Shown piece after piece: positions 1 to 64,000 of a stretch of DNA of 64,000 bases. A model generated the notes under the pieces. It worked only from the letters and a program-made list of their open reading frames with translations, was not told the origin of the DNA and made no database searches. The DNA is from Fontimonas thermophila (GTDB lineage: Bacteria; Pseudomonadota; Gammaproteobacteria; Nevskiales; Nevskiaceae), in the NCBI RefSeq assembly GCF_900113085.1, contig NZ_FOOC01000004.1, positions 1-64,000 of the forward strand. Direction: 5' to 3'. The first letter of the stretch is position 1. Every line of letters starts with the position of its first letter. A program made the position numbers and the translations under genes.

Positions 1-6
1 GCGAAC

Positions 7-28
7 GCCCGCACAGGGATGTGCGGGC
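7..28. repeat. Inverted repeat, possible end of an upstream transcript
   Basis: An 8-bp perfect inverted repeat (GCCCGCAC and GTGCGGGC) is separated by a 6-base loop. No T-run follows, so it is not a classical intrinsic terminator. It may close a transcript that begins left of the window. Confidence 0.3.
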
Positions 29-77
29 AGGATCCCGGCGCCAGGGATGGCTCGGGTGGTAGCGGTTGTCGAGATAC

Positions 78-153
78 GCCCTTGTAGCTCAGTGGATAGA
101 GCATCCGCCTCCTAAGCGGAGGGTCGCAGGTTCGATTCCTGCCAAGGGCGCCA
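78..153 (+). tRNA. tRNA-Arg (anticodon CCU)
   Basis: The sequence folds as a complete cloverleaf. The acceptor arms GCCCTTG and CAAGGGC pair, the anticodon stem TCCGC/GCGGA encloses the loop CTCCTAA with anticodon CCT, and the T-arm carries GGTTCGATTCC. The 3' CCA is encoded at 151-153. It reads the rare arginine codon AGG. It stands alone, with the Ig-repeat lipoprotein gene following about 130 bases downstream. Confidence 0.96.
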
Positions 154-285
154 GCGCCAGTGGATAACTTCTCAATCCGCATTCACAAGCTGCCCGATTT
201 TCTTGTTTTCCGGGGCATTTCGGGTTTAGGATCGGTAGCGTCATTCATCGAGTGCCGCGGGGGCTGCGGCAGGTGACGGGGACTT

Positions 286-3200
286 ATTGTCAAGACGAAT
301 AACTGGGCTGTGGCTGTTGCGGCCTTGTTCGCATTGCTGCTAAGCGCTTGTGGGGGCGGTGCGACCTTGGGGAGCGGCCAGACCACTGGCGGTACGCTGG
401 GCGGGACTACGGGCGGCGGCACCACAGGCGGATCGACAGGCGGATCGACCGGTGGCCCACCCGCATTGGTCGAGTTGACGCCAGCACAGACTGCAATCTT
501 GGCCGACGGCAGTTCTACGGTGTTGTTGACGGCGACTTTGGTGGATGACCAGGGCAATCCGATTGCTGGTGAGCGGCTGGATTTCAGCGCGACGGCGGGG
601 ACGTTGCGCGACGTAGGCAACACGGCGAATGCGACGTTTGCGATGACTGACACGCAGGGCCGTGCGCGGTTGCGGTTGCGTTCGACGACGCTGGTGACGC
701 AGTCGACGGTGACGGTACGGCACGCGACGGGTCTGAGTGCGAACACCACGGTTCGGTTCACGTCTGGTCCGGTTGCCAATCTGGTGGATTTCGTTGTATC
801 GCCTGACGTTCTGGCGCCTGGCGGGGTGGCCAGTGTTGGATTGCGTGCGCTGGATGCCCAGGGCAATCCGGTGTCAGACGAGCTGATTCAGTTCGATGTG
901 CCGAGCAATGCCAGTGGCGGGCGGTTTGAGCACACGCTGGTAGCCACGGACGCGAACGGTTTTGCGCAGGTGCGCTACTTTGCTGGCGCGTCGCCGGGGA
1001 CGGACACCTTGCGTGCGCGAGCGGGCAGTGGCACGGGTACGCTGGTGGTGACGCGATCGGTGGCGATCAATGTCGGCGTGGCCCAGGTGGGTTCGCTGAC
1101 CCTGCAGACGGGGGCGTCGCGGATTGTGGCGGATGGGCTGTCAACGGTTGCGCTGCGTGCGACGGTGCGGGATCTCAACGGTAATCCGGTGGTGAATCAG
1201 GCGGTTGGGTTTACTGCGAGCGCGGGCACGTTGTCTGCGAGCTCGGCGACGACCAACGCGTCGGGCGTGGCGGAGGTGCGGTTGACCTCGAGCACGGTGG
1301 CGCAGTCGGTGGTGGTGCGCGCATTTACTGGCGGTTTTGAGCAGACGGCGGATCTGGAGTTTGCGGCGGGTACGCCATCGGCGCTGACGCTGGCGCTGGC
1401 GCCGTCGAGTATCACGCCGAACGGCAGCAGCACGGTACGTGCGACAGTGCAAGATGCCAATGGCAACCGGATATCTGGCGTGACGGTGCGGTTCAGCAAC
1501 GCGAACGCCACGCTGGGCGGTTTGTCGCAGCAGACGGCGCAGACCGATGGCGCGGGTGAGGCGAGCGTGGTGTATACGGCGCTTTCGCAGACGGGCACGG
1601 ACACGGTATCGGCGAGTCTGCCGCAGTTTGGTGCGGTATCTCCGGTGAGCGGTAACGTGGTGATCGATGCCAGTGCGGCGGTGATCACCGGTTTGACACT
1701 CAGCGCGGGCAGTGCGCAGGTTGCGCCGGGCGGTACGGTCGTGATTCGTGCGACGGTGACGACCAGCTCCGGGCAGATTGCGGGCAAAACGGTGGCGTTT
1801 TCGACATCGGCATTGGGTGCGAGCCTGAGCGCGTCCACGGCGACCACGAATGGCCGTGGTGAGGCGGAAGTAACGCTGACGGCGCCGACGGATCCTGGGG
1901 TGGTCACGGTTCGTGCTGCGATCGGTGGATTCAATGCGACCGTGGACGTGCAGGTGGGTGCGGGGGTTCCGTCGCTGCTGGATTTGTTTGTGGCCGATGC
2001 CCCGACGATGCCGTACAACACGGCGACGACGGTGCGTGCGACGGTACTCGACGCCAACCGCAATCCAGTACCTGGTGTGTTGGTGCTGTTTGATGTTCCG
2101 GTGAATGGATCGCGTGGCACCTTGGCGAGTGCGCAGGTGACGACGGACGCGAACGGACGTGCGACGACCTCGTACACGACTGGTCCTGCGACGGGCTCGG
2201 CAACGACGGACCGGCTGCAGGTGCGCGTGGCCAACACCAGTCTGGTGAGCAGTATCAATCTGAGCGTTGTGCCGCAGTTGGGCAGCCTGACCCTCTCCGC
2301 TGCACAACCCACACTGGTGGCCGACGGCAGCGCCCAGACCGTGGTGCGCGCCGTGGTGCGCGATACGAGCGGGGCACCAGTGCGCAATGCCGATGTGCGC
2401 TTGCGCTCGAGCGCCGGTACGCTGACGCCGAGCGCCGGAACGCCGGTGCCGACGAATGCGCAGGGCGAAGCCAGCTTCACCCTCACGGCGGGTAGTATCG
2501 CAGGCGAGGCGGTGCTCCAGGCTGACGTCACCGGGGGATTGTCGGCGACGACGGTGGTGCAGTTCGTTCCGGGGGCACCTGCGACACTCGACGTCCAGGC
2601 TTTGCCGGGTGTGGTGAATGTGGGGGGACAGGCCACTGTCCGGTCACGCCTGCGTGACGCCAACGGCAATCCCGTTCCTGGCGTGCAGGTGCAGTTCTTG
2701 CTGCCCAGCGCCAGCAGTTCGAGTCTCTCGCCGGCGGTTGTGGAAACCGATGCCAACGGTGAAGCTGCGGCGACGTATACGCACCGCGGTTCCGCGGGCA
2801 CGGAATCGATTACGGTGCGCAGCGCTAGTCTGTCGCAGAACGTTGCATTGACGGCGAATGCGCAGGCCCAGCGCGTTGCCAGTTTGATACTGGATCTGGG
2901 GAGCAGTTCGGTTCCGGCAGGCGGTGATGACGTTACCGTGCGCGCCACGGTCCTCGACACGGCGGGGGCGCCGGTCGCTGGCTTGACGGTCGGGTTCACG
3001 GCCACCCGCGGCACCTTGAGTGCGGCCAGCGCACTGACCGATTCTGACGGCGTCGCGGAGGTACGGCTGACGCCGCCGACCGACATCGGCTCCGTCACGC
3101 TCGCTGCCGTTGCATCAGGATTCAGAGCCGAGGCGACATTGTCCGTCGTACCCGGTCCTGCCGATGCGGCGCAGTCGATCATCGCAGCCGATCCGGCGGC

Positions 3201-4995
3201 GATTCTCGCGGATGGCAATTCCACGTCCCAGATCACTGTGGTTCTCAATGATGCCTTTGGCAACCCGTTGGCCGATGGAACGCCAGTGCAGTTGACCACG
3301 ACGCGTGGACAACTGCTGAACACCGTCTCCACGCTCGCCAGCGGACGTGCAACGTTCACGCTGCGCTCTACGCCTGGAACCGGTACGGCTACGGTGCGCG
3401 TGGTCGGTGTACCTGGGCTTTCCGTGCCGGTTGCATTCGAGTCGGCCAGCGCGGGCGATCCTGCCTCGATCCGGTTCTCGGTGGTGCAGACGCGCATCAG
3501 CGTCGCGGGTGTCGGGCAAACGGATCAGACGCAGATCACGGTCACGGTGCTCGATTCCTCCGGCAATCCGATCGACGAGTCGCGCTATGGCAATAGCGCG
3601 CTGAACAATCTGCGCGCGCAGTTAGTGAGCCGGCCCGATGGTGGCGAGTCGCTGACCGGCACGGATGCGAGCTCGACAGTCGTCAGCAATGACGCGAGCG
3701 GGATCGTCGATGTGCGCACCCGCAACGGCACGGCGATCCTGACCTTGCGCGCGGGGACGCTGCCTGGGGTCGTACAGGTTCGCTTCTCGGTGCTCGAATT
3801 CACCGGCACCGATTTCAATGTGCCGGCAGACGTCGCTGCGGTCGCCGCGCTGCCACAGGTATCGATCGCCGGAGGGCCACCACACACGATCAGCTTTACG
3901 CAGCCGATTACCGATGCGATCGAAGACCTGAACAACGGTAACTACCGGCTCAAGGGGAAGGTCGACGTGACCGACCGGTACGGCAACAGCGTGCCGGATG
4001 GCACGGTGGTCAACCTGTCACTGATCGATTCGGTGATCGTGCATGACATCACCGGCGCAACGACCGCGAATGGCTCTACGCTCGCCCGTTCTGGCAATAG
4101 TCTGATCCGCCGGCGCTGCACCAGTGAACCCACGCCTGGTGGCGAGGCCAGTGGCTGTGGTGCGCGAGGTGCGCTGACGGGGGCGAGCGATTTCACTTCG
4201 CCGATCACCCGCAATGATGTGCCGCGCTTCATCCAGGCCGGTGACATCGTGGCGATTCGCAATGCACAGTCGGCCGACAAGCGGCGCTTCGTCTCCAGTG
4301 TCGGCGGAGCCACCCAGTTGACCGTCCAGACTCCCTACCTGAACACGCTGAACAACGGCGAGTTCTGGGTGGGGGCCTCGGCCATGGGGGCGCAGATTGC
4401 GGGTCTCGCATCGAATGGGGATCTGACACCGGGAACCGGAGTGACCAAGGACGGCATTGCGGAATTCCGCGTGACCTATCCGGCCAACCCAAGGACCATC
4501 CTGAGCGGTTGCTATGGGTATCCCTATCCCGATCGTTCTTATGACGATCGTGATCGACGCGACAGTGTGCCGCAGTCACGCCAGGTCATCGTGGTCGCCA
4601 ATTCGGGACCGGTCGCCACGGGCATTAACGCCGGTGACTATTGCTTCAAGGCCATAGCCGGTAGCTCGCTGACCCCATTGCCGAGTGAGATCGCCCTTGG
4701 GCTGGGCGGCTCGGCTGTAGTAGGCCTGGAACTGAGGGATGGTGGCGATAGGATCCCGTTGCCGTACGTTGGGTTGAGCTGTTTTGTGTCGGCGTTGGGT
4801 GACGATGCCCTGGATCCCGGTACGTTCGGCGTGACGGTGGCCGTCAACACGAACTCGGACGGTTTCCAAGAAACGGACGTCGATGGGAGGGGATCGGTCA
4901 CGATCACCAGCAGCGGAACCGGTGCCAAAGGAACCGCGACCATCACCTGCCTGGGCGCAGATACCACTGCAACGATCACGGTGCAGGGTATCTGA
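286..4995 (+). CDS. Giant Ig-like (Big_1/invasin-type) repeat lipoprotein
   Basis: A surface-anchored protein of about 1,560-1,570 residues. The N-terminus is hydrophobic and ends in a lipobox (LLSAC), so export and lipidation are likely. A Gly/Thr/Ser linker follows, then about eleven Ig-like modules spaced about 100 residues apart. Each carries a D-x-x-GNP-V/I-type loop, followed by a VxF strand and an AGTL-like turn; the loops start near residues 82, 184, 289, 382, 486, 582, 684, 783, 882, 981 and 1081 counted from the GTG at 310. A diverged module (DRYGNSVPDGT) and a Cys-containing C-terminal region close the protein. This architecture is typical of adhesins or cell-surface stalks; the ligand is unknown. 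Start: GTG at 310 has no Shine-Dalgarno and gives a signal peptide without a basic residue. ATT at 286 lies 9 bases after AGGTGA and gives IVKTNNWAVAVAAL, a normal lipoprotein signal. I chose ATT, tentatively. Confidence 0.85.
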   Translation: MVKTNNWAVAVAALFALLLSACGGGATLGSGQTTGGTLGGTTGGGTTGGSTGGSTGGPPALVELTPAQTAILADGSSTVLLTATLVDDQGNPIAGERLDFSATAGTLRDVGNTANATFAMTDTQGRARLRLRSTTLVTQSTVTVRHATGLSANTTVRFTSGPVANLVDFVVSPDVLAPGGVASVGLRALDAQGNPVSDELIQFDVPSNASGGRFEHTLVATDANGFAQVRYFAGASPGTDTLRARAGSGTGTLVVTRSVAINVGVAQVGSLTLQTGASRIVADGLSTVALRATVRDLNGNPVVNQAVGFTASAGTLSASSATTNASGVAEVRLTSSTVAQSVVVRAFTGGFEQTADLEFAAGTPSALTLALAPSSITPNGSSTVRATVQDANGNRISGVTVRFSNANATLGGLSQQTAQTDGAGEASVVYTALSQTGTDTVSASLPQFGAVSPVSGNVVIDASAAVITGLTLSAGSAQVAPGGTVVIRATVTTSSGQIAGKTVAFSTSALGASLSASTATTNGRGEAEVTLTAPTDPGVVTVRAAIGGFNATVDVQVGAGVPSLLDLFVADAPTMPYNTATTVRATVLDANRNPVPGVLVLFDVPVNGSRGTLASAQVTTDANGRATTSYTTGPATGSATTDRLQVRVANTSLVSSINLSVVPQLGSLTLSAAQPTLVADGSAQTVVRAVVRDTSGAPVRNADVRLRSSAGTLTPSAGTPVPTNAQGEASFTLTAGSIAGEAVLQADVTGGLSATTVVQFVPGAPATLDVQALPGVVNVGGQATVRSRLRDANGNPVPGVQVQFLLPSASSSSLSPAVVETDANGEAAATYTHRGSAGTESITVRSASLSQNVALTANAQAQRVASLILDLGSSSVPAGGDDVTVRATVLDTAGAPVAGLTVGFTATRGTLSAASALTDSDGVAEVRLTPPTDIGSVTLAAVASGFRAEATLSVVPGPADAAQSIIAADPAAILADGNSTSQITVVLNDAFGNPLADGTPVQLTTTRGQLLNTVSTLASGRATFTLRSTPGTGTATVRVVGVPGLSVPVAFESASAGDPASIRFSVVQTRISVAGVGQTDQTQITVTVLDSSGNPIDESRYGNSALNNLRAQLVSRPDGGESLTGTDASSTVVSNDASGIVDVRTRNGTAILTLRAGTLPGVVQVRFSVLEFTGTDFNVPADVAAVAALPQVSIAGGPPHTISFTQPITDAIEDLNNGNYRLKGKVDVTDRYGNSVPDGTVVNLSLIDSVIVHDITGATTANGSTLARSGNSLIRRRCTSEPTPGGEASGCGARGALTGASDFTSPITRNDVPRFIQAGDIVAIRNAQSADKRRFVSSVGGATQLTVQTPYLNTLNNGEFWVGASAMGAQIAGLASNGDLTPGTGVTKDGIAEFRVTYPANPRTILSGCYGYPYPDRSYDDRDRRDSVPQSRQVIVVANSGPVATGINAGDYCFKAIAGSSLTPLPSEIALGLGGSAVVGLELRDGGDRIPLPYVGLSCFVSALGDDALDPGTFGVTVAVNTNSDGFQETDVDGRGSVTITSSGTGAKGTATITCLGADTTATITVQGI
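553..3570 (+). repeat. Tandem ~300-bp coding repeats (Ig-like modules)
   Basis: Within the lipoprotein gene the motif encoding GNP-V/I recurs at close to 300-base intervals (near 553, 857, 1174, 1453, 1765, 2053, 2359, 2656, 2953, 3250 and 3550). The copies are diverged in sequence but keep the same order of strands. The first seven modules use many GCG and ACG codons and look more alike than the last four. Confidence 0.8.
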
Positions 4996-5007
4996 CGGAC
5001 CTCGGTG

Positions 5008-5040
5008 CGGCCTGCCACGCCGTTCGTGCGCGGCAGGCCG
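5008..5040. terminator. Hairpin after the Ig-repeat lipoprotein gene
   Basis: A 9-bp perfect stem (CGGCCTGCC with GGCAGGCCG) lies 13 bases after the stop codon. There is no T-tract, so it may be a Rho-assisted terminator or only an mRNA-stabilising hairpin. Confidence 0.4.
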
Positions 5041-5138
5041 GCTGCGGGCCGCTTGGCCAACCGCTGTCCAGCCTCCGGGGGTGTGCGAGCGTGAAGCGGC
5101 CGAGCTATACGACCTCACCGTCGCGATGAGCCCCGGGA

Positions 5139-5492
5139 TCAGTTCTTGGGAATGGCCCAGCGATTGCCCACGATCTGTCCCACACCCAGCACCAGCGCGA
5201 TCAGCCCGACGCCGAAGCGCAGCTGCACTTTTTCCCGCTCCTTGCGGATCTCGGTTTCGACCTCGGCGCGGATGGTTTTGCGCAGTAGTTCGAGGCGTTC
5301 GGCGTCCGGTTGCAGATGCGGCCCGCGCCGTTGCAGGTCGAGTTGCAGGTTGAGTTCCACCGAGGCTTCGATGTCGGCTTCGCTGTATTCGGGCAGGGTG
5401 TACCACTCGACGCCGTAGTAGCCGACCAGGCCGAGGCCGACGGCGAGCAGCAGGGCGGGCAGCGAGGTGAGACGCGGGCGGTGGGGTTGCAT
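5139..5492 (-). CDS. Small two-pass membrane protein, function unknown
   Basis: A 117-residue protein counted from the Met of MQPHRPRL. An N-terminal hydrophobic segment (LPALLLAVGLGLVGYYG) is followed by a charged, probably helical region of about 60 residues rich in Glu, Arg and Leu. A second membrane segment follows (FGVGLIALVLGVGQIVGN), then a short polar tail ending AIPKN. Both ends would face the same side, with the charged helix between the two segments. A longer start seven codons upstream (MLPSPSA, 5513) is possible; neither has a clear ribosome-binding site. It is divergent from ald. I do not recognise the family. Confidence 0.65.
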   Translation of the reverse strand: MQPHRPRLTSLPALLLAVGLGLVGYYGVEWYTLPEYSEADIEASVELNLQLDLQRRGPHLQPDAERLELLRKTIRAEVETEIRKEREKVQLRFGVGLIALVLGVGQIVGNRWAIPKN

Positions 5493-5622
5493 GGCACTCG
5501 GTGACGGCAGCATGGCCCGCGATTCTACGGGACATGATCCGGTGCTGGGTGAATTCCAGCGCGCGGCAATGACCGCGGCAGTGGAATAATCCGCTGCCAG
5601 AGTCGTGCGAAGGAGGATGGCC

Positions 5623-6738
5623 ATGCGCATCGGCACACCCAAGGAGATCAAGGTTCACGAGTATCGCGTGGGGCTCACGCCGGCCGGAGTGCGCGAGCTG
5701 GTTGCGCATGGCCACGAGGTGCTGATCGAAACCGGAGCCGGCTTGGGGATTGGTCTCACCGATGCCGAATACGCTGCCGCCGGGGCGCGTATCGTGCCCG
5801 ATGCCGAGGAGGTGTTCGCCACGGCCGATATGATCGTCAAGGTCAAGGAGCCGCAGCCGGTGGAATGCCGGATGCTGCGCGAGGATCAGGTGTTGTTCAC
5901 TTATCTGCACCTGGCGCCGGATCCGGAGCAGGCGCGCGGCTTGATGGACGCGGGTTGCATCGCCATCGCCTATGAGACGGTCACCGATGGTCGTGGCGGT
6001 CTGCCGCTGTTGGCGCCGATGAGCGAGGTCGCCGGGCGGATGTCGATCCAGGCCGGGGCGCACGCGATGGAGAAGGCGGCCGGTGGCAATGGTGTTCTGC
6101 TCGGCGGGGTGCCGGGCGTACCGGCCGCAGAAGTGGTCATCATCGGCGGTGGCGTGGTGGGATACAACGCGGCGCGCATCGCGATCGGTATGGGTGCGCG
6201 GGTGACGATCCTCGATCGCTCGTTGCCGCGGCTGAACTGGCTGGACAGCGTCTTCGAGAACCGTGCGACGACGCTGTATTCGACCCGCGACGCCGTCGAG
6301 AGCGCGGTGATGAAGGCGGATCTGATCATCGGCGCCGTGCTCGTGCCTGGCGCAGCGGCGCCCAAGCTGGTGACACGCGAGATGCTCAAATCGATCCGCA
6401 ACGGTGTGGTGATGGTCGATGTGGCCATCGATCAGGGCGGATGCTTCGAAACCTCGCGTCCGACCACCCACCAGGATCCGACGTATGTCGTCGAGGGTGT
6501 CGTGCATTACTGTGTGGCCAACATGCCCGGCGGTGTGGCGCGGACGTCCACATTCGCGCTGACCAATGCCACGCTGCCGCACGTGATTGCACTCGCCGAC
6601 AAGGGCTGGCGTCAGGCGTTGATCGACGATCCGCATCTGCGCGACGGGCTCAACGTGCATCGCGGGCGCATCACGCACAGGGCGGTGGCCGAGGCGCTGG
6701 GGCAGCCCTACACGCCGGCGCTGGAGGCGCTCACCTAG
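5623..6738 (+). CDS. ald: Alanine dehydrogenase
   Basis: A 371-residue enzyme catalysing reversible NAD-dependent oxidative deamination of L-alanine to pyruvate and ammonia in the cytoplasm. The N-terminal [10 protein letters not shown] and EYRVGLTP are family hallmarks. Likely catalytic Lys and His lie in KVKEPQP (near residue 75) and TYLHLAPD (near 96). A Rossmann nucleotide-binding loop, [12 protein letters not shown], lies in the middle. Start: ATG at 5623 is preceded by AGGAGG at 5611-5616 with ideal spacing, whereas an upstream in-frame start at 5605 would put the Shine-Dalgarno inside the gene. It is convergent with nth, with 38 bases between the stop codons. Confidence 0.95.
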
Positions 6739-6776
6739 CAGTGGTGCGGATCCGCTGAGCGCGCAACGTTCGCGTC

Positions 6777-7433
6777 TCACCGGGCGTGTGTTTTATCCGG
6801 ATCCAGCCGTTTGTGCGGGTATTCGCACAGATCGACGATCGGGCAGCGCATGCACGCCGGATTGCGCGCCTTGCATATGTAACGCCCGTGCAGGATCAGC
6901 CAGTGATGGGCGTCCTTGACGAATTCCTTCGGCGTCACTTTCAGCAAGCGCTCTTCGACCGCGCGTACGGTTTTGCCCGGCGCAAGACCGGTGCGGTTGG
7001 CGACGCGGAAGATGTGCGTGTCGACCGCGATCGTCGGTTCACCGAAGGCCGTGTTGAGCACGACATTGGCGGTCTTGCGGCCGACACCGGGTAGCGCTTC
7101 CAGGGCTTCACGCGCGCGTGGCACCTCGCCGCCGTGGCGCTCGATCAAGGCCTGGCACAGTCCAATGATGTGCCGGGCCTTGGTTGGGTACAGGCCGATG
7201 GTTTTGATGTATTCGCGCAGTCCGGCTTCGCCGAGGGCAAGGATCGCCTGCGGTGTGTTGGCGACCGGAAAGAGTCTGGCGGTGGCTTTGTTGACGCCGA
7301 CGTCGGTGGCCTGAGCCGACAGCACGACGGCGACGAGCAGCTCAAATGGCGTCGAGTAGCGTAGTTCCGTCGTCGGCTTGGGGTTGGCCTGGCGCAGCCG
7401 CGCATACAGCTCGGCGCGCTGGCGCGCGTTCAT
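6777..7433 (-). CDS. nth: Endonuclease III (DNA glycosylase/AP lyase)
   Basis: A 218-residue base-excision repair enzyme that removes oxidised pyrimidines and cleaves the abasic site. It has the helix-hairpin-helix [12 protein letters not shown] containing the catalytic Lys, the catalytic Asp in [11 protein letters not shown], and a C-terminal 4Fe-4S cluster with C-X6-C-X2-C-X5-C spacing ([17 protein letters not shown]). Length and motifs match the family. The ATG overlaps the rsxE stop in an ATGA, so it is the last gene of the rsx operon, an order conserved in many gammaproteobacteria. Confidence 0.96.
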
Positions 7434-8125
7434 CGCGCCGGGGCGGCGGCCGCAGTGGCGGCCGTCGCCGGACGCGCCGAGTAGCGCGCATCGATCCAGT
7501 TCTTGCCCGCGATGAGCAGGCCCAGACCGATGAATGCCCCCGGCGGCAGCGCCGCAAGCAGCAGACCCTGATACGCCGGGATCAGCGTCAGATGCATGCC
7601 CTTGAAGCGCTCGCCGAGCAGCAGGTGCAGGCCGTCGCCCAGCGTGCCCTGTGCGAGCAGTTCGCGCAGACCGCCGAGCAGCACCAGCGCGAGGGTAAAG
7701 CCCAGGCCCATCATCAGTCCGTCGAAGGCCGCGCGCGGGACGCTGTTCTTCGAGGCATAAGCCTCGGCACGGCCGATGATGATGCAGTTGGTCGTGATGA
7801 TCGGCAGAAAAATGCCGAGGATCATGTAAAGCGCGTTGAAATAGGCATTCATCAGAAGTTCGACGACGGTCACCAGCGAGGCGATCACGATCACGTAAAC
7901 CGGGATGCGGATCTCCGCCGTCACGACCGGGCGGATCAGCGCGACGAGGGTATTCGACATCGTCAGCACCAGCAGTGTGGCCAGACCCAGCGCGAGGCCA
8001 TTGACCAGGGTGTTGCTGGTGGCCAGCAGCGGGCAGAGTCCGAGTAGCTGGACGAGACCAGGGTTGTGGGTCCAGATCCCGTCGCGGGCGATTTTGGCGT
8101 AGGGGTGGATGGCGTTCCTGTTCAT
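7430..8125 (-). CDS. rsxE: Electron transport complex subunit RsxE (RnfE)
   Basis: A 231-residue polytopic inner-membrane subunit of the Rsx/Rnf complex, related to NqrD. It shows [17 protein letters not shown] near the N-terminus and [18 protein letters not shown] in a later membrane segment, both family signatures, plus about six hydrophobic stretches. In enterobacteria this complex keeps SoxR reduced; in other bacteria it couples ferredoxin and NAD to ion transport. The start overlaps the rsxG stop and its own stop overlaps nth, both as ATGA, indicating translational coupling. The Ala-rich C-terminal tail ([12 protein letters not shown]) is not conserved. Confidence 0.95.
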
Positions 8126-8751
8126 GGCATCGCGTCTGCCGTGGCGAAGATGTCTGCACGGTGGTGCTCGAAATATTCCAGCGCCTGCCGCACCGCCTTG
8201 ATCACGGCACGGGGTGTGATCGTAGCGCCGGTGAACTGGTCGAAAACGCCGCCGTCCTTGCGCACGGCCCATCGCGGCGGCGGAGGGTCGGTGAGCGAGC
8301 GGCCCGTGAACGCGCGGATCCAGTCGCTGCGGTCGATCTCGATTTTATCGCCGAGGCCGGGGGTTTCCTGGTGCGCAGTGACGCGCACGCCGGTGAGTCG
8401 GCCGTCCGCACCGATGCCGACGAGCAGCTCGATGGGGCCGCCGTAGCCATCCGGGGCCGTCACGGTGAGCACGGCGGCAACCGGTGTGCCGCCCCGGCGC
8501 GCGCGGTAGATCGTGACCGGCGCATCGGCGCGCAGCTCGGCGATCGGCCGCCGGATGATGTCGCTGGCGACGTCGTTGTCATAGGCCCCGGCTGGGAGTA
8601 CCGCCTCTAGCTGACGGAGCAGACGCTGCTGTTCCGCAGCACGGATGCGGTCCGCGGTCAGCGCGTAGGTGGAAGCCAGCAGCGTCGCGGCGATGGCCGC
8701 GAACGCAGCCAGCACCAGGCCCGATCGGGTCATCTGCGTCAGCGTGCTCAT
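8122..8751 (-). CDS. rsxG: Electron transport complex subunit RsxG (RnfG)
   Basis: A 209-residue membrane-anchored flavoprotein. One N-terminal transmembrane helix ([18 protein letters not shown]) is followed by a periplasmic FMN-binding domain. FMN is expected to be bound covalently as a phosphoester to the Thr of [35 protein letters not shown] is the characteristic region preceding it. It transfers electrons within the Rsx complex. The start overlaps the rsxD stop by 4 bases. Confidence 0.95.
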
Positions 8752-9728
8752 GGCTCGCTGCGGTTGCTGCGGTGACCGTAGACGCGCGGCGGCGTGTAAC
8801 GGTCGATCATCGGTGCGCACAGGTTGAGCAGCAAGACGGCGAAGGCGACGCCGTCCGGATAACCGCCCCAGGTGCGGATCACATAGACGAGGATGCCGAT
8901 CGCACAGCCGTAGATCAGCCGGCCGCGCGGGGTCGTCGCTGCAGAAACCGGATCGGTGGCGATGAAGAAGGCGCCGAGCATCGTCGCCCCGGCAAAGCAG
9001 TGGAACAGAGGGGACGCATAACGATCGGGATCGGTGGCCCACAATGGCAGGGCGATCGAGCTCAGCCCGGCGAGCATGCCGACCGGAATCTGCCAGCGGA
9101 TCGTGCCGCGCCAGAGCAGATACAGTCCGCCGCCGAGCCAGGCGAGCGCAATCCACTCCCAGCCGTGGCCGGCAATCAGACCGATGGGTGCATCGTCGCG
9201 GATCTCGGACAGGGTGCGCGCCAGTCCGAGCTGGGTGCGCACGTGGTCGAGCGCCGTGGCACCGCTGAGCGCATCCGGCGCCGGCGCCCACAGCGGCTGC
9301 AGCACCGGCCAGGTGGTCATCTGCACCGGGAACGAGATCAGCAGCACGACATAGCCCACCATCGCCGGATTGAACGGGTTGTACCCGAGGCCGCCATAGA
9401 CATGCTTGCCGAGCAGAATCGCGAACAGACTGCCGACCACGGCGATCCATGCAGGTGCGATCGGTGGCAGGCTCAGGGCCAGCAGCACCCCGGTGACGAT
9501 CGCGCTGCCATCGAGCAGGAAAGGCTTGAGCGGTTTGCGGCGCAGATGCAAGGCCAGCGCCTCGGCGAGCATGCAGGTCAGCACCGCGAGCAGGATGTTG
9601 CGCAGCACGCCCCAGCCGAACAGCGCCGTGTACAGCAGCACGCCGGGGGTCAGTGCGATCAGCACCTCGCGCATCACCGCGCCGAAGCTCGTGGTCACGG
9701 GCAGAAACGGTGGACTCTCGTGTTTCAT
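8748..9728 (-). CDS. rsxD: Electron transport complex subunit RsxD (RnfD)
   Basis: A 326-residue polytopic subunit related to NqrB. The flavinylation motif LSGATALDHVRTQ marks the covalently FMN-bound Thr. LGGLGYNPFNPAMVGYV-type residues (here YGGLGYNPFNPAMVGYV) and FFIATDPVSAATTPRGR are signatures of the family. Several membrane helices are evident. It sits in the core of the operon, with 4-base stop/start overlaps on both sides. Confidence 0.95.
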   Translation of the reverse strand: MKHESPPFLPVTTSFGAVMREVLIALTPGVLLYTALFGWGVLRNILLAVLTCMLAEALALHLRRKPLKPFLLDGSAIVTGVLLALSLPPIAPAWIAVVGSLFAILLGKHVYGGLGYNPFNPAMVGYVVLLISFPVQMTTWPVLQPLWAPAPDALSGATALDHVRTQLGLARTLSEIRDDAPIGLIAGHGWEWIALAWLGGGLYLLWRGTIRWQIPVGMLAGLSSIALPLWATDPDRYASPLFHCFAGATMLGAFFIATDPVSAATTPRGRLIYGCAIGILVYVIRTWGGYPDGVAFAVLLLNLCAPMIDRYTPPRVYGHRSNRSEP

Positions 9729-11323
9729 GCCGGATCACCGCCGCTGGCGTCACGTGCGGTCTTTCTCGCCCTGGCTGCGGCGATTGCCCGTGCGACCGGA
9801 TCATCATCCAATGATGCGCTTGCGGGATTTGCCGTCTCCGGTGCCATGCCAGGGGCGATGTTGGAGCGGGTGGCAAGCTGCGCTTTCTTGCGCGCGCGGG
9901 CTTCTTCCCGCTCGCGCCGTTCGCGTTCGAGCCGTGCCTGACGCGCCTCGTGGCGCGCGCGTGCGGTATCGGCCTTGCGCCGGGCTGCCTCGGCGGCCCA
10001 CAACTCGGTCTTGGCGTGACGGAAATACTGCACCAGGGGAATGTGGCTGGGGCAGACCTGAGCGCAGCAGCCGCATTCGATGCAGTCGAACACGTGCAGC
10101 GCGCGCGCGCGTTCGTATTCCCGGCCACGCGCGTGCCAGTACAGTTGCTGTGGCAAGAGGTTGGCCGGGCAGACTTCCTGGCAGGCGCCGCAGCGGATGC
10201 AGGGCATGGCGGTATCGTCGTGCGGGCGCAGTTCCTCCGGTGCGGCGGCGAGGATGCAATTGGTGCTCTTGATGACCGGCAGCGTATCGGACGGCAGGGC
10301 CAGCCCCATCATCGGCCCGCCCATCAGCAGGCGTCCCGGCGGCTGGACATACCCACCGGCGAGGTCGATCAGAAATCGCATTGGCGTACCCAGCCGCGCC
10401 TCGATGTTCTGCGGCTGCGCGACGGCACCGCCGGTGACGGTGACCACCCGCGCGATCAGCGGCTCGGCGTAGCGCAGTGCGCGCCAGACCGCGCGTGCGG
10501 TACCGGGATTGTGGACGACCAGGCCGAGATCGAGCGGCAAACCTTCACTGGGGACTTCAAGCCCGGTGAGGGTCTGGATCAATTGTTTCTCGCCGCCCTG
10601 GGGATAGCGCGTCGGCACCACGGCGATGTGAATGCGCGCATCCTGCCGCGCGGCATCGCGTAGCGCCGCGATCGCGGCCGGCTTGTTGTCTTCGACGCCG
10701 ATGATGCAGCGGGCAGCGCCGAGTGCGTGCAGCATCACCTGGATGCCACCGACGATCTCGTCCGCGGCCTCGCTCATCAACTGCTGGTCGCAGGTGATAT
10801 AGGGTTCGCACTCGGCGCCATTGATGATCAGGGTTTCGATCGGTTTGCCGGGCGAGAGCTTGATGAAACTCGGAAAGCCGGCCCCTCCCAGGCCGGCGAT
10901 GCCGGCGCGGCGCACGATCTCGCGCACGGTTTGCGGAGCGAGCGCGCGGAAATCTTCGACCGGCGTCCATTCCGGCTGCGGCAGTGGCTCGTCGCGCCCG
11001 TCCGTATCGATGACGATGCAGGGGGCGGCAAGATTGGAGACGTGCGGGATCGGTCGCGGCTCGATTGCGGTGACCACGCCCGAGCTGCTCGCATGGACCG
11101 GGACCGACACATAGCCGTCGGGCCGGGCGATGGTCTGCCCGCGCAAGACCCGCGCACCGATTTCGACCACGGGAATGGCTGGATCGCCGGCATGCTGCGA
11201 CAGGGGCAGGATGAGTTGCGGCGGTACCGGTGCCACGCGGATCGGCTGCCGTGTGGAAAGCTTCTTGCGGCCATCCAGCGCCAGGCCGCCGCGAAAGCCG
11301 GAGCGCTTGCGCAGGATGCTCAT
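9725..11323 (-). CDS. rsxC: Electron transport complex subunit RsxC (RnfC)
   Basis: A 532-residue peripheral subunit that accepts electrons from the soluble donor. N-terminal [13 protein letters not shown] and the NADH/FMN-binding region [15 protein letters not shown] with [11 protein letters not shown] are typical. Two 4Fe-4S motifs follow, [12 protein letters not shown] and [12 protein letters not shown]. The C-terminus is a long Arg/Glu/Ala-rich, coiled-coil-like extension (about 90 residues) of the kind that varies in length among RsxC proteins. The start ATG overlaps the rsxB stop. Confidence 0.95.
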
Positions 11324-11865
11324 GCGGCATCGGCCTCCGGCGCCGGCCATTTCCAGGTTTTGGGGGTTTGCGCGACCGGCTGCATCGAAATGCAATCGAC
11401 CGGGCAGGGTGGAATGCACAGCGCGCAGCCGGTGCACTCCGCGGCGATGACCGTATGCATCTGCTGCGGCGCGCCGAGAATGGCATCCACCGGACAGGCC
11501 TGGATGCATTTGGTGCAACCGATGCACAGACTTTCGTCGATCACGGCGACGGTGGGGATGGTCTTGGCGACACCATTGTCCGGATTGAGCGGCTTGGGTT
11601 CCCGTCCGAGCAGCTCGGCGAGCTTGAGGACGCCCTCCTCGCCACCTGGCGGGCACTGGTTGATGTCGGCCTCGTTGGCCGCGATCGCGGCGGCATACGG
11701 CCGGCAGCCGGGATAGCCGCACTGGCCGCACTGTGTTTGCGGCAGGATTCTGTCAATTTTCTCTACCAGCGGGTTGCCTTCGACCTTGAACCGGATCGCG
11801 GCGTAGCCGAGCCCCAGCCCGAAGACGGCCGCCAGAGCGGTGAGCGCGAGAACTGCGGCGAGCAT
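11320..11865 (-). CDS. rsxB: Electron transport complex subunit RsxB (RnfB)
   Basis: A 181-residue iron-sulfur subunit. One N-terminal membrane helix is followed by a 4Fe-4S motif ([13 protein letters not shown], with a further Cys in INQCPPGG) and two ferredoxin-type clusters, [16 protein letters not shown] and [16 protein letters not shown]. It relays electrons between the soluble donor side and the membrane subunits. The start lies 3 bases from the rsxA stop. Confidence 0.95.
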
Positions 11866-11868
11866 CGG

Positions 11869-12444
11869 TCAGTCCAGACCTGCGAAGCCCATGAATGCCA
11901 GGCTCATGATGCCGGCGGTGATCAGCGCGATCGGCGCGCCCTTGAATGGGGCGGGGACATCGGCCACGGCGAGCCGCTCGCGGATCGCGGCGAACAAAAG
12001 CAGCACCAGCGAGAATCCGAGTCCCGCGCCGAGCCCGGTCAGCAGCGATGCCATGAAATTCTGCGCCTCGCGCACGTTGAGCAGCGCAACGCCCAGCACG
12101 ATGCAGTTGGTCGTGATCAGCGGCAGATAGATGCCCAGCACCTGGTAGAGCAGCGGACTGGTCTTGTGCACGACCATCTCCACCGTCTGCACGGCGGCGG
12201 CGATCACGAGGATGAATGCGATTGTGCGCAGATATGCAAGACCGAGCGGTGCGAGGATGTAGGTATGGGTGAGATACGTGGCCGCCGCGGTCAGGGTCAG
12301 CACAAAGGTTGTCGCCAGCGCAAGGCCGAAGGATGTACCCAGCTTCTTCGAGGTACCCATGAACGGACACAGCCCGAGGAACTGGACCAGCACGAAGTTG
12401 TGGACCAGGACCGCGCCGACGAGGATGAGCAGATACTCGGTCAC
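11869..12444 (-). CDS. rsxA: Electron transport complex subunit RsxA (RnfA)
   Basis: A 191-residue polytopic subunit related to NqrE, with [18 protein letters not shown] and [17 protein letters not shown], the paired half-helix motifs mirrored in RsxE. The start is GTG at 12444; [11 protein letters not shown] matches the family N-terminus. It follows metG on the same strand after 91 bases without an obvious terminator, so metG and rsx may be co-transcribed. Confidence 0.95.
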
Positions 12445-12535
12445 GGGAAACGTGCGTTGACAACCGCGCGATGATGCGGCCCTGCCGGCCGGCGGGCAAC
12501 TGCCAGCGCGTACCGGATCGCCAGAATTCCGGATG

Positions 12536-14596
12536 CTATTTGACCTTCATCCCGGGGTGTGCGCCCTCGTCCGGATACAGCAGGAAGGGTCCGCCGCTCT
12601 CGCCGCTCGCGGCCAGCACCATGCCTTCCGACAGGCCGAACTTCATCTTGCGTGGCGCGAGGTTGGCGACCATCACCGTCAGCCGGCCGACCAGTTGTTC
12701 CGGCGCATAGGCCGACTTGATGCCGGCGAAGACCTGGCGCATGCCGAGGGCACCGACGTCGAGCTGCAGGCGCAGCAGCTTATCCGCGCCTTGGACGGTC
12801 TCGGCTGCGACGATGCGGGCGATGCGCAGGTCGAGCTTGTTGAAATCCTCGATCGTGATCGTCGGCGTGTTTGTCGCCGTCGCGGCATCGGCGGCAGCTA
12901 CCGTGGTCTGGGTCGTAGTCGTTTGCCGTCCGCTCGTGCCGGGCGCCGGCTCTTTTTCCTCGGCAAGCATGGCGTCCACCGCCGTTTTCTCCACCCGGGT
13001 CGCAAGAGGCTGGTACGCGCGGATGCCGTGATCGAGCAGCGGCATTTCAGCGTCGCGCCAGGCCAGTGGTGGTACGTCGAGAAACGCTTCGGCCCGGGCG
13101 GCAAGGCTGGGCAGGATCGGCTTGAGATAAACCGTCAACTGCCGGAACAGGTTGATGAAGGTCGTGCAGACGCGGTGCAGTGCCTCGCCATTGGCCGGAT
13201 CCTTGGCCATGAGCCAAGGCGCGAGTTTTTGGATCTCCGCATTGGCGGTGTCGGCCATCAGCATGATCTCGCGGACCACTGCGGCGTATTCGCCATCCTC
13301 ATAGAGCTTTGCGAGGTGCTCTGATTGGGCGGCGAACGCTTCGAACAGCTGTGGATCGTGCAGGGTGCGGGCCAGGCGTCCGCCGTAGCGCTTCTCGATG
13401 AAGCCGGCGCAACGGCTGGCGATGTTCACGTATTTACCGACGATGTCGCTGTTGATGCGGTTGCCGAAGTCTTCGAGATTGAGGTCAAGATCATCGACGC
13501 CGGCGCCGAGCTTGGCCGCGAAGTAGTAGCGCAGGTACTCCGGATTCAAATGGTTGAGGTAGGTGCGCGCGCGCACGAAGGTGCCGCGCGACTTGGACAT
13601 CTTGGCGCCGTTGATCGTCAGATAACCGTTGACGTGCAGTTTGGTCGGCATGCGATGGCCGGATCCGTGCAGCATCGCCGGCCAGAACAGGCCATGGAAG
13701 TTGACGATGTCCTTGCCGATGAAATGATGCAGCTCGGTCGTCGCGTCGGCGCTCCAGTACGCGTCGAACTCTTCTTGCGCATTCGCGCCACGCTTTGCGC
13801 AGAGTGCGCAAAACGAAGCCATGTAACCGATCGGTGCATCGAGCCAGACGTAGAAGAACTTGCCCGGCGCATCCGGAATCGGGAAGCCAAAGTAAGGTGC
13901 GTCGCGCGAGATGTCCCAGTCGCGCAAACCGGCGTCGAACCATTCGCGTAGCTTGGCCTTGACCGAAGGATGCGCGACGTCGCCGGCCAGCCACTGCCCG
14001 AGCACGTCCTTGAACTGGGCGACGGCGAAGAAATAGTGCTCGGAATCGCGCAACACCGGCGTGGCGCCCGATACGACCGAGCGCGGGTTTTTCAGATCCG
14101 TGGGGGCATAGGCGGCGCCGCAGTGCTCGCAGTTGTCGCCGTACTGATCGGCCGTGCCGCACCGGGGGCATTCGCCCTTGATGTAACGGTCCGGCAGGAA
14201 CATCTGCTTGACCGGATCGTAGAGCTGCTGGATGGTGCGCCGCGTGATCGCGCCGCGCGCGAGCAGGCGCTTGTAGATCAGCTCCGCGAGCGCGCGGTTC
14301 TCGTCGGAGTGCGTGGAATGGTAGTGATCGAAGGCGACACCGAAATCGGCGAAATCGCGCGCGTGCTCGATGCGGATGCCTTCGATGAAGGCTTCCGGGT
14401 TCACGCCGGCCTTTTCTGCGGCAAGCATGATCGGCGTGCCGTGCGCGTCGTCCGCGCAGACGTAATGCACCGTGTGCCCGCGCATGCGCTGGAAGCGCAC
14501 CCAGACGTCTGCCTGTACGTATCCCACCATATGGCCGAGGTGCAGCGGGCCATTGGCGTACGGCAAGGCGTTGGTGACCAGGATTCTGCGCGTCAT
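12536..14596 (-). CDS. metG: Methionyl-tRNA synthetase
   Basis: A 686-residue class I synthetase charging tRNA-Met and initiator tRNA. It has the HIGH motif variant HLGH in [15 protein letters not shown], a zinc-knuckle insertion ([17 protein letters not shown]), the KMSKSRGTF loop, the anticodon-binding helical domain and a C-terminal tRNA-binding EMAP/Trbp111-like domain ([11 protein letters not shown] to the end). A Thr/Ala-rich linker near residue 560 joins the last two parts. The start at MTRRILV matches the family; 21 codons of open frame upstream lack family similarity. The metG-apbC pair is adjacent in many gammaproteobacteria; here two protease genes separate them. Confidence 0.96.
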
Positions 14597-14861
14597 CGGT
14601 TTGGGGTCGGCTGGCGTCGGGCCGCGGATTATCGCATGGCTCTTGCGGCCATCTTGCACGCAGCGCCGCAGGACCCCACGCCCCGGCTTGCGCGTCGTGT
14701 ATCGGACCGCTCGCCAGTCGGTTCGCGCCGCTCGGTCTGAACCCGCTCATCGGCGGGCACGCTCGGCCGCTAAAGTCACCGCGGCATGAGTCGGGCCGGC
14801 CAGGCCTGCCGGCCGATGCCGGTGTACTGCTTGTCACGGTCCTGTTTCATCGGGAGTTGTC

Positions 14862-15869
14862 GTGAGCCTGTTCGATGACCGTGGGCGTCTGCGCGCCTGC
14901 ATGAGTGCTCTGTTGCTTGCGTGTGCGGCAGGCGGGGCTGCCGCCGAATGCAGTACGGTCAATTACCGCTGCGAGGCCTCGGTTTCGGCAGCAGTGGAAC
15001 ACGCGGGCGCGGCGACGGTCATGTTGCGTTTCGCTGGTGCCAGCCAGTGCACGGGAACGCTCGTGAACAATGGACGCAACGATGGCCGCCCTTTCATCCT
15101 CACTGCGCGTCATTGCGCGGGAGCGGTTCCGGACGAGCAACTCGACAGGCTCGCAGCAGCGGTGCAAATCGTTTATCGGCGCGAGCTGTCTTGCGACAGC
15201 GCCAATCACGATGCCGGACTGGTGCGATACGGTGCAATACACCGGGCTTCCTTTGAGGATATCTGGTTGATCGAAGCGATCGATCCGGTTCCGGACGAGG
15301 CAATGGCCTGGTTCGCGGGACTCGACGCCAGTGGCTCGGTCCATGGCACACGTTTTGGTATCCATCACGGCAATGGCGGATACAAGCAGTTTGTCGTGCA
15401 GCAGGTCGAGTCCGGCAACCTCGTCTATATCGTGCTCGATACGTTGGGCATCGTGGCTCACACCTGGTACACGCGCCTCGTCAGGGGTTCGACTCCGTAC
15501 GGTGCTTCGGGCAGCGGATTGTTCGACGATGCTGCACGGGTCTGCGCTGTGTTATCGCGCGGTGTGATTTGTAGCGGCGATGTCCAAGGCAACGACTATC
15601 AGCAGCTGGCGGTTGCCTGGGAAGGTGGCGGTACGTCTCAAAACAGTCTGAAATTCTGGCTGGATCCCGATGCGCGCGGATTCAGGCAGCTCGATGCGCG
15701 TTCGACACAGGGAGCATCTGATGCGCAGAATGCAGCCGCGCCTGCCGGTTCGAACGATGCATCCGATGGTGCCGGCGGTGGGTCGCTGACGCCGCAGACG
15801 GTGCTGATCCTGCTGTTCTGCGTTCTCGCGCTGCGCCATCGCGCCACCGTACGGGAGTGTGCTGGATGA
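14862..15869 (+). CDS. Exported trypsin-like serine protease with C-terminal sorting-signal-like tail
   Basis: A 335-residue protein. The N-terminal signal peptide (SALLLACAAGGAAAEC) is followed by a chymotrypsin-fold domain. CTGTLVNN then FILTARHC gives the catalytic His near residue 85, HDAGLVRY is the probable Asp region, and STPYGASGSGLFD gives the catalytic Ser. Paired Cys residues suggest periplasmic or secreted folding. The C-terminus has a low-complexity Ala/Asp/Ser/Gly linker, then GGGSLTPQ, a hydrophobic helix (TVLILLFCVLAL) and RHR, resembling GlyGly-CTERM signals cleaved by rhombosortase; no rhombosortase is in the window. The start is GTG at 14862 with GGGAG at 14851-14855; an internal ATG at codon 14 is an alternative. 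The nearest relatives by motif are lysyl-endopeptidase-like proteases. Confidence 0.82.
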   Translation: MSLFDDRGRLRACMSALLLACAAGGAAAECSTVNYRCEASVSAAVEHAGAATVMLRFAGASQCTGTLVNNGRNDGRPFILTARHCAGAVPDEQLDRLAAAVQIVYRRELSCDSANHDAGLVRYGAIHRASFEDIWLIEAIDPVPDEAMAWFAGLDASGSVHGTRFGIHHGNGGYKQFVVQQVESGNLVYIVLDTLGIVAHTWYTRLVRGSTPYGASGSGLFDDAARVCAVLSRGVICSGDVQGNDYQQLAVAWEGGGTSQNSLKFWLDPDARGFRQLDARSTQGASDAQNAAAPAGSNDASDGAGGGSLTPQTVLILLFCVLALRHRATVRECAG

Positions 15870-16073
15870 AAACCCCCAGACGGCTATCGGAATCCGCCGA
15901 CTCCCGATGAACGGCGCGGATGTTCACCGCTGCACCAGGCGCTGTCCCGATCGGCGGTAGTTGCCGTTTGCCGGTTCGTTACCTATCGTCGCGGCGTTGC
16001 ACCAGGCGCCCGTATGGATGCGGGCGTACATCGGGGTAAATGCAACGATCCAAAGTCAGGGAGACGGAGAGAG

Positions 16074-17267
16074 ATGGCGTTCATCAGGCAAGTGTGGGCC
16101 GTACTGGCCTTGGGCTGGGCGTGGGTTGTGATGCCGGCGCAGGCATCACAGCCGATCAAGGACCAGTACATTGTCGTGCTCGACGATTCGGTTCGTTCCG
16201 TGGGGCAGGCGGCTGCAGATCTGCTCGCGCAGGTCGGAGGTGGCACGCTGCTCCATCGCTATGACTATGCGCTGCGCGGTTTCAGCGTGCGGATGAGTGC
16301 GGCACAGGCCGCGGCGCTGGCCAGGCTGCCGCTGGTGCGGTGGGTGGAACAGGATCAACAGGTGCATGTCAGCGCAACGCAGGCCGGTGCGACCTGGGGG
16401 CTTGATCGGATCGACCAGCGCAACCTGCCGCTGAACAGTACCTATGTCTATCCGGACAGTGCCGGCGCGGGTGTGCACGTGTACATCATCGATACCGGCA
16501 TCAATGCCGGCCATACCGAATTCAGTGGCCGGATCGGCGCGGGTCGCAATTTTGCGCCGAATGCGGGGGGCAGCCTGCTATGCCAGCTCGTCGGGCTGGG
16601 ATGTCCGGCGCCGGACCCCGTCAACACCGCCGACTGCAATGGTCACGGCACGCATGTCGCTGGTACTGCGGTGGGTACGACCTATGGCGTAGCCAAGCGC
16701 GCGACGGTGCACGCGGTCCGCGTGCTCGGTTGCAACGGCAGCGGCAGCAATTCCGCTGTGATCGCCGGTGTCGACTGGGTTGCCGCCAATGCCGTGCTGC
16801 CGGCGGTGGCGAACATGTCACTCGGAGGCGGTGATTCCGCGGCGCTCGATCAGGCCGTGCAGAACGCGATCGCCTCGGGCGTGACGTTCGTGGTGGCGGC
16901 CGGCAACGACAACGCCAACGCCTGCAGCGGTTCGCCGAACAAGGTGCCGGAGGCGATCACGGTGGGCGCAACCACCCGCACCGATGCCCGCGCATCGTAT
17001 TCGAATTACGGTAGTTGCCTGGATTTGTTTGCGCCCGGTTCGGACATCACCTCGGCCTGGTACACCAGCAACACGGCGACGAATACGATCAGCGGTACGT
17101 CGATGGCGGCGCCACATGTCGCCGGCGCGGCTGCGCTGGTGCTCGGCGCCAATCCTGCGGCGACGCCCGCACAGGTGCGGGATACGATCGTCGGCACTAC
17201 GACGCTGGGTGTCGTGACCAGCCCGGGCAGCGGTTCTCCCAACGCATTGCTCTACGTCGGTCCCTGA
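16074..17267 (+). CDS. Exported subtilisin-like serine protease (S8, proteinase K type)
   Basis: A 397-residue preproenzyme. A signal peptide ends near PAQAS. An inhibitor I9 propeptide follows (YIVVLDDSV to WVEQDQQVH, about residues 30-105). The S8 domain carries Asp in YIIDTGIN, His in [10 protein letters not shown] and Ser in [11 protein letters not shown], with an oxyanion Asn in [12 protein letters not shown]. Cysteines at DCNGHG, LGCNG, NACSG and GSCLD suggest the disulfides seen in proteinase K-like enzymes. There is no C-terminal pre-peptidase domain or sorting tail. Start: ATG at 16074 after GGAGACGGAGAG; a longer frame from 16014 lacks a signal sequence. It lies 204 bases after the trypsin-like gene. 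Confidence 0.93.
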
Positions 17268-17289
17268 ACCCGTGATCGGCGGCAGGCAG

Positions 17290-17317
17290 CGGCGGGCCTC
17301 GGCCCGCCGTTCGTTTT
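17290..17317 (+). terminator. Intrinsic terminator of the S8 protease gene
   Basis: A 9-bp perfect stem CGGCGGGCC/GGCCCGCCG with a 2-base loop is followed by TTCGTTTT. It lies 22 bases after the protease stop codon and before apbC. Confidence 0.75.
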
Positions 17318-17366
17318 GCGCCATCGGCAAGGCCGGCTAGACTTGCGCACCCTTGGAAGCCGTGCC

Positions 17367-18446
17367 ATGTCCGCTACCCGTGATGCCTTGCTTGCCGCGC
17401 TCGATGCCTATGTCGATCCGCTGATCGGCCGGGGGCTGTTGGCCTGCGGCGCGGTCAAGCGTGCAGAAGTCACCGGCGGCCGCGCGCAAATCGAGCTCGA
17501 ACTGGGTTTTCCTGCTGCCGGTTACCGCCACGCGCTCGCCGGCTCAGTGGCGCAGGCAGTGCGCGCGGCGACTGGTCTTGACGCCGACGTGGCCATCGGC
17601 TGGCGCATCGAATCGCACGCGGTGCAGAAGAACCTCAAGCCGCTGGCGCAGATCCGCAACATCATCGCCGTGGCCAGCGGCAAGGGCGGCGTCGGCAAAT
17701 CCACCGTCGCGGTCAATCTGGCATTGGCGCTGCACGCCGAGGGCGCGCGCGTAGGCATTCTCGATGCCGATATCTACGGACCGAGCCAGCCGCGCATGCT
17801 CGGCAGCCGCGACAAGCCGACCTCGCCGGATGGCAAGCACATGAATCCGATCGTCGCGCACGGGCTGCAGGCGATGAGCATCGGCTTTCTCGTCGATGAG
17901 GAGCAGCCGATGATCTGGCGCGGTCCGATGGTGACCCAGGCGCTGGGGCAGCTGCTCGCCGAAACGCTGTGGCGCGATCTCGATTACCTGATCGTCGATC
18001 TGCCGCCGGGTACCGGCGACATACAGCTATCGCTGGCACAGCGCATCCCGGTCAGCGGTGCGCTGATCGTCACGACGCCGCAGGACATCGCACTGCTCGA
18101 TGCGCGCAAGGGGCTGCAGATGTTCCGCAAGGTCGAGGTGCCGGTACTGGGCATCATCGAGAACATGGCCTGGCACGTGTGTACGCACTGCGGTCACCGC
18201 GAGCCGATCTTCGGTGAGGGGGGCGGTGCGCAGCTGGCGCAGCAGTATGGTGTGGAGCTGCTCGGGCAGTTGCCACTGGACATGCGGATCCGCGAGCAGG
18301 CCGATGGCGGATGTCCGACCGTCGTTGCCGCGCCGGAGTCGGATCTGGCGCAGCGGTACCGGGACATCGCGCGCCGCGCGGCGGCGCGCCTGGCCTATGG
18401 GGTGCAGGCACCGGACTTTCCGGCCATCGAGATCAGCGACGATTGA
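17367..18446 (+). CDS. apbC: Iron-sulfur cluster carrier protein ApbC (Mrp)
   Basis: A 359-residue P-loop ATPase that carries 4Fe-4S clusters to apoproteins in the cytoplasm. An N-terminal MIP18-like (DUF59) domain of about 90 residues precedes the deviant Walker A SGKGGVGKST. DADIYGPSQPRM and DYLIVDLPPGTGDIQ follow. The C-terminal CxxC in VCTHCGHRE binds the cluster in dimers. The start at MSATRD follows TTGGAAG; a longer open frame upstream overlaps the preceding terminator. It is followed by dcd 30 bases downstream, an order kept in many gammaproteobacteria. Confidence 0.94.
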   Translation: MSATRDALLAALDAYVDPLIGRGLLACGAVKRAEVTGGRAQIELELGFPAAGYRHALAGSVAQAVRAATGLDADVAIGWRIESHAVQKNLKPLAQIRNIIAVASGKGGVGKSTVAVNLALALHAEGARVGILDADIYGPSQPRMLGSRDKPTSPDGKHMNPIVAHGLQAMSIGFLVDEEQPMIWRGPMVTQALGQLLAETLWRDLDYLIVDLPPGTGDIQLSLAQRIPVSGALIVTTPQDIALLDARKGLQMFRKVEVPVLGIIENMAWHVCTHCGHREPIFGEGGGAQLAQQYGVELLGQLPLDMRIREQADGGCPTVVAAPESDLAQRYRDIARRAAARLAYGVQAPDFPAIEISDD

Positions 18447-18476
18447 CCGGGCGCACTAAAAAACGGAAAAGAGCCG

Positions 18477-19043
18477 ATGAGTATCAAGTCCGACAGGTGG
18501 ATCCGCCGGATGGCGGCACAGGGCATGATCGAGCCGTTCGAGCCGGGGCAGGTACGCCTAGCGCCCGACGGGCACAAGATCGTCTCGTACGGCACGTCCA
18601 GCTATGGTTACGACGTTCGCTGCGCCAACGAATTCAAGATCTTCACGAATATCAATTCGACGATCGTCGATCCCAAGAACTTCGACGAGAAATCGTTCGT
18701 CGACGTGACCGCCGATGTCTGCATCATCCCGCCCAATTCGTTCGCGCTCGCACGCACCGTCGAATACTTCCGCATCCCGCGCAACGTGCTTGTCGTGTGT
18801 CTCGGCAAAAGCACTTATGCGCGCTGCGGCATCATCGTCAACGTCACACCGCTGGAGCCGGAGTGGGAGGGTCATGTCACTCTCGAGTTCTCCAACACCA
18901 CGCCGCTGCCGGCAAAGATCTATGCCAATGAGGGCGTCGCCCAGATGCTGTTCTATGAGTCCGACGAGATTTGCGAGACCTCCTACCGCGACCGTGGCGG
19001 CAAGTATCAAGGACAGCGCGGCGTCACCCTGCCCAAGACGTGA
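18477..19043 (+). CDS. dcd: dCTP deaminase
   Basis: A 188-residue homotrimeric enzyme converting dCTP to dUTP, feeding dTMP synthesis. [11 protein letters not shown] and the catalytic-site region [27 protein letters not shown], with its conserved Glu, are diagnostic, and the length is exactly as expected. It lies between apbC and pdxJ, probably in one transcript. Confidence 0.96.
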
Positions 19044-19058
19044 CAGCGGGATGCGGCG

Positions 19059-19793
19059 ATGAGTGCTCCGATCCGGCTGGGTGTCAACGTCGATCACGTC
19101 GCCACCGTGCGCCAGGCGCGCGGGACCGCGTATCCCGATCCGGTCGAGGCGGGTCTGATCGCCGCCGCTGCCGGGGCGGATAGCATCACGATCCATCTGC
19201 GCGAGGACCGCCGTCACATCCAGGAGCACGACGTGCGCCGGCTCAAGGCACGTTGTCCGGTGCCGATCAATCTGGAGATGGCGGTCACCGAGGAAATGAT
19301 CGCCTTTGCCTGCCGTGTGAAGCCGCATTTCGTCTGTCTGGTGCCCGAGCGACGCCAGGAGCTGACCACTGAAGGCGGCCTCGACGTCGCCGGCCAGATC
19401 GAGGCCGTGACCGCCGCGTGCCGCCGGCTGGCGCGCGCAAAAGTCCAGGTCGCGCTGTTCATCGATCCGGAGCCGGCGCAACTTAAAGCCGCGCGCGCAA
19501 CCGGCGCGCCGCATCTGGAGATCCATACCGGGCGTTATGCCGAGGCCACCGGCCGGCGCCGGGCGGCCGAGCGGGCGCGCATCGAGCGCTTCGCCGTGCA
19601 GGCGGCATCGGCCGGGTTCGAGGTTCACGCCGGTCATGGGCTGAACCTGGACAACGTCGGGCCGATCGCGCGCATTGCACCGATCGTCGAACTCAACATT
19701 GGCCACAGCATCATCGCGCGCGCTCTCTTCGTCGGCCTGCCGGCAGCGGTCGCCGAAATGCGCCGCGCGATGATTGACGCGCGTGGATGGTGA
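19059..19793 (+). CDS. pdxJ: Pyridoxine 5'-phosphate synthase
   Basis: A 244-residue TIM-barrel enzyme condensing 1-deoxyxylulose 5-phosphate with 3-amino-2-oxopropyl phosphate in vitamin B6 synthesis. [39 protein letters not shown] and GHGLNLDNV are family motifs. It is followed directly by acpS, as in enterobacteria, though the usual upstream era and recO are absent here. Confidence 0.96.
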
Positions 19794-19837
19794 GGAAAGC
19801 GCGCACAACCCCGGCCGGGACGTCGGATGCATGCCGC

Positions 19838-20239
19838 ATGGCAGCGGTGCTGCATGGCGTCGGTATCGACATCCTGCGGGTCGAACGCATGCAAAAACTG
19901 CTCGACCGCCATGGCCGCCGCCTGCTCGACAAATTGCTGTGCGTCGCCGAGCGGCGCGAGCTGCGCACACGCCGCGATCCCGCACGGGCGCTGGCGATGT
20001 GTTTCGCAGCCAAGGAAGCTTTCGTCAAGGCCTTGGGCACGGGCTTTGCCGGTGTCGGCTACAAAGATGCCGGTGTCGTGCGCGAACCCGGCGGTCGGCC
20101 GCGGCTCGTCTTCAGCCGACGCATGCAGGCACGCCTGCGGCGCGAGGGCATCGCCGCCGCCCACGTGTCCTTAAGCGATGACGGCGGTGTGGTCTGCGCC
20201 TGCGTGGTGCTCGAAAAGCAGATGGTGCGCGCCATCTGA
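19838..20239 (+). CDS. acpS: Holo-[acyl-carrier-protein] synthase
   Basis: A 133-residue enzyme transferring 4'-phosphopantetheine from CoA to ACP. It has GVGIDILRVERM at the N-terminus (magnesium-binding Asp) and FAAKEAFVKALGTGF (catalytic Glu and Lys). An in-frame ATG at 19787, overlapping the pdxJ stop, would add 17 residues not typical of the family; the shorter start matches the usual length of about 125-130 residues. Neither start has a strong Shine-Dalgarno. Confidence 0.92.
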   Translation: MAAVLHGVGIDILRVERMQKLLDRHGRRLLDKLLCVAERRELRTRRDPARALAMCFAAKEAFVKALGTGFAGVGYKDAGVVREPGGRPRLVFSRRMQARLRREGIAAAHVSLSDDGGVVCACVVLEKQMVRAI

Positions 20240-20302
20240 TGCCGGCATGACAGACCGGCTGCTGAGCTGCCGGCGGAAGAGCGTGACCCTACAATGCGTG
20301 GT

Positions 20303-21310
20303 ATGAACGTCCTGCTCACCGGCGCCGCCGGTTTCATCGGGCTGCACACCGCACAGGCACTGCTCGCGCGCGGTGATGTCGTGTTCGGCTGCGACAATCT
20401 CAACGATTACTATGATCCCGCGCTCAAAGAGGCACGTCTGGCGCTGCTGCGCGAGCAGGCGGGGTTCCGCTTCGTACGTCTCGATCTTGTCGATGCGTCG
20501 GCGCTCGAAACCGTATTCCGCGATTTTGTCCCCGATGCCGTCATCCATCTCGCGGCCCAGGCCGGTGTGCGCTATTCGCTGACTCATCCGCGCGCCTATA
20601 TCGACAGCAATCTCGTCGGGTTTGCAAACCTGCTCGAATGCTGCCGACACCATCCCGTCCGTCATCTGGTGTTCGCCTCGTCGAGCTCGGTATATGGCGC
20701 CAACACCAAGGTGCCATTTGCCGTAACCGACCCCACCGACCACCCCGTCAGTCTTTACGCCGCGACCAAGAAGGCCAATGAAGCGATGGCGCATGCGTAC
20801 AGCGACCTCTACCGCATTCCGACGACGGGCCTGCGCTTCTTCACCGTTTACGGGCCGTGGGGGCGGCCGGATATGGCTTATTACGCGTTCACGAAGGCGA
20901 TTCTCGAGGGCCGGCCGATCGATGTCTTTAATGGCGGCGACATGGAGCGCGACTTCACGTATATCGATGACATCGTCGATGGCATCGTGCGCGTGCTCGA
21001 CCGTCCTCCGCAGCCCGATGCGACCTGGTCCGGCGATCCGCCAGTGCTGGGGCGCAGCCGGGCCCCATACCGGCTCTACAACATCGGCAACCACGCGCCG
21101 GTGAAACTGCTGCGTTTCATTGAACTGCTCGAACAACTCACCGGTCGCCGCGCCGACAAACGGTTCAAACCGATGGCCGCGGGCGATGTGCACCGCACCT
21201 ACGCCGACGTCGACGACCTGATGCGAGACGTCGGGTTTTGCCCGCACACACCCATCGAAACCGGGCTTTCGCGCTTCGTCGAATGGTACCGGCAGTACCA
21301 TCGGATCTGA
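20303..21310 (+). CDS. UDP-glucuronate 4-epimerase-type NAD-dependent epimerase (copy 1)
   Basis: A 335-residue extended short-chain dehydrogenase. It has an N-terminal Rossmann motif TGAAGFIG, a catalytic Ser-rich stretch SSSSVYG, and a Tyr/Lys pair in [26 protein letters not shown] and [11 protein letters not shown] are typical of CapI/LspL-like enzymes interconverting UDP-glucuronate and UDP-galacturonate. It sits 24 bases before UDP-glucose dehydrogenase, which supplies its substrate. A start three codons upstream (20294) is also possible. It is a clear paralogue of the gene at 27949. Confidence 0.88.
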   Translation: MNVLLTGAAGFIGLHTAQALLARGDVVFGCDNLNDYYDPALKEARLALLREQAGFRFVRLDLVDASALETVFRDFVPDAVIHLAAQAGVRYSLTHPRAYIDSNLVGFANLLECCRHHPVRHLVFASSSSVYGANTKVPFAVTDPTDHPVSLYAATKKANEAMAHAYSDLYRIPTTGLRFFTVYGPWGRPDMAYYAFTKAILEGRPIDVFNGGDMERDFTYIDDIVDGIVRVLDRPPQPDATWSGDPPVLGRSRAPYRLYNIGNHAPVKLLRFIELLEQLTGRRADKRFKPMAAGDVHRTYADVDDLMRDVGFCPHTPIETGLSRFVEWYRQYHRI

Positions 21311-21334
21311 TCCATTCTTTCGTCTGACACTCTC

Positions 21335-22657
21335 ATGAAAATCACGGTTTTCGGTTCTGGTTACGTCGGCCTCGTCACGGGGGTTTGTCTTGCCGATGCA
21401 GGCAATCACGTGCTGTGTGTGGACGTGGATGCCGAGCGCATTGCCACCCTCGAGGTCGGCCGCTGTCCCTTCTATGAGCCCGGTGTGGAGGACTTGCTCG
21501 CACGCAACGCGCGCGCCGGCCGCATGCGTTTCACCACCGATCCTGCCGCCGGCGTGGAGCACGGCGAGATTCTCTTCATCGCCGTCGGCACGCCGCCGCA
21601 GGAGGATGGATCGGCGGATTTGCAGTACGTGCTGGCCGTGGCGCGAACCATCGGGCAGCACATGCGCGATTACCGCGTGATCTGCACCAAATCCACGGTG
21701 CCGGTGGGTACGTCGCGCAAGGTCCGCGAAACGGTCGCATCGGCGCTCGCAGCGCGCGGCGTCGTGGTGGATTTCGACGTCGTCTCCAATCCGGAGTTTC
21801 TCAAGGAGGGTGCGGCGGTCGAAGACTTCATGCGTCCGGACCGCATCATCGTTGGCACTGACAGCGCCCGTGCACTGCATCTGATGCGCGCGCTCTACGC
21901 GCCGTTCAACCGCAACCACGACCGCCTGATGGCGATGGATGTCGAATCCGCCGAGCTGACCAAGTACGCAGCCAACGCGATGCTCGCCACGCGGATCAGT
22001 TTCATGAACGAGCTCGCGCTGCTCGCCGAGAAGGTGGGTGCGGACATCGAGGCCGTGCGCCGCGGCATCGGGTCCGATCCGCGCATTGGTTATCAGTTCC
22101 TGTACGCCGGCTGTGGCTACGGCGGATCCTGTTTTCCCAAGGACGTCAAGGCCCTGATCCACACCGGCGCAGAGCAGGGGGTGACGCTGGGCATTCTCAA
22201 GGCGGTCGAGCAGGCCAACGCGCATCAAAAGACGCTGCTCTTTACGCGCATCAAGGCCCATCTCGGCAGCGTGCGCGGCAAGACCATCGCGCTCTGGGGG
22301 CTGGCATTCAAACCCAACACCGACGACATGCGCGAAGCGCCGAGCCGCGTGCTGATGGAGGCGTTGTGGGCGGAAGGCGCAACCGTGCACGCCTACGATC
22401 CGATTGCGATGGAGGCCACGCGCAGGCTTTACGGCCCGCGGCCGGACCTCATCCTCGCCGATAGTGCAGAGGCGGCTTGTGAGGGTGCCGATGCCCTCGT
22501 CCTTGTCACCGAATGGGCGCAATTCCGCAGTCCAGATTTCGCCGCGATCAAGGCCCGCATGCGCAACCCGGCAATTTTTGACGGCCGCAATCTCTACGAT
22601 CCGGGAACGCTGCGTGCGCTCGGATTCCACTATCAGGGTATTGGCCGCAAGGGTTGA
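21335..22657 (+). CDS. ugd: UDP-glucose 6-dehydrogenase
   Basis: A 440-residue enzyme oxidising UDP-glucose to UDP-glucuronate with two NAD. The N-terminal Rossmann motif [16 protein letters not shown], the [14 protein letters not shown] motif, and the catalytic Cys in [14 protein letters not shown] are all present. The C-terminal domain contains [15 protein letters not shown]. With the preceding epimerase it makes UDP-GlcA and UDP-GalA for the exopolysaccharide genes 4 kb downstream. Confidence 0.95.
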
Positions 22658-22783
22658 ACCGCGCCGAACCCGGCACCGGGGGATCGCCGATGCCCGGGGC
22701 CCGAGTGTGTGCCGGCACGCGGCGGTGGCCGGGTGCGTGGCATAATTCGCGCCTTCGCAAACAGCCTCGTTTCCTGAAACCTC

Positions 22784-23122
22784 ATGACCGTGCTCGACAT
22801 CTTGATCAGCCCCGCCTATGCCCAGGCTGCGACCCCGCAGCAGCCCAGTGTGCTGATGCAATTCCTGCCGCTCATTCTGCTGGTGATCGTGTTTTACTTT
22901 CTGCTGATCCGCCCGCAGATGAAGCGCAACCGCGAACACCGCGAGATGCTCAGCAAGATCGCCAAGGGAGACGAGGTGGTCACCGCCGGTGGCATCGCCG
23001 GCAAGGTCGTCGGGATCGGCGAGGCCTATGTGTCGATCGAAGTCGCCGACAACGTCGCCATCAAAGTGCAGAAGGGTTCGATCAGCAGCGTGTTGCCCAA
23101 AGGCACGCTCAAGACGCTTTGA
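22784..23122 (+). CDS. yajC: Sec translocon accessory subunit YajC
   Basis: A 112-residue single-pass membrane protein that associates with SecDF. The membrane segment LMQFLPLILLVIVFYFLLIRPQ is followed by KRNREHREMLSKIAKGDEVVTAGGI, the conserved cytoplasmic part. It is the first gene of yajC-secD-secF; the usual upstream tgt/queA are not here. Confidence 0.95.
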   Translation: MTVLDILISPAYAQAATPQQPSVLMQFLPLILLVIVFYFLLIRPQMKRNREHREMLSKIAKGDEVVTAGGIAGKVVGIGEAYVSIEVADNVAIKVQKGSISSVLPKGTLKTL

Positions 23123-23233
23123 TGGCCGTCATCCACCACCACCGGCGGATACGGACTGCCTGGTGTAGCCTGCGATCCTCGTTGTGAACGACCGCGGACT
23201 CGCCAACGGCTCGCAGCCACGCCATTCGTTTCC

Positions 23234-25087
23234 ATGAAACCATACGCCACCTGGAAATACGTCGTTCTCGTCCTCGCGATCGTATTCGGCGCGCTGTACG
23301 CCGCGCCCAACCTCTACGGGGACGATCCTTCGGTCCAGATCTCGCAGGAGAACGGCGAGCCCTTGCCCGAGGGTTTTGGCGAACGGGTGCAGGCGGTGCT
23401 CAACGCCGAACAGCTCGTGCCGCTGGCCAGCGGCATCGAGGATCGGCACTGGGTCGTGCGCTTCGCCGATACCGGTGCCCAGCTCAAGGCTGCCGATGCG
23501 CTCAAGCGCGAGCTCGGTCGTGGTTATGTCGTCGCCCTCCATCTCGCGTCCAAGACCCCGGCATGGCTGCGCGCGATTGGCGCACGGCCAATGAACCTGG
23601 GCCTGGATCTGCGCGGTGGCGTCCATTTCCTGCTCGAGGTGGATGTGGATGACGTGCGCACTCGCGCCATCGAGCGCATCGTCAACGAGGTGCCCGCTTT
23701 GCTGCGCAAGGAGGGTATCCGTTACACCGGCCGCCGCGTGCTTGCCGAAGCGGCACAGCTGGATTTTCCGGATCAAGAACGGCTGGAGGCCGCGCACCGC
23801 GCCATCGCCGAAGCATTCCGCGAATACGATCTGATCACACCGCCGGATGCACCGCTGTCGCTGCAGGTGCGCCTGTCCGAAGCCGAGGCCAAGCGCATCG
23901 TCGATTTTGCGGTACAACAAAACCTGCAGACGCTGCGCAACCGCGTCAACCAGCTCGGTGTGGCCGAGCCGGTTGTCCAGCGCCAGGGCGCCAACCGCAT
24001 CGTCGTGCAGTTGCCGGGTGTGCAGGACACGACACGCGTCAAAGATTTACTCGGCGCCACGGCAACCCTCGAATACCGCGCCGTGGCCGAGGAAGATCCC
24101 TACGCGGCGGCCAGCACCGGCATCGTGCCGCCGGGTACCGAACTGTTCTATACCCGCGGCGATCGTCGCCCGGTGCTGCTCAAGCGCGAAGTCATCGCTG
24201 GCGGTGACAATCTCGTCGATGCCGCTGCCACCGTCGACGAGAACGGTGGTCCTGCGGTCAGCGTCACGCTCGATGGCGCCGGCGCCAAGCGCATGTTCGC
24301 ATTCACCGAGAAAAACGTCGGCAAGCCGATGGCGGTGCTGTTCAAGGAGCGTGAGGTCGTCACCAACTACAACGCCAAGGGCGAGCCGATCCGCGAGCAC
24401 CGGCAGGTCGAAGAGGTGATTTCCATTGCCACCATCCGCGGCGTCTTTGGCAAGCGTTTCCAGACCACGGGTCTGACCAGCAAGGAAGCTCATGACCTGG
24501 CGTTGCTGCTCAAGGCCGGTGCGCTCGCAGCGCCGGTGGAGATCGTCGAAGAGCGCACCGTCGGGCCGAGCCTGGGCGCCGACAATATCCAGCAGGGTTT
24601 CTCCGCCGCCGTGCTGGGGCTTGCCCTGGTCGTGATCTTCATGGCCGTGTATTACCGAGTGTTCGGTCTGTTTGCGATCGCCGCGCTGCTGCTCAATCTG
24701 ATCTTGCTCGTGGCGATCCTATCGGTTATGCAGGCCACGCTGACCATGCCGGGCATCGTCGGTATCGTGTTGCACATGGGTATCGCAGTGGACGCCAATG
24801 TGCTCATCTACGAGCGCATCCGCGAGGAGCTACGCGCCGGCACCAAGCCGCATGCCGCGATCGAGGCGGGTTATGACCGCGCTTTCCTCACGATTGCCGA
24901 TGCCAACATCACCGGCCTGATTGCCACCATCGTGCTCTTCGCACTGGGTGAAGGGCCCATCAAGGGGTTTGCCATCACGCTGGCGATCGGCATCATCACC
25001 TCGCAGTTCACCGCCATCGTCGGTAGCCGCGCGCTGGCCCAGTTGATCTTCGCCAAGCGGCCGCTCAAGGACGTTCCGGTATGGTGA
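23234..25087 (+). CDS. secD: Protein translocase subunit SecD
   Basis: A 617-residue inner-membrane protein using the proton gradient to assist Sec export. The first membrane helix (YVVLVLAIVFGALYAAPNLYG) is followed by LGLDLRGGVHFLLEVD, a large periplasmic P1 region, and five C-terminal helices beginning FSAAVLGLALVVIFMAVYY. GIAVDANVLIYERIREE is the conserved proton-relay region. MKPYATWKYVVL is a good family start. Confidence 0.96.
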   Translation: MKPYATWKYVVLVLAIVFGALYAAPNLYGDDPSVQISQENGEPLPEGFGERVQAVLNAEQLVPLASGIEDRHWVVRFADTGAQLKAADALKRELGRGYVVALHLASKTPAWLRAIGARPMNLGLDLRGGVHFLLEVDVDDVRTRAIERIVNEVPALLRKEGIRYTGRRVLAEAAQLDFPDQERLEAAHRAIAEAFREYDLITPPDAPLSLQVRLSEAEAKRIVDFAVQQNLQTLRNRVNQLGVAEPVVQRQGANRIVVQLPGVQDTTRVKDLLGATATLEYRAVAEEDPYAAASTGIVPPGTELFYTRGDRRPVLLKREVIAGGDNLVDAAATVDENGGPAVSVTLDGAGAKRMFAFTEKNVGKPMAVLFKEREVVTNYNAKGEPIREHRQVEEVISIATIRGVFGKRFQTTGLTSKEAHDLALLLKAGALAAPVEIVEERTVGPSLGADNIQQGFSAAVLGLALVVIFMAVYYRVFGLFAIAALLLNLILLVAILSVMQATLTMPGIVGIVLHMGIAVDANVLIYERIREELRAGTKPHAAIEAGYDRAFLTIADANITGLIATIVLFALGEGPIKGFAITLAIGIITSQFTAIVGSRALAQLIFAKRPLKDVPVW

Positions 25088-25184
25088 GCCTCCGTACCGA
25101 TCAGGCCGGGCGCCTGGATTCGCGGCGGATATCGATTCCGAGCGCTGCCAAGGTCGAGGGTGTTCATTTCCAACGGAAGATGCC

Positions 25185-26114
25185 ATGAAGTTCTTTGCCC
25201 GCGTTCCCAATATCAATTTCATGGCGCAGCGCAAGCTTGGGCTTGCCGTCTCGGCCGTGCTAACGGTGGCGGCGATCCTGCTGGTTGCGATCCGCGGACT
25301 CAATCTGGGGATCGACTTCACCGGCGGCGTGCTCGTGGAAGTGGAATACCCGCAGAGCGTCGAGCTCGATACGGTGCGCCGCCATCTCGCCGAAGCCGGC
25401 TATGAGCGGGCGGTGGTTCAGTACTTCGGCTCGACCACCGCAGTGCTGATCCGCCTGCCGCCTGCCGAGAACGCGTCCTCCGCCCAGGTGAGCACCAACA
25501 TCCTGCGGGCGCTGCATGCCGAGGAGAGCGGCATCTCGCTGCGGCGCATCGAGTTCGTCGGCCCGCAGGTTGGGGAAGAGCTGGCGGAGAAGGGCGGCCT
25601 TGCGTTGCTGTTCGCCTTCATCGGCATCATGGTGTACATCGCCTTCCGCTTCGAATGGAAATTCTCGGTCGGTGCGATCGCGGCGCTGGTCCACGATGCG
25701 GTGATGGTGCTCGGCTATCTGGCGCTGCTGCAAGTCGAATTCGACATCACCACGCTGGCGGCGATCCTGGCGCTGATCGGCTATTCCAACAACGAAACCA
25801 TCGTCATCTTCGACCGCGTCCGCGAGAACCTCATTCATCAGCGCCGAACCGATATCCTGGACGTCATCAATCTGTCGGTGAACCAGACCCTGCTTCGTTC
25901 AGTGATCACCCACCTGACCACCCTGCTGGTGCTGTTCGCGCTGCTGCTGCTGGGTGGGCCGAGCGTGCACAGCTTCTCGGTCGCGCTGATTTTTGGCGTG
26001 ATCGTCGCGACCTACTCCTCGATCTACATATCCACCAACCTGGCCGTGGCCCTCGGTGTCTCCCGCGAGGACTTGCTACCGCCGGAAGACAAGGAACTCG
26101 GCGCGACGCTTTGA
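25185..26114 (+). CDS. secF: Protein translocase subunit SecF
   Basis: A 309-residue partner of SecD. GLNLGIDFTGGVLVEV near the N-terminus, a short periplasmic domain, and five C-terminal helices with IAFRFEWKFSVGAI, GYSNNETIVIFDRVREN and INLSVNQTLLRSV are diagnostic. GGAAG before the ATG supports the start. The 97-base gap after secD holds no evident signal. Confidence 0.96.
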   Translation: MKFFARVPNINFMAQRKLGLAVSAVLTVAAILLVAIRGLNLGIDFTGGVLVEVEYPQSVELDTVRRHLAEAGYERAVVQYFGSTTAVLIRLPPAENASSAQVSTNILRALHAEESGISLRRIEFVGPQVGEELAEKGGLALLFAFIGIMVYIAFRFEWKFSVGAIAALVHDAVMVLGYLALLQVEFDITTLAAILALIGYSNNETIVIFDRVRENLIHQRRTDILDVINLSVNQTLLRSVITHLTTLLVLFALLLLGGPSVHSFSVALIFGVIVATYSSIYISTNLAVALGVSREDLLPPEDKELGATL

Positions 26115-26144
26115 ACCGTCGCCATGTAGGCGTCAGCTGACAAG

Positions 26145-26172
26145 GCGTGCTGGCAAGTCATGCCCAGCGCGC
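26145..26172. terminator. Hairpin after secF
   Basis: GCGTGCTGG pairs with CCAGCGCGC (one G-T pair) across a 10-base loop, 30 bases after the secF stop. No T-tract follows, so termination is uncertain. Confidence 0.35.
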
Positions 26173-26235
26173 ATCGCGACTCTAAAGACGCCTGCGCCTG
26201 TGAACTGGCGCACGCCCGTGCACTTTGATCCGGCC

Positions 26236-26241
26236 TATAAT
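26236..26241 (+). promoter_or_regulatory. Candidate sigma-70 -10 box
   Basis: A perfect TATAAT stands in otherwise GC-rich DNA. No good TTGACA-like box is found 16-18 bases upstream. Transcription would start near 26248 and run through the foldable segment toward the exopolysaccharide genes. Confidence 0.4.
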
Positions 26242-26283
26242 CAATCGCATACAAAAGGTAGGGGGTGTAGAGTGCACTGCAAC

Positions 26284-26417
26284 GTGCTTGAAATGCCTTT
26301 CAGGTACCCTGGGGTCGGCCAAGTCTTGAGCGCAAGGCTGTAAACGGGAACCACTGCCTGGATCACTGCCCAGAGGTCCTCGGGTGTTTGAGTGGATACC
26401 CAATAAGGCACTTGCGC
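26284..26417 (+). other. Candidate structured leader or small RNA, unidentified
   Basis: The ends can pair as an interrupted stem: GTGC (26284-26287) with GCGC, AATGCCTT with AAGGCACTT (26405-26413), and GGTACC with GGATACC (26394-26400). Inside, CTGGG (26309-26313) can pair with CCCAG (26369-26373), and AGTCTTG-AGCG-CAAGGCT (26322-26339) forms a 7-bp hairpin. I do not recognise an RNA family. It may be an independent RNA or the leader of the downstream operon. Confidence 0.3.
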
Positions 26418-26696
26418 ATCCTTCCGGGGGCACGGGGCATGGCTCGCGGCATCACGGCGGTTGATAGTCAGGCTGCGCTGCTGATGGGTACATGAGCTTG
26501 TTGGTGTCAGCCCCTATTTGCCCTTATCTATGTTCGATTTAGACCGGCGATATCGAAGTTTCGGAGAGGTTGGACAGCGAAGTGGCGATTCCGACACAGG
26601 GCCGATTCCCCGTTCCGCTAGCAGGTTTGTGCGGGATGTGCTGAACGGCCCAGATTCTCTGGGAGCCATGGTGGTCCTCTGTGAGTGAGGTGTGAT

Positions 26697-27764
26697 ATGC
26701 CAGAGAGTCTTTCTGTTTTTCTGATCGGATTGATCATCGCGGGCATCCTGGCGCCAATTGTGCTTTTACTGTCCCCGCGTCTGGGGCTGGTTGACCATCC
26801 CGGGGGGCGCAAACGGCATTGCGCCCCAACCCCGCTTGTCGGAGGTTTGCTCATTTACGCAGCGCTGTGGGCTCTGCCAGTAACGGGCAGGATGTCTGTA
26901 CAGGTGTTCGCACTGCTTACTCTGGCTACTGTGACGGTGGTGGTGGGGTGTCTCGATGACCGCCGTGAGCTCAACGCCAAACTGCGTTTGCTCGTACAGG
27001 CAGTGCTGGGACTCTTGATGGCGCTCTGGGCTGGGGTTGTGCTGGACAATTTCGGCGACCTGCTGGGTACGGGTCCGTTGCACTTGGGGTTGTGGATTGC
27101 TCTGCCGATGACCGTTTTTGCGGTCGCCGCGGCGCAAAACGCTTACAACATGGTGGACGGCATCGATGGGCTTGCGGGCGGGCTGGCCGCCATCCCCATC
27201 GCATTCGTGACTGGTCTGGCCTGGTTTGCTGGAGAGGCTCCGCTGTTCGAGCTGTGTCTGGCGGCGGGGGCAGGGCTTTGCGTGTTTTTGGTCATGAACT
27301 ATCCCTTGCCCGGTCGGAAAAAAGCGCTCACATTCCTTGGCGACAACGGCTCTACACTCATTGGACTGCTCATCGCCTGGATCGTCATCGCGGCCGCTCA
27401 GGCGGGGTTGTTCCGGCCTGTTTTTGCGCTCTACCTGCTGGCCCTCCCTCTGCTTGATGGAGCCGGGGTCATGTGGCGTCGTGTTTCCAGAGGCGTTCAC
27501 CTGTTCACTCCGGGACGCGATCACCTTCACCATATTCTGACCGATAGCGGGTTGCGCGACCGGTATGTGACCTATTTTTTGACGGTTCTTGCTTTGCTTA
27601 TCGCTGGATTCGGTTGGCTGATGGAGCGGGCAGGGGTGCCAGAGCTGCTCATGTTCGTTCTGTTTCTCGTCATGCTGATGCTCAGTGTGATGCTGCCCGT
27701 CAACGCGATACAGATAAGGGGGCTATTCAAAGCCAGACTCCCTGGACATCTTTCCGAGCACTGA
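26697..27764 (+). CDS. WecA-like undecaprenyl-phosphate sugar-1-phosphate transferase
   Basis: A 355-residue polytopic membrane enzyme of the WecA/MraY superfamily. It would start exopolysaccharide repeat-unit synthesis by transferring a HexNAc-1-phosphate (donor not determinable) to undecaprenyl phosphate. DHPGGRKRHCAPTPLVGG (substrate loop), CLDDRREL (the DD pair), AYNMVDGIDGLAGG and FLGDNGSTLIGLL are family motifs, and TPGRDHLHHIL is the HIHH-like loop. ATG at 26697 follows GTGAGG. It is the first gene of the plus-strand operon. Confidence 0.92.
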   Translation: MPESLSVFLIGLIIAGILAPIVLLLSPRLGLVDHPGGRKRHCAPTPLVGGLLIYAALWALPVTGRMSVQVFALLTLATVTVVVGCLDDRRELNAKLRLLVQAVLGLLMALWAGVVLDNFGDLLGTGPLHLGLWIALPMTVFAVAAAQNAYNMVDGIDGLAGGLAAIPIAFVTGLAWFAGEAPLFELCLAAGAGLCVFLVMNYPLPGRKKALTFLGDNGSTLIGLLIAWIVIAAAQAGLFRPVFALYLLALPLLDGAGVMWRRVSRGVHLFTPGRDHLHHILTDSGLRDRYVTYFLTVLALLIAGFGWLMERAGVPELLMFVLFLVMLMLSVMLPVNAIQIRGLFKARLPGHLSEH

Positions 27765-27948
27765 TGCTTGCCCGGTCAGGCTGGGGTTGGCCCACCAAAG
27801 TTTTCTAGTGTGCAAGCGGGGGATGCCCAGGGGAGTCCTTGCGGCTCGCCGCCCGACTGCAGCATAAGTGCGCGGGCAAAAACGGTCCGCTGGCGAGGCG
27901 GCGTGGTCCCGCCGCTTGGTTTCAAAGACTGACTAAAGCATTGATCAA

Positions 27949-28971
27949 ATGAAGATTCTCGTCACCGGCGCTGCCGGTTTCATTGGTTTTCACGTGACCC
28001 AGGCGTTGCTGCGTCGCGGCGATGACGTAGTGGGTTTTGATGTCGTCAATACTTATTACGATCCAGCCATCAAGGAAGCGCGTTTACGCGAGCTGGAGAA
28101 AGCGGCTGCTGCAACCGGCAGTCGTTTCCAGTTCATCCGGGCCAATCTCGCCGATGGCCAGGCGGTCAATGCCTGCTTTCAGGCACACCGCTTCGATCGG
28201 GTGATTCATCTGGCTGCCCAGGCGGGCGTGCGTTACTCGCTCGTCAACCCGCATGCGTATGTCGAGAGCAACCTCACCGGCTTCACCAACATTCTTGAAG
28301 CCTGCCGCCACGCCGCCGTGCCCCACCTGACCTACGCCAGCACCAGCAGCGTGTACGGCGCCAACACCGCCATGCCGTTTTCCGAACACATGGCCACGGT
28401 GCATCCCTTGCAGTTCTACGCCGCCACCAAGCGCGCCAACGAACTGATGGCCCATGCTTATAGCCATCTGTTCCGTCTGCCGACCACGGGCTTGCGCTTT
28501 TTCACGGTCTATGGCCCCTGGGGTCGGCCGGATATGGCCTTGTTTCTTTTCACCAAGAACATTCTGGAGGGCAAACCCATCCAGGTTTTCAATTACGGCA
28601 ACCACACCCGCGATTTCACGTATATCGACGACATCGTCGAGGGTGTGATCCGCGCCTCGGATCAGATTGCCCAGCCCAACCCAGACTGGGATGGCCGAGA
28701 CCCCGATCCCGCCACCAGCCATGCGCCCTGGCGGATTTTCAACATCGGTAACAATGCCCCGGTCAAGCTCACCGAGTACATCGCCGCGCTGGAAGAATGC
28801 CTGGGCAAAAAGGCGCAGATGGAACTCTTGCCGCTGCAGGCGGGTGACGTGCCCGATACTTTTGCTGACGTGTCCGAACTCGAGCGCGCCGTCGCCTACA
28901 GGCCCGGCACGCCGGTGCGCGTGGGGGTGGCGCGCTTCGTCGAGTGGTATCGCCAGTATTACCGGGTTTAA
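27949..28971 (+). CDS. UDP-glucuronate 4-epimerase-type NAD-dependent epimerase (copy 2)
   Basis: A 340-residue paralogue of the gene at 20303. It has [37 protein letters not shown], the YAATKRANE catalytic pair, [17 protein letters not shown] and [11 protein letters not shown]. It lies 3 bases before a nucleotide-sugar dehydrogenase of a different subfamily, so its substrate may be a UDP-HexNAc-uronate as well as UDP-GlcA. It is preceded by a 184-base gap with a small GC hairpin but no clear promoter. Confidence 0.87.
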
Positions 28972-28974
28972 GCC

Positions 28975-30252
28975 ATGAGCGCCCGCCATCACAAAATCGC
29001 CATCATCGGGCTGGGCTATGTTGGCCTGCCCCTCGCCGTGGAATTTGGCAAGCGTTACGACGTTCTCGGTTTTGATATCCGCAAAGCCCGGATCGACGAG
29101 CTGCGGCAAGGTCATGACCACACCCTGGAAGTTGAGCCGCAGGCGCTCGTCGCCGCCCGTTACCTGCGCTATTCCAGCGATCCCAAGGATCTTGCCGACC
29201 GTAATCTCTACATCGTCACCGTTCCGACCCCGGTCGATGTTTACCGGCGGCCGGATCTGACCCCATTGATGCGTGCCTCGGAGACCGTCGGCCGGGTGCT
29301 CAAAAAGGGTGACATCGTCATCTACGAATCCACGGTCTATCCCGGCTGCACAGAGGAAGACTGTGTGCCGATTCTGGAACGATTCTCTGGGCTCAAGTTC
29401 AACCGGGATTTCTTCTGCGGCTATAGTCCGGAGCGCATCAATCCTGGGGACAAGGAACACCGCTTGACCACCATCAAGAAGGTAACCAGCGGCTCCACGC
29501 CCGAAGTGGCGGACATCGTCGATGCGCTCTACGCCAGCATCGTCACCGCAGGCACGCACAAGGCGCCCAGCATCAAGGTCGCCGAGGCTGCCAAGGTCAT
29601 CGAAAACACCCAGCGCGATCTCAACATCGCACTCATGAACGAGCTCGCGCTCATCTTCCACAAACTCGGAATCGACACGCTGGACGTGCTCGAGGCGGCC
29701 GGCACCAAATGGAATTTCCTGCCCTTTCGTCCTGGACTTGTGGGCGGGCACTGCATCGGAGTGGACCCTTACTACCTCACCCACAAGGCGCAGCAGGTTG
29801 GCTATCACCCGGAAGTTATCCTGGCCGGGCGCCGCATCAACGACAGCATGGGCGAGGAGGTGGCCGGGCGTGTCATCAAACTCATGCTGCAAAAGGGGCA
29901 CGCCGTCAGTGGTGCGCGCGTGCTGGTGCTGGGCCTCACCTTCAAAGAGAACTGCCCGGATATCCGCAACACCAAGGTCGTGGATATCATCGCCGCGTTG
30001 CGGGATTACACCGTGCAGGTGGATGTGTATGATCCCTGGGTCGATGCCGCCGAGGCCCGTCATGAATACGGCCTTGAATGTCTCACCGAACTGCCTGCCG
30101 ACCAGCGCTACACGGCGGTTGTTCTGGCCGTGAGCCATAGGCAGTTCCGCGAGCTGGACGCATCCGTGCTCGCCAGTCTGCTCAAGCCCCAGGGTGTAGT
30201 GTTTGATGTCAAAGGGGTATTACCACGCACACTCTGCGATGGGCGCTTGTAA
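28975..30252 (+). CDS. UDP-N-acetylhexosamine-type nucleotide-sugar dehydrogenase (TviB/WbpA group)
   Basis: A 425-residue two-step NAD-dependent 6-dehydrogenase. It has an N-terminal [29 protein letters not shown], and the active-site Cys in [16 protein letters not shown]. That catalytic-loop form is typical of enzymes acting on UDP-GlcNAc or UDP-GalNAc, unlike the GGSCFPKD form of the Ugd at 21335. [18 protein letters not shown] marks the C-terminal domain. With the adjacent epimerase it should make a UDP-uronate (probably HexNAcA) donor. Confidence 0.88.
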
Positions 30253-30256
30253 ATCC

Positions 30257-31129
30257 ATGCGTAAAGGCATCGTGCTCGCCGGTGGCTCTGGTACCCGGCT
30301 GTATCCCATCACGCTGGCGGTGTCCAAGCAGCTCCTGCCGGTCTACGATAAACCGATGGTGTACTACCCACTAGGCGTGCTGATGCTGGCTGGCATCCGG
30401 CAGGTGTTGATCATCACTACCCCGCACGAGCAAGCCCTGTTCCAGCGCCTGCTGGGCGACGGCCGCCAGTGGGGCATGCACATCGAATACGCCGTACAGC
30501 CCCGCCCGGACGGGCTCGCGCAGGCGCTGCTGATCGGCCGCGAGTTCCTGGCAGGTGCGCCCTGCTGCCTGGTGCTGGGCGACAACATCTTCCATGGCCG
30601 GGGCCTGACCGAACTGCTGCGCCGCGCCGATGCCCGTATCGAGGGCGCCACCGTGTTCGGCTACCGGGTGCGCGACCCGCAGCGCTACGGCGTGGCCGAG
30701 TTCGATGCGCAGGGGCGGGTGATCGGGCTGGAGGAAAAACCGGCGCAGCCGAAATCCCACTACGCCGTCACCGGCCTGTATTTCTACGACGCGCGCGCCA
30801 GCGATTTCGCAGCGCAATTGAAACCGTCGGCGCGCGGCGAGCTGGAAATCACCGACCTCAACCGCCGCTATCTTGAAGACGGCAGCCTGCACCTGGAGAC
30901 CCTCGGTCGCGGCTTTGCCTGGCTGGATACTGGCACCCACGAATCGCTGGTGGAGGCGGCGGCGTACATGGAAACCATCGAGAAGCGCCAGGGCCTGCGC
31001 GTGTGCTGCCCGGAGGAGATCGCCTGGCGCAACGGCTGGATCGACGATGCCGCCCTGCGCGAACTGGCGCGGCCGCTGGGGAAGAGTGGGTATGGGGAGT
31101 ATTTGCTGGGGTTGCTTGGGGGTAAATAA
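30257..31129 (+). CDS. rmlA: Glucose-1-phosphate thymidylyltransferase
   Basis: A 290-residue enzyme making dTDP-glucose from glucose 1-phosphate and dTTP. It has [16 protein letters not shown] at the N-terminus, then [29 protein letters not shown] and [20 protein letters not shown] is the standard start; an upstream in-frame extension overlaps the dehydrogenase gene. It feeds the dTDP-sugar genes that follow and the rmlCD pair at 48.6 kb. Confidence 0.95.
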
Positions 31130-31154
31130 ACATACGGTTTTTGGGGAGGGGGAT

Positions 31155-31934
31155 ATGAAAAACTTTGAAGGCATTCATCCGACGGCGCTAATCGGCGATG
31201 GGGTGATGCTTGGTAGAAATGTCACCGTGGGTCCGCATACGGTCATTTATGACAATGTCTACATCGGTGACGACAGTGTGATAGGGGCTCATGTAATTCT
31301 TGGGGAGCCTTGCGCCGACTTTTACGGTGCCGATGCAAATTACTCAAATCGGATTCTTGAGATTGGGAGCGGGGCGCGCATCAGGTCGGGGTCGGTACTG
31401 TATGCGGGAAGTAGTTTTGGTGATGGGTTGGAGACAGGGCATCGCGTCACCATTCGTGAAGGTACCCGTGCGGGAAAAAATTTTCGCGTCGGCACGCTTT
31501 CTGATATTCAGGGTCATTGTCATATCGGCGATTATGTTCGCTTACATAGTAATGTTCACGTTGGGCATAAGAGCCGAATAGGCAACTTTGTCTGGATATT
31601 CCCTTATGTTGTGCTGACGAATGATCCGCATCCGCCATCAGAGTTTCAGGTTGGAGTCAATATTGAAGATTTTGCAGTTATTGCCACCATGTCTGTCATT
31701 CTGCCTGGGGTGAGCATTGGAAAAGACGCGTTGGTTGGCGCTGGTTCTGTCGTCAATCGTAATGTCGAGGCTGAGAGTGTGGTCGTAGGTAATCCTGCAA
31801 AAAAAGTAGCGACCGTGCGCGACATAAAATCGAAAAAAGACGGGGGGAGCGTGTATCCCTGGCGCTACCACTTTGACCGTGGGATGCCGTGGCAAGGGAT
31901 TGGCTATGATGCATGGGTTCAAAAAAATGCCTAG
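31155..31934 (+). CDS. Left-handed beta-helix acyltransferase, probably sugar N-acetyltransferase (FdtC/QdtC-like)
   Basis: A 259-residue protein with hexapeptide repeats ([LIV]-G-x-x-x-x) from [20 protein letters not shown] through [12 protein letters not shown], then [25 protein letters not shown] follows the strong GGGGAGGGGG. It is positioned between RmlA and a FdtA-type isomerase, so it most likely acetylates the 3-amino group of a dTDP-3-amino-3,6-dideoxyhexose. Base composition is more AT-rich than rmlA before it, as is the next gene, suggesting both came in together. Confidence 0.75.
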
Positions 31935-32334
31935 AGCGCAATTGATTGATTTGCCAAAAGTAATTGATGTGCGTGGCAATCTGGTGTTTGGTGAATTCGG
32001 TCGGAATATTCCTTTCGAGGTTCGGCGTTATTTCTTAATTTACCAAGTTCCTTTGGTGGAGGTGCGTGGCGAACATGCACACAAGACGTGTCATGAGTTT
32101 CTCGTTTGTGTTCGGGGAAGGATATCTGTGATTGGCGATGACGGCTTTTCTCGCCAAGAGCATGTGTTAGATCGTCCGGATGTCGGTTTCTATATGCCAC
32201 CCATGACGTGGGGCGTTCAGCACAAATATTCGCCGGATGCCGCGCTGCTAGTGTTCGCCTCGCATTACTACGATCCGGATGACTACATCCGGGATTACGA
32301 CGAGTTCCTGAGACTGGTGCGGGGTGAGCAGTGA
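31906..32334 (+). CDS. WxcM-like cupin, dTDP-4-keto-6-deoxyglucose 3,4-ketoisomerase (FdtA/QdtA-like)
   Basis: A 142-residue cupin. It has [30 protein letters not shown], the histidine-rich active site [28 protein letters not shown] and a C-terminal [18 protein letters not shown], all typical of FdtA/QdtA/WxcM domains. It would move the keto group of dTDP-4-keto-6-deoxyglucose from C4 to C3 so that the next gene product can aminate C3. The C4 stereochemistry (fucose or quinovose series) cannot be read from sequence. Start chosen at 31906 after AAGGGA; it overlaps the acyltransferase gene. Confidence 0.85.
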
Positions 32335-33425
32335 TTCCGTTTCTTGATTTGAAAGCGCCGCATCAAGAGTTGCAGTCGGAACTGGATGAGGTATGGGCGC
32401 GGGTTCGGGATTCCGGCTGGTACATCCTCGGCCCCGAGGTTGATGCTTTCGAGCGGGAATATGCGGCCTATTGCGGCGCCCAGCATTGCGTGGGGGTTGC
32501 CAACGGTCTGGATGCGCTGGTTCTGGCCCTGCGGGCGCTGGGCGTGGGGCCAGGGGACGAGGTGATTGTGCCGTCCAATACCTACATCGCCACCTGGCTC
32601 GCGGTGTCGGCCGTGGGTGCAACGCCGGTGCCGGTGGAGCCGGATGAGGCTACCTATGACATCGATCCGACGTTGATTTCGGCGGCGATCACGCCGCGCA
32701 CCAGGGCCATTTTGCCAGTGCACCTCTACGGTCAACCCGCGGACCTGGATCCCATCCTGGCCTTGGCCAGAGCTCATGGCCTGGCGGTTGTAGAGGATGC
32801 CGCCCAGGCACACGGCGCGCGCTATAGGGGCCGGCGCATCGGCGCCCATGGCGATGTGGTCTGCTGGAGCTTTTACCCCGGCAAGAACCTGGGGGCGATG
32901 GGCGATGCCGGCGCCATCACCACAAACCGTGAAGACGTGGCTGATCGTATCCGTGTGCTGCGTAACTACGGCAGCCGGGTGAAATACGTCAACGAAGTGC
33001 AGGGCGTAAACTCGCGGCTGGATCCGCTGCAGGCGGCCATCCTGCGGGTCAAGCTCAAGCACCTGGATGCGTGGAACGAACGGCGGCAAGCGATTGCAGC
33101 TATTTATCAGTCCGAACTTGCCGGCACAGATCTTGTGCTGCCGCAGGTACCCGCCTGGGCCGAACCAGTGTGGCACCTGTATGTTGTGCGCACGCCCGTG
33201 CGCGACCAACTTCAGCAGGCGCTCACCGAGGCCGGCATCGGCACGCTCGTCCATTACCCCATCCCACCGCACCGCCAGGCAGCCTATGCCGCGCTGGGCC
33301 TTGGTGCGGGTAGCTTTCCACGGGCCGAGGCGATGGCCCAGCAGGTGCTGAGTCTGCCCATCGGGCCGCATTTGACTCAGGATCAGGCGGCGCAGGTGGT
33401 GGCTGCGGTCAAAGCCCAGCAATGA
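32331..33425 (+). CDS. DegT/DnrJ/EryC1-family sugar 3-aminotransferase (FdtB/QdtB-like)
   Basis: A 364-residue PLP enzyme. [13 protein letters not shown] begins the protein. [14 protein letters not shown], the PLP-stacking region [15 protein letters not shown] and the Schiff-base Lys in [17 protein letters not shown] are clear, with NYGSRVKY following. With the isomerase and acyltransferase just upstream it should make dTDP-3-acetamido-3,6-dideoxyhexose. GTG start overlaps the isomerase stop as GTGA. Confidence 0.9.
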
Positions 33426-34936
33426 CCAACCAGCCGCCCAGCTCTTACCGGACCATTCTGCGCTCGTCGTCGATCATTGGCGGGTCGCAGGCGGTCAACA
33501 TCGCCGTTGGCCTCGCAAAGATGAAGGCCGTGGCGGTGCTCTTGGGGCCCGCTGGTGTGGGGCTTGCCGGGCTCTACGTCAGCTTGATCCAGACGGCCTC
33601 CTCCATCGCCGCGTTGGGGCTGGGCAACGTCGGTACGCGGCAGATTGCGGCGGCGCAGGCTTCGGGTGGCGCAATCGCTGTGGGGCGCACACGCCGCGCG
33701 CTGTTCTGGGGCACCTTGGCACTGGCGCTTATCGGTGCAGGGCTGTTCGCCCTCGCCAGCGGCACGATTGCGCGGCTGGTGCTTGACGATGCCAGCCGCC
33801 AAGTGGAAGTGGCCTGGTTATCTGTGGGAGTTGCGCTCACCGTGGCGGCAGGGTCACAGGCTGCACTGCTCAATGGCATGCGCCGCGTGGGCGATCTGGC
33901 GCGGATCAACGTCGCGTCAGGTGTCCTGGGGGCTGCGCTCGGCGTGCTGGCCGTCTGGCTCTGGGGAGCACAAGGGGTGGTGGGCATGGTGCTGGTGGCC
34001 CCAGCCGTCACCTTTCTGCTCGGGCATGTTTATGTTGCCCGGTTAGGGCTGCCAGCAGGGGCGCCTTCTCGACTTGCGGAATTGGCGCATGAGATCCGGG
34101 TGATGATCATGCTGGGCTTTGCCTTCATGCTCAGCGGGCTTGTGACCACGCTCGGCCATCTCGCGGTGCGTACGCTGGTGCAGCGCGAACTCGGGACCGA
34201 GGCACTGGGGCATTTCCAGGCGGCCTGGGCCATTGGCATGACCTATCTGGGCTTTGTCCTGGGGGCGATGGGGACGGACTACTATCCTCGCCTGACCGCA
34301 GCGATCGGTGACCCTGTCACCGCTACCCGCCTGGTCAATGAGCAGACGGAAGTGGCTTTGCTGCTGTGCGCGCCCGTTTTGCTGGCCATGCTCGGCTTGG
34401 CACCATGGGTGATTCGGATGCTTTACACCGCAGAGTTTGGTCCGGCAGTGGACATCCTGCGCTGGCAGTTGTTGGGTGACATTCTCAAAGTCATGAGCTG
34501 GCCGCTGGGTTTTGCCATTCTGGTCACGGGTGCCGGCAAGACCTTCGTGTTTACCGAGTCGGTTGGAATAGGGGTGTTCGTGCTGGGTGTGCCGCTGTTG
34601 ATGCCGCTGATGGGCGTTGAAGCCACGGGGCTCGCGTTTCTGGCGATGTACATCGTTTATCTGCCCACCGTCTGGTGGTTCGGTGGCCGCAGGATTGGTT
34701 TTCGCTGGACCCGCGTGGTCAAGCGGCAGGCGCTGGCCGTGATCAGTGCCGCCGTGGTGGTGGACCTCACCGCGCGATGGTCCGACCTGGCCGGGGGGGT
34801 CCTGGGGCTCGTGCTGGCGACTGGCATGGGCCTGTGGGCACTCATGCGCCTCTCATCGAAAGCGGGTGTCGGCGGCGCACTGGGCCGGATCGGAGAGTTT
34901 GGAGAGCGATTGAAGCGATGGATCACCACGCCGTGA
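33422..34936 (+). CDS. Wzx-type O-antigen/exopolysaccharide flippase
   Basis: A 504-residue polytopic MOP-superfamily transporter expected to flip the undecaprenyl-linked repeat unit to the periplasm. Many hydrophobic segments alternate with short loops; [33 protein letters not shown] at the N-terminus resembles WzxE-type flippases. It is coupled to the aminotransferase by ATGA overlap and to the next gene by a 19-base overlap. Confidence 0.9.
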
Positions 34937-35988
34937 TACGTACCTACGGTAATCCCAATCTGCCAGAGAGCACGCCGGAACGCCCCCTGGTGACCTTTGC
35001 CGTGTTTGCCTACAACCAGGAGAAATACATCCGCGAAGCGGTGGAGGGTGCCTTTGCCCAGACCTACAGCCCGCTGGAAATCATCCTGTCAGACGACTGC
35101 TCCAGCGATCGCACTTTCGAGATCATGGAACAGATGGCGCGGGAATACCGCGGGCCGCATCGGGTGGTGGTGAGGCGGGGTGAGGTTAATTTGGGGACAG
35201 CTGCCCATGTCAGCGCCGTCGCCAAGTTGTCGCACGGTAGTCTTATTATTGTCGCTGCTGGCGACGATATTTCAAAAGCACAGCGCTCGAGCGTTATTGT
35301 TGATCTGTGGTTGAGGCACGGAAGGCCGAGCTGTTGCATCCACAGCGGAGCCGTCTATTTTGAGGATGGCGGGAAAACACTCAAAATTGTTCCAGCGCGA
35401 ACCGGCAATATGGACCAGACGGATTGCCGAAAGTGGTTATTGAAAAACGTGTTGCCATTTCTTTCTCCAACATGTGCGTACACTGCCAATCTATTTGCCG
35501 ACTATCCACCGCTGATTGGTGGAAGCATCATTGAAGATGGTCCAATGGCACTTCGGTGTCTAGCCACTTCAAGGATGATATCGACAAATGAAGCATTGGT
35601 GAGTATCCGAAAGTCGCATAAAACTTCAGGTACTGGGTACTCAATCAGCGACCAAAAGCGATGGAACCTCCTCATTATGAGTCGAATTATTTCGTCTTTT
35701 AATAACTTGCGGGATGTGGAGATGACTACTCTTGATCCTGAGTTAAAAGTTCGCCTGAAGGCGGTCTACAAAAAGAAAATAAAGCGCCTTTCTCATTTCG
35801 CGCTTTCAGGAGAACGACCAGAAAATTACTTGGATAGGTTAAAGTTTTTATTTAAATACATAATCATGTATCCGACTTCTGCAGCCTTTCTAAATAGATG
35901 TATAGACGCAGCCAACGTCTCGGGGATTTTTGAAGCTAAATATTTTAATTTTGCTTCGTCATTGTTTAAAAAGCGTACTAATACATAA
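34918..35988 (+). CDS. Family 2 glycosyltransferase
   Basis: A 356-residue GT-A enzyme. VTFAVFAYNQEKYIREAVEGAFAQTY, ILSDDCSSDRTFE and the metal-binding VAAGDDIS are standard GT2 motifs. The C-terminal half is Lys/Ile/Phe-rich. Start at ATG 34918 after GGAGAG; a longer frame upstream lies inside wzx. Base composition changes sharply within this gene, around 35,190, from GC-rich to AT-rich; the AT-rich character then runs to about 36,900. Confidence 0.88.
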   Translation: MDHHAVIRTYGNPNLPESTPERPLVTFAVFAYNQEKYIREAVEGAFAQTYSPLEIILSDDCSSDRTFEIMEQMAREYRGPHRVVVRRGEVNLGTAAHVSAVAKLSHGSLIIVAAGDDISKAQRSSVIVDLWLRHGRPSCCIHSGAVYFEDGGKTLKIVPARTGNMDQTDCRKWLLKNVLPFLSPTCAYTANLFADYPPLIGGSIIEDGPMALRCLATSRMISTNEALVSIRKSHKTSGTGYSISDQKRWNLLIMSRIISSFNNLRDVEMTTLDPELKVRLKAVYKKKIKRLSHFALSGERPENYLDRLKFLFKYIIMYPTSAAFLNRCIDAANVSGIFEAKYFNFASSLFKKRTNT

Positions 35989-36018
35989 TTGCAATGCTGT
36001 CTAAATTTTCAAGATATT

Positions 36019-36889
36019 ATGATGAATAATGCCCGAAGATTTGTGCCGAGTGTCATTCGGCGTCCACTAGGAAGATTGCGTGCAGTCATCCGTCGCCTCG
36101 CCATTTGGCAGCGTGTACGTCGAGAATTGAGTGGTAAAACGCCTATAGATCAGGAAATTCTGAACGCGGCAATTAAGAACTCGTGGCAGACAGTTTGGAA
36201 AGACCTAGATCAGTGGCAGTTTCCAATGGTTAGCCAAAATTGCACGGTGGTAGCGAAAGGTGTCGGTGAGTTTCGCGTACGTGCGTGGTCTGACGATCTT
36301 TTTCATGCGCTTCCTGGGCAGGAACCTGCCGTCGAAGGCGCTATACGCTCGATACTACGTCCCGGGGATGTTTTCGTGGATGCGGGGGCAAACATCGGGT
36401 TCTACAGTATTCTTGCGAGCCGAATTGTTGGGACAGAAGGGAGAGTTATTTCAGTTGAAATGATGCCGCAAACCGCAACAATACTGCGGGAATATCAAGA
36501 TAAATCAGCTTGTGAATATTGACATCGTTGAGGCGGCGCTATCTAATCAAGCAGGCGAAAAAGTGATTGCGTCTGTTTTGCCCGGTAAATTTGGGCAGGC
36601 TAGATTGGGAACAAATAGTGTTGGTGAACAAGTTGAGGTGGTTACCACAACGTTAGATGTATTGCTGTCAGATATAAAAAAGATCGCTCTGATGAAGCTT
36701 GATGTTGAAGGTAATGAAATTTTAGCTTTGTCAGGCGCTGGAAAGGCTCTTAGTAAAATTGATGTTGTCATATTTGAGGCTTGGAACCCACGGACTGATG
36801 CCACTAATTTTTTAATCGATCAGGGCTTTCAAATCAAGGCCCTTGATTCCATGAATAAAATAGCGATAAAAAATAAAAGTGCAAGCTGA
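36019..36889 (+). pseudogene. FkbM-family methyltransferase, frameshifted
   Basis: Two adjacent frames encode the two halves of one FkbM-type SAM methyltransferase. Frame one (to 36522) has the SAM-binding PGDVFVDAGANIGFYSILASRIVG and ends ILREYQDKSACEY. The other frame, read from about 36,490, gives NIKINQLVNIDIVEAALSNQ, which is exactly what should follow ILRE, and goes on through MKLDVEGNE to 36889. The join needs two more bases (or one fewer) near 36,487-36,497, where GAATATC would be GAAAATATC. The gene is inactivated or the base run was misread. It is AT-rich, like the end of the GT2 gene. Confidence 0.82.
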
Positions 36890-37973
36890 TATCGCTATAT
36901 TTTTGCCTGATCTGCGTGGCGGTGGAGTCGAGCGTATGAGCCTCGTGCTCGCACACGAGTTTGCCCGTCGTGGACACGGTGTCGAATTTGTCCTGATGCG
37001 TGCTCAGGGGGAATTATTGCCCGAGGCACAGCGGGAATTTCCGGTTGTTGATCTTGGAGCGCCCCGAGTGCGCAATGTACTGCCAGCGCTTGTCCGTTAT
37101 CTGCGCCAACGTCGCCCCAAGGCATTGCTCGTGGACATGTGGCCGCTGACGGTGATTGCTCCTGTGGCTACCCGCTTTGCGGGGTTTAATGGCAAAGTGG
37201 TGGTCAGTGAACACTGTGTTCTCACGCAACAGTACAGAACATGGGGTTTAGTCCACAACCTCGCACTTCAAGCGTCAGCCTTTTGGGGGTATCGTTTAGC
37301 GTCAGCCCGTGTCGGTGTTTCAGTGGGTGTATGTGCTGACATGGCCAAACTGTCCCGTCTGCCGCAGGATCAATTTACCGTTATCTACAATCCAGTTCGT
37401 CGACCTAGCCAACCACTGCCGGAGAAACTGAGAGAAGCAAATGCCCTTTGGGGTTCGTGTAAGAGGCGGATTCTTACCGTCGGCAACTTAAAAGAACAAA
37501 AAAACCACGCGCTCCTTTTGCGTGCTCTTGCAATTCTGAATGATCTCGATGCACGCCTGATGTTGGTCGGCTGTGGGCCATTGAAGGATGCGTTGCACCA
37601 ACAGGCTCAAGAGCTAGGGATTGCCGATCGCGTTATCTTTGCTGGATTTCACGCTGATCCCTCCCCCTTTTACGCCACGGCAGACTTGTTTGTGCTCTCC
37701 TCCAGCTACGAAGGATTTGGCAACGTGATTGTCGAAGCTCTATCTTTTGGTTTACCCGTTGTCTCTACCGACTGCCCTTCAGGTCCTGCCGAAATCCTAG
37801 AAGACGGACGTTTTGGGCAGTTGGTACCAGTGGGGGATGCCGTTGCCCTTGCCCGTGGCATAGAAACCGCTCTCAACATGCCGGCAGACCGTGATGCCCT
37901 GATCCGCCGTGCGGCTGATTTTGACCCTGAAATTGCCGCTCAAAAGTATCTGGAGTTGTTAGGCTTGTCGTGA
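36879..37973 (+). CDS. Family 4 glycosyltransferase
   Basis: A 364-residue GT-B retaining glycosyltransferase. IAIFLPDLRGGGVERMSLVLAHEFARRGH is the acceptor-side N-terminus, ILTVGNLKEQKNHALLLRAL starts the donor domain, and SSSYEGFGNVIVEALSFGLPVVST carries the E-x7-E motif. GTG start overlaps the end of the FkbM fragment by 11 bases. The gene ends by overlapping the next one as GTGA. Confidence 0.9.
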   Translation: MQADIAIFLPDLRGGGVERMSLVLAHEFARRGHGVEFVLMRAQGELLPEAQREFPVVDLGAPRVRNVLPALVRYLRQRRPKALLVDMWPLTVIAPVATRFAGFNGKVVVSEHCVLTQQYRTWGLVHNLALQASAFWGYRLASARVGVSVGVCADMAKLSRLPQDQFTVIYNPVRRPSQPLPEKLREANALWGSCKRRILTVGNLKEQKNHALLLRALAILNDLDARLMLVGCGPLKDALHQQAQELGIADRVIFAGFHADPSPFYATADLFVLSSSYEGFGNVIVEALSFGLPVVSTDCPSGPAEILEDGRFGQLVPVGDAVALARGIETALNMPADRDALIRRAADFDPEIAAQKYLELLGLS

Positions 37974-39163
37974 TTCCCACGCTCTACCTTACCCGCAACG
38001 GCCTGCTCGAACCCTTGGGGCAAAGCCAGGTGCTGGCTTATCTGCGGGGGTTGTCGCGCGAGTACCACATTACACTGATCACCTACGAAAAAGAGGAGGA
38101 CTGGCGGGACGCCGCGCGGATGTCCGCAGCACGCGAAGAATGCGAGCGGCTTGGTATCCGCTGGTTGCCGCAACGCTTTTGGCCACAGCCGAAGATTGTG
38201 GCCCCAGCACTGTCCATGCTGCGCATGGTCTGGCTGGCATGGCGCGCCGTGCGGGAGCAGCGTGTTCGCCTGATCCACGCGCGGTCCTATATTCCAGCAG
38301 CGGTGGGGTGGGTGCTCTCGCGGCTGACCGGCGTGCCCTTTATTTTCGACATGCGGGCGCTCTGGCCTGAAGAGCTCATTACTGCTGGGCGGCTGCGACG
38401 CGGGTCGCGGCTGCACCGGATCATCGTCGCCGCAGAACGCGTTTGCCTGCGTGACGCGGCGGCGGTGGTTTCCCTGACTCATGCCGCCGTGGACTACCTG
38501 CGCCACGTTTATCCCACCGAATTGGCCGGGCAGCGCGTGGCCGTGATTCCCACCTGCGTGGATCTGGATCGCTTCGCCATGCGTGAGGGAGATGCCGGTT
38601 TCCAGCCCCTGCACGGTTGTATTGGGACGCTCCTGAGTGGCTGGTTCAAGGTGGACTGGTTGGCTGCCTGGTGGGCCTATGTGGCCGAGCAGCAGCCCCA
38701 AGCGCGATTCGAGGTGATCACGCGGGATGATCCGCAGGCCGTGCGCGCAGCGCTCGATCCCAACCGCGTGCTCGGTGAGCGGCTCTCCATCCGCGCCTGC
38801 GCGCCAGCCGAAATGCCTGCGGCAATTAGGAAGCATGAGGTTTCTGCCATGTTTTACGCTGGCGGTCAACCCTCTGAGCTCGGGCGTTCACCCACCCGCA
38901 TGGGCGAGGTACTCGCAACCGGCCAGCCCGTGGTGGCGAATGCAGGGGTGGGGGATGTCGCCAGCATCGTGCAAACTCATCGCGTGGGCGTGCTGCTGGA
39001 GGGTACACAGCCCCACCACTTGCAGGCGGCCTGGCAAGCCCTGTGCGCACTGATGCAGGAGCCAGATCTGCCGCAACGTTGCCGCGCGGCGGCAGAGGCG
39101 GTGTTTTCACTCCGCAGCGGCACAGCGGCTTATCGGGCACTTTATCAGGACATACTGCGTTGA
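37970..39163 (+). CDS. Family 4-type glycosyltransferase
   Basis: A 397-residue GT-B enzyme. N-terminal YLTRNGLLEPLGQSQVLAYLRGLS is common in exopolysaccharide GT4s. HARSYIPA, FDMRALWPEE and IPTCVDLDRF mark the fold. In the C-terminal domain the usual EG(F/L)-x-E loop is replaced by LGRSPTRMGEVLATGQPVVANAGVGD, a known subgroup variant. GTG start is coupled to the gene before. Confidence 0.85.
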   Translation: MIPTLYLTRNGLLEPLGQSQVLAYLRGLSREYHITLITYEKEEDWRDAARMSAAREECERLGIRWLPQRFWPQPKIVAPALSMLRMVWLAWRAVREQRVRLIHARSYIPAAVGWVLSRLTGVPFIFDMRALWPEELITAGRLRRGSRLHRIIVAAERVCLRDAAAVVSLTHAAVDYLRHVYPTELAGQRVAVIPTCVDLDRFAMREGDAGFQPLHGCIGTLLSGWFKVDWLAAWWAYVAEQQPQARFEVITRDDPQAVRAALDPNRVLGERLSIRACAPAEMPAAIRKHEVSAMFYAGGQPSELGRSPTRMGEVLATGQPVVANAGVGDVASIVQTHRVGVLLEGTQPHHLQAAWQALCALMQEPDLPQRCRAAAEAVFSLRSGTAAYRALYQDILR

Positions 39164-39182
39164 AAATAAAAGGGGATCATCA

Positions 39183-41201
39183 GTGTGTGGCTTAACGGGG
39201 ATCTGGGCGGCCGACGGCTGGCAAGATGATGCGCTGCGGAGCCTGGCTTTAGCCATGGCTGCCCGCCTGCAGATGCGTGGCCCAGATGCTGAGGGTGCTT
39301 GGGCTGAAGCAGGCGTGGCCTTGGGTCACCGGCGCTTATCCATCCTGGAGCTCAGCCCTGCAGGCGCGCAGCCCATGCACTCCGCTTGCGGACGCTACGT
39401 GATCGTTTTCAACGGGGAGATTTACAACCACCTGGATTTACGTCGTGCTTTACAAGCAGTGGGTGGCGCACCGGCTTGGCGTGGACATTCCGATACCGAA
39501 ACCTTGCTGGCCGGCATCGCCTGCTGGGGGTTAGACGAAACCTTGCGCCGCAGCCGGGGCATGTTCGCCATCGCCCTGTGGGATCGCCAAGCCAAAATTC
39601 TGCAACTGGCGCGGGATCGCTTGGGAGAAAAGCCGCTCTACTGGGGGTGGTGCGGACAGCAGCTCGTGTTTGCTTCCGAGCTGAAAGCCTTACGTGCGCA
39701 CCCTGATTTTAATGCTGGTGTTTGCCCGCAAGCTTTGATCCAGTACTTTCGCTTCAACTATGTACCAGCTCCGCGTAGCATCCACCCGGGCATCTACAAG
39801 CTGGAGCCTGGCACAATTTTGCAGGTATCGTCTGGCTGGCCAACGCTGCCCCCTGCGCAACCGCTGCGCCCAGATCAGAGTTATGGCTCTATCCACATCC
39901 GGCGCTACTGGTTTTTGAATGACGTGGTACAGGCCGGTCTGCGGCAGCAGATTGCAAGCGAGGCCGACGCGATCCAGCAACTGGAAAATACGCTGGCAGT
40001 ATCGGTGCAAAGGCAGATGCTGGCCGATGTGCCTTTGGGCGCCTTTCTCTCCGGCGGAATCGACAGCTCTACTATCGTCGCCCTGATGCAGCGGCACAGC
40101 GTGAGGCCAGTCAAAACCTTCACGATCGGTTTTGATAGGCCTGGATACGATGAATCCGGCCATGCCGCAGCCGTCGCCAGGCACTTGGGTACCGATCACA
40201 CGATGCTCAAGGTGACAGACACCGAGGCTCGAGAGGTAATTCCCGCGCTACCCAGGCTGTACGACGAACCCTTTGCCGATTCCTCGCAAATCCCGACTCA
40301 TCTGGTTGCTCGGGTGGCACGGCAGCAGGTGACGGTTGCGCTCTCGGGTGATGGCGGCGATGAGCTTTTTGGTGGTTACAACCGCTATTTCTGGGGGACT
40401 CGTATCTGGCGCAAAGTTGCGTGGCTACCGCACCCTTTACGTATGGCAGTAGGGCATCTGCTGCAAAGCATTCCGGTTTCCGCATGGGACACCGCTGCCA
40501 AAATAGGTGCCGCACTCGGCGCAGAGCCCATCGTCCGTGCTGGTGACAAGGCTCACAAGCTGGGCGCAAGGCTTAGGACTGTAAAAGACCTCGATGGGCT
40601 TTATCGCAGCTTGGTCAGTGAGTGGACAAGACCTCCACAGTTACTGCAGCAGCAGACCACCGAGCCTGTCTCGTTGCTGGATGATCCCCTGCCCGAGGGT
40701 TTGGAATATGACGCTATTACCCGCATGATGGTGCAGGATCTACGGACCTACCTGCCCGATGACATTCTCTGCAAGGTGGATCGCGCCGCCATGGGGGTGA
40801 GCCTTGAGACCCGGGCGCCCTTTTTGGATGCCGATGTCGTGGAACTGGCGTTCCGCCTGCCACTGACGATGAAAATTCGGGCGGGTCAGGGCAAATGGGC
40901 GGTCCGGCAGGTGCTTTATCGATACGTACCCCGTGAGCTGATCGAGCGCCCCAAAATGGGTTTTGGCATTCCGGTTGGCGAGTGGCTGCGCGGACCTTTG
41001 CGGCCTTGGGCGGATGAGCTGCTCTCTCATGGCAACCTACAAAGAACCGGTTTACTGAATCCTGAGCCCATTCAGAAGGTCTGGGCCGAGCATCTGTCTG
41101 GCCGAAGGGATTGGACAACCCGGCTGTGGGGCGTGCTGATGTTTCAAGCCTGGTCAGGGAGCATTCGTGAAGATTTTGTTACTGCCGCGTTACAGCCGTA
41201 A
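39183..41201 (+). CDS. asnB: Asparagine synthase-like glutamine-dependent amidotransferase
   Basis: A 672-residue two-domain enzyme. The class II glutaminase domain starts MCGLTGIW (Cys2 nucleophile) with VIFNGEIYNHLDLR and GEKPLYWG. The synthetase domain has the PP-loop LSGGIDSSTIVALM and LSGDGGDELFGGYNRYF. AsnB paralogues in polysaccharide loci can amidate uronic acid carboxylates; two UDP-uronate pathways in this window make that reading attractive, but free asparagine synthesis cannot be excluded. The last 35 bases overlap the next gene. Confidence 0.9.
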   Translation: MCGLTGIWAADGWQDDALRSLALAMAARLQMRGPDAEGAWAEAGVALGHRRLSILELSPAGAQPMHSACGRYVIVFNGEIYNHLDLRRALQAVGGAPAWRGHSDTETLLAGIACWGLDETLRRSRGMFAIALWDRQAKILQLARDRLGEKPLYWGWCGQQLVFASELKALRAHPDFNAGVCPQALIQYFRFNYVPAPRSIHPGIYKLEPGTILQVSSGWPTLPPAQPLRPDQSYGSIHIRRYWFLNDVVQAGLRQQIASEADAIQQLENTLAVSVQRQMLADVPLGAFLSGGIDSSTIVALMQRHSVRPVKTFTIGFDRPGYDESGHAAAVARHLGTDHTMLKVTDTEAREVIPALPRLYDEPFADSSQIPTHLVARVARQQVTVALSGDGGDELFGGYNRYFWGTRIWRKVAWLPHPLRMAVGHLLQSIPVSAWDTAAKIGAALGAEPIVRAGDKAHKLGARLRTVKDLDGLYRSLVSEWTRPPQLLQQQTTEPVSLLDDPLPEGLEYDAITRMMVQDLRTYLPDDILCKVDRAAMGVSLETRAPFLDADVVELAFRLPLTMKIRAGQGKWAVRQVLYRYVPRELIERPKMGFGIPVGEWLRGPLRPWADELLSHGNLQRTGLLNPEPIQKVWAEHLSGRRDWTTRLWGVLMFQAWSGSIREDFVTAALQP

Positions 41202-42240
41202 CGGCGCCTCGACCCGGCTGCGCTTTTTGCAGTATTTACCGATTTTGCGGGCGCAAGGCATCGAGGTCATTGAAGCGCCGTTTTTTGATGAGTGTTATCT
41301 GCACCGGTTGTACGCAGGCAGTCCGGCCTACGGCAGTGTCATCAGGGCGTTTTGTCGGCGTTTCTCGCGGTTGTTGACCGACTCTGGGGCAGATCTCATC
41401 TGGCTGGAAAAAGAGGCTTTACCATGGTTGCCGTGGTGGTTTGAGCGCAGATTGTTGCCACGTCATGTGCCCATCGTTTCGGATTACGACGACGCGGTCT
41501 TTCATCGCTACGATTTACACCGCAGCCGCTTTGTGCGCTGGCTGCTTGGTTCCAAAATCGGCGCGGTAATGGCAGCTTCCCGCCTGGTCATGGCGGGTAA
41601 TCGTTATCTTGCCGACCATGCGATCAGAGCCGGGGCCCGACAGGTTGAAACCGTGCCAACCGTGGTGGATTTGGAGCATTACCGCTTCAAGCGCATCGCG
41701 GATGACGAAGGCCAGTTGCGCATCGGCTGGATCGGTACGCCCGGAACCTGGCGTGATTACATGACGCCGATGATGCCCTTGCTGATCGAGGTCGCCGGTG
41801 CCCATGGAGCCCGTTTGCGGGTGGTGGGCGCAGGCCCGGCCGCCGAGGCCCATCCGCTGCTGGAGCTTCGGCCCTGGTCCGAAGCCACCGAAGTGAGCGA
41901 CATCCAGCAGATGGACATCGGGATCATGCCCCTCGACGATAGCCCATGGTCACGGGGCAAGTGTGGCTACAAGCTCATCCAATACATGGCCTGCGGCTTA
42001 CCCGTGGTGGCTTCTCCTGTCGGGGTCAACTGCGAGATCGTCGAACATGGTGTGAATGGCTTTTTGGCTAGAACAGAAGCCGAGTGGCGAGAGGCTCTGT
42101 CCACCCTGCTGCGCGACGCCGATTTGCGCCGGCGAATGGGGCAGGCGGGGCGTAAAAAGGTGGAAACGCATTATTCTCTGCAAGTCTGGGGCCCGCGCGT
42201 TGCGCAGTTGTTGAGAAACGCAGCCTTGGGCGCTGGTTAA
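41167..42240 (+). CDS. Family 4 glycosyltransferase
   Basis: A 357-residue GT-B enzyme. KILLLPRYSRNGASTRLRFLQYLP is a characteristic N-terminus of glycosyltransferases found beside asnB in exopolysaccharide loci. YDDAVFHRY, LRIGWIGTPGTW and IGIMPLDDSPWSRGKCGYKLIQYMACGLPVVAS (donor-binding region) follow. GTG start at 41167 lies inside the end of asnB. Confidence 0.88.
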   Translation: MKILLLPRYSRNGASTRLRFLQYLPILRAQGIEVIEAPFFDECYLHRLYAGSPAYGSVIRAFCRRFSRLLTDSGADLIWLEKEALPWLPWWFERRLLPRHVPIVSDYDDAVFHRYDLHRSRFVRWLLGSKIGAVMAASRLVMAGNRYLADHAIRAGARQVETVPTVVDLEHYRFKRIADDEGQLRIGWIGTPGTWRDYMTPMMPLLIEVAGAHGARLRVVGAGPAAEAHPLLELRPWSEATEVSDIQQMDIGIMPLDDSPWSRGKCGYKLIQYMACGLPVVASPVGVNCEIVEHGVNGFLARTEAEWREALSTLLRDADLRRRMGQAGRKKVETHYSLQVWGPRVAQLLRNAALGAG

Positions 42241-42244
42241 GGCC

Positions 42245-43327
42245 TTGAACCTGCTCATGTGGCCGTACTGGTTTTTGTTTCTGTTGCCGAGTTTTTCCGC
42301 AGCGATGTCGGCCACGCGGCCGCATGCCAAAGGTCGCTATGGGGCACTGACCTGGCCGATCATGGGTATCGTGCTGGTCTTGATGATCGGCTTCCGATTC
42401 GAGGTCGGCGGTGATTGGTTTAACTATCAAGCCCATTACTTCGACGTCTTGGATGTGCCTTTGGGGGAGGTTCTAGAAAGGCCCGATCCTGGTTATTACC
42501 TGCTGACCTGGCTATCGGCTCAGTGGGGGCTGGGCGTCTTTCTGGTCAATACCGTTTGCGGAGTTCTGTTTAGCTGGGGTCTGCTCGCTTTTTGCCAAGC
42601 CCAACCCCGGCCCTGGCTGGCGCTGGCCGTGGCAGTGCCGTATCTGGTGACTGTCGTGGCCATGGGTTACAGCCGTCAGGGAGTGGCCATCGGCCTGGCC
42701 ATGCTCGGTCTGGTGCGGCTGGCGCGTCATCAGAACTTGCAGTTTGTGTTGTGCGTGGGTCTGGCCGCCACCTTTCACAAGACCGCGGTGCTGCTGATTC
42801 CGCTCGCGGTGCTGGCCAATCCACGCGGGCGTCTGTGGTCGGCGCTGTGGGTCGGAATCACCGCGGCGCTCATGTATTGGGCATTGTTGGCCGAAAGCGT
42901 GGATGCCCTGGTGACCAACTACATCGTGGCCGAGTACGAGTATGAATCGGAGGGCGCCGCCATCCGGGTTACCATGAATGCCTTGCCGGCCATGCTCCTG
43001 CTGCTGTTCCGCCGCCGCGTGGTCTGGCAAAGCGCAGCCGAGCGCAATCTCTGGAGCCTGATGGCCTGGGCCGCACTGGCGACCATTCCTTTGCTCATCC
43101 TGCTGCCGTCCTCGACGGCAGTGGATCGCATGGCGCTGTATCTCATTCCGCTACAACCCTTCGTTTTCTCGCGCCTGCCGGATTGGTTGGCGAGGTTTGG
43201 CGGACGGCGGATCTGGATCGTTTCGATCCTCGCCTACTACGCGGCCGTGCTGTTCGTCTGGCTGTTGTTTGCCAGTCACGCCCAGTATTGGCTCCCTTAC
43301 CGCTTTTATCTCTTCGAGCTGCTGTGA
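42245..43327 (+). CDS. EpsG/Wzy-like polysaccharide polymerase
   Basis: A 360-residue polytopic membrane protein with about ten hydrophobic segments. MIGFRFEVGGDWFNYQAHYFDV, AMGYSRQGVAIGLAMLGL and LAATFHKTAVLLIPL are typical EpsG-family elements. It is the only polymerase candidate in the operon, so it is probably the Wzy that joins repeat units in the periplasm. TTG start at 42245 is likely; ATG at 42257 is an alternative. Confidence 0.85.
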   Translation: MNLLMWPYWFLFLLPSFSAAMSATRPHAKGRYGALTWPIMGIVLVLMIGFRFEVGGDWFNYQAHYFDVLDVPLGEVLERPDPGYYLLTWLSAQWGLGVFLVNTVCGVLFSWGLLAFCQAQPRPWLALAVAVPYLVTVVAMGYSRQGVAIGLAMLGLVRLARHQNLQFVLCVGLAATFHKTAVLLIPLAVLANPRGRLWSALWVGITAALMYWALLAESVDALVTNYIVAEYEYESEGAAIRVTMNALPAMLLLLFRRRVVWQSAAERNLWSLMAWAALATIPLLILLPSSTAVDRMALYLIPLQPFVFSRLPDWLARFGGRRIWIVSILAYYAAVLFVWLLFASHAQYWLPYRFYLFELL

Positions 43328-44457
43328 AGATCGCGCTCTTTGCCAATACGGACTGGTATCTCTACAACTTTCGCCGGTCCTTGGCGCTGGCGATCCGCGA
43401 CGCGGGGTATGAGCCATTGCTGCTTTCTCCGCCCGGTCCCTATGCAGCGCGGCTGCAAGCCCTGGGTTTGCGCTGGCAGCCGGTGCCGATGGATCGGCGC
43501 AGTCTCAATCCTTTGCGGGAGTTGGCGCTGCTGTGGTGGCTCAGGGGTTTGCTGAGACGCGAGCGCGTGGATCTGGTGCATGGCTTTACCATCAAGTGCG
43601 CGGTCTATGGCGCGATCTCGGCGCGTTGGGCCGGTGTGCCAGCCCGGGTCGGGGCAGTGGCCGGCATGGGCTATGTCTTTACCAGCGAGGATTTCAAGGC
43701 CCGGTTGCTGCGTCCGGTGGTGCGCAGGCTGATACGCTGGGCGCTGGGCGGCGAGGGGGCACGGCTGATTCTGCAGAACCCGGACGATGTCACCTTGTTC
43801 CGGCAGGCTGGATTGGTGGACGCCGACAAGATTCGCCTGATCTATGGTTCGGGGGTGGATGCCCAGCGTTTTACGCCCGGGCCGGAAGCGGGCAATCGTC
43901 CAGCAGGGCAAGCGTTGCGGGTGCTGCTGGTGGCCCGCCTGCTCTGGGACAAGGGCATTGCGGAATACGTGGAAGCCGCGCGTATGCTCAGGCGCAGGGG
44001 GCTTGCTCTGCATTTTCTGCTGGCTGGCACACCGGATGAGGGCAATCCCGCCGCCATTCCGGTGGCTACCGTCCAGCAGTGGCAGGATGAGGGCGTGATC
44101 GATTGGCTGGGGCACGTGGAGGATATGCCCGCACTCTATGCTTCGGCCGATATCATGGTGCTGCCAAGCTACCGTGAAGGTCTGCCCAAGACGCTGATCG
44201 AGGCAGCGGCCTGCGGTCTGCCGATCGTGACCACTGATGCGCCCGGCTGCCGGGAAGTGGTGACGCACGAACAAGAAGGTTTGCTGGTGCCGGTCCGGGA
44301 CGCCCAGGCGCTGACCGAGGCCATCGCGCGGCTTTCGTCCGATGCCGCTTTGCGCGCCCGCCTCGGCGCAGCGGCCCGCAAGAAAGTTTTGGAACGCTTT
44401 GATGAGCGCATCGTGATCGAGCAGACGCTCAAGGTTTACACCGAGCTGTCCGGTTGA
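43324..44457 (+). CDS. Family 4 glycosyltransferase
   Basis: A 377-residue GT-B enzyme. KIALFANTDWYLYNFRRSLALAIRD opens the protein, VHGFTIKCAVYG and LIYGSGVDAQRF follow, and LPSYREGLPKTLIEAAACGLPIVTTDAPGCREVV is the donor-binding signature typical of PglA/CapM-like enzymes that act on amino sugars or uronates. GTG start overlaps the polymerase stop as GTGA. It is the last gene of the plus-strand operon; no clear terminator was seen in the 92 bases before the convergent wzc. Confidence 0.9.
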   Translation: MKIALFANTDWYLYNFRRSLALAIRDAGYEPLLLSPPGPYAARLQALGLRWQPVPMDRRSLNPLRELALLWWLRGLLRRERVDLVHGFTIKCAVYGAISARWAGVPARVGAVAGMGYVFTSEDFKARLLRPVVRRLIRWALGGEGARLILQNPDDVTLFRQAGLVDADKIRLIYGSGVDAQRFTPGPEAGNRPAGQALRVLLVARLLWDKGIAEYVEAARMLRRRGLALHFLLAGTPDEGNPAAIPVATVQQWQDEGVIDWLGHVEDMPALYASADIMVLPSYREGLPKTLIEAAACGLPIVTTDAPGCREVVTHEQEGLLVPVRDAQALTEAIARLSSDAALRARLGAAARKKVLERFDERIVIEQTLKVYTELSG

Positions 44458-44549
44458 TCCGGCAGAGGTGTGTTAAGGTAACTCCTTCTCGTCGTGCGCA
44501 GCGCATTCCGGCTGCTATCTTTGCCCTTGTTTGATGGAACCTGCCGGGT

Positions 44550-46814
44550 TTAGCTCCCGCTCGGGCGTTTGCGATAGTCGTAGCGATAACCGCCGTAGTA
44601 GTAGCCGTACTTGTAGCCATACCGCCCCTGGCGCGTGCGGCCGATCTGGTTGAACAGCGTGCCGCGCACCGCGACGCCGGCGCGGGTCAGGCGGTTGACG
44701 GTTTCCTCGATCATCCGTAGCGGGTGTTCCCCGGCCTTGAGCACCACCAGGGTGATGCCGGCGTGGCGGCCGATGATGGCTGCGTCGGTGACGGCAAGTA
44801 CCGGCGGGGTATCGATGAGAACGTGGTCGAAGCGTTCAGAAAGCCCTTGCAGCAGTTCCACGAAGCGCTCGTTGATCAGCAGCTCCGCCGGGTTGGGCGG
44901 GTAGGTGCCGGTGGGGATCAGCATCAAGCCCTCGACGGGTGTGGGGCAGAGGATCTGTTCGAGTGTGGCGGCGCCGCTGATCAGCTCGGAGAGACCCGGG
45001 GCGCGCGGTGCGGCGATCAGCTTGTTGATGTGGCCGCGGCGCAGGTCGGCGTCCACCACCACGACGCGGCGCTTGGCCTGGGCGAGCACGGCGCCGAGGT
45101 TGATGCTGACGAAGGATTTGCCAAGATCCGGTTCCGGGCCCGTGAGCATGATACGGTTGTTCGGTGCATCCATCTGCGCAAAGTGCAGCGCCGTGCGCAG
45201 GCTGCGCAGCGCTTCCACGGCCACCCCATTGGGTTCGCGCAGTACGAGCAGGCCATCCGGCTGGCTTTTGCCGCGTTTGAGTGCGCGCGCGAGCCTGGCT
45301 TGTTCCTCGGAGTAGGGAATGGCGCCATACGTCGGCAGACCCAGTTTTTTCTCGACGATGGCAGGGTCCTCGACGCCGGTGCGCAGGGCGTTGAGCACGA
45401 ACACGGCGATGACCCCAAGCAAGCCTCCGAGAATCAGCGAGAGCGTACCCACCAGCAGGCGCTTGGGTTGGGAGGGAAAGCTCGGCAGAAAGGGTGTGTC
45501 GATGATGCGGATACTGCCGATGGTGCCGCTGCGGACGACCTCGAGCTCTTGCGTGCGGTTGAGGAGCGCCACGTACAGCGCCGTGGCGACTTGCACGTCG
45601 CGCATCAATTGCAGGGTGTGCTGCTCGATGTCCGGCAACTGGCGGATCCGGGCGTTGACCTGACGGAGCTGGGCGTCGATCTGCGCAATTTGCGCGTCGA
45701 GGGCCTGCACCACCGGGTGGTTGACGGTGAAGCGCTGCAAGGCTTCGTTGCGCTGCTGGAGCAGCTCGGCTTTGTTCCGCTCGAGCTCGACGCTGCGGGA
45801 GAGCACCAGGGAGGTTTCTTGGGTCAGATCGGCGGTGCCCTGCTCGACCTTGAACTGGTTGAGACGCGCCTCGGCAGTCTCGAGTTTGGCCTTGAGTTCC
45901 GGCAATTGCGCCTTGAGGAAGCTCAGCGTCTGCTCGGCCTCGGCGGAGCGTCGCTCCACGTTTTGCTTTTGATAGGCGTTCAGGATTTCGGTGAGCACCC
46001 GTTGGGCCTGCTGCGGACTCTCGGCGGTGTAGCTGAGGTTGACCATGCCGAGCGCCGTGCGCGAGGCGGTGACCGTGAGCGCGTCCTGAACGGCGCGGAT
46101 GGCGGCGTCCCGGCGCATGCGCATGACGGTGTACTCGGTGCCGGGCTCGCCGCGCAGTTCTTGCACGAATAATTCGATGGGGTCGGTGTCATCACTGAGA
46201 GGGAGCGTGGCCAGCACGCCGACCCGCCCCTCGCCCAAGGGCCGTTGTTCCTCGTCCAGGATCTGGTACTGGCCGTCCGTATCGAGCAAGCGCAGGTAAA
46301 ACGGCCGGTTCAGTGCCTGGGGGGGGACCTGGAACGTGGAGACCGTGATCGCCTCGCCGCCCCAGGCGTACGCGCTGCGGTCGAAGGGTTTGAGCCAGAA
46401 CGGCGGCTCCCCGAAGCGCGCGCTGCGCTGGCGACGCGCGATGGCTGGGCCGAGTAACGGCAGACTGCGCGGCTCGGCCACCACGTCCAGCCCCAACCGA
46501 TCGACCACGGCGCCAATCACCAGGCGACTTTTGAGGATTTCCACCTCGGCCGTGACCGGAATTTCCGTGGTGAAGGCCTCGGCCACCTGGGCAAACGCCA
46601 CGCGCGCAGGATTGGCGTTGGATTCCACCTGCACCAGTGCGTCTGTGGTGTAGCGCGGGGGGGCGATGTACAGGTAGGTCAGGGCCAGGAACGCGGCCGC
46701 ACCGACAAAACCGGCGATCACCGGCCAGCTGGCGATCAGGATGCCGATCAGCTCGCGCAGGTCGATCTGATCGTCGTTTTCGAGTGGTGCGGTTGTGGGG
46801 AGCTCAGCAGTCAT
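44550..46814 (-). CDS. wzc: Wzc: polysaccharide co-polymerase with BY-type tyrosine kinase
   Basis: A 754-residue inner-membrane protein controlling chain length and export with Wza. The Wzz domain starts DDQIDLRELIGILIASWPVIAGF (first membrane helix). A long periplasmic coiled coil contains QTLSFLKAQLPELKAKLETAEARL. The second helix (GTLSLILGGLLGVIAVFVLNAL) precedes the cytoplasmic kinase, with Walker A GPEPDLGKSF, A' VVVDADLRRG and Walker B VLIDTPPV. The tail carries nine tyrosines within about 17 residues, the autophosphorylation cluster. No Wzb-type phosphatase is in the window. Start at MTAELPTT. Confidence 0.93.
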   Translation of the reverse strand: MTAELPTTAPLENDDQIDLRELIGILIASWPVIAGFVGAAAFLALTYLYIAPPRYTTDALVQVESNANPARVAFAQVAEAFTTEIPVTAEVEILKSRLVIGAVVDRLGLDVVAEPRSLPLLGPAIARRQRSARFGEPPFWLKPFDRSAYAWGGEAITVSTFQVPPQALNRPFYLRLLDTDGQYQILDEEQRPLGEGRVGVLATLPLSDDTDPIELFVQELRGEPGTEYTVMRMRRDAAIRAVQDALTVTASRTALGMVNLSYTAESPQQAQRVLTEILNAYQKQNVERRSAEAEQTLSFLKAQLPELKAKLETAEARLNQFKVEQGTADLTQETSLVLSRSVELERNKAELLQQRNEALQRFTVNHPVVQALDAQIAQIDAQLRQVNARIRQLPDIEQHTLQLMRDVQVATALYVALLNRTQELEVVRSGTIGSIRIIDTPFLPSFPSQPKRLLVGTLSLILGGLLGVIAVFVLNALRTGVEDPAIVEKKLGLPTYGAIPYSEEQARLARALKRGKSQPDGLLVLREPNGVAVEALRSLRTALHFAQMDAPNNRIMLTGPEPDLGKSFVSINLGAVLAQAKRRVVVVDADLRRGHINKLIAAPRAPGLSELISGAATLEQILCPTPVEGLMLIPTGTYPPNPAELLINERFVELLQGLSERFDHVLIDTPPVLAVTDAAIIGRHAGITLVVLKAGEHPLRMIEETVNRLTRAGVAVRGTLFNQIGRTRQGRYGYKYGYYYGGYRYDYRKRPSGS

Positions 46815-46883
46815 CGATTGGGGAAGATTGTCACGCGAGTCCGGCCGGGGAGGACACCCCGGCCGAGGCAAGGTGGCGATGGG

Positions 46884-48041
46884 TCAGTCGTTGGAGAACA
46901 CCTGGTCCAGCCGGTCGATCACGAATACCGGCGCCACCAGCGAGGTCAGGCTGGGCAGGATCTGGGCGATGAAGCGGTTGAAGCGGGTGACTTCGCGTGT
47001 CGAAACATAGACGATGTCGCCGCTCGCGAGCTGGAAGCGATCCGCGAGAATGAATGATTCCGGGCTCTTGCCGTTGAGGTGAAAGACACGCGCCTGATTT
47101 CCATCGGCACGGATCACGAAGATGCTCCCCGGCCGGGCGGTGCCGGCCTGAAGATAGTTGGCTCCGGCCAGCACCGCCGTGCCGCGCTGATCGGAAGGTA
47201 CCAGGATCTGCGCCAGCGAGGTGGTGTAGGGGTCGATGAACTCGGTGCGGTTGGGCGCTTCGCCCAAAACATACACCTTGTTGATGTTGCGCGGCACGAA
47301 GACCACGTCGCCGTCCTTCAAGACCCAGCGCTGGCCGAAGTCCGGGCTTTGCAGGAGTTGGAAGACATCCACGGGATAGTCGATCTCGCCCCGCTTGAGC
47401 ACCACGCGGCGCAGATCACCCTCCGGCTTCACGCCGGCGGTGATGACGGCTTCGGTGATGGTCATCGGCCGGTCGGTGATCGGGAAAAAGCCCGGCTTTT
47501 CGACTTCACCCGCCACGGCCACCCGCTGTGAGCGGTACTCGCTCACTCGCAGATTGACCTGCGGCTGGTTGATGAACCGAGCGAGCGCGTCGCGCACCGC
47601 GGTGTAGGCCTCGCCCGGTGTGAGTCCGGCGACGCGCAGTGGCCCGTGCAGCGGCAGAAAGACCCGGCCATCGCTGTCGACCACATAAGTCGACTCAGCC
47701 ACACGGTCAACCAATGCCACTGAATTTGTGCGGGTATCGGCAAACAAGGACTGATTGAGAAAGATCGATAGCACGTCTCCGGGTCCGATGCGGTAGACGT
47801 ATTCGGAGAGTTGTGGAGTGCCCGGCGGGATTTCCGGAATGGCTGGGGGCTGCTGCGCCAGGCTGGCGACCAGAGCGGGCGTCACCGGTTCTACCGTGAA
47901 GGGGATTTGATTGGCAGAGGCGGGTTCGTCGAAGCGCTGAACCATGCCGGCGCATCCACTGATCAAGACGGCGAGCATGCTGGTCGCCAGTAGCCGCAGC
48001 GTGCTTCGGAATGCCTCAAAAAAGGAGGGTACGCCTCTCAT
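46884..48041 (-). CDS. wza: Wza-type outer-membrane polysaccharide export lipoprotein
   Basis: A 385-residue protein with a lipoprotein signal (LLATSMLAVLISGCAG). The polysaccharide export domain starts YRIGPGDVLSIFLNQ, then VDSDGRVFLPLHGPLRVAGLT. Two SLBB domains follow (VAVAGEVEKPGFFPI; VYVLGEAPNRTEFI). The C-terminal part ends near the amphipathic/hydrophobic segment QILPSLTSLVAPVFVI. Longer starts (48080, 48110) add unlikely sequence before the signal peptide; 48041 also leaves a short leader after the promoter proposed here. It precedes wzc by 69 bases. Confidence 0.92.
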   Translation of the reverse strand: MRGVPSFFEAFRSTLRLLATSMLAVLISGCAGMVQRFDEPASANQIPFTVEPVTPALVASLAQQPPAIPEIPPGTPQLSEYVYRIGPGDVLSIFLNQSLFADTRTNSVALVDRVAESTYVVDSDGRVFLPLHGPLRVAGLTPGEAYTAVRDALARFINQPQVNLRVSEYRSQRVAVAGEVEKPGFFPITDRPMTITEAVITAGVKPEGDLRRVVLKRGEIDYPVDVFQLLQSPDFGQRWVLKDGDVVFVPRNINKVYVLGEAPNRTEFIDPYTTSLAQILVPSDQRGTAVLAGANYLQAGTARPGSIFVIRADGNQARVFHLNGKSPESFILADRFQLASGDIVYVSTREVTRFNRFIAQILPSLTSLVAPVFVIDRLDQVFSND

Positions 48042-48069
48042 CGTGGTTTGGGGGTGATAGGGACGGGTA

Positions 48070-48075
48070 ACTGTA
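48070..48075 (-). promoter_or_regulatory. Candidate -10 box for wza-wzc
   Basis: Read on the minus strand this is TACAGT (4 of 6 to TATAAT). It lies about 30 bases downstream of the centre of the CRP-like palindrome, the spacing expected of a class II activated promoter. It would start transcription about 20 bases before the wza ATG. Confidence 0.35.
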
Positions 48076-48092
48076 GCCATCCGGGCGTAATC

Positions 48093-48114
48093 AAATGTGA
48101 TCCAGATCAAAATT
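48093..48114. promoter_or_regulatory. CRP/Clp/Vfr-like binding site upstream of wza
   Basis: AAATGTGATCCAGATCAAAA matches the CRP-family consensus TGTGA-N6-TCACA with a perfect left half and 4 of 5 in the right half, including the flanking AAA. Its centre is about 62 bases before the wza start codon. Regulation by a CRP-family protein is an inference from this match. Confidence 0.5.
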
Positions 48115-48621
48115 GTGGTGAGTCAAAAAAGATCGATGACTTTTCGCAAGCGGTAGCCCCATGCGTCCACTGCTTGCCGTGCGCGGCGTGCACCGAAGCG
48201 CAGCAAGAGGAATAAGGTCCGCGTTCCCGATCTTTGCTCTTGCCCGACTCGCCTTCGAGATGTTGAAAGCTTATCAGAACGGGTTCCGGAAGTAGACTGG
48301 ATCGTCTGGCGAGCTTTGTGTTGGACTGAATTGAGTCGGATCTCTCACGATCCGCCAATGCGCGTAACCCGGATGGCCGACAGGCACCCGGTGGTCCAGG
48401 GCACCGGACGGGATTCGCAGGCGTGCTTTGTATGACAGTGAAGTCTTGGTGATTGCTTGATCGAATGAGGTGCAGTTCATTCGCCAGTGCAGGGGAGAGC
48501 TTCTCTGTTGTCCAGGGGCGATCGCATCCGTCATGATTTTGCCGTTCGCGAACGGTTTCGCGGGCAGTCCTGCGTAGAACCAAGATCCTCACCCGACTTC
48601 ATTCATCTCACCCACCATTTC

Positions 48622-49185
48622 ATGAACATCATCCAGACGCCGCTGCCGGGGGTCGTGTTGTTCGAACCCCGGGTATTCGCCGACGAGCGCGGCTTTTTCG
48701 TAGAGACGTTCCGCGAGACCTGGCTTGCCGAGGCCGGTCATCACGTCCGCTTTGTGCAGGACAACCATTCGCGCTCCCGGCGCGGCGTGCTGCGCGGCCT
48801 GCACTACCAGCTCAACGAACCCCAGGGCAAGCTGGTGCGGGTGGCGCGTGGCCGCGTGTTCGATGTGGCGGTGGACATCCGTCATGGCTCTCCGCATTTT
48901 GGGCGCTGGCATGGTGTGATTCTCGACGATGTGCATCACCGTATGGTCTACATCCCGCCAGGGTTTGCGCATGGTTTTCTCGTGCTCTCGGATGAAGCCG
49001 ATTTCGTTTACAAGTGCACGGCGTACTACGACGCGCCTTCTGACCGCGGCATTGCGTGGGATGATCCGGATCTGGCCATCGACTGGCCGCTGGCGGATTT
49101 GACGCCACAGGTTTCGGCCAAGGACGCTCACCATCCGAGACTGTGCCGGGTCTCTCCCGACCAGTTGCCGGTCTACGTGCGATGA
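48622..49185 (+). CDS. rmlC: dTDP-4-dehydrorhamnose 3,5-epimerase
   Basis: A 187-residue cupin-fold enzyme of dTDP-L-rhamnose synthesis. It has PLPGVVLFEPRVFADERGFFVETF, FVQDNHSRSRRGVLRGLHYQ (catalytic His) and YIPPGFAHGFLVLSD; family length is about 180. ATG at 48622 is the conserved start. It is coupled to rmlD through ATGA. Confidence 0.95.
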   Translation: MNIIQTPLPGVVLFEPRVFADERGFFVETFRETWLAEAGHHVRFVQDNHSRSRRGVLRGLHYQLNEPQGKLVRVARGRVFDVAVDIRHGSPHFGRWHGVILDDVHHRMVYIPPGFAHGFLVLSDEADFVYKCTAYYDAPSDRGIAWDDPDLAIDWPLADLTPQVSAKDAHHPRLCRVSPDQLPVYVR

Positions 49186-50069
49186 AGATTCTGCTCACCG
49201 GGGGCAGCGGCCAAGTCGGTACCGAGATCCGCCGGCGGGTGCACCGATGGGATGGCCTGACCGTCATCGCCCCGACGCGCGCGGAACTGGATCTGGCGCG
49301 GCCCGGAGAGGTGGCTGTCGCCGTGCATCGGTATGCGCCGGATATCGTCATCAATGCCGGGGCGTACACGGCGGTGGACAAGGCCGAGAGCGAGCCCGAT
49401 CTGGCCGAGGCGGTGAATGCGCGTGCCCCTGGCGAACTCGCAAAGGCCTGCGCGGCGCGCCACGTGCCGGTGCTGCATTTTTCGACCGACTATGTGTTCC
49501 CGGGCGATGCAGAACACCCCTACCGCCCCGAGGATGCCACCGCCCCCCTCGGGGTCTATGGCGCCACCAAGCTCGCGGGTGAGCGCGCGCTGCGCGCGGG
49601 CTGTCCCCAGCATCTGATTTTCCGGATCAGCTGGGTGTTTGCCGGGCATGGCGCCAATTTCGTGCGCACCATGCTGCGGCTCGGCGCACAGCGCGATGAG
49701 TTGCGCATCGTCGCCGATCAGGTCGGCGGGCCGACTTATGCCGGCCACATCGCCGATGCGGCGCTGCACATGGTGGACCGTTACCGCCGGGATGGCACCC
49801 TTGCGTGGGGGACGTACCACTACGCCGGAGCGCCGGACGTGAGCTGGTACGCGTTTGCCGGCGAGATTTTCGCCCGTGCCGTCGCCGCCGGCATTTTGGT
49901 GCGCGCGCCGCGCCTCGTGCCGATCGCCACGGCCGAATACCCGACACCGGCGCGGCGGCCGCTGAATTCGCGGATGGATTGCAGCGCGACCGCCAGCGTG
50001 CTGGGCCTGCCACGGCCGGACTGGCGCGTGGGCCTGGATCTTGCGCTGGCAGAATTGCGCGCCGCCTGA
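49182..50069 (+). CDS. rmlD: dTDP-4-dehydrorhamnose reductase
   Basis: A 295-residue short-chain dehydrogenase performing the last step to dTDP-L-rhamnose. It has KILLTGGSGQVGTEI, NAGAYTAVDKAESE, STDYVFPGD and YGATKLAGERAL (catalytic Tyr and Lys), then RISWVFAGHGANFVRTML. The first enzyme (RmlA) is 18 kb upstream; RmlB is not in the window. Confidence 0.95.
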   Translation: MKILLTGGSGQVGTEIRRRVHRWDGLTVIAPTRAELDLARPGEVAVAVHRYAPDIVINAGAYTAVDKAESEPDLAEAVNARAPGELAKACAARHVPVLHFSTDYVFPGDAEHPYRPEDATAPLGVYGATKLAGERALRAGCPQHLIFRISWVFAGHGANFVRTMLRLGAQRDELRIVADQVGGPTYAGHIADAALHMVDRYRRDGTLAWGTYHYAGAPDVSWYAFAGEIFARAVAAGILVRAPRLVPIATAEYPTPARRPLNSRMDCSATASVLGLPRPDWRVGLDLALAELRAA

Positions 50070-50235
50070 GCGGTGGCCGGCTTGGCGGGCCGTTGAAAAA
50101 CGATTGGCTGAACTATCTGCGGCGTTGCGCAGTGCTCGCTGCCTTGCCGATCTTTTGATCGGTCTCGACAGAAAAATCTCTTGCAGCGCTCTTGCCGCCT
50201 TGCATCGGCCATTCTCCCGATGTTTCAACGGCTGG

Positions 50236-51492
50236 TTAGCGCTCTCGCCGATGACGTTTCCGACGCGAATGGATGGTCGGCAAGTGTGCGGGGAGCAGAC
50301 CCACGTAGCTCGCCCGCGGGCGGATCAGTACGCCGCTGGCTTGCTGTTCGAGTGCATGGGCGAGCCAGCCGGCGACGCGTCCGGCGCCGAACAGGGCAAG
50401 ACCGGCTTGTGGGCCCAGCTCGTAGACATCGGCGAGCGCGGCGAGGGCGAAATCCGTGCTCGGGGCCTTGCCGGTTGCCTCGCCGACGGCGTCGATCAGG
50501 GTTTGCAGCCGCGCAAGGCGCGCGGGGCGTGGGCGTAGTTGCGAAAGTTTGCGCAGCAGTAGCGCTGCGCGTGGATCGCCCTGCGGGTACAGCGGGTGCC
50601 CGAACGTCGGCAGGCCCTCGCCGCGCTGCAGGCGACTGAGCACATAGCGCTGGATCGAGGGTGCCTTGAGGGCGTCCTGGATGAAGGCATAGGCACGCGC
50701 CGTGCCGCCACCGTGTGCGGGTCCGGAGAGGGCGGCAAGGCCGGCGGCGACGGCGGCGTGGAGGCTCGCACCGGTGGATGCGACGACCCGCGCGGCAAAG
50801 GCGGATGCATTGAGCTCATGGTCCGCGCACAGCAGCAGCGCGGTGCGTATCAGTTCGGCCAGGCGCGTATCGCCGGGGCGCCAGGCATCGGCGATGACCC
50901 GATGGGCCGGGCGCGCGCTGGGTTCGGTACCGGCGAGCAATGCTGTGGTCTGGCGTAGCAGCGCGGCGGCGCTCTGGCGGCGACGTGCCGGGTCCATGGA
51001 CAGATCGCGCACCGAACCGGGGGCGAGCAGGGGCAGCGCGGCGGCGGTTCGCTCGAGGGCGGGAAGGTCCGGCTGATGGAGCAGGGTGCGTACGGCAGCA
51101 GGCCACGGGTCGGGCGGCGGCAGGGAGAAGGGGTCGTCCGTGCCGCAATCCCACAGCAGCCGGGCGACGTCCTCCAGGCTGGCGCCGTTGTCGACGAGAT
51201 CGGTCACTGCCTGCCCGCGGTAGTAATGGCCCTCCGGGCGGATCAGCGAGATGCGGGTTTCCAGCACCGGCAACCCCCAGGCGAGACTGTGCGCGGCGCC
51301 CTGGGCCGCGCTGCGCCCGGCACGGCGGCGTTCGATCAGGCGGTCGATGTCCTGGGCGAGGTAAAGCCGGCGGCGGGGGTCCGGCCCGGGCCGGGAATGC
51401 ACATGGCCGCGGCTGACATAGGCGTACAGCGTGGCCAGGCTCACGCCCAGGCGTGCAGCGGCTTCGCGTGCGCTGAGGTATTCGCTGCTCAT
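50236..51492 (-). CDS. Citrate synthase-like protein with N-terminal MerR/excisionase-type helix-turn-helix
   Basis: A 418-residue fusion. Residues 1-55 form a DNA-binding HTH_17/MerR-type domain (YLSAREAAARLGVSLATLYAYVSRG, then a wing and DIDRLIERRR). The rest is a citrate synthase fold. Catalytic-type residues remain: ADHELNASAF (His), PTFGHPLY (His) and STDFAL (Asp), with GPAHGGG as the CoA-side loop. It is divergent from prpBC-acnD-prpF across a short region containing a perfect inverted repeat. I infer a metabolite-sensing regulator of the methylcitrate genes, possibly still catalytic. Start at MSSEYL; two ATGs 9 and 15 bases upstream are alternatives. Confidence 0.82.
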   Translation of the reverse strand: MSSEYLSAREAAARLGVSLATLYAYVSRGHVHSRPGPDPRRRLYLAQDIDRLIERRRAGRSAAQGAAHSLAWGLPVLETRISLIRPEGHYYRGQAVTDLVDNGASLEDVARLLWDCGTDDPFSLPPPDPWPAAVRTLLHQPDLPALERTAAALPLLAPGSVRDLSMDPARRRQSAAALLRQTTALLAGTEPSARPAHRVIADAWRPGDTRLAELIRTALLLCADHELNASAFAARVVASTGASLHAAVAAGLAALSGPAHGGGTARAYAFIQDALKAPSIQRYVLSRLQRGEGLPTFGHPLYPQGDPRAALLLRKLSQLRPRPARLARLQTLIDAVGEATGKAPSTDFALAALADVYELGPQAGLALFGAGRVAGWLAHALEQQASGVLIRPRASYVGLLPAHLPTIHSRRKRHRRER

Positions 51493-51517
51493 CGCATTCA
51501 TGCCCATATATTGACGA

Positions 51518-51535
51518 GATCAATCAAGATTGATC
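51518..51535. promoter_or_regulatory. Perfect inverted repeat, candidate operator between the HTH-citrate synthase gene and prpB
   Basis: GATCAATC-AA-GATTGATC: two perfect 8-base arms with a 2-base spacer. It lies 26 bases before the divergent HTH gene start and 84 bases before prpB, where one bound dimer could control both directions. Confidence 0.6.
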
Positions 51536-51619
51536 AATGCGTGGGCGAGTGCCAGAGTATCGATCCATCCCGGCAGATCCGGAATGTCCGCCATCGATGG
51601 GATATCAAGGAGTCTCGAC

Positions 51620-52510
51620 ATGAGCACCCAGACATCCGCGGGCGCACGCCTGCGCGCCGCGCTCGCCGCCGAAAAACCCTTGCAGGTGGTCGGCACGATC
51701 AACGCCAACCACGCCCTGCTGGCGAAGTCGGTCGGTTTTAAGGCGATTTATCTTTCCGGGGGTGGAGTCGCGGCGGGTTCGCTGGGACTGCCGGATCTAG
51801 GTATTTCCACGCTCGACGATGTCCTCACCGACGTGCGTCGCATTACCGATGTCTGCGATCTGCCGTTGCTCGTCGATGCCGATACCGGTTTTGGTCCGAG
51901 TGCATTCAACGTCGCGCGGACGACCAAGAGCCTGATCAAATTCGGGGCCGCCGGGATGCACATCGAAGACCAGGTCGGTGCCAAGCGTTGCGGGCACCGC
52001 CCCGGCAAGGAAATCGTCTCGCAGCAGGAGATGGTCGACCGGATCAAGGCCGCCGTCGATGCGCGGACGGACGACGATTTCGTCATCATGGCGCGGACCG
52101 ATGCGCTCGCCGTCGAGGGTCTGGAGCGGGCGATCGAGCGTGCGGTGGCCTGCGTCGAGGCCGGTGCAGACATGATTTTCCCGGAGGCGATGACGGATCT
52201 GGCGATGTACAAGCGATTCGCCGCCGCCGTGAAGGTGCCGATCCTCGCCAACATCACCGAGTTCGGTGCAACTCCGCTGTACACCGTCGAGGAGCTGCGG
52301 GGCGCCGACGTGAGCCTGGTGTTGTATCCGCTCTCTGCATTCCGGGCGATGAACAAGGCGGCGCTGAACGTCTATACCGCGATCCGCCGCGACGGCACGC
52401 AGAAGAATGTTCTCGATACGATGCAGACGCGTATGGAACTGTATGCGTCGATCGGGTACCACGCCTACGAGCAGAAACTCGATGCGCTGTTCGCACAGCA
52501 CAAGCGGTGA
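51620..52510 (+). CDS. prpB: 2-Methylisocitrate lyase
   Basis: A 296-residue enzyme of the isocitrate lyase/PEP mutase superfamily cleaving 2-methylisocitrate to pyruvate and succinate. It has [43 protein letters not shown] (catalytic Cys loop) and [13 protein letters not shown] at 51620 follows AAGGAG (51607-51612), so the 30-codon extension upstream is not used. It is the first gene of the methylcitrate operon. Confidence 0.96.
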
Positions 52511-52564
52511 CGAGGTGAGCGATCCTCCCATCGCGCCAGCGTCATACCCCCATCAGGAGACGAC

Positions 52565-53719
52565 ATGAGCGAAACCGTAACCCCCGGCTTCAAACCCAAG
52601 AAATCCGTTGCGCTGTCGGGTGTTGCCGCCGGCAATACCGCGCTGTGCACAGTCGGTCGCACCGGCAACGATCTGCATTATCGCGGGTACGACATTCTCG
52701 ATATCGCCGATGTCTGCGAGTTTGAGGAGATCGCGTACTTGCTCGTGCACGGCAAGCTGCCGAACGTCGCGGAGCTGGCGGCCTACAAAGCCAAGCTCAA
52801 ATCGCTGCGCGGTCTGCCGGCGCATGTGAAATCGGTGCTCGAGGAGTTGCCGGCCAACAGTCATCCGATGGACGTGATGCGCACCGGCGTTTCGGCGCTG
52901 GGCTGCGTGCTGCCGGAGAAAGACGATCACAATCATCCCGGTGCGCGCGACATCGCCGACCGTCTGCTCGCCTCGCTCGGATCGATGCTGCTGTACTGGT
53001 ATCACTACAGCCACAACGGCCGCATCATCGATGTCGAGACCGATGACGATTCCATCGGCGGACATTTCCTGCATCTTTTGCACGGCGAAAAGCCCAGGGC
53101 ATCGTGGGTGCGTGCGATGCATACCTCGCTGATTCTGTACGCCGAACACGAATTCAACGCCAGCACCTTCACCTGCCGGGTGATCGCGGGTACCGGCTCG
53201 GACATGTATTCGGCGATCTGCGGCGGTATCGGCGCACTGCGCGGACCCAAGCACGGCGGCGCCAACGAGGTCGCTTTTGAAATCCAGAAACGCTACGAGA
53301 CGCCCGACGAGGCCGAGGCCGACATCCGCAAACGGGTCGAGAACAAAGAAGTGATCATCGGCTTTGGTCATCCCGTTTACACGGTTTCCGATCCGCGCAA
53401 CAAGGTGATCAAGGAAGTGGCGCGCCGCCTGTCGCAGGAGGCCGGCAATACCAAGATGTTCGACATCGCCGAACGTCTGGAAAAGGTAATGTGGGAGGTC
53501 AAAAAGATGTTCCCGAACCTCGACTGGTTCTCAGCGGTGAGCTATCACATGATGGGGGTGCCGACGGCCATGTTCACGCCGCTGTTCGTCATCGCCCGCA
53601 CCGCAGGCTGGAGCGCGCACATCATCGAGCAGCGTATCGACGGCAAGATCATCCGTCCGAGCGCCAATTACATCGGTCCGGAAAACCGCCGGTTCGTGCG
53701 CATCGAGGACCGCCAATAG
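52565..53719 (+). CDS. prpC: 2-Methylcitrate synthase
   Basis: A 384-residue citrate synthase-family enzyme condensing propionyl-CoA with oxaloacetate. It has [62 protein letters not shown] and [14 protein letters not shown], the last distinguishing methylcitrate synthases. AGGAG at 52555-52559 supports the start. It is 54 bases after prpB. Confidence 0.96.
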
Positions 53720-53732
53720 CCGAAGTGACCGT

Positions 53733-56348
53733 ATGAACACCGCCTACCGCAAGAGACTGCCGGGCACCGCGCTCGATTATTTCGATGCGCGCGAGGCCGT
53801 GGATCGGATCCAGCCGGGTGCGTACGACAGGCTGCCGTATACCGCACGGGTGCATGCCGAGAACATCGTGCGCCGCGCCGAGCCGGAGAAGATCCGCGAT
53901 TACCTGACACAGTTGATCGAACGCCGGCGGGATCTGGATTTTCCGTGGTATCCGGTGCGCGTCGTCTGCCATGACATCCTGGGCCAGACGGCGTTGGTGG
54001 ATCTCGCCGGCCTGCGGGATGCCATTGCCCAGCAAGGCGGTGATCCGGCGCAGGTCAATCCCGTGGTGCCGGTGCAGCTCATCGTCGATCATTCGCTCGC
54101 GGTGGAGCATGCGGGTTTCGAGAAAGACGCGTTCGCCAAGAATCGGGCGATCGAGGATCGGCGCAACGACGACCGCTTCCATTTCATCGACTGGACGCGG
54201 CGCGCGTTCAAGAACGTGGATGTGATTCCGCCAGGCAACGGCATCATGCACCAGATCAATCTGGAGAAGATGAGCCCGGTGGTCTACGTTCAGGATGGTG
54301 TGGCTTTCCCCGATACCTGTGTCGGCACCGACAGTCACACGCCGCACGTGGATGCCCTCGGTGTCATCGCCATCGGTGTCGGCGGCCTCGAGGCGGAGAA
54401 TGTGATGCTCGGCCGCGCCTCGTGGATGCGCCTGCCCGACATCGTCGGCGTCGAACTCACGGGCCGGCCGGGGCCGGGGATCACGGCGACGGATGTCGTG
54501 CTCGCGCTCACCGAGTTTCTGCGCAAGGAAAAGGTGGTGGGGGCGTATCTGGAATTTTTCGGTGAGGGGGCATCGGCGCTGACGCTCGCCGACCGCGCGA
54601 CGATCTCGAACATGGCCCCGGAATACGGCGCCACCGCGGCGATGTTTTTCATCGACCAGAACACGCTCGACTATCTGCGCCTGACCGGACGCGACGAGCA
54701 GCAGGTCAGGCTGGTCGAGATCTACGCCAAGCACACGGGGCTGTGGGCCGATGCGCTCAAGACTGCCGAGTATGAGCGCGTTCTGCGGTTCGATCTCTCC
54801 ACCGTGGTCCGCAACATGGCGGGGCCTTCCAACCCGCACCGGCGCCTGCCGACGTCGGCGCTCGCCGAGCGCGGTATCGCCGGACCCTGGCAGATGCCGC
54901 AAGCGGGTACGATGCCGGACGGCGCCGTGATCATTGCCGCGATCACCTCGTGCACCAATACCTCTAACCCGCGCAATGTGATCGCCGCCGGGCTTTTGGC
55001 GCGCAACGCGGTGCGCAAGGGCTTGGCGCGCAAGCCCTGGGTCAAGACCTCGCTGGCGCCCGGCTCCAAGACCGTCGAGCTGTACCTGCGCGAGGCCGGT
55101 TTGCTCGAACCGCTCGAGCAGCTCGGCTTTGGCATCGTCGGCTTTGCCTGCACGACGTGCAACGGCATGTCCGGCGCGCTCGATCCGAAGATCCAGCAGG
55201 AAATCATCGAGCGCGACCTCTACACGGTGGCGGTGCTCTCGGGCAATCGCAACTTCGACGGTCGCATCCATCCGTACGCCAAGCAGGCTTTTCTCGCCAG
55301 CCCGCCGCTGGTCGTCGCCTATGCGATCGCCGGCACGATCCGCTTCGATATCGAAAAAGACGCGCTCGGCGTGGATGCCGACGGCACGCCGGTCACGCTC
55401 AAGGACTTGTGGCCCAGCGATGAGGAGATCGATGCCATCATCGCCAGGAGCGTGAAGCCGGAATTCTTCCGCCGCGTGTACGGGCCGATGTTCAACTTCA
55501 AGGCCGTGGACGAAAAGGTCAGCCCGCTGTACGACTGGCGTTCGCAGAGCACCTACATCCGGCGCCCGCCGTACTGGGACAAGGAAGGCGTCGGCGCGCT
55601 CGCCGCCTATCCCCGTACGCTCAAGGGCATGCGCCCGCTGGCGATCTTCGGCGACAACATCACCACCGACCACATCTCGCCGTCGAATGCGATTCTTCCC
55701 GATTCCGCCGCGGGTGAGTATCTGGCCCGGATGGGATTGCCGGAAGAGGACTTCAATTCGTACGCCACGCATCGCGGTGACCACCTCACGGCCATGCGCG
55801 CCACCTTTGCCAATCCGACGCTGCAGAACGAGATGGTGCGCAACCCCGACGGCAGCATCCGCAAGGGCTCGCTCGCGCGTGTGGAGCCGGAAGGGGTGGT
55901 CATGCGCATGTGGGAGGCGATCGAAACCTATCTCGCCCGCCGCCAGCCGCTGATCATCATCGCCGGCATGGATTATGGCCAGGGTTCCTCGCGCGACTGG
56001 GCCGCCAAGGGCGTGCGTCTGGCCGGCGTCGAGGCGATCGTCGCCGAGGGTTTCGAGCGTATCCATCGCACCAACTTGATCGGCATGGGCGTGTTGCCCC
56101 TGCAGTTCGAGCCGGGTGTGAACCGTTTGACGCTCAAACTCGATGGCAGCGAAACTTACGACGTGATCGGGACCCGCCGGCCGCGCGCGCGGCTGACGCT
56201 CGTCATCCATCGCCGCAGCGGCGAGACGCTGGAAGTGCCGGTCATATGCCGGCTCGATTCCGACGAGGAAGTGTCGATCTACGAGGCCGGCGGCGTGCTG
56301 CAGCGCTTTGCGCAGGATTTTCTCGAGGCCTCGGCCAAGGTGGCCTGA
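53733..56348 (+). CDS. acnD: Fe/S-dependent 2-methylcitrate dehydratase AcnD
   Basis: An 871-residue aconitase-family enzyme dehydrating 2-methylcitrate to a 2-methylaconitate isomer. The 4Fe-4S ligands are in ITSCTNTSNP and FACTTCNGMSG; GTDSHTPHVDALGVI and MDYGQGSSRDWAAKG are family motifs. MNTAYRKRLPGTALDYFDAREAV is the typical AcnD N-terminus. It works with PrpF, in place of the iron-independent PrpD. Confidence 0.95.
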   Translation: MNTAYRKRLPGTALDYFDAREAVDRIQPGAYDRLPYTARVHAENIVRRAEPEKIRDYLTQLIERRRDLDFPWYPVRVVCHDILGQTALVDLAGLRDAIAQQGGDPAQVNPVVPVQLIVDHSLAVEHAGFEKDAFAKNRAIEDRRNDDRFHFIDWTRRAFKNVDVIPPGNGIMHQINLEKMSPVVYVQDGVAFPDTCVGTDSHTPHVDALGVIAIGVGGLEAENVMLGRASWMRLPDIVGVELTGRPGPGITATDVVLALTEFLRKEKVVGAYLEFFGEGASALTLADRATISNMAPEYGATAAMFFIDQNTLDYLRLTGRDEQQVRLVEIYAKHTGLWADALKTAEYERVLRFDLSTVVRNMAGPSNPHRRLPTSALAERGIAGPWQMPQAGTMPDGAVIIAAITSCTNTSNPRNVIAAGLLARNAVRKGLARKPWVKTSLAPGSKTVELYLREAGLLEPLEQLGFGIVGFACTTCNGMSGALDPKIQQEIIERDLYTVAVLSGNRNFDGRIHPYAKQAFLASPPLVVAYAIAGTIRFDIEKDALGVDADGTPVTLKDLWPSDEEIDAIIARSVKPEFFRRVYGPMFNFKAVDEKVSPLYDWRSQSTYIRRPPYWDKEGVGALAAYPRTLKGMRPLAIFGDNITTDHISPSNAILPDSAAGEYLARMGLPEEDFNSYATHRGDHLTAMRATFANPTLQNEMVRNPDGSIRKGSLARVEPEGVVMRMWEAIETYLARRQPLIIIAGMDYGQGSSRDWAAKGVRLAGVEAIVAEGFERIHRTNLIGMGVLPLQFEPGVNRLTLKLDGSETYDVIGTRRPRARLTLVIHRRSGETLEVPVICRLDSDEEVSIYEAGGVLQRFAQDFLEASAKVA

Positions 56349-56349
56349 C

Positions 56350-57537
56350 ATGGCGTATCCGGCACAAATCAGGATTCCCGCGACTTACATGCGCGGGGGG
56401 ACCAGCAAGGGTGTGTTCTTCCGGCTCGCGGATTTACCGGCGCGCTGTCAGGTGCCCGGCGAGGCGCGTGATCGCCTCTTGATGCGCGTCATCGGCAGTC
56501 CCGATCCATATGGTGCGCATATCGACGGCATGGGGGGCGCGACGTCGAGCACCAGCAAATGCGTCATTCTGTCGAAGAGCACGCGCCCGGATCACGACGT
56601 GGATTACCTTTACGGCCAGGTTGCGATCGACAAGCCGTTCGTCGACTGGAGCGGCAATTGCGGCAATCTGTCGACCGCAGCCGGAGCGTTTGCGATCCAT
56701 GCCGGCTTGATCGATCCGGCGCGGGTGATGCGCGACGGAATATGTACCGTGCGCATCTGGCAGGCCAACATCGGTAAAACCATCATCGCGCACGTGCCGG
56801 TCACCGACGGGCAGGTGCAGGAGACCGGCGATTTCGAGCTCGACGGCGTGACCTTTCCATCCGCCGAGATCGTGCTCGAGTTTCTCGATCCCTCCGATGA
56901 CGGTGCATCCGGCGGCTCGATGTTCCCGACGGGGCAGTTGATCGACGTGCTCGACGTGCCAGGGGTGGGTCGGCTTGCGGCGACACTGATCACGTCCGGT
57001 ATCCCGACCGTGTTCGTCGAGGCCGAGGCGCTGGGTTATACCGGCACCGAGCTGCGCGAGACGATCAACACCGATCCCGCGGCGCTGGCGAAGTTCGAGG
57101 CGATCCGGGTGGCCGGCGCGCTGCGCATGGGGTTGATCCACAAACCCGAGGAGGCGGCGGTGCGCCAGCACACGCCCAAGATCGCATTTGTCGCACCGCC
57201 ACGGGATTACGTCGCGTCCAACGGCAGACTCATCAAGGCCAGCGAAATCGATTTGAACGTGCGGGCACTGTCCATGGGCAAGCTGCACCACGCCATGATG
57301 GGCACGGCCGCGGTTGCGATCGCCACCGCAGCCGCGATCCCCGGCACACTGGTCAACCGCGCTGCCGGTGGCGGGATGCGGGAGTCGGTGCGTTTCGGGC
57401 ATCCCTCGGGGACACTGCGCGTCGGTGCCACGGTGGAGCAGGTCAACGGCGAGTGGATCGTCAGGAAGGCGGTGATGTCACGCTCTGCCCGCATTCTCAT
57501 GGAAGGCTGGGTGCGTGTTCCGGCCGATGCTTTCTGA
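56350..57537 (+). CDS. prpF: 2-Methylaconitate isomerase PrpF
   Basis: A 395-residue protein with the diaminopimelate epimerase-like fold. YMRGGTSKGVFFRL at the N-terminus, DGMGGATSSTSKC, DWSGNCGNLSTAAGAFA and the C-terminal GHPSGTLRVGA are typical. It isomerises the AcnD product so aconitase can rehydrate it. It starts 1 base after the acnD stop and ends the operon. Confidence 0.95.
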   Translation: MAYPAQIRIPATYMRGGTSKGVFFRLADLPARCQVPGEARDRLLMRVIGSPDPYGAHIDGMGGATSSTSKCVILSKSTRPDHDVDYLYGQVAIDKPFVDWSGNCGNLSTAAGAFAIHAGLIDPARVMRDGICTVRIWQANIGKTIIAHVPVTDGQVQETGDFELDGVTFPSAEIVLEFLDPSDDGASGGSMFPTGQLIDVLDVPGVGRLAATLITSGIPTVFVEAEALGYTGTELRETINTDPAALAKFEAIRVAGALRMGLIHKPEEAAVRQHTPKIAFVAPPRDYVASNGRLIKASEIDLNVRALSMGKLHHAMMGTAAVAIATAAAIPGTLVNRAAGGGMRESVRFGHPSGTLRVGATVEQVNGEWIVRKAVMSRSARILMEGWVRVPADAF

Positions 57538-57567
57538 GGCCTGCATTGGACAAGTGCTGACCACGAA

Positions 57568-57594
57568 GACCCGGCCCGCCATGGCCGGGTTTTT
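57568..57594 (+). terminator. Intrinsic terminator of the prp operon
   Basis: ACCCGGCC and GGCCGGGT form an 8-bp stem with a 6-base loop followed by TTTT, 31 bases after the prpF stop. Confidence 0.85.
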
Positions 57595-57679
57595 GATTCC
57601 CGCGCCGGAAGGCGCTCGGCCTCGCCGGTGAAGTTTTGCCTTGCGCTTGGGGGAGCCGGATCGCACGACGCAATCGCCC

Positions 57680-57711
57680 AAAAAACAGGCGGCGGGGGAT
57701 ACCCGCCGCCT
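57680..57711 (-). terminator. Intrinsic terminator of the OmpA-family gene
   Basis: On the minus strand AGGCGGCGGGT pairs with CCCGCCGCCT and is followed by GTTTTTT. It lies 22 bases beyond the stop of the gene ending at 57734, back to back with the prp terminator. Confidence 0.85.
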
Positions 57712-57733
57712 GGTGCCCGATCCGTGCCTGCGC

Positions 57734-59248
57734 TTACTCGATGACGCGCAGTTCTACGCGACGGTTTTCTTCGCGACCTTCTTCCGTGTCGTTGGATGCG
57801 ATCGGGCGGCTCTCGCCATATCCGACCGGCCGCATGCGCTTACCCTGCACGCCCCGGCCTTCGAGATAGACCTTGACGGCATTGGCGCGGCGCTCGGACA
57901 GGCCGAGGTTGTAGCTGTCGGTGCCGATCGAGTCGGTATGGCCTTCGAGCTCGACATCGATGTTCGGATAGGCCTTGAGCGTCTCGGCGACCTCGTTGAG
58001 GATCTCGCGCGCCTGCGGCGTCAGCCGGTCGGAGTCGAACTCGAACTTCACACCGCGCAGGATGAAGCTCTGCTCGATCGCGCAGCCATTGGCGTCCACC
58101 TGTTCGCCGGGCCGCGGTTTGCGGCAGTCGCCGGTCAGGGCGCAGCCATTGGGCAGCACCTTGGCGCCGGGCGGTGTGCGCGGGCATTCATCGAGGTAAT
58201 CGGGGATGCCATCGCCATCGGAGTCGAGCGGACAGCCGTCAGGTCCCACCGGCACGCCGGGCGGTGTTCCCGGGCATTTGTCGAGTTCATCGGGGATGCC
58301 GTCGTTATCGCGATCCTCGAGCGAGCAGCCTTCGGCGTTCACGCGCGTTCCGGGCGGAGTGCCAGGGCATTTGTCGAGGTAGTCGGGCACGCCGTCGCCA
58401 TCGGAGTCGAGCGGGCAGCCGTTGACATTGACCGGGACACCGCGCGGGGTGTTCGGGCACTGGTCACGGGCGTCGGGCACGCCGTCGCCGTCGCTGTCAA
58501 GTTCGCAGCCATCCGATCCGACCAGCGTCCCCTTGGGCGTGTTCGGACACTTGTCGAGATAATCCGGCACGCCGTCCTGGTCGAGGTCGGTGGGGCAGCC
58601 GTCGGAATAGACCGTGACCCCCTTGGGAGTGCCGGGGCACTTGTCCTGCGCATCCGGCACGCCGTCACCGTCTTCATCGTAGGGGTTGGCGCCGAACTTG
58701 TAGCTCACGCCGAGCGCGCCGGTCCAGAGGTAGAACGTGTCATCCGGCACGGTGACGCCGTTCTCGGTCGTGCCATTGATGAAGTCGAGGTTGTAACGGA
58801 TGTCCAGGCGTGCATCCCAGCGCTCGCCGAGCTTGAACAGCGCTCCGCCACCGGCTCCCAGGCCGACGCCATTGAGGCCGACGGTCAGAAAATCGATGTC
58901 GTGCCCATTGCCGTTGATCAGCAAAAAAGGGCGGATGCGCGCGGTGTCGGGAGCCAGGTAGCCAACGAGGTTTGCGCCGAGCGTGAGGCGTTCATAGAAA
59001 TTGCCTTCCGGCAGATGGCTGACGTCGAGCTTGCTATAGGTGGCCTCGAGTTCGAGACCGAAATGCGGCGAGATGCCTTTGCCGACCACGAGCCCGCCGA
59101 AGGGGCCGCTGTCGAGGTCATCCGAACCCGAGATGACGCCGCCCACCATCGGCGATAGATAGAAGCGATCGTCAAACTCACTCCCCTGCGCCGAGACGGC
59201 CCCGCAGACCAGCAACGCGATGGCGCCCAGTCTCCCATGCTTGGACAT
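57734..59248 (-). CDS. OmpA-family outer-membrane protein with thrombospondin type 3 repeats
   Basis: A 504-residue protein in three parts. After a signal peptide (LLVCGAVSAQGS), an eight-stranded beta-barrel domain runs to about residue 190 (YLSPMVGG to LGVSYKFGANPY). Six calcium-type TSP3 repeats follow (DGDGVPDxxDxCPxTPxG). The C-terminal OmpA/MotB peptidoglycan-binding domain has FEFDSDRLTPQAREIL, LEGHTDSIGTDSYNLGLSERRANAV and ENRRVEL. The long acidic stalk suggests calcium-stabilised spacing between barrel and peptidoglycan. GGAG before the ATG supports the start. Confidence 0.93.
   Translation of the reverse strand: MSKHGRLGAIALLVCGAVSAQGSEFDDRFYLSPMVGGVISGSDDLDSGPFGGLVVGKGISPHFGLELEATYSKLDVSHLPEGNFYERLTLGANLVGYLAPDTARIRPFLLINGNGHDIDFLTVGLNGVGLGAGGGALFKLGERWDARLDIRYNLDFINGTTENGVTVPDDTFYLWTGALGVSYKFGANPYDEDGDGVPDAQDKCPGTPKGVTVYSDGCPTDLDQDGVPDYLDKCPNTPKGTLVGSDGCELDSDGDGVPDARDQCPNTPRGVPVNVNGCPLDSDGDGVPDYLDKCPGTPPGTRVNAEGCSLEDRDNDGIPDELDKCPGTPPGVPVGPDGCPLDSDGDGIPDYLDECPRTPPGAKVLPNGCALTGDCRKPRPGEQVDANGCAIEQSFILRGVKFEFDSDRLTPQAREILNEVAETLKAYPNIDVELEGHTDSIGTDSYNLGLSERRANAVKVYLEGRGVQGKRMRPVGYGESRPIASNDTEEGREENRRVELRVIE
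58135..58690 (-). repeat. Tandem TSP3 (calcium-binding) coding repeats
   Basis: Six consecutive copies of about 90 bases encode D-x-D-x-D-G-x-x-D followed by CPxTPxG and a closing Gly-Cys, with only minor changes between copies. One copy has RDNDGIPDE. Confidence 0.85.
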
Positions 59249-59330
59249 CAGCGTATCTCCGAATCCCTGTATTGTGATCCCACCGGCAAAACCGAGAGAT
59301 TCCCTTTCACCGTGTGAGCAAGCCCCCGAC

Positions 59331-59336
59331 TTTATA
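59331..59336 (-). promoter_or_regulatory. Candidate -10 box for the OmpA-family gene
   Basis: Minus-strand TATAAA about 83 bases before the start codon; the -35 match is weak. It lies in the 232-base divergent region shared with the BIG2 lipoprotein gene. Confidence 0.35.
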
Positions 59337-59480
59337 CGGAGGATTCCGACACAATTGCGGTCCCGACTTCTCTCTCTTGCGACGGCGGATGCATTATGAT
59401 GGGACTTAGGTAGGCCGTAAATATCGTTGCGGCAGGGAATCGTGTCAGGCAACCCTTCAAGTTTTCGTGGGAGCAGACAG

Positions 59481-60755
59481 ATGAGATCGTTTCGTCGCTG
59501 GGCCGCGGTCGTCGCCGTGGTTCTCGCCGGATGTGGGGACGGCAGCATCCAGAGCCCGGATTTCACGGTCGTCACGACGGTCGAGCAGCTCGACATCGTC
59601 CCCGGAGTGGCGCAGAGCCTGCCTGCAGGTACTGTACTGCGACTGGATGCCGAAGCGCTGGTTTCGCAAACCGTACCGCCGGGAACGCGCGATGCCAATG
59701 GCAATCCGATCACGCATCGGCAGGAAACCCAGACGGTCACCTCCCAGGCTCAATGGACCAGCAGCAATACGGCGGTCGCCCGCGTCGATCGCGGCGTCGT
59801 CACCGCAGTGGCGCCGGGCGTGGTGACGATCAGCGCAAGCTTCGAAGGCCTCACCGACACCGTCGATGTGACGGTGACCGATGCCGTACTCCAAGGCGTC
59901 GAATACGTCAAGCCCGAGGGAACGCCGCGCGCGACCAACAACACTTACTCGGTGATTTCCGGCAGCATCGTGCCTTTTGAAATCTACGGCCGGTTCAGCG
60001 ATGGCTCGGTGCGTCGCCTCGTCGAGGGTACGGGAGCGAACCAGTTCCAGGTCACCTGGAGCAGCGATGATACCGGTGTGGCGACCAACGGCAGCGGCGG
60101 CCGTACGTTCACGACCAACGCCGTGGGCACGGCAGCGATCACCGGCCAGGTGACCAATGTGACCGGTCTTGTGCCGGATGCGGCCAGTGCCACGCTCGAG
60201 GTGCGTGAGGTCAACGCCTTTTGTGCCTCCGAATTTCGCGCGCCGGCCGCAGTGGCCAGCGGCGCCGCCTCGGCGGCTTGCCTCGGATGCTCGGTGGAGC
60301 AGCCGGAGCTGGTGATCGACGGTGATCTTGACACCTTCGCGACGATGAACATCACCGCCGGCCTGCTGTTCCTGGCCAATACGAGCCTGACGGTGTACGA
60401 CACCACGACCGTGCGCATCACGCCGGGCAGCCCGACCGGCTTCGTCGTCAGCCGTCCGTTCGCTGATCTGGTCTCGGCCGAGTTGCTGTCGTCGCTGACG
60501 GTCGAGACGCTGCAATGCAATGCCGCCGGTGCATGCACGGTGGTCGAATCGTTCAGCGGGCAGGATAACGCGTTGCTTTTGTCGCTGCTGGGTTTCGGCC
60601 TGGTGGGGGACGATGCGACCGTTCTCATCTCGACTCCGCCAGTGACGACGGCCGCCAATGGCCTGCGCCTGACCTTCGATGGTGGTTTGGTGAATCTGCT
60701 ATCCAGCCTGCGCGTCAACACCGCCTGCGGCGTGGCCATCCCGCCCGCTCCCTGA
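59481..60755 (+). CDS. Lipoprotein with bacterial Ig-like (BIG2) domain, function unknown
   Basis: A 424-residue exported protein. The signal peptide RSFRRWAAVVAVVLAGC ends in a lipobox. A BIG2-type module follows (QWTSSNTAVARVDRGVVTAVAPGVVTISASFEGL), then a second Ig-like region (YGRFSDGSVRRLVEG to ITGQVTNVTG). A C-terminal domain contains Cys pairs (NAFCAS, CLGCSVEQ) and DGDLDTFATMN, which resembles a discoidin-like start. ATG at 59481 follows GGGAG with good spacing; a longer upstream frame lacks a signal. The role is unknown; a surface or matrix protein is likely. Confidence 0.8.
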   Translation: MRSFRRWAAVVAVVLAGCGDGSIQSPDFTVVTTVEQLDIVPGVAQSLPAGTVLRLDAEALVSQTVPPGTRDANGNPITHRQETQTVTSQAQWTSSNTAVARVDRGVVTAVAPGVVTISASFEGLTDTVDVTVTDAVLQGVEYVKPEGTPRATNNTYSVISGSIVPFEIYGRFSDGSVRRLVEGTGANQFQVTWSSDDTGVATNGSGGRTFTTNAVGTAAITGQVTNVTGLVPDAASATLEVREVNAFCASEFRAPAAVASGAASAACLGCSVEQPELVIDGDLDTFATMNITAGLLFLANTSLTVYDTTTVRITPGSPTGFVVSRPFADLVSAELLSSLTVETLQCNAAGACTVVESFSGQDNALLLSLLGFGLVGDDATVLISTPPVTTAANGLRLTFDGGLVNLLSSLRVNTACGVAIPPAP

Positions 60756-60916
60756 CCGGATTCTTGGGGGGTGCGACGGCTGCTGTCGCGCCCGACGCGC
60801 GCCTGACATGGGTGGGCGGGCGCGGCTCCATGCGGTCCGTGCCCGGCGCGCGGTGCGGCTGATCATGCCGGACTGGTCTGCACGCAAGGCATGCCGGCAG
60901 TGGCGCGCAGGCGTCT

Positions 60917-60945
60917 GCAAGGCTGCGCGACACCAGCAGCCTTGC
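60917..60945. repeat. 10-bp inverted repeat between convergent genes
   Basis: GCAAGGCTGC and GCAGCCTTGC form a perfect stem around a 9-base loop. No T-run follows on either strand. It lies between the BIG2 lipoprotein and the EAL-protein gene ends and may stop transcription from either side. Confidence 0.4.
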
Positions 60946-60985
60946 GAAAAAGGATGCTTGCCGGGGCGGATGCCGCCAGTTCCGG

Positions 60986-63085
60986 TCACATGCGCACGTC
61001 GGCGGACAGCAGCACCACCTCGGGTTCCTGGACGTGATAGCCCTGGATGAAGTTGACTCCCATCTGCCAGAGGCGCGCCATCACGTTGGCTTCCTCGACG
61101 TGGGAGACGATGATCTTGATCTGCTTGTTCTTGGCCGATTCCATCAGCTCGACCATCTTGCGGTGCGTTTCCTTGTCGTTGAAGTTGGCTGTGAATGATG
61201 GGTGGAATTTCACGAAGTGCATCGGGATGTGCTCGATCATCTGTGCCGAGTTCGAGCCAATCCCAAAGTGTTCGATCGCGATCTGTGCGCCCATCTCGAT
61301 CAGGGCCTTGGTCAGCAGGCGGGTTTTACGGATGTGGTTTTGGACGACCAGCTCCTGCATCTCGAAGACGATCTCGCCCGGGCGCAGCGGTCGTTGCTTG
61401 AGCTGCTCGCCAAGCCAGGGAATGAAGCTTTCGGCATCCTTGAGAGTGTCCTGAGAAAGCTTGACGAACAGGCTGGAGGCTTGCTGGGCGGTATCGCGCT
61501 TGGCTTGAATCTTGAGGGCGCGGGCAGTAACCCAGCGGTCGATGGCCTTAATCAGGCTGAATTTTTCCGCGGCGCCGATGAACTCGGAGGCGTGCAGCTC
61601 TTTGCCGTTTTCGTCGATGAGGCGCACCAGTATGTCGAAATGCTGACGCGTGTCGCCCTCGAGACTCGCGATCGATTGATAGGCCAGTTTGAGACGATTG
61701 TCCTCGAGCGCTTTTTTCACCATCTCCGCCTTGCGTGCTTCCTCGCGCTCTTGTAGCGAGGTTTTTGCCGTGGGGCCGAGATTGGCGAACTGGCTGCCAC
61801 CCTTGCCCGAGAGTTTGCGTGTGTCGCGAACCAGCTCGGCAGTGAGCGTGGCAGCGTCCTCACTGCCCACGAAGGGATAGGCTGCGACCGTCACGGCCAG
61901 CTGCACTTCGTGTCCGGCCGTATTGAAGATCTGCTTGCCGACCTCGCGCGCGAGCGTCTCGCCGAATTCGATGATCTCGGCGCCGCTGTTGCGCGAGAGC
62001 AAGAGGGCGATTTCGTGGGTGGAGAAACGGAAGAGCTGATCCTGGGGCGCGAGCCTGTCCTGCAGCCAGTTCTGTAGCTGCTCGACGGCCTCGGCCGCAT
62101 CGTGCAGGCCGAGGCGTTCCTCGGTCGCTGTGAAATCATTGACGACGCACAAAAGCGCGGCACGCTGGTCTTTTTGCTGGCTGGCGGCGGCGATCGCGGA
62201 GGCCAGTGCTTCGAAGAACTCGAGCCGCCCCTTCATCGCCGGGGCAGTGCCAGCCACCGTATGCACGGTGCTGGGAGTTTCCGAGCGGATCAGCATTTCG
62301 ATGAGCGGCTCGCCCTCTACTGCGGTGAGCGTCACGCGGGCATGGATCGCGACGCGCCGGCCATCTTTGTGCAGCAGGCAGCATTCCAGCGGTTTGCCCT
62401 CGTTCTTGCCGCGCAGGAGCAGCTTCAGATATTCCTTGACCTTGGGCTGATGGTCCGGCGCGACCAGATCCATCAGCGGCACCGACTGCAGATCGGGCTG
62501 CGTATAGCCGAGCAGCTGGGCAAACGCCGGGTTGACGTCCGACAAGATACCTTCCTGGATATGTGCGACGGCATCCTGGGTTCCGGCCAGCAGTTGCTGG
62601 TGGCGCGCCTCGAATTCGGCGAGGCGTTTGCGCAGGCTGCGCAGCTCGCGCAGGCGGCTGTGCTGGGTGATCTCGCGCAGGACGACCAGCTCGAGATGGC
62701 GCAGATGGCGCAGGTCTTCGTCGGAGACCTGGTCGCTGGCGCCGCACGCCAGTGCGGCGACCCTGTCCTCTGGCGTGAACTGCGCTTTGAGGACGAGGAC
62801 CGGCAGATCGGGCATCTGGCGGCGTACGGTTTCGATGACGTCCTTGATGGGGGCGGTTTGCAGGCCCTCGGCACAGATCAATAGATCCGGTGTGCCACCG
62901 CGCAGGGCGTCTTCGACATCCTCCAGATCGGTGGCCCAGGGACAGCGCACCGGATGTCCGGCGTTGCGCAGGTAACTTTCGATGCGCTTGGCGACGCTCT
63001 CCGAGGCGGCGACCACCAGCGCGATATGACTCGGTGCCGCATGCGCGGCCCTTTCTTTCCGGATGCTTTCCGCTGTAGCTACCAT
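60986..63085 (-). CDS. FimX-like protein: receiver, PAS, degenerate GGDEF, degenerate EAL
   Basis: A 699-residue cytoplasmic protein. It has a receiver-like domain (HIALVVAASESVAKRIESYL to about residue 130, with no obvious phospho-Asp), a PAS domain (AVAHIQEGILSDVNPAFAQLLGY), a GGDEF-fold domain lacking the GG(D/E)EF loop (STHEI instead) and an EAL domain. In the EAL domain the metal-binding residues are altered: FDILVR for EALLR, VKLSQD for VNLS, IEHFGIG for DDFGTG. It therefore probably binds c-di-GMP without hydrolysing it, like FimX in type IV pilus control. It overlaps the epmB stop by 7 bases. Confidence 0.85.
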   Translation of the reverse strand: MVATAESIRKERAAHAAPSHIALVVAASESVAKRIESYLRNAGHPVRCPWATDLEDVEDALRGGTPDLLICAEGLQTAPIKDVIETVRRQMPDLPVLVLKAQFTPEDRVAALACGASDQVSDEDLRHLRHLELVVLREITQHSRLRELRSLRKRLAEFEARHQQLLAGTQDAVAHIQEGILSDVNPAFAQLLGYTQPDLQSVPLMDLVAPDHQPKVKEYLKLLLRGKNEGKPLECCLLHKDGRRVAIHARVTLTAVEGEPLIEMLIRSETPSTVHTVAGTAPAMKGRLEFFEALASAIAAASQQKDQRAALLCVVNDFTATEERLGLHDAAEAVEQLQNWLQDRLAPQDQLFRFSTHEIALLLSRNSGAEIIEFGETLAREVGKQIFNTAGHEVQLAVTVAAYPFVGSEDAATLTAELVRDTRKLSGKGGSQFANLGPTAKTSLQEREEARKAEMVKKALEDNRLKLAYQSIASLEGDTRQHFDILVRLIDENGKELHASEFIGAAEKFSLIKAIDRWVTARALKIQAKRDTAQQASSLFVKLSQDTLKDAESFIPWLGEQLKQRPLRPGEIVFEMQELVVQNHIRKTRLLTKALIEMGAQIAIEHFGIGSNSAQMIEHIPMHFVKFHPSFTANFNDKETHRKMVELMESAKNKQIKIIVSHVEEANVMARLWQMGVNFIQGYHVQEPEVVLLSADVRM

Positions 63086-64000
63086 GCGATCGATGTTTTT
63101 GCTGTGGCTCCTGGTTCTTCCCGAACCAGCCGCGGGACGAGATAGCCCGGCAGCCGTGCCGCAAGTCCGCGCATCAACGCGCGGGCACGCGACTCCTCCA
63201 CCTCGAAATGGGCCGCACCCTGCACCCGGTCGAGCAGGTGCAGATAGTAGGGGAGAATGCCACATTCGAACAGCCGCTCGGAGAGCTGAGCCAGCGCATC
63301 GACGGAATCATTGACGCCGCGCAGCAGCACCGACTGGTTCAGCAGCGGGATGCCCAGCGCACGCAGCGGCTGCAGAGCGGTCACTACCGAGGCATCGATT
63401 TCGTTGGCGTGGTTGACGTGCAGGACCATGAGCTTGGTCAGGCGGCCGCGTCCGAGCCAGGCCAGCAGACGCTCGTCGATGCGTTCCGGCAGCACGATCG
63501 GCTGGCGTGTGTGCACGCGCAGGCGGCGCACGTGGGGAATCGCCTCGAGGGCGTCGGCCAGTTCGGCGAGTTTATCGTCGGACAGCGAGAGGGGATCACC
63601 GCCGGAGAGGATGATTTCGTGGAGGCTGCTGTCGGCCGCGATCGTCTCCAGAGCCGCCTGCCAGTGTTCACGTGCCGCCAGATGTTCGCCATACGGGAAA
63701 TGGCGGCGGAAACAATAGCGGCAGTGAATGGCGCAGGCGCCGGTCGCAACGAGCAGCGCACGGCCATGATACTTATGGATGATGCCGCCGCTGCGCAGCT
63801 TGCGTAGATCGCCGACCGCATCGACCGTGAAGCCCGATGCCGACACACCCTCGGCCGTGGCCGGCCAGACTTGCCGGAACAAGGGATCTTGCGCATCGCC
63901 TTTGCGCATGCGCCGGGCAAAGCCGCGCGGTACACGCAGCGGAAACGCGCGCAGACGCGCCGGCCCGAGCGCGGGCAGATCGGGGTCGAGTTCGAGAAAG
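63079..64000 (-). CDS. epmB: EF-P beta-lysylation protein EpmB (partial, runs off the window)
   Basis: A radical SAM enzyme of the lysine 2,3-aminomutase family making (R)-beta-lysine for elongation factor P. About 306 residues are visible. The frame is open to the right edge (PLRVPRGFARRMRKGDAQDPL is coding), so the true start is outside. It has the cluster motif CAIHCRYCFRRHFPYGE, ILSGGDPLSLSDDKL, VHTRQPIVLPERID and PYYLHLLDRVQGAAHFEV. Some 30-40 N-terminal residues are missing by comparison with the family. Confidence 0.92.
   Translation of the reverse strand, partial: FLELDPDLPALGPARLRAFPLRVPRGFARRMRKGDAQDPLFRQVWPATAEGVSASGFTVDAVGDLRKLRSGGIIHKYHGRALLVATGACAIHCRYCFRRHFPYGEHLAAREHWQAALETIAADSSLHEIILSGGDPLSLSDDKLAELADALEAIPHVRRLRVHTRQPIVLPERIDERLLAWLGRGRLTKLMVLHVNHANEIDASVVTALQPLRALGIPLLNQSVLLRGVNDSVDALAQLSERLFECGILPYYLHLLDRVQGAAHFEVEESRARALMRGLAARLPGYLVPRLVREEPGATAKTSIAW

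Follow-up and report, generated by a model that had tools for sequence, protein, structure and literature searches.

A conserved 33-bp element between prpB and a divergent HTH-citrate synthase gene as the candidate operator of a local regulator

We propose that the 18-mer GATCAATCAAGATTGATC, which sits in the gap between prpB and a divergent gene for a protein with helix-turn-helix and citrate-synthase domains (HTH-CS; Table 1), is part of a 33-bp operator for HTH-CS, and that HTH-CS represses both promoters of this gap until a ligand in its pocket releases it; we assign this reading a probability of about 0.8. The site was analysed within a stretch of 64,000 nucleotides of Fontimonas thermophila DNA (the window). 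Computation shows an element that is conserved, has one copy in the genome and is tied to HTH-CS rather than to the prp genes as such. HTH-CS is likely to be a local, self-controlling one-component regulator, in which an excisionase/MerR-like HTH is joined to a complete citrate-synthase domain.

The sequence-only reading had proposed the 18-mer as an exact palindromic operator of two 8-base arms and a 2-base spacer, with its sequence and coordinates correctly given. A scan of the whole genome (2.73 Mb) found no second exact copy and three other places with three mismatches each, and a reversed control pattern gave no match. Conservation in relatives was seen as well, an outcome that favours an operator, as did that of the copy-number scan. 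The symmetry, which had been taken to be rare by chance, proved to be ordinary: the window contains perfect 8-2-8 dyads at 17291, 23418 and 51518, and 10 mononucleotide shuffles of the window gave 0-4 of them (mean 1.6). After these shuffles, the rarity of the dyad was dropped as evidence, and the weight for an operator rests on conservation and not on symmetry. The proposal that the control region between the methylcitrate genes and their divergent neighbour contains an operator was upheld: the site is the only one in its genome, relatives conserve it, and it goes with HTH-CS. The part that was not supported was the exact palindrome as the binding unit, since the whole dyad is perfect in just two of the 82 regions described below.

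These 82 orthologous regions comprise the best 80 of 558 matching loci, the window and one close relative (G009), with L006-L008 left out as duplicates of L035-L037. The wider set is a sample of close relatives, mostly Dyella, Pseudoxanthomonas, Luteimonas, Lysobacter and Stenotrophomonas. HTH-CS was divergent from prpB in all 85 inspected loci (82 distinct), and the 17-mer ATTGATCAATCTTGATT was present upstream of HTH-CS, within three mismatches, in every one of the best 80 of 558 loci. The majority consensus of the 82 regions, read on the minus strand, is RTTGATCAATCTTGAT-N7-RTCAAYAT. It is longer than the 18-mer and centred differently: toward HTH-CS it continues, after a 7-base gap, into a further RTCAAYAT half-site, and toward prpB it continues as TTGATC. 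Twelve bases, GATCAATCTTGA, were present exactly once in each of the 82 regions. The dyad TTGATCAA was kept in 80-82 of the 82 regions per base pair and the dyad TCAAT-C-TTGA in 79-82; for TTGAT-N7-ATCAA, the five arm pairs were kept in 76-82 regions and the next two pairs inward in 28 and 35. As we read the sequence, the element may consist of four TTGAT half-sites in alternating orientation (Table 1). It is very improbable that the exact symmetric 18-mer is itself the binding unit, with one dimer on its two 8-base arms. The complete dyad occurs in the window and in G009, as that arrangement would have it, but in no other of the 82 regions; its two outer base pairs are complementary in just 18 and 15 of them, and the three dyads named above are near-invariant instead. 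Among the four nearest relatives, the left-hand GATC of the 18-mer (51518-51521) is kept in G009 alone. In one of the wider loci, a contig labelled Candidatus Eremiobacteraeota (L049), an HTH-CS/prpB pair 61% and 68% identical to that of the window accompanies a perfect element; its presence there reflects either mis-binning or transfer.

Table 1. Features of the HTH-CS/prpB intergenic region and the adjoining genes (window coordinates)
Feature	Position	Strand	Remarks
HTH-citrate synthase (HTH-CS) gene	50236..51507	-	HTH_17 residues 10-62, Citrate_synt residues 77-398
Conserved element in full, in the HTH-CS direction: ATTGATCAATCTTGATTGATCTCGTCAATATAT	51506..51538	-	candidate operator overlapping both predicted promoters
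Phylum-wide core TCAATMTTGAT-N7-RTCAAY	51510..51533	-	GTCAA in the window, departing from the phylum pattern at one base
18-mer	51518..51535		omits half-site 51511-51515; outer GATC 51518-51521 not generally conserved
Half-site TTGAT	51533..51537	-	near-invariant in prp-type loci only
Half-site TTGAT	51530..51534	+	overlaps half-site 51533..51537; together TTGATCAA
Half-site TTGAT	51523..51527	-	
Half-site TTGAC	51511..51515	+	TTGAT in most relatives
Predicted -10 of HTH-CS promoter, CAATAT	51508..51513	-	then ATG (51501-51499) after 6 nt
Predicted prpB -35, TTGATC	51530..51535	+	within candidate operator
Predicted extended -10 of prpB, TGC-CAGAGT	51550..51558	+	TG at this place in 78/82 regions
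prpB, methylisocitrate lyase	51620..52510	+	
prpC, 2-methylcitrate synthase	52565..53719	+	
acnD, 2-methylisocitrate dehydratase	53733..56348	+	
prpF, 2-methylaconitate isomerase	56350..57537	+	start from translation; listed ORF begins at TTG 56308

The prpB-prpC-acnD-prpF cluster spans 51620-57537 on the plus strand. Its flanks (57734-59740, 43183-50069) hold what we take, by eye from the translations, to be an OmpA-like gene with acidic repeats and genes of exopolysaccharide/rhamnose type. Between the 3′ ends of the upstream plus-strand gene and HTH-CS lie 151 nt (50085-50235; ends GCCGTTGAAA / TTTCAACGGC) that form one long imperfect hairpin (-58.3 kcal/mol, z -3.26). It is single-copy in this genome and is therefore not shown to be a repeat element.

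To separate the regulator from the pathway genes, we used a close set of 61 genomes, the window's own and 60 relatives. An HTH-CS ortholog at 75-100% identity was present in five of them, the window's included; the remaining matches covered the catalytic half only, with at most 37% identity over at least 100 residues, like ordinary citrate synthases (one 66-residue stretch among them reaches 46%). When the N-terminal 110 residues were searched in 369 genomes of the class, 12 had a match; seven of the matches were weak, and five, counting that of the window's own genome, were clear (E <= 3e-20). prpB (E <= 1e-70) was found in 59 of the 61 genomes. The exact word RTTGATCAATCTTGAY occurred in the same five genomes as HTH-CS, once in each and at the HTH-CS locus, and AATCAAGATTGATCAAT was invariant in all five. 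As the exact site is confined to the five HTH-CS genomes and prpB is present in 59 of 61, the word is tied to HTH-CS and not to the prp genes. One-mismatch places of RTTGATCAATCTTGAY numbered 12, in nine genomes (G009 among them), none of them at prpB by coordinates. In the window's own genome, places with three mismatches were many; the two with two mismatches (C12:343574 and C15:4986) fell within long ORFs, of 575 and 693 codons, and were discounted.

The association extends across the phylum. In a sample of 398 genomes, 48 hold a total of 49 HTH-CS genes (E <= 1e-40), and the sequence TCAATMTTGAT-N7-ATCAAY was found beside the start of 44 of these genes, exactly in 38 and with one mismatch in six. 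The window's gene is among the six; its last half-site, GTCAA and not ATCAA, counts against our reading. In G166 the element has an N6 gap instead of N7, and no match was found at the gene's own start in four cases (G556, the second copy of G730, G468 and G793), which likewise counts against it. Dinucleotide shuffles of the same upstream regions gave 0/980 within two mismatches. The phylum alignment was anchored by a regular expression, with positions 1-10 biased and those four genes left without an anchor, and counts of loci are not counts of independent events because the loci are related by descent.

The gene divergent from HTH-CS varies. It was a stand-alone citrate synthase paralogue in 31 of the 49 cases, prpB in five, a family III CoA-transferase in four, a 2-hydroxyacid dehydrogenase in two, acnD in one, a methyltransferase in one and none of these in five; the probes came mostly from loci with the element, and the last class may include genes with other divergent partners, so that we read nothing into the presence of a partner as set against that of the element. 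G468, for example, has a MipA-type divergent neighbour and no element, a further point against our reading. The diverged HTH-CS genes of G468 and G793 (L195, L213) share another upstream word, approximately TAAATCTGTAC...GTCCA, together with an altered recognition helix, VGRKN; this word is perhaps a re-specified operator. On plasmid At of Agrobacterium fabrum C58, a perfect element is flanked on one side by the start of the citrate synthase gene ATU_RS25365 and on the other by the conserved part of the HTH-CS gene ATU_RS25370. The annotation starts ATU_RS25370 upstream of the element, in our view too far up. Plasmid annotation labels the HTH-CS family mostly as 'citrate synthase family protein'.

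Whole-genome scans allowing one mismatch detected the element in 48 of 52 HTH-CS genomes, as a single site in 44 and as several in four, with none in the remaining four; the control pattern had 0 matches. With a slightly wider pattern, the window's genome gave one site, and the other seven matches all had three mismatches. With its single site at the promoter of the regulator itself, this genome has the arrangement of a local autoregulatory operator. The additional one-mismatch sites of G009 and G608 fall within ORFs (737 and 703 codons, respectively) and were discarded. Among stray single sites, just one is not far inside a long ORF, that of G630 (one mismatch; L261 ~2027-2050; G630:C6:1233326), which overlaps the 5′ ends of two opposite-strand ORFs of 137 and 256 codons. 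In G730, two elements (0 and 1 mismatch) are found ~2.7 to 2.9 kb from the second HTH-CS, whose own start lacks one; the pair occupies one intergenic region (L197 1096-1288; G730:C3:429995-430187) between genes for a 2-hydroxyacid dehydrogenase and a short-chain dehydrogenase.

The element covers parts of both predicted promoters, the -35 on the prpB side and the stretch from -35 to -10 on the HTH-CS side. A -10-like nAnnnT is placed exactly 17 bp from TTGATC in 81 of the 82 regions, the next best spacing being represented in 12. On the HTH-CS side, the first ATG/GTG lies 6-7 nt past the predicted -10 in 55 of the 82 regions; in the window it is the second ATG (51499-51501) that does so, and this is the likelier start. 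The position of the start codon so soon after the predicted -10 suggests that the HTH-CS mRNA may be leaderless. Upstream of HTH-CS in Pseudoxanthomonas broegbernensis (L091), GGCAGC hexamers follow one another in a run that adjoins the predicted -10 of prpB, beside the operator.

The conservation might be that of a pair of core promoters set back to back, to which no regulator of their own binds, in agreement with the overlap between the element and the predicted -35/-10 hexamers and with the 17-bp placement of the -10-like sequence. However, bases outside the prpB hexamers are equally constant (GATCAATCTTGA, 82/82), TTGATC is not retained outside the prp group whereas TCAATMTTGAT-N7-ATCAAY is, and the exact element is absent from the 56 genomes of the close set without HTH-CS, 54 of which have prpB. 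We regard this explanation as quite unlikely. Less far-fetched, though still unlikely, is the idea that HTH-CS activates in the manner of MerR rather than represses. Its HTH is MerR/excisionase-like (HTH_17, with MerR_1 just under the cut-off), and target promoters of the MerR family are described as having a 19-20 bp spacer; the predicted (unmapped) prpB promoter has a normal spacer of 17 bp in 81/82 regions, and the site lies over the predicted -35, not in a long spacer.

HTH-CS scored above the Pfam gathering thresholds for HTH_17 (35.9 vs 27 bits) and Citrate_synt (197.7 vs 27), and below those for MerR_1, by a thin margin (21.4 vs 21.6), and MerR (19.9 vs 28.2). Pfam gave HTH and citrate-synthase models only, with no sigma-54 activation domain. 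All 21 NCBIfam models that matched HTH-CS scored under their cut-offs, including those for 2-methylcitrate synthase (TIGR01800, 144.2 vs 421.3 bits; PRK12351, 113.1 vs 550), and the protein is 34% identical to the window's PrpC over residues 219-406. An AlphaFold2 model (mean pLDDT 90), weak at residues 67-71, combines a small HTH domain with a citrate-synthase fold, which aligned with 6abv, a citrate synthase fold (Z 33.9, rmsd 5.5, 332 aligned), and with PrpC 6s6f (Z 33.0, rmsd 6.0, 330 aligned). None of the solved structures among the 60 listed of 74 matched sequences covers the HTH, because the best stretch starts at query residue 95 or later.

In an alignment of 134 HTH-CS rows, which holds some genomes twice, H230, R313 and R396 were kept in 134/134 rows and H304 and D352 in 131/134. 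From the alignment to PrpC, we take H230, H304 and D352 to be the catalytic His, His and Asp and R313 and R396 to be substrate-binding arginines. The recognition helix, TLYAYVSRG, is among the best-conserved parts of the protein (96-100% per position). A FastTree of 94 citrate-synthase domains placed all 58 HTH-CS together (support 0.90) and the 15 of prp type together (0.97); the 35 stand-alone synthases, some PrpC among them, formed no clade with this root. As one tree with one outgroup, the window's PrpC, it gives only a hint.

The intact catalytic residues in nearly all 134 rows would also suit a cycle enzyme with a vestigial HTH, the element being bound by another transcription factor. 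We consider this highly unlikely, since the element follows HTH-CS across changes of neighbour and of bacterial class and the recognition helix is so well conserved. Of the four genes that lack the element, three also have an altered helix: it reads TLYAYVGRKN in both G468 and G793, and the second copy of G730 has TVYAYASRGS. The match between helix and element is imperfect, which counts against our reading: G556 lacks the element and keeps the consensus helix, and G517 (TLYANVSRG) and G795 (TVYAYVSRKK) have altered helices and keep the element.

Taken together, the element is very probably the operator of HTH-CS. The protein may bind the TTGAT half-sites as a citrate-synthase dimer, or as two dimers, and would thereby shut off the promoter of prpBC-acnD-prpF and its own; bound along 51506-51538, it would lie over the two of them. 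Repression of both is probable. HTH-CS would let go when its pocket holds a metabolite of the cycle, which could be 2-methylcitrate, oxaloacetate or propionyl-CoA, so that a propionyl-CoA load would induce its own disposal. That the ligand sits in the citrate-synthase pocket seems somewhat favoured.

In its design, HTH-CS resembles MocR/GabR, which are described as one-component regulators that carry the HTH at the N terminus and reuse an entire metabolic-enzyme domain as the sensor. They pair a GntR-type winged HTH with a PLP aminotransferase fold, whereas HTH-CS pairs HTH_17 with citrate synthase, and we claim no kinship of sequence. Like HTH-CS, PrpR of Salmonella is encoded divergently from the methylcitrate genes that it controls locally. 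It is described as a sigma-54-family activator of prpBCDE tied to 2-methylcitrate (PMC12153269); HTH-CS, unlike this sigma-54 type, has HTH and citrate-synthase domains only. The same paper reports that PrpR of Xanthomonas citri represses prpB, that it binds the palindrome GTTGCAA-N2-TTGCAAC in the prpB promoter and that its DNA binding is unchanged by 2-methylcitrate or propionate (PMC12153269). Because that site is a different word, we rejected its identity with the HTH-CS element. The authors liken this protein to Salmonella PrpR, and the term 'citrate synthase' is absent from the main text (PMC12153269); judged by its description, it is probably not an HTH-CS. Given the result with X. citri PrpR, 2-methylcitrate should not be taken for granted as the ligand of HTH-CS. 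The PrpC/CitA enzymes share the fold and the catalytic residues with HTH-CS, in which the HTH domain is extra. Among the papers listed by our literature search, none was on an HTH-citrate synthase regulator; a comparison of proteobacterial malonate and propionate regulation, reportedly in J Bacteriol in 2012, might name the motif.

Tentatively, HTH-CS may represent widespread proteobacterial regulatory citrate synthases, whose pocket reads the acyl-CoA/oxaloacetate status and frees a strictly conserved operator that different lineages have wired to different genes. Such proteins would still bind, and perhaps turn over, oxaloacetate and acyl-CoA. The genes wired to them plausibly belong mostly to acyl-CoA or hydroxyacid metabolism: the methylcitrate cycle, stand-alone citrate synthase, family III CoA-transferases and 2-hydroxyacid dehydrogenases. 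For this widespread regulator family (48 of 398 sampled phylum genomes), there is now a DNA word with a few half-sites, and what HTH-CS senses can be tested directly, with a probe of 45 bp and a small set of metabolites. If our reading is true, citrate synthase would join those enzymes of metabolism that have become one-component regulators.
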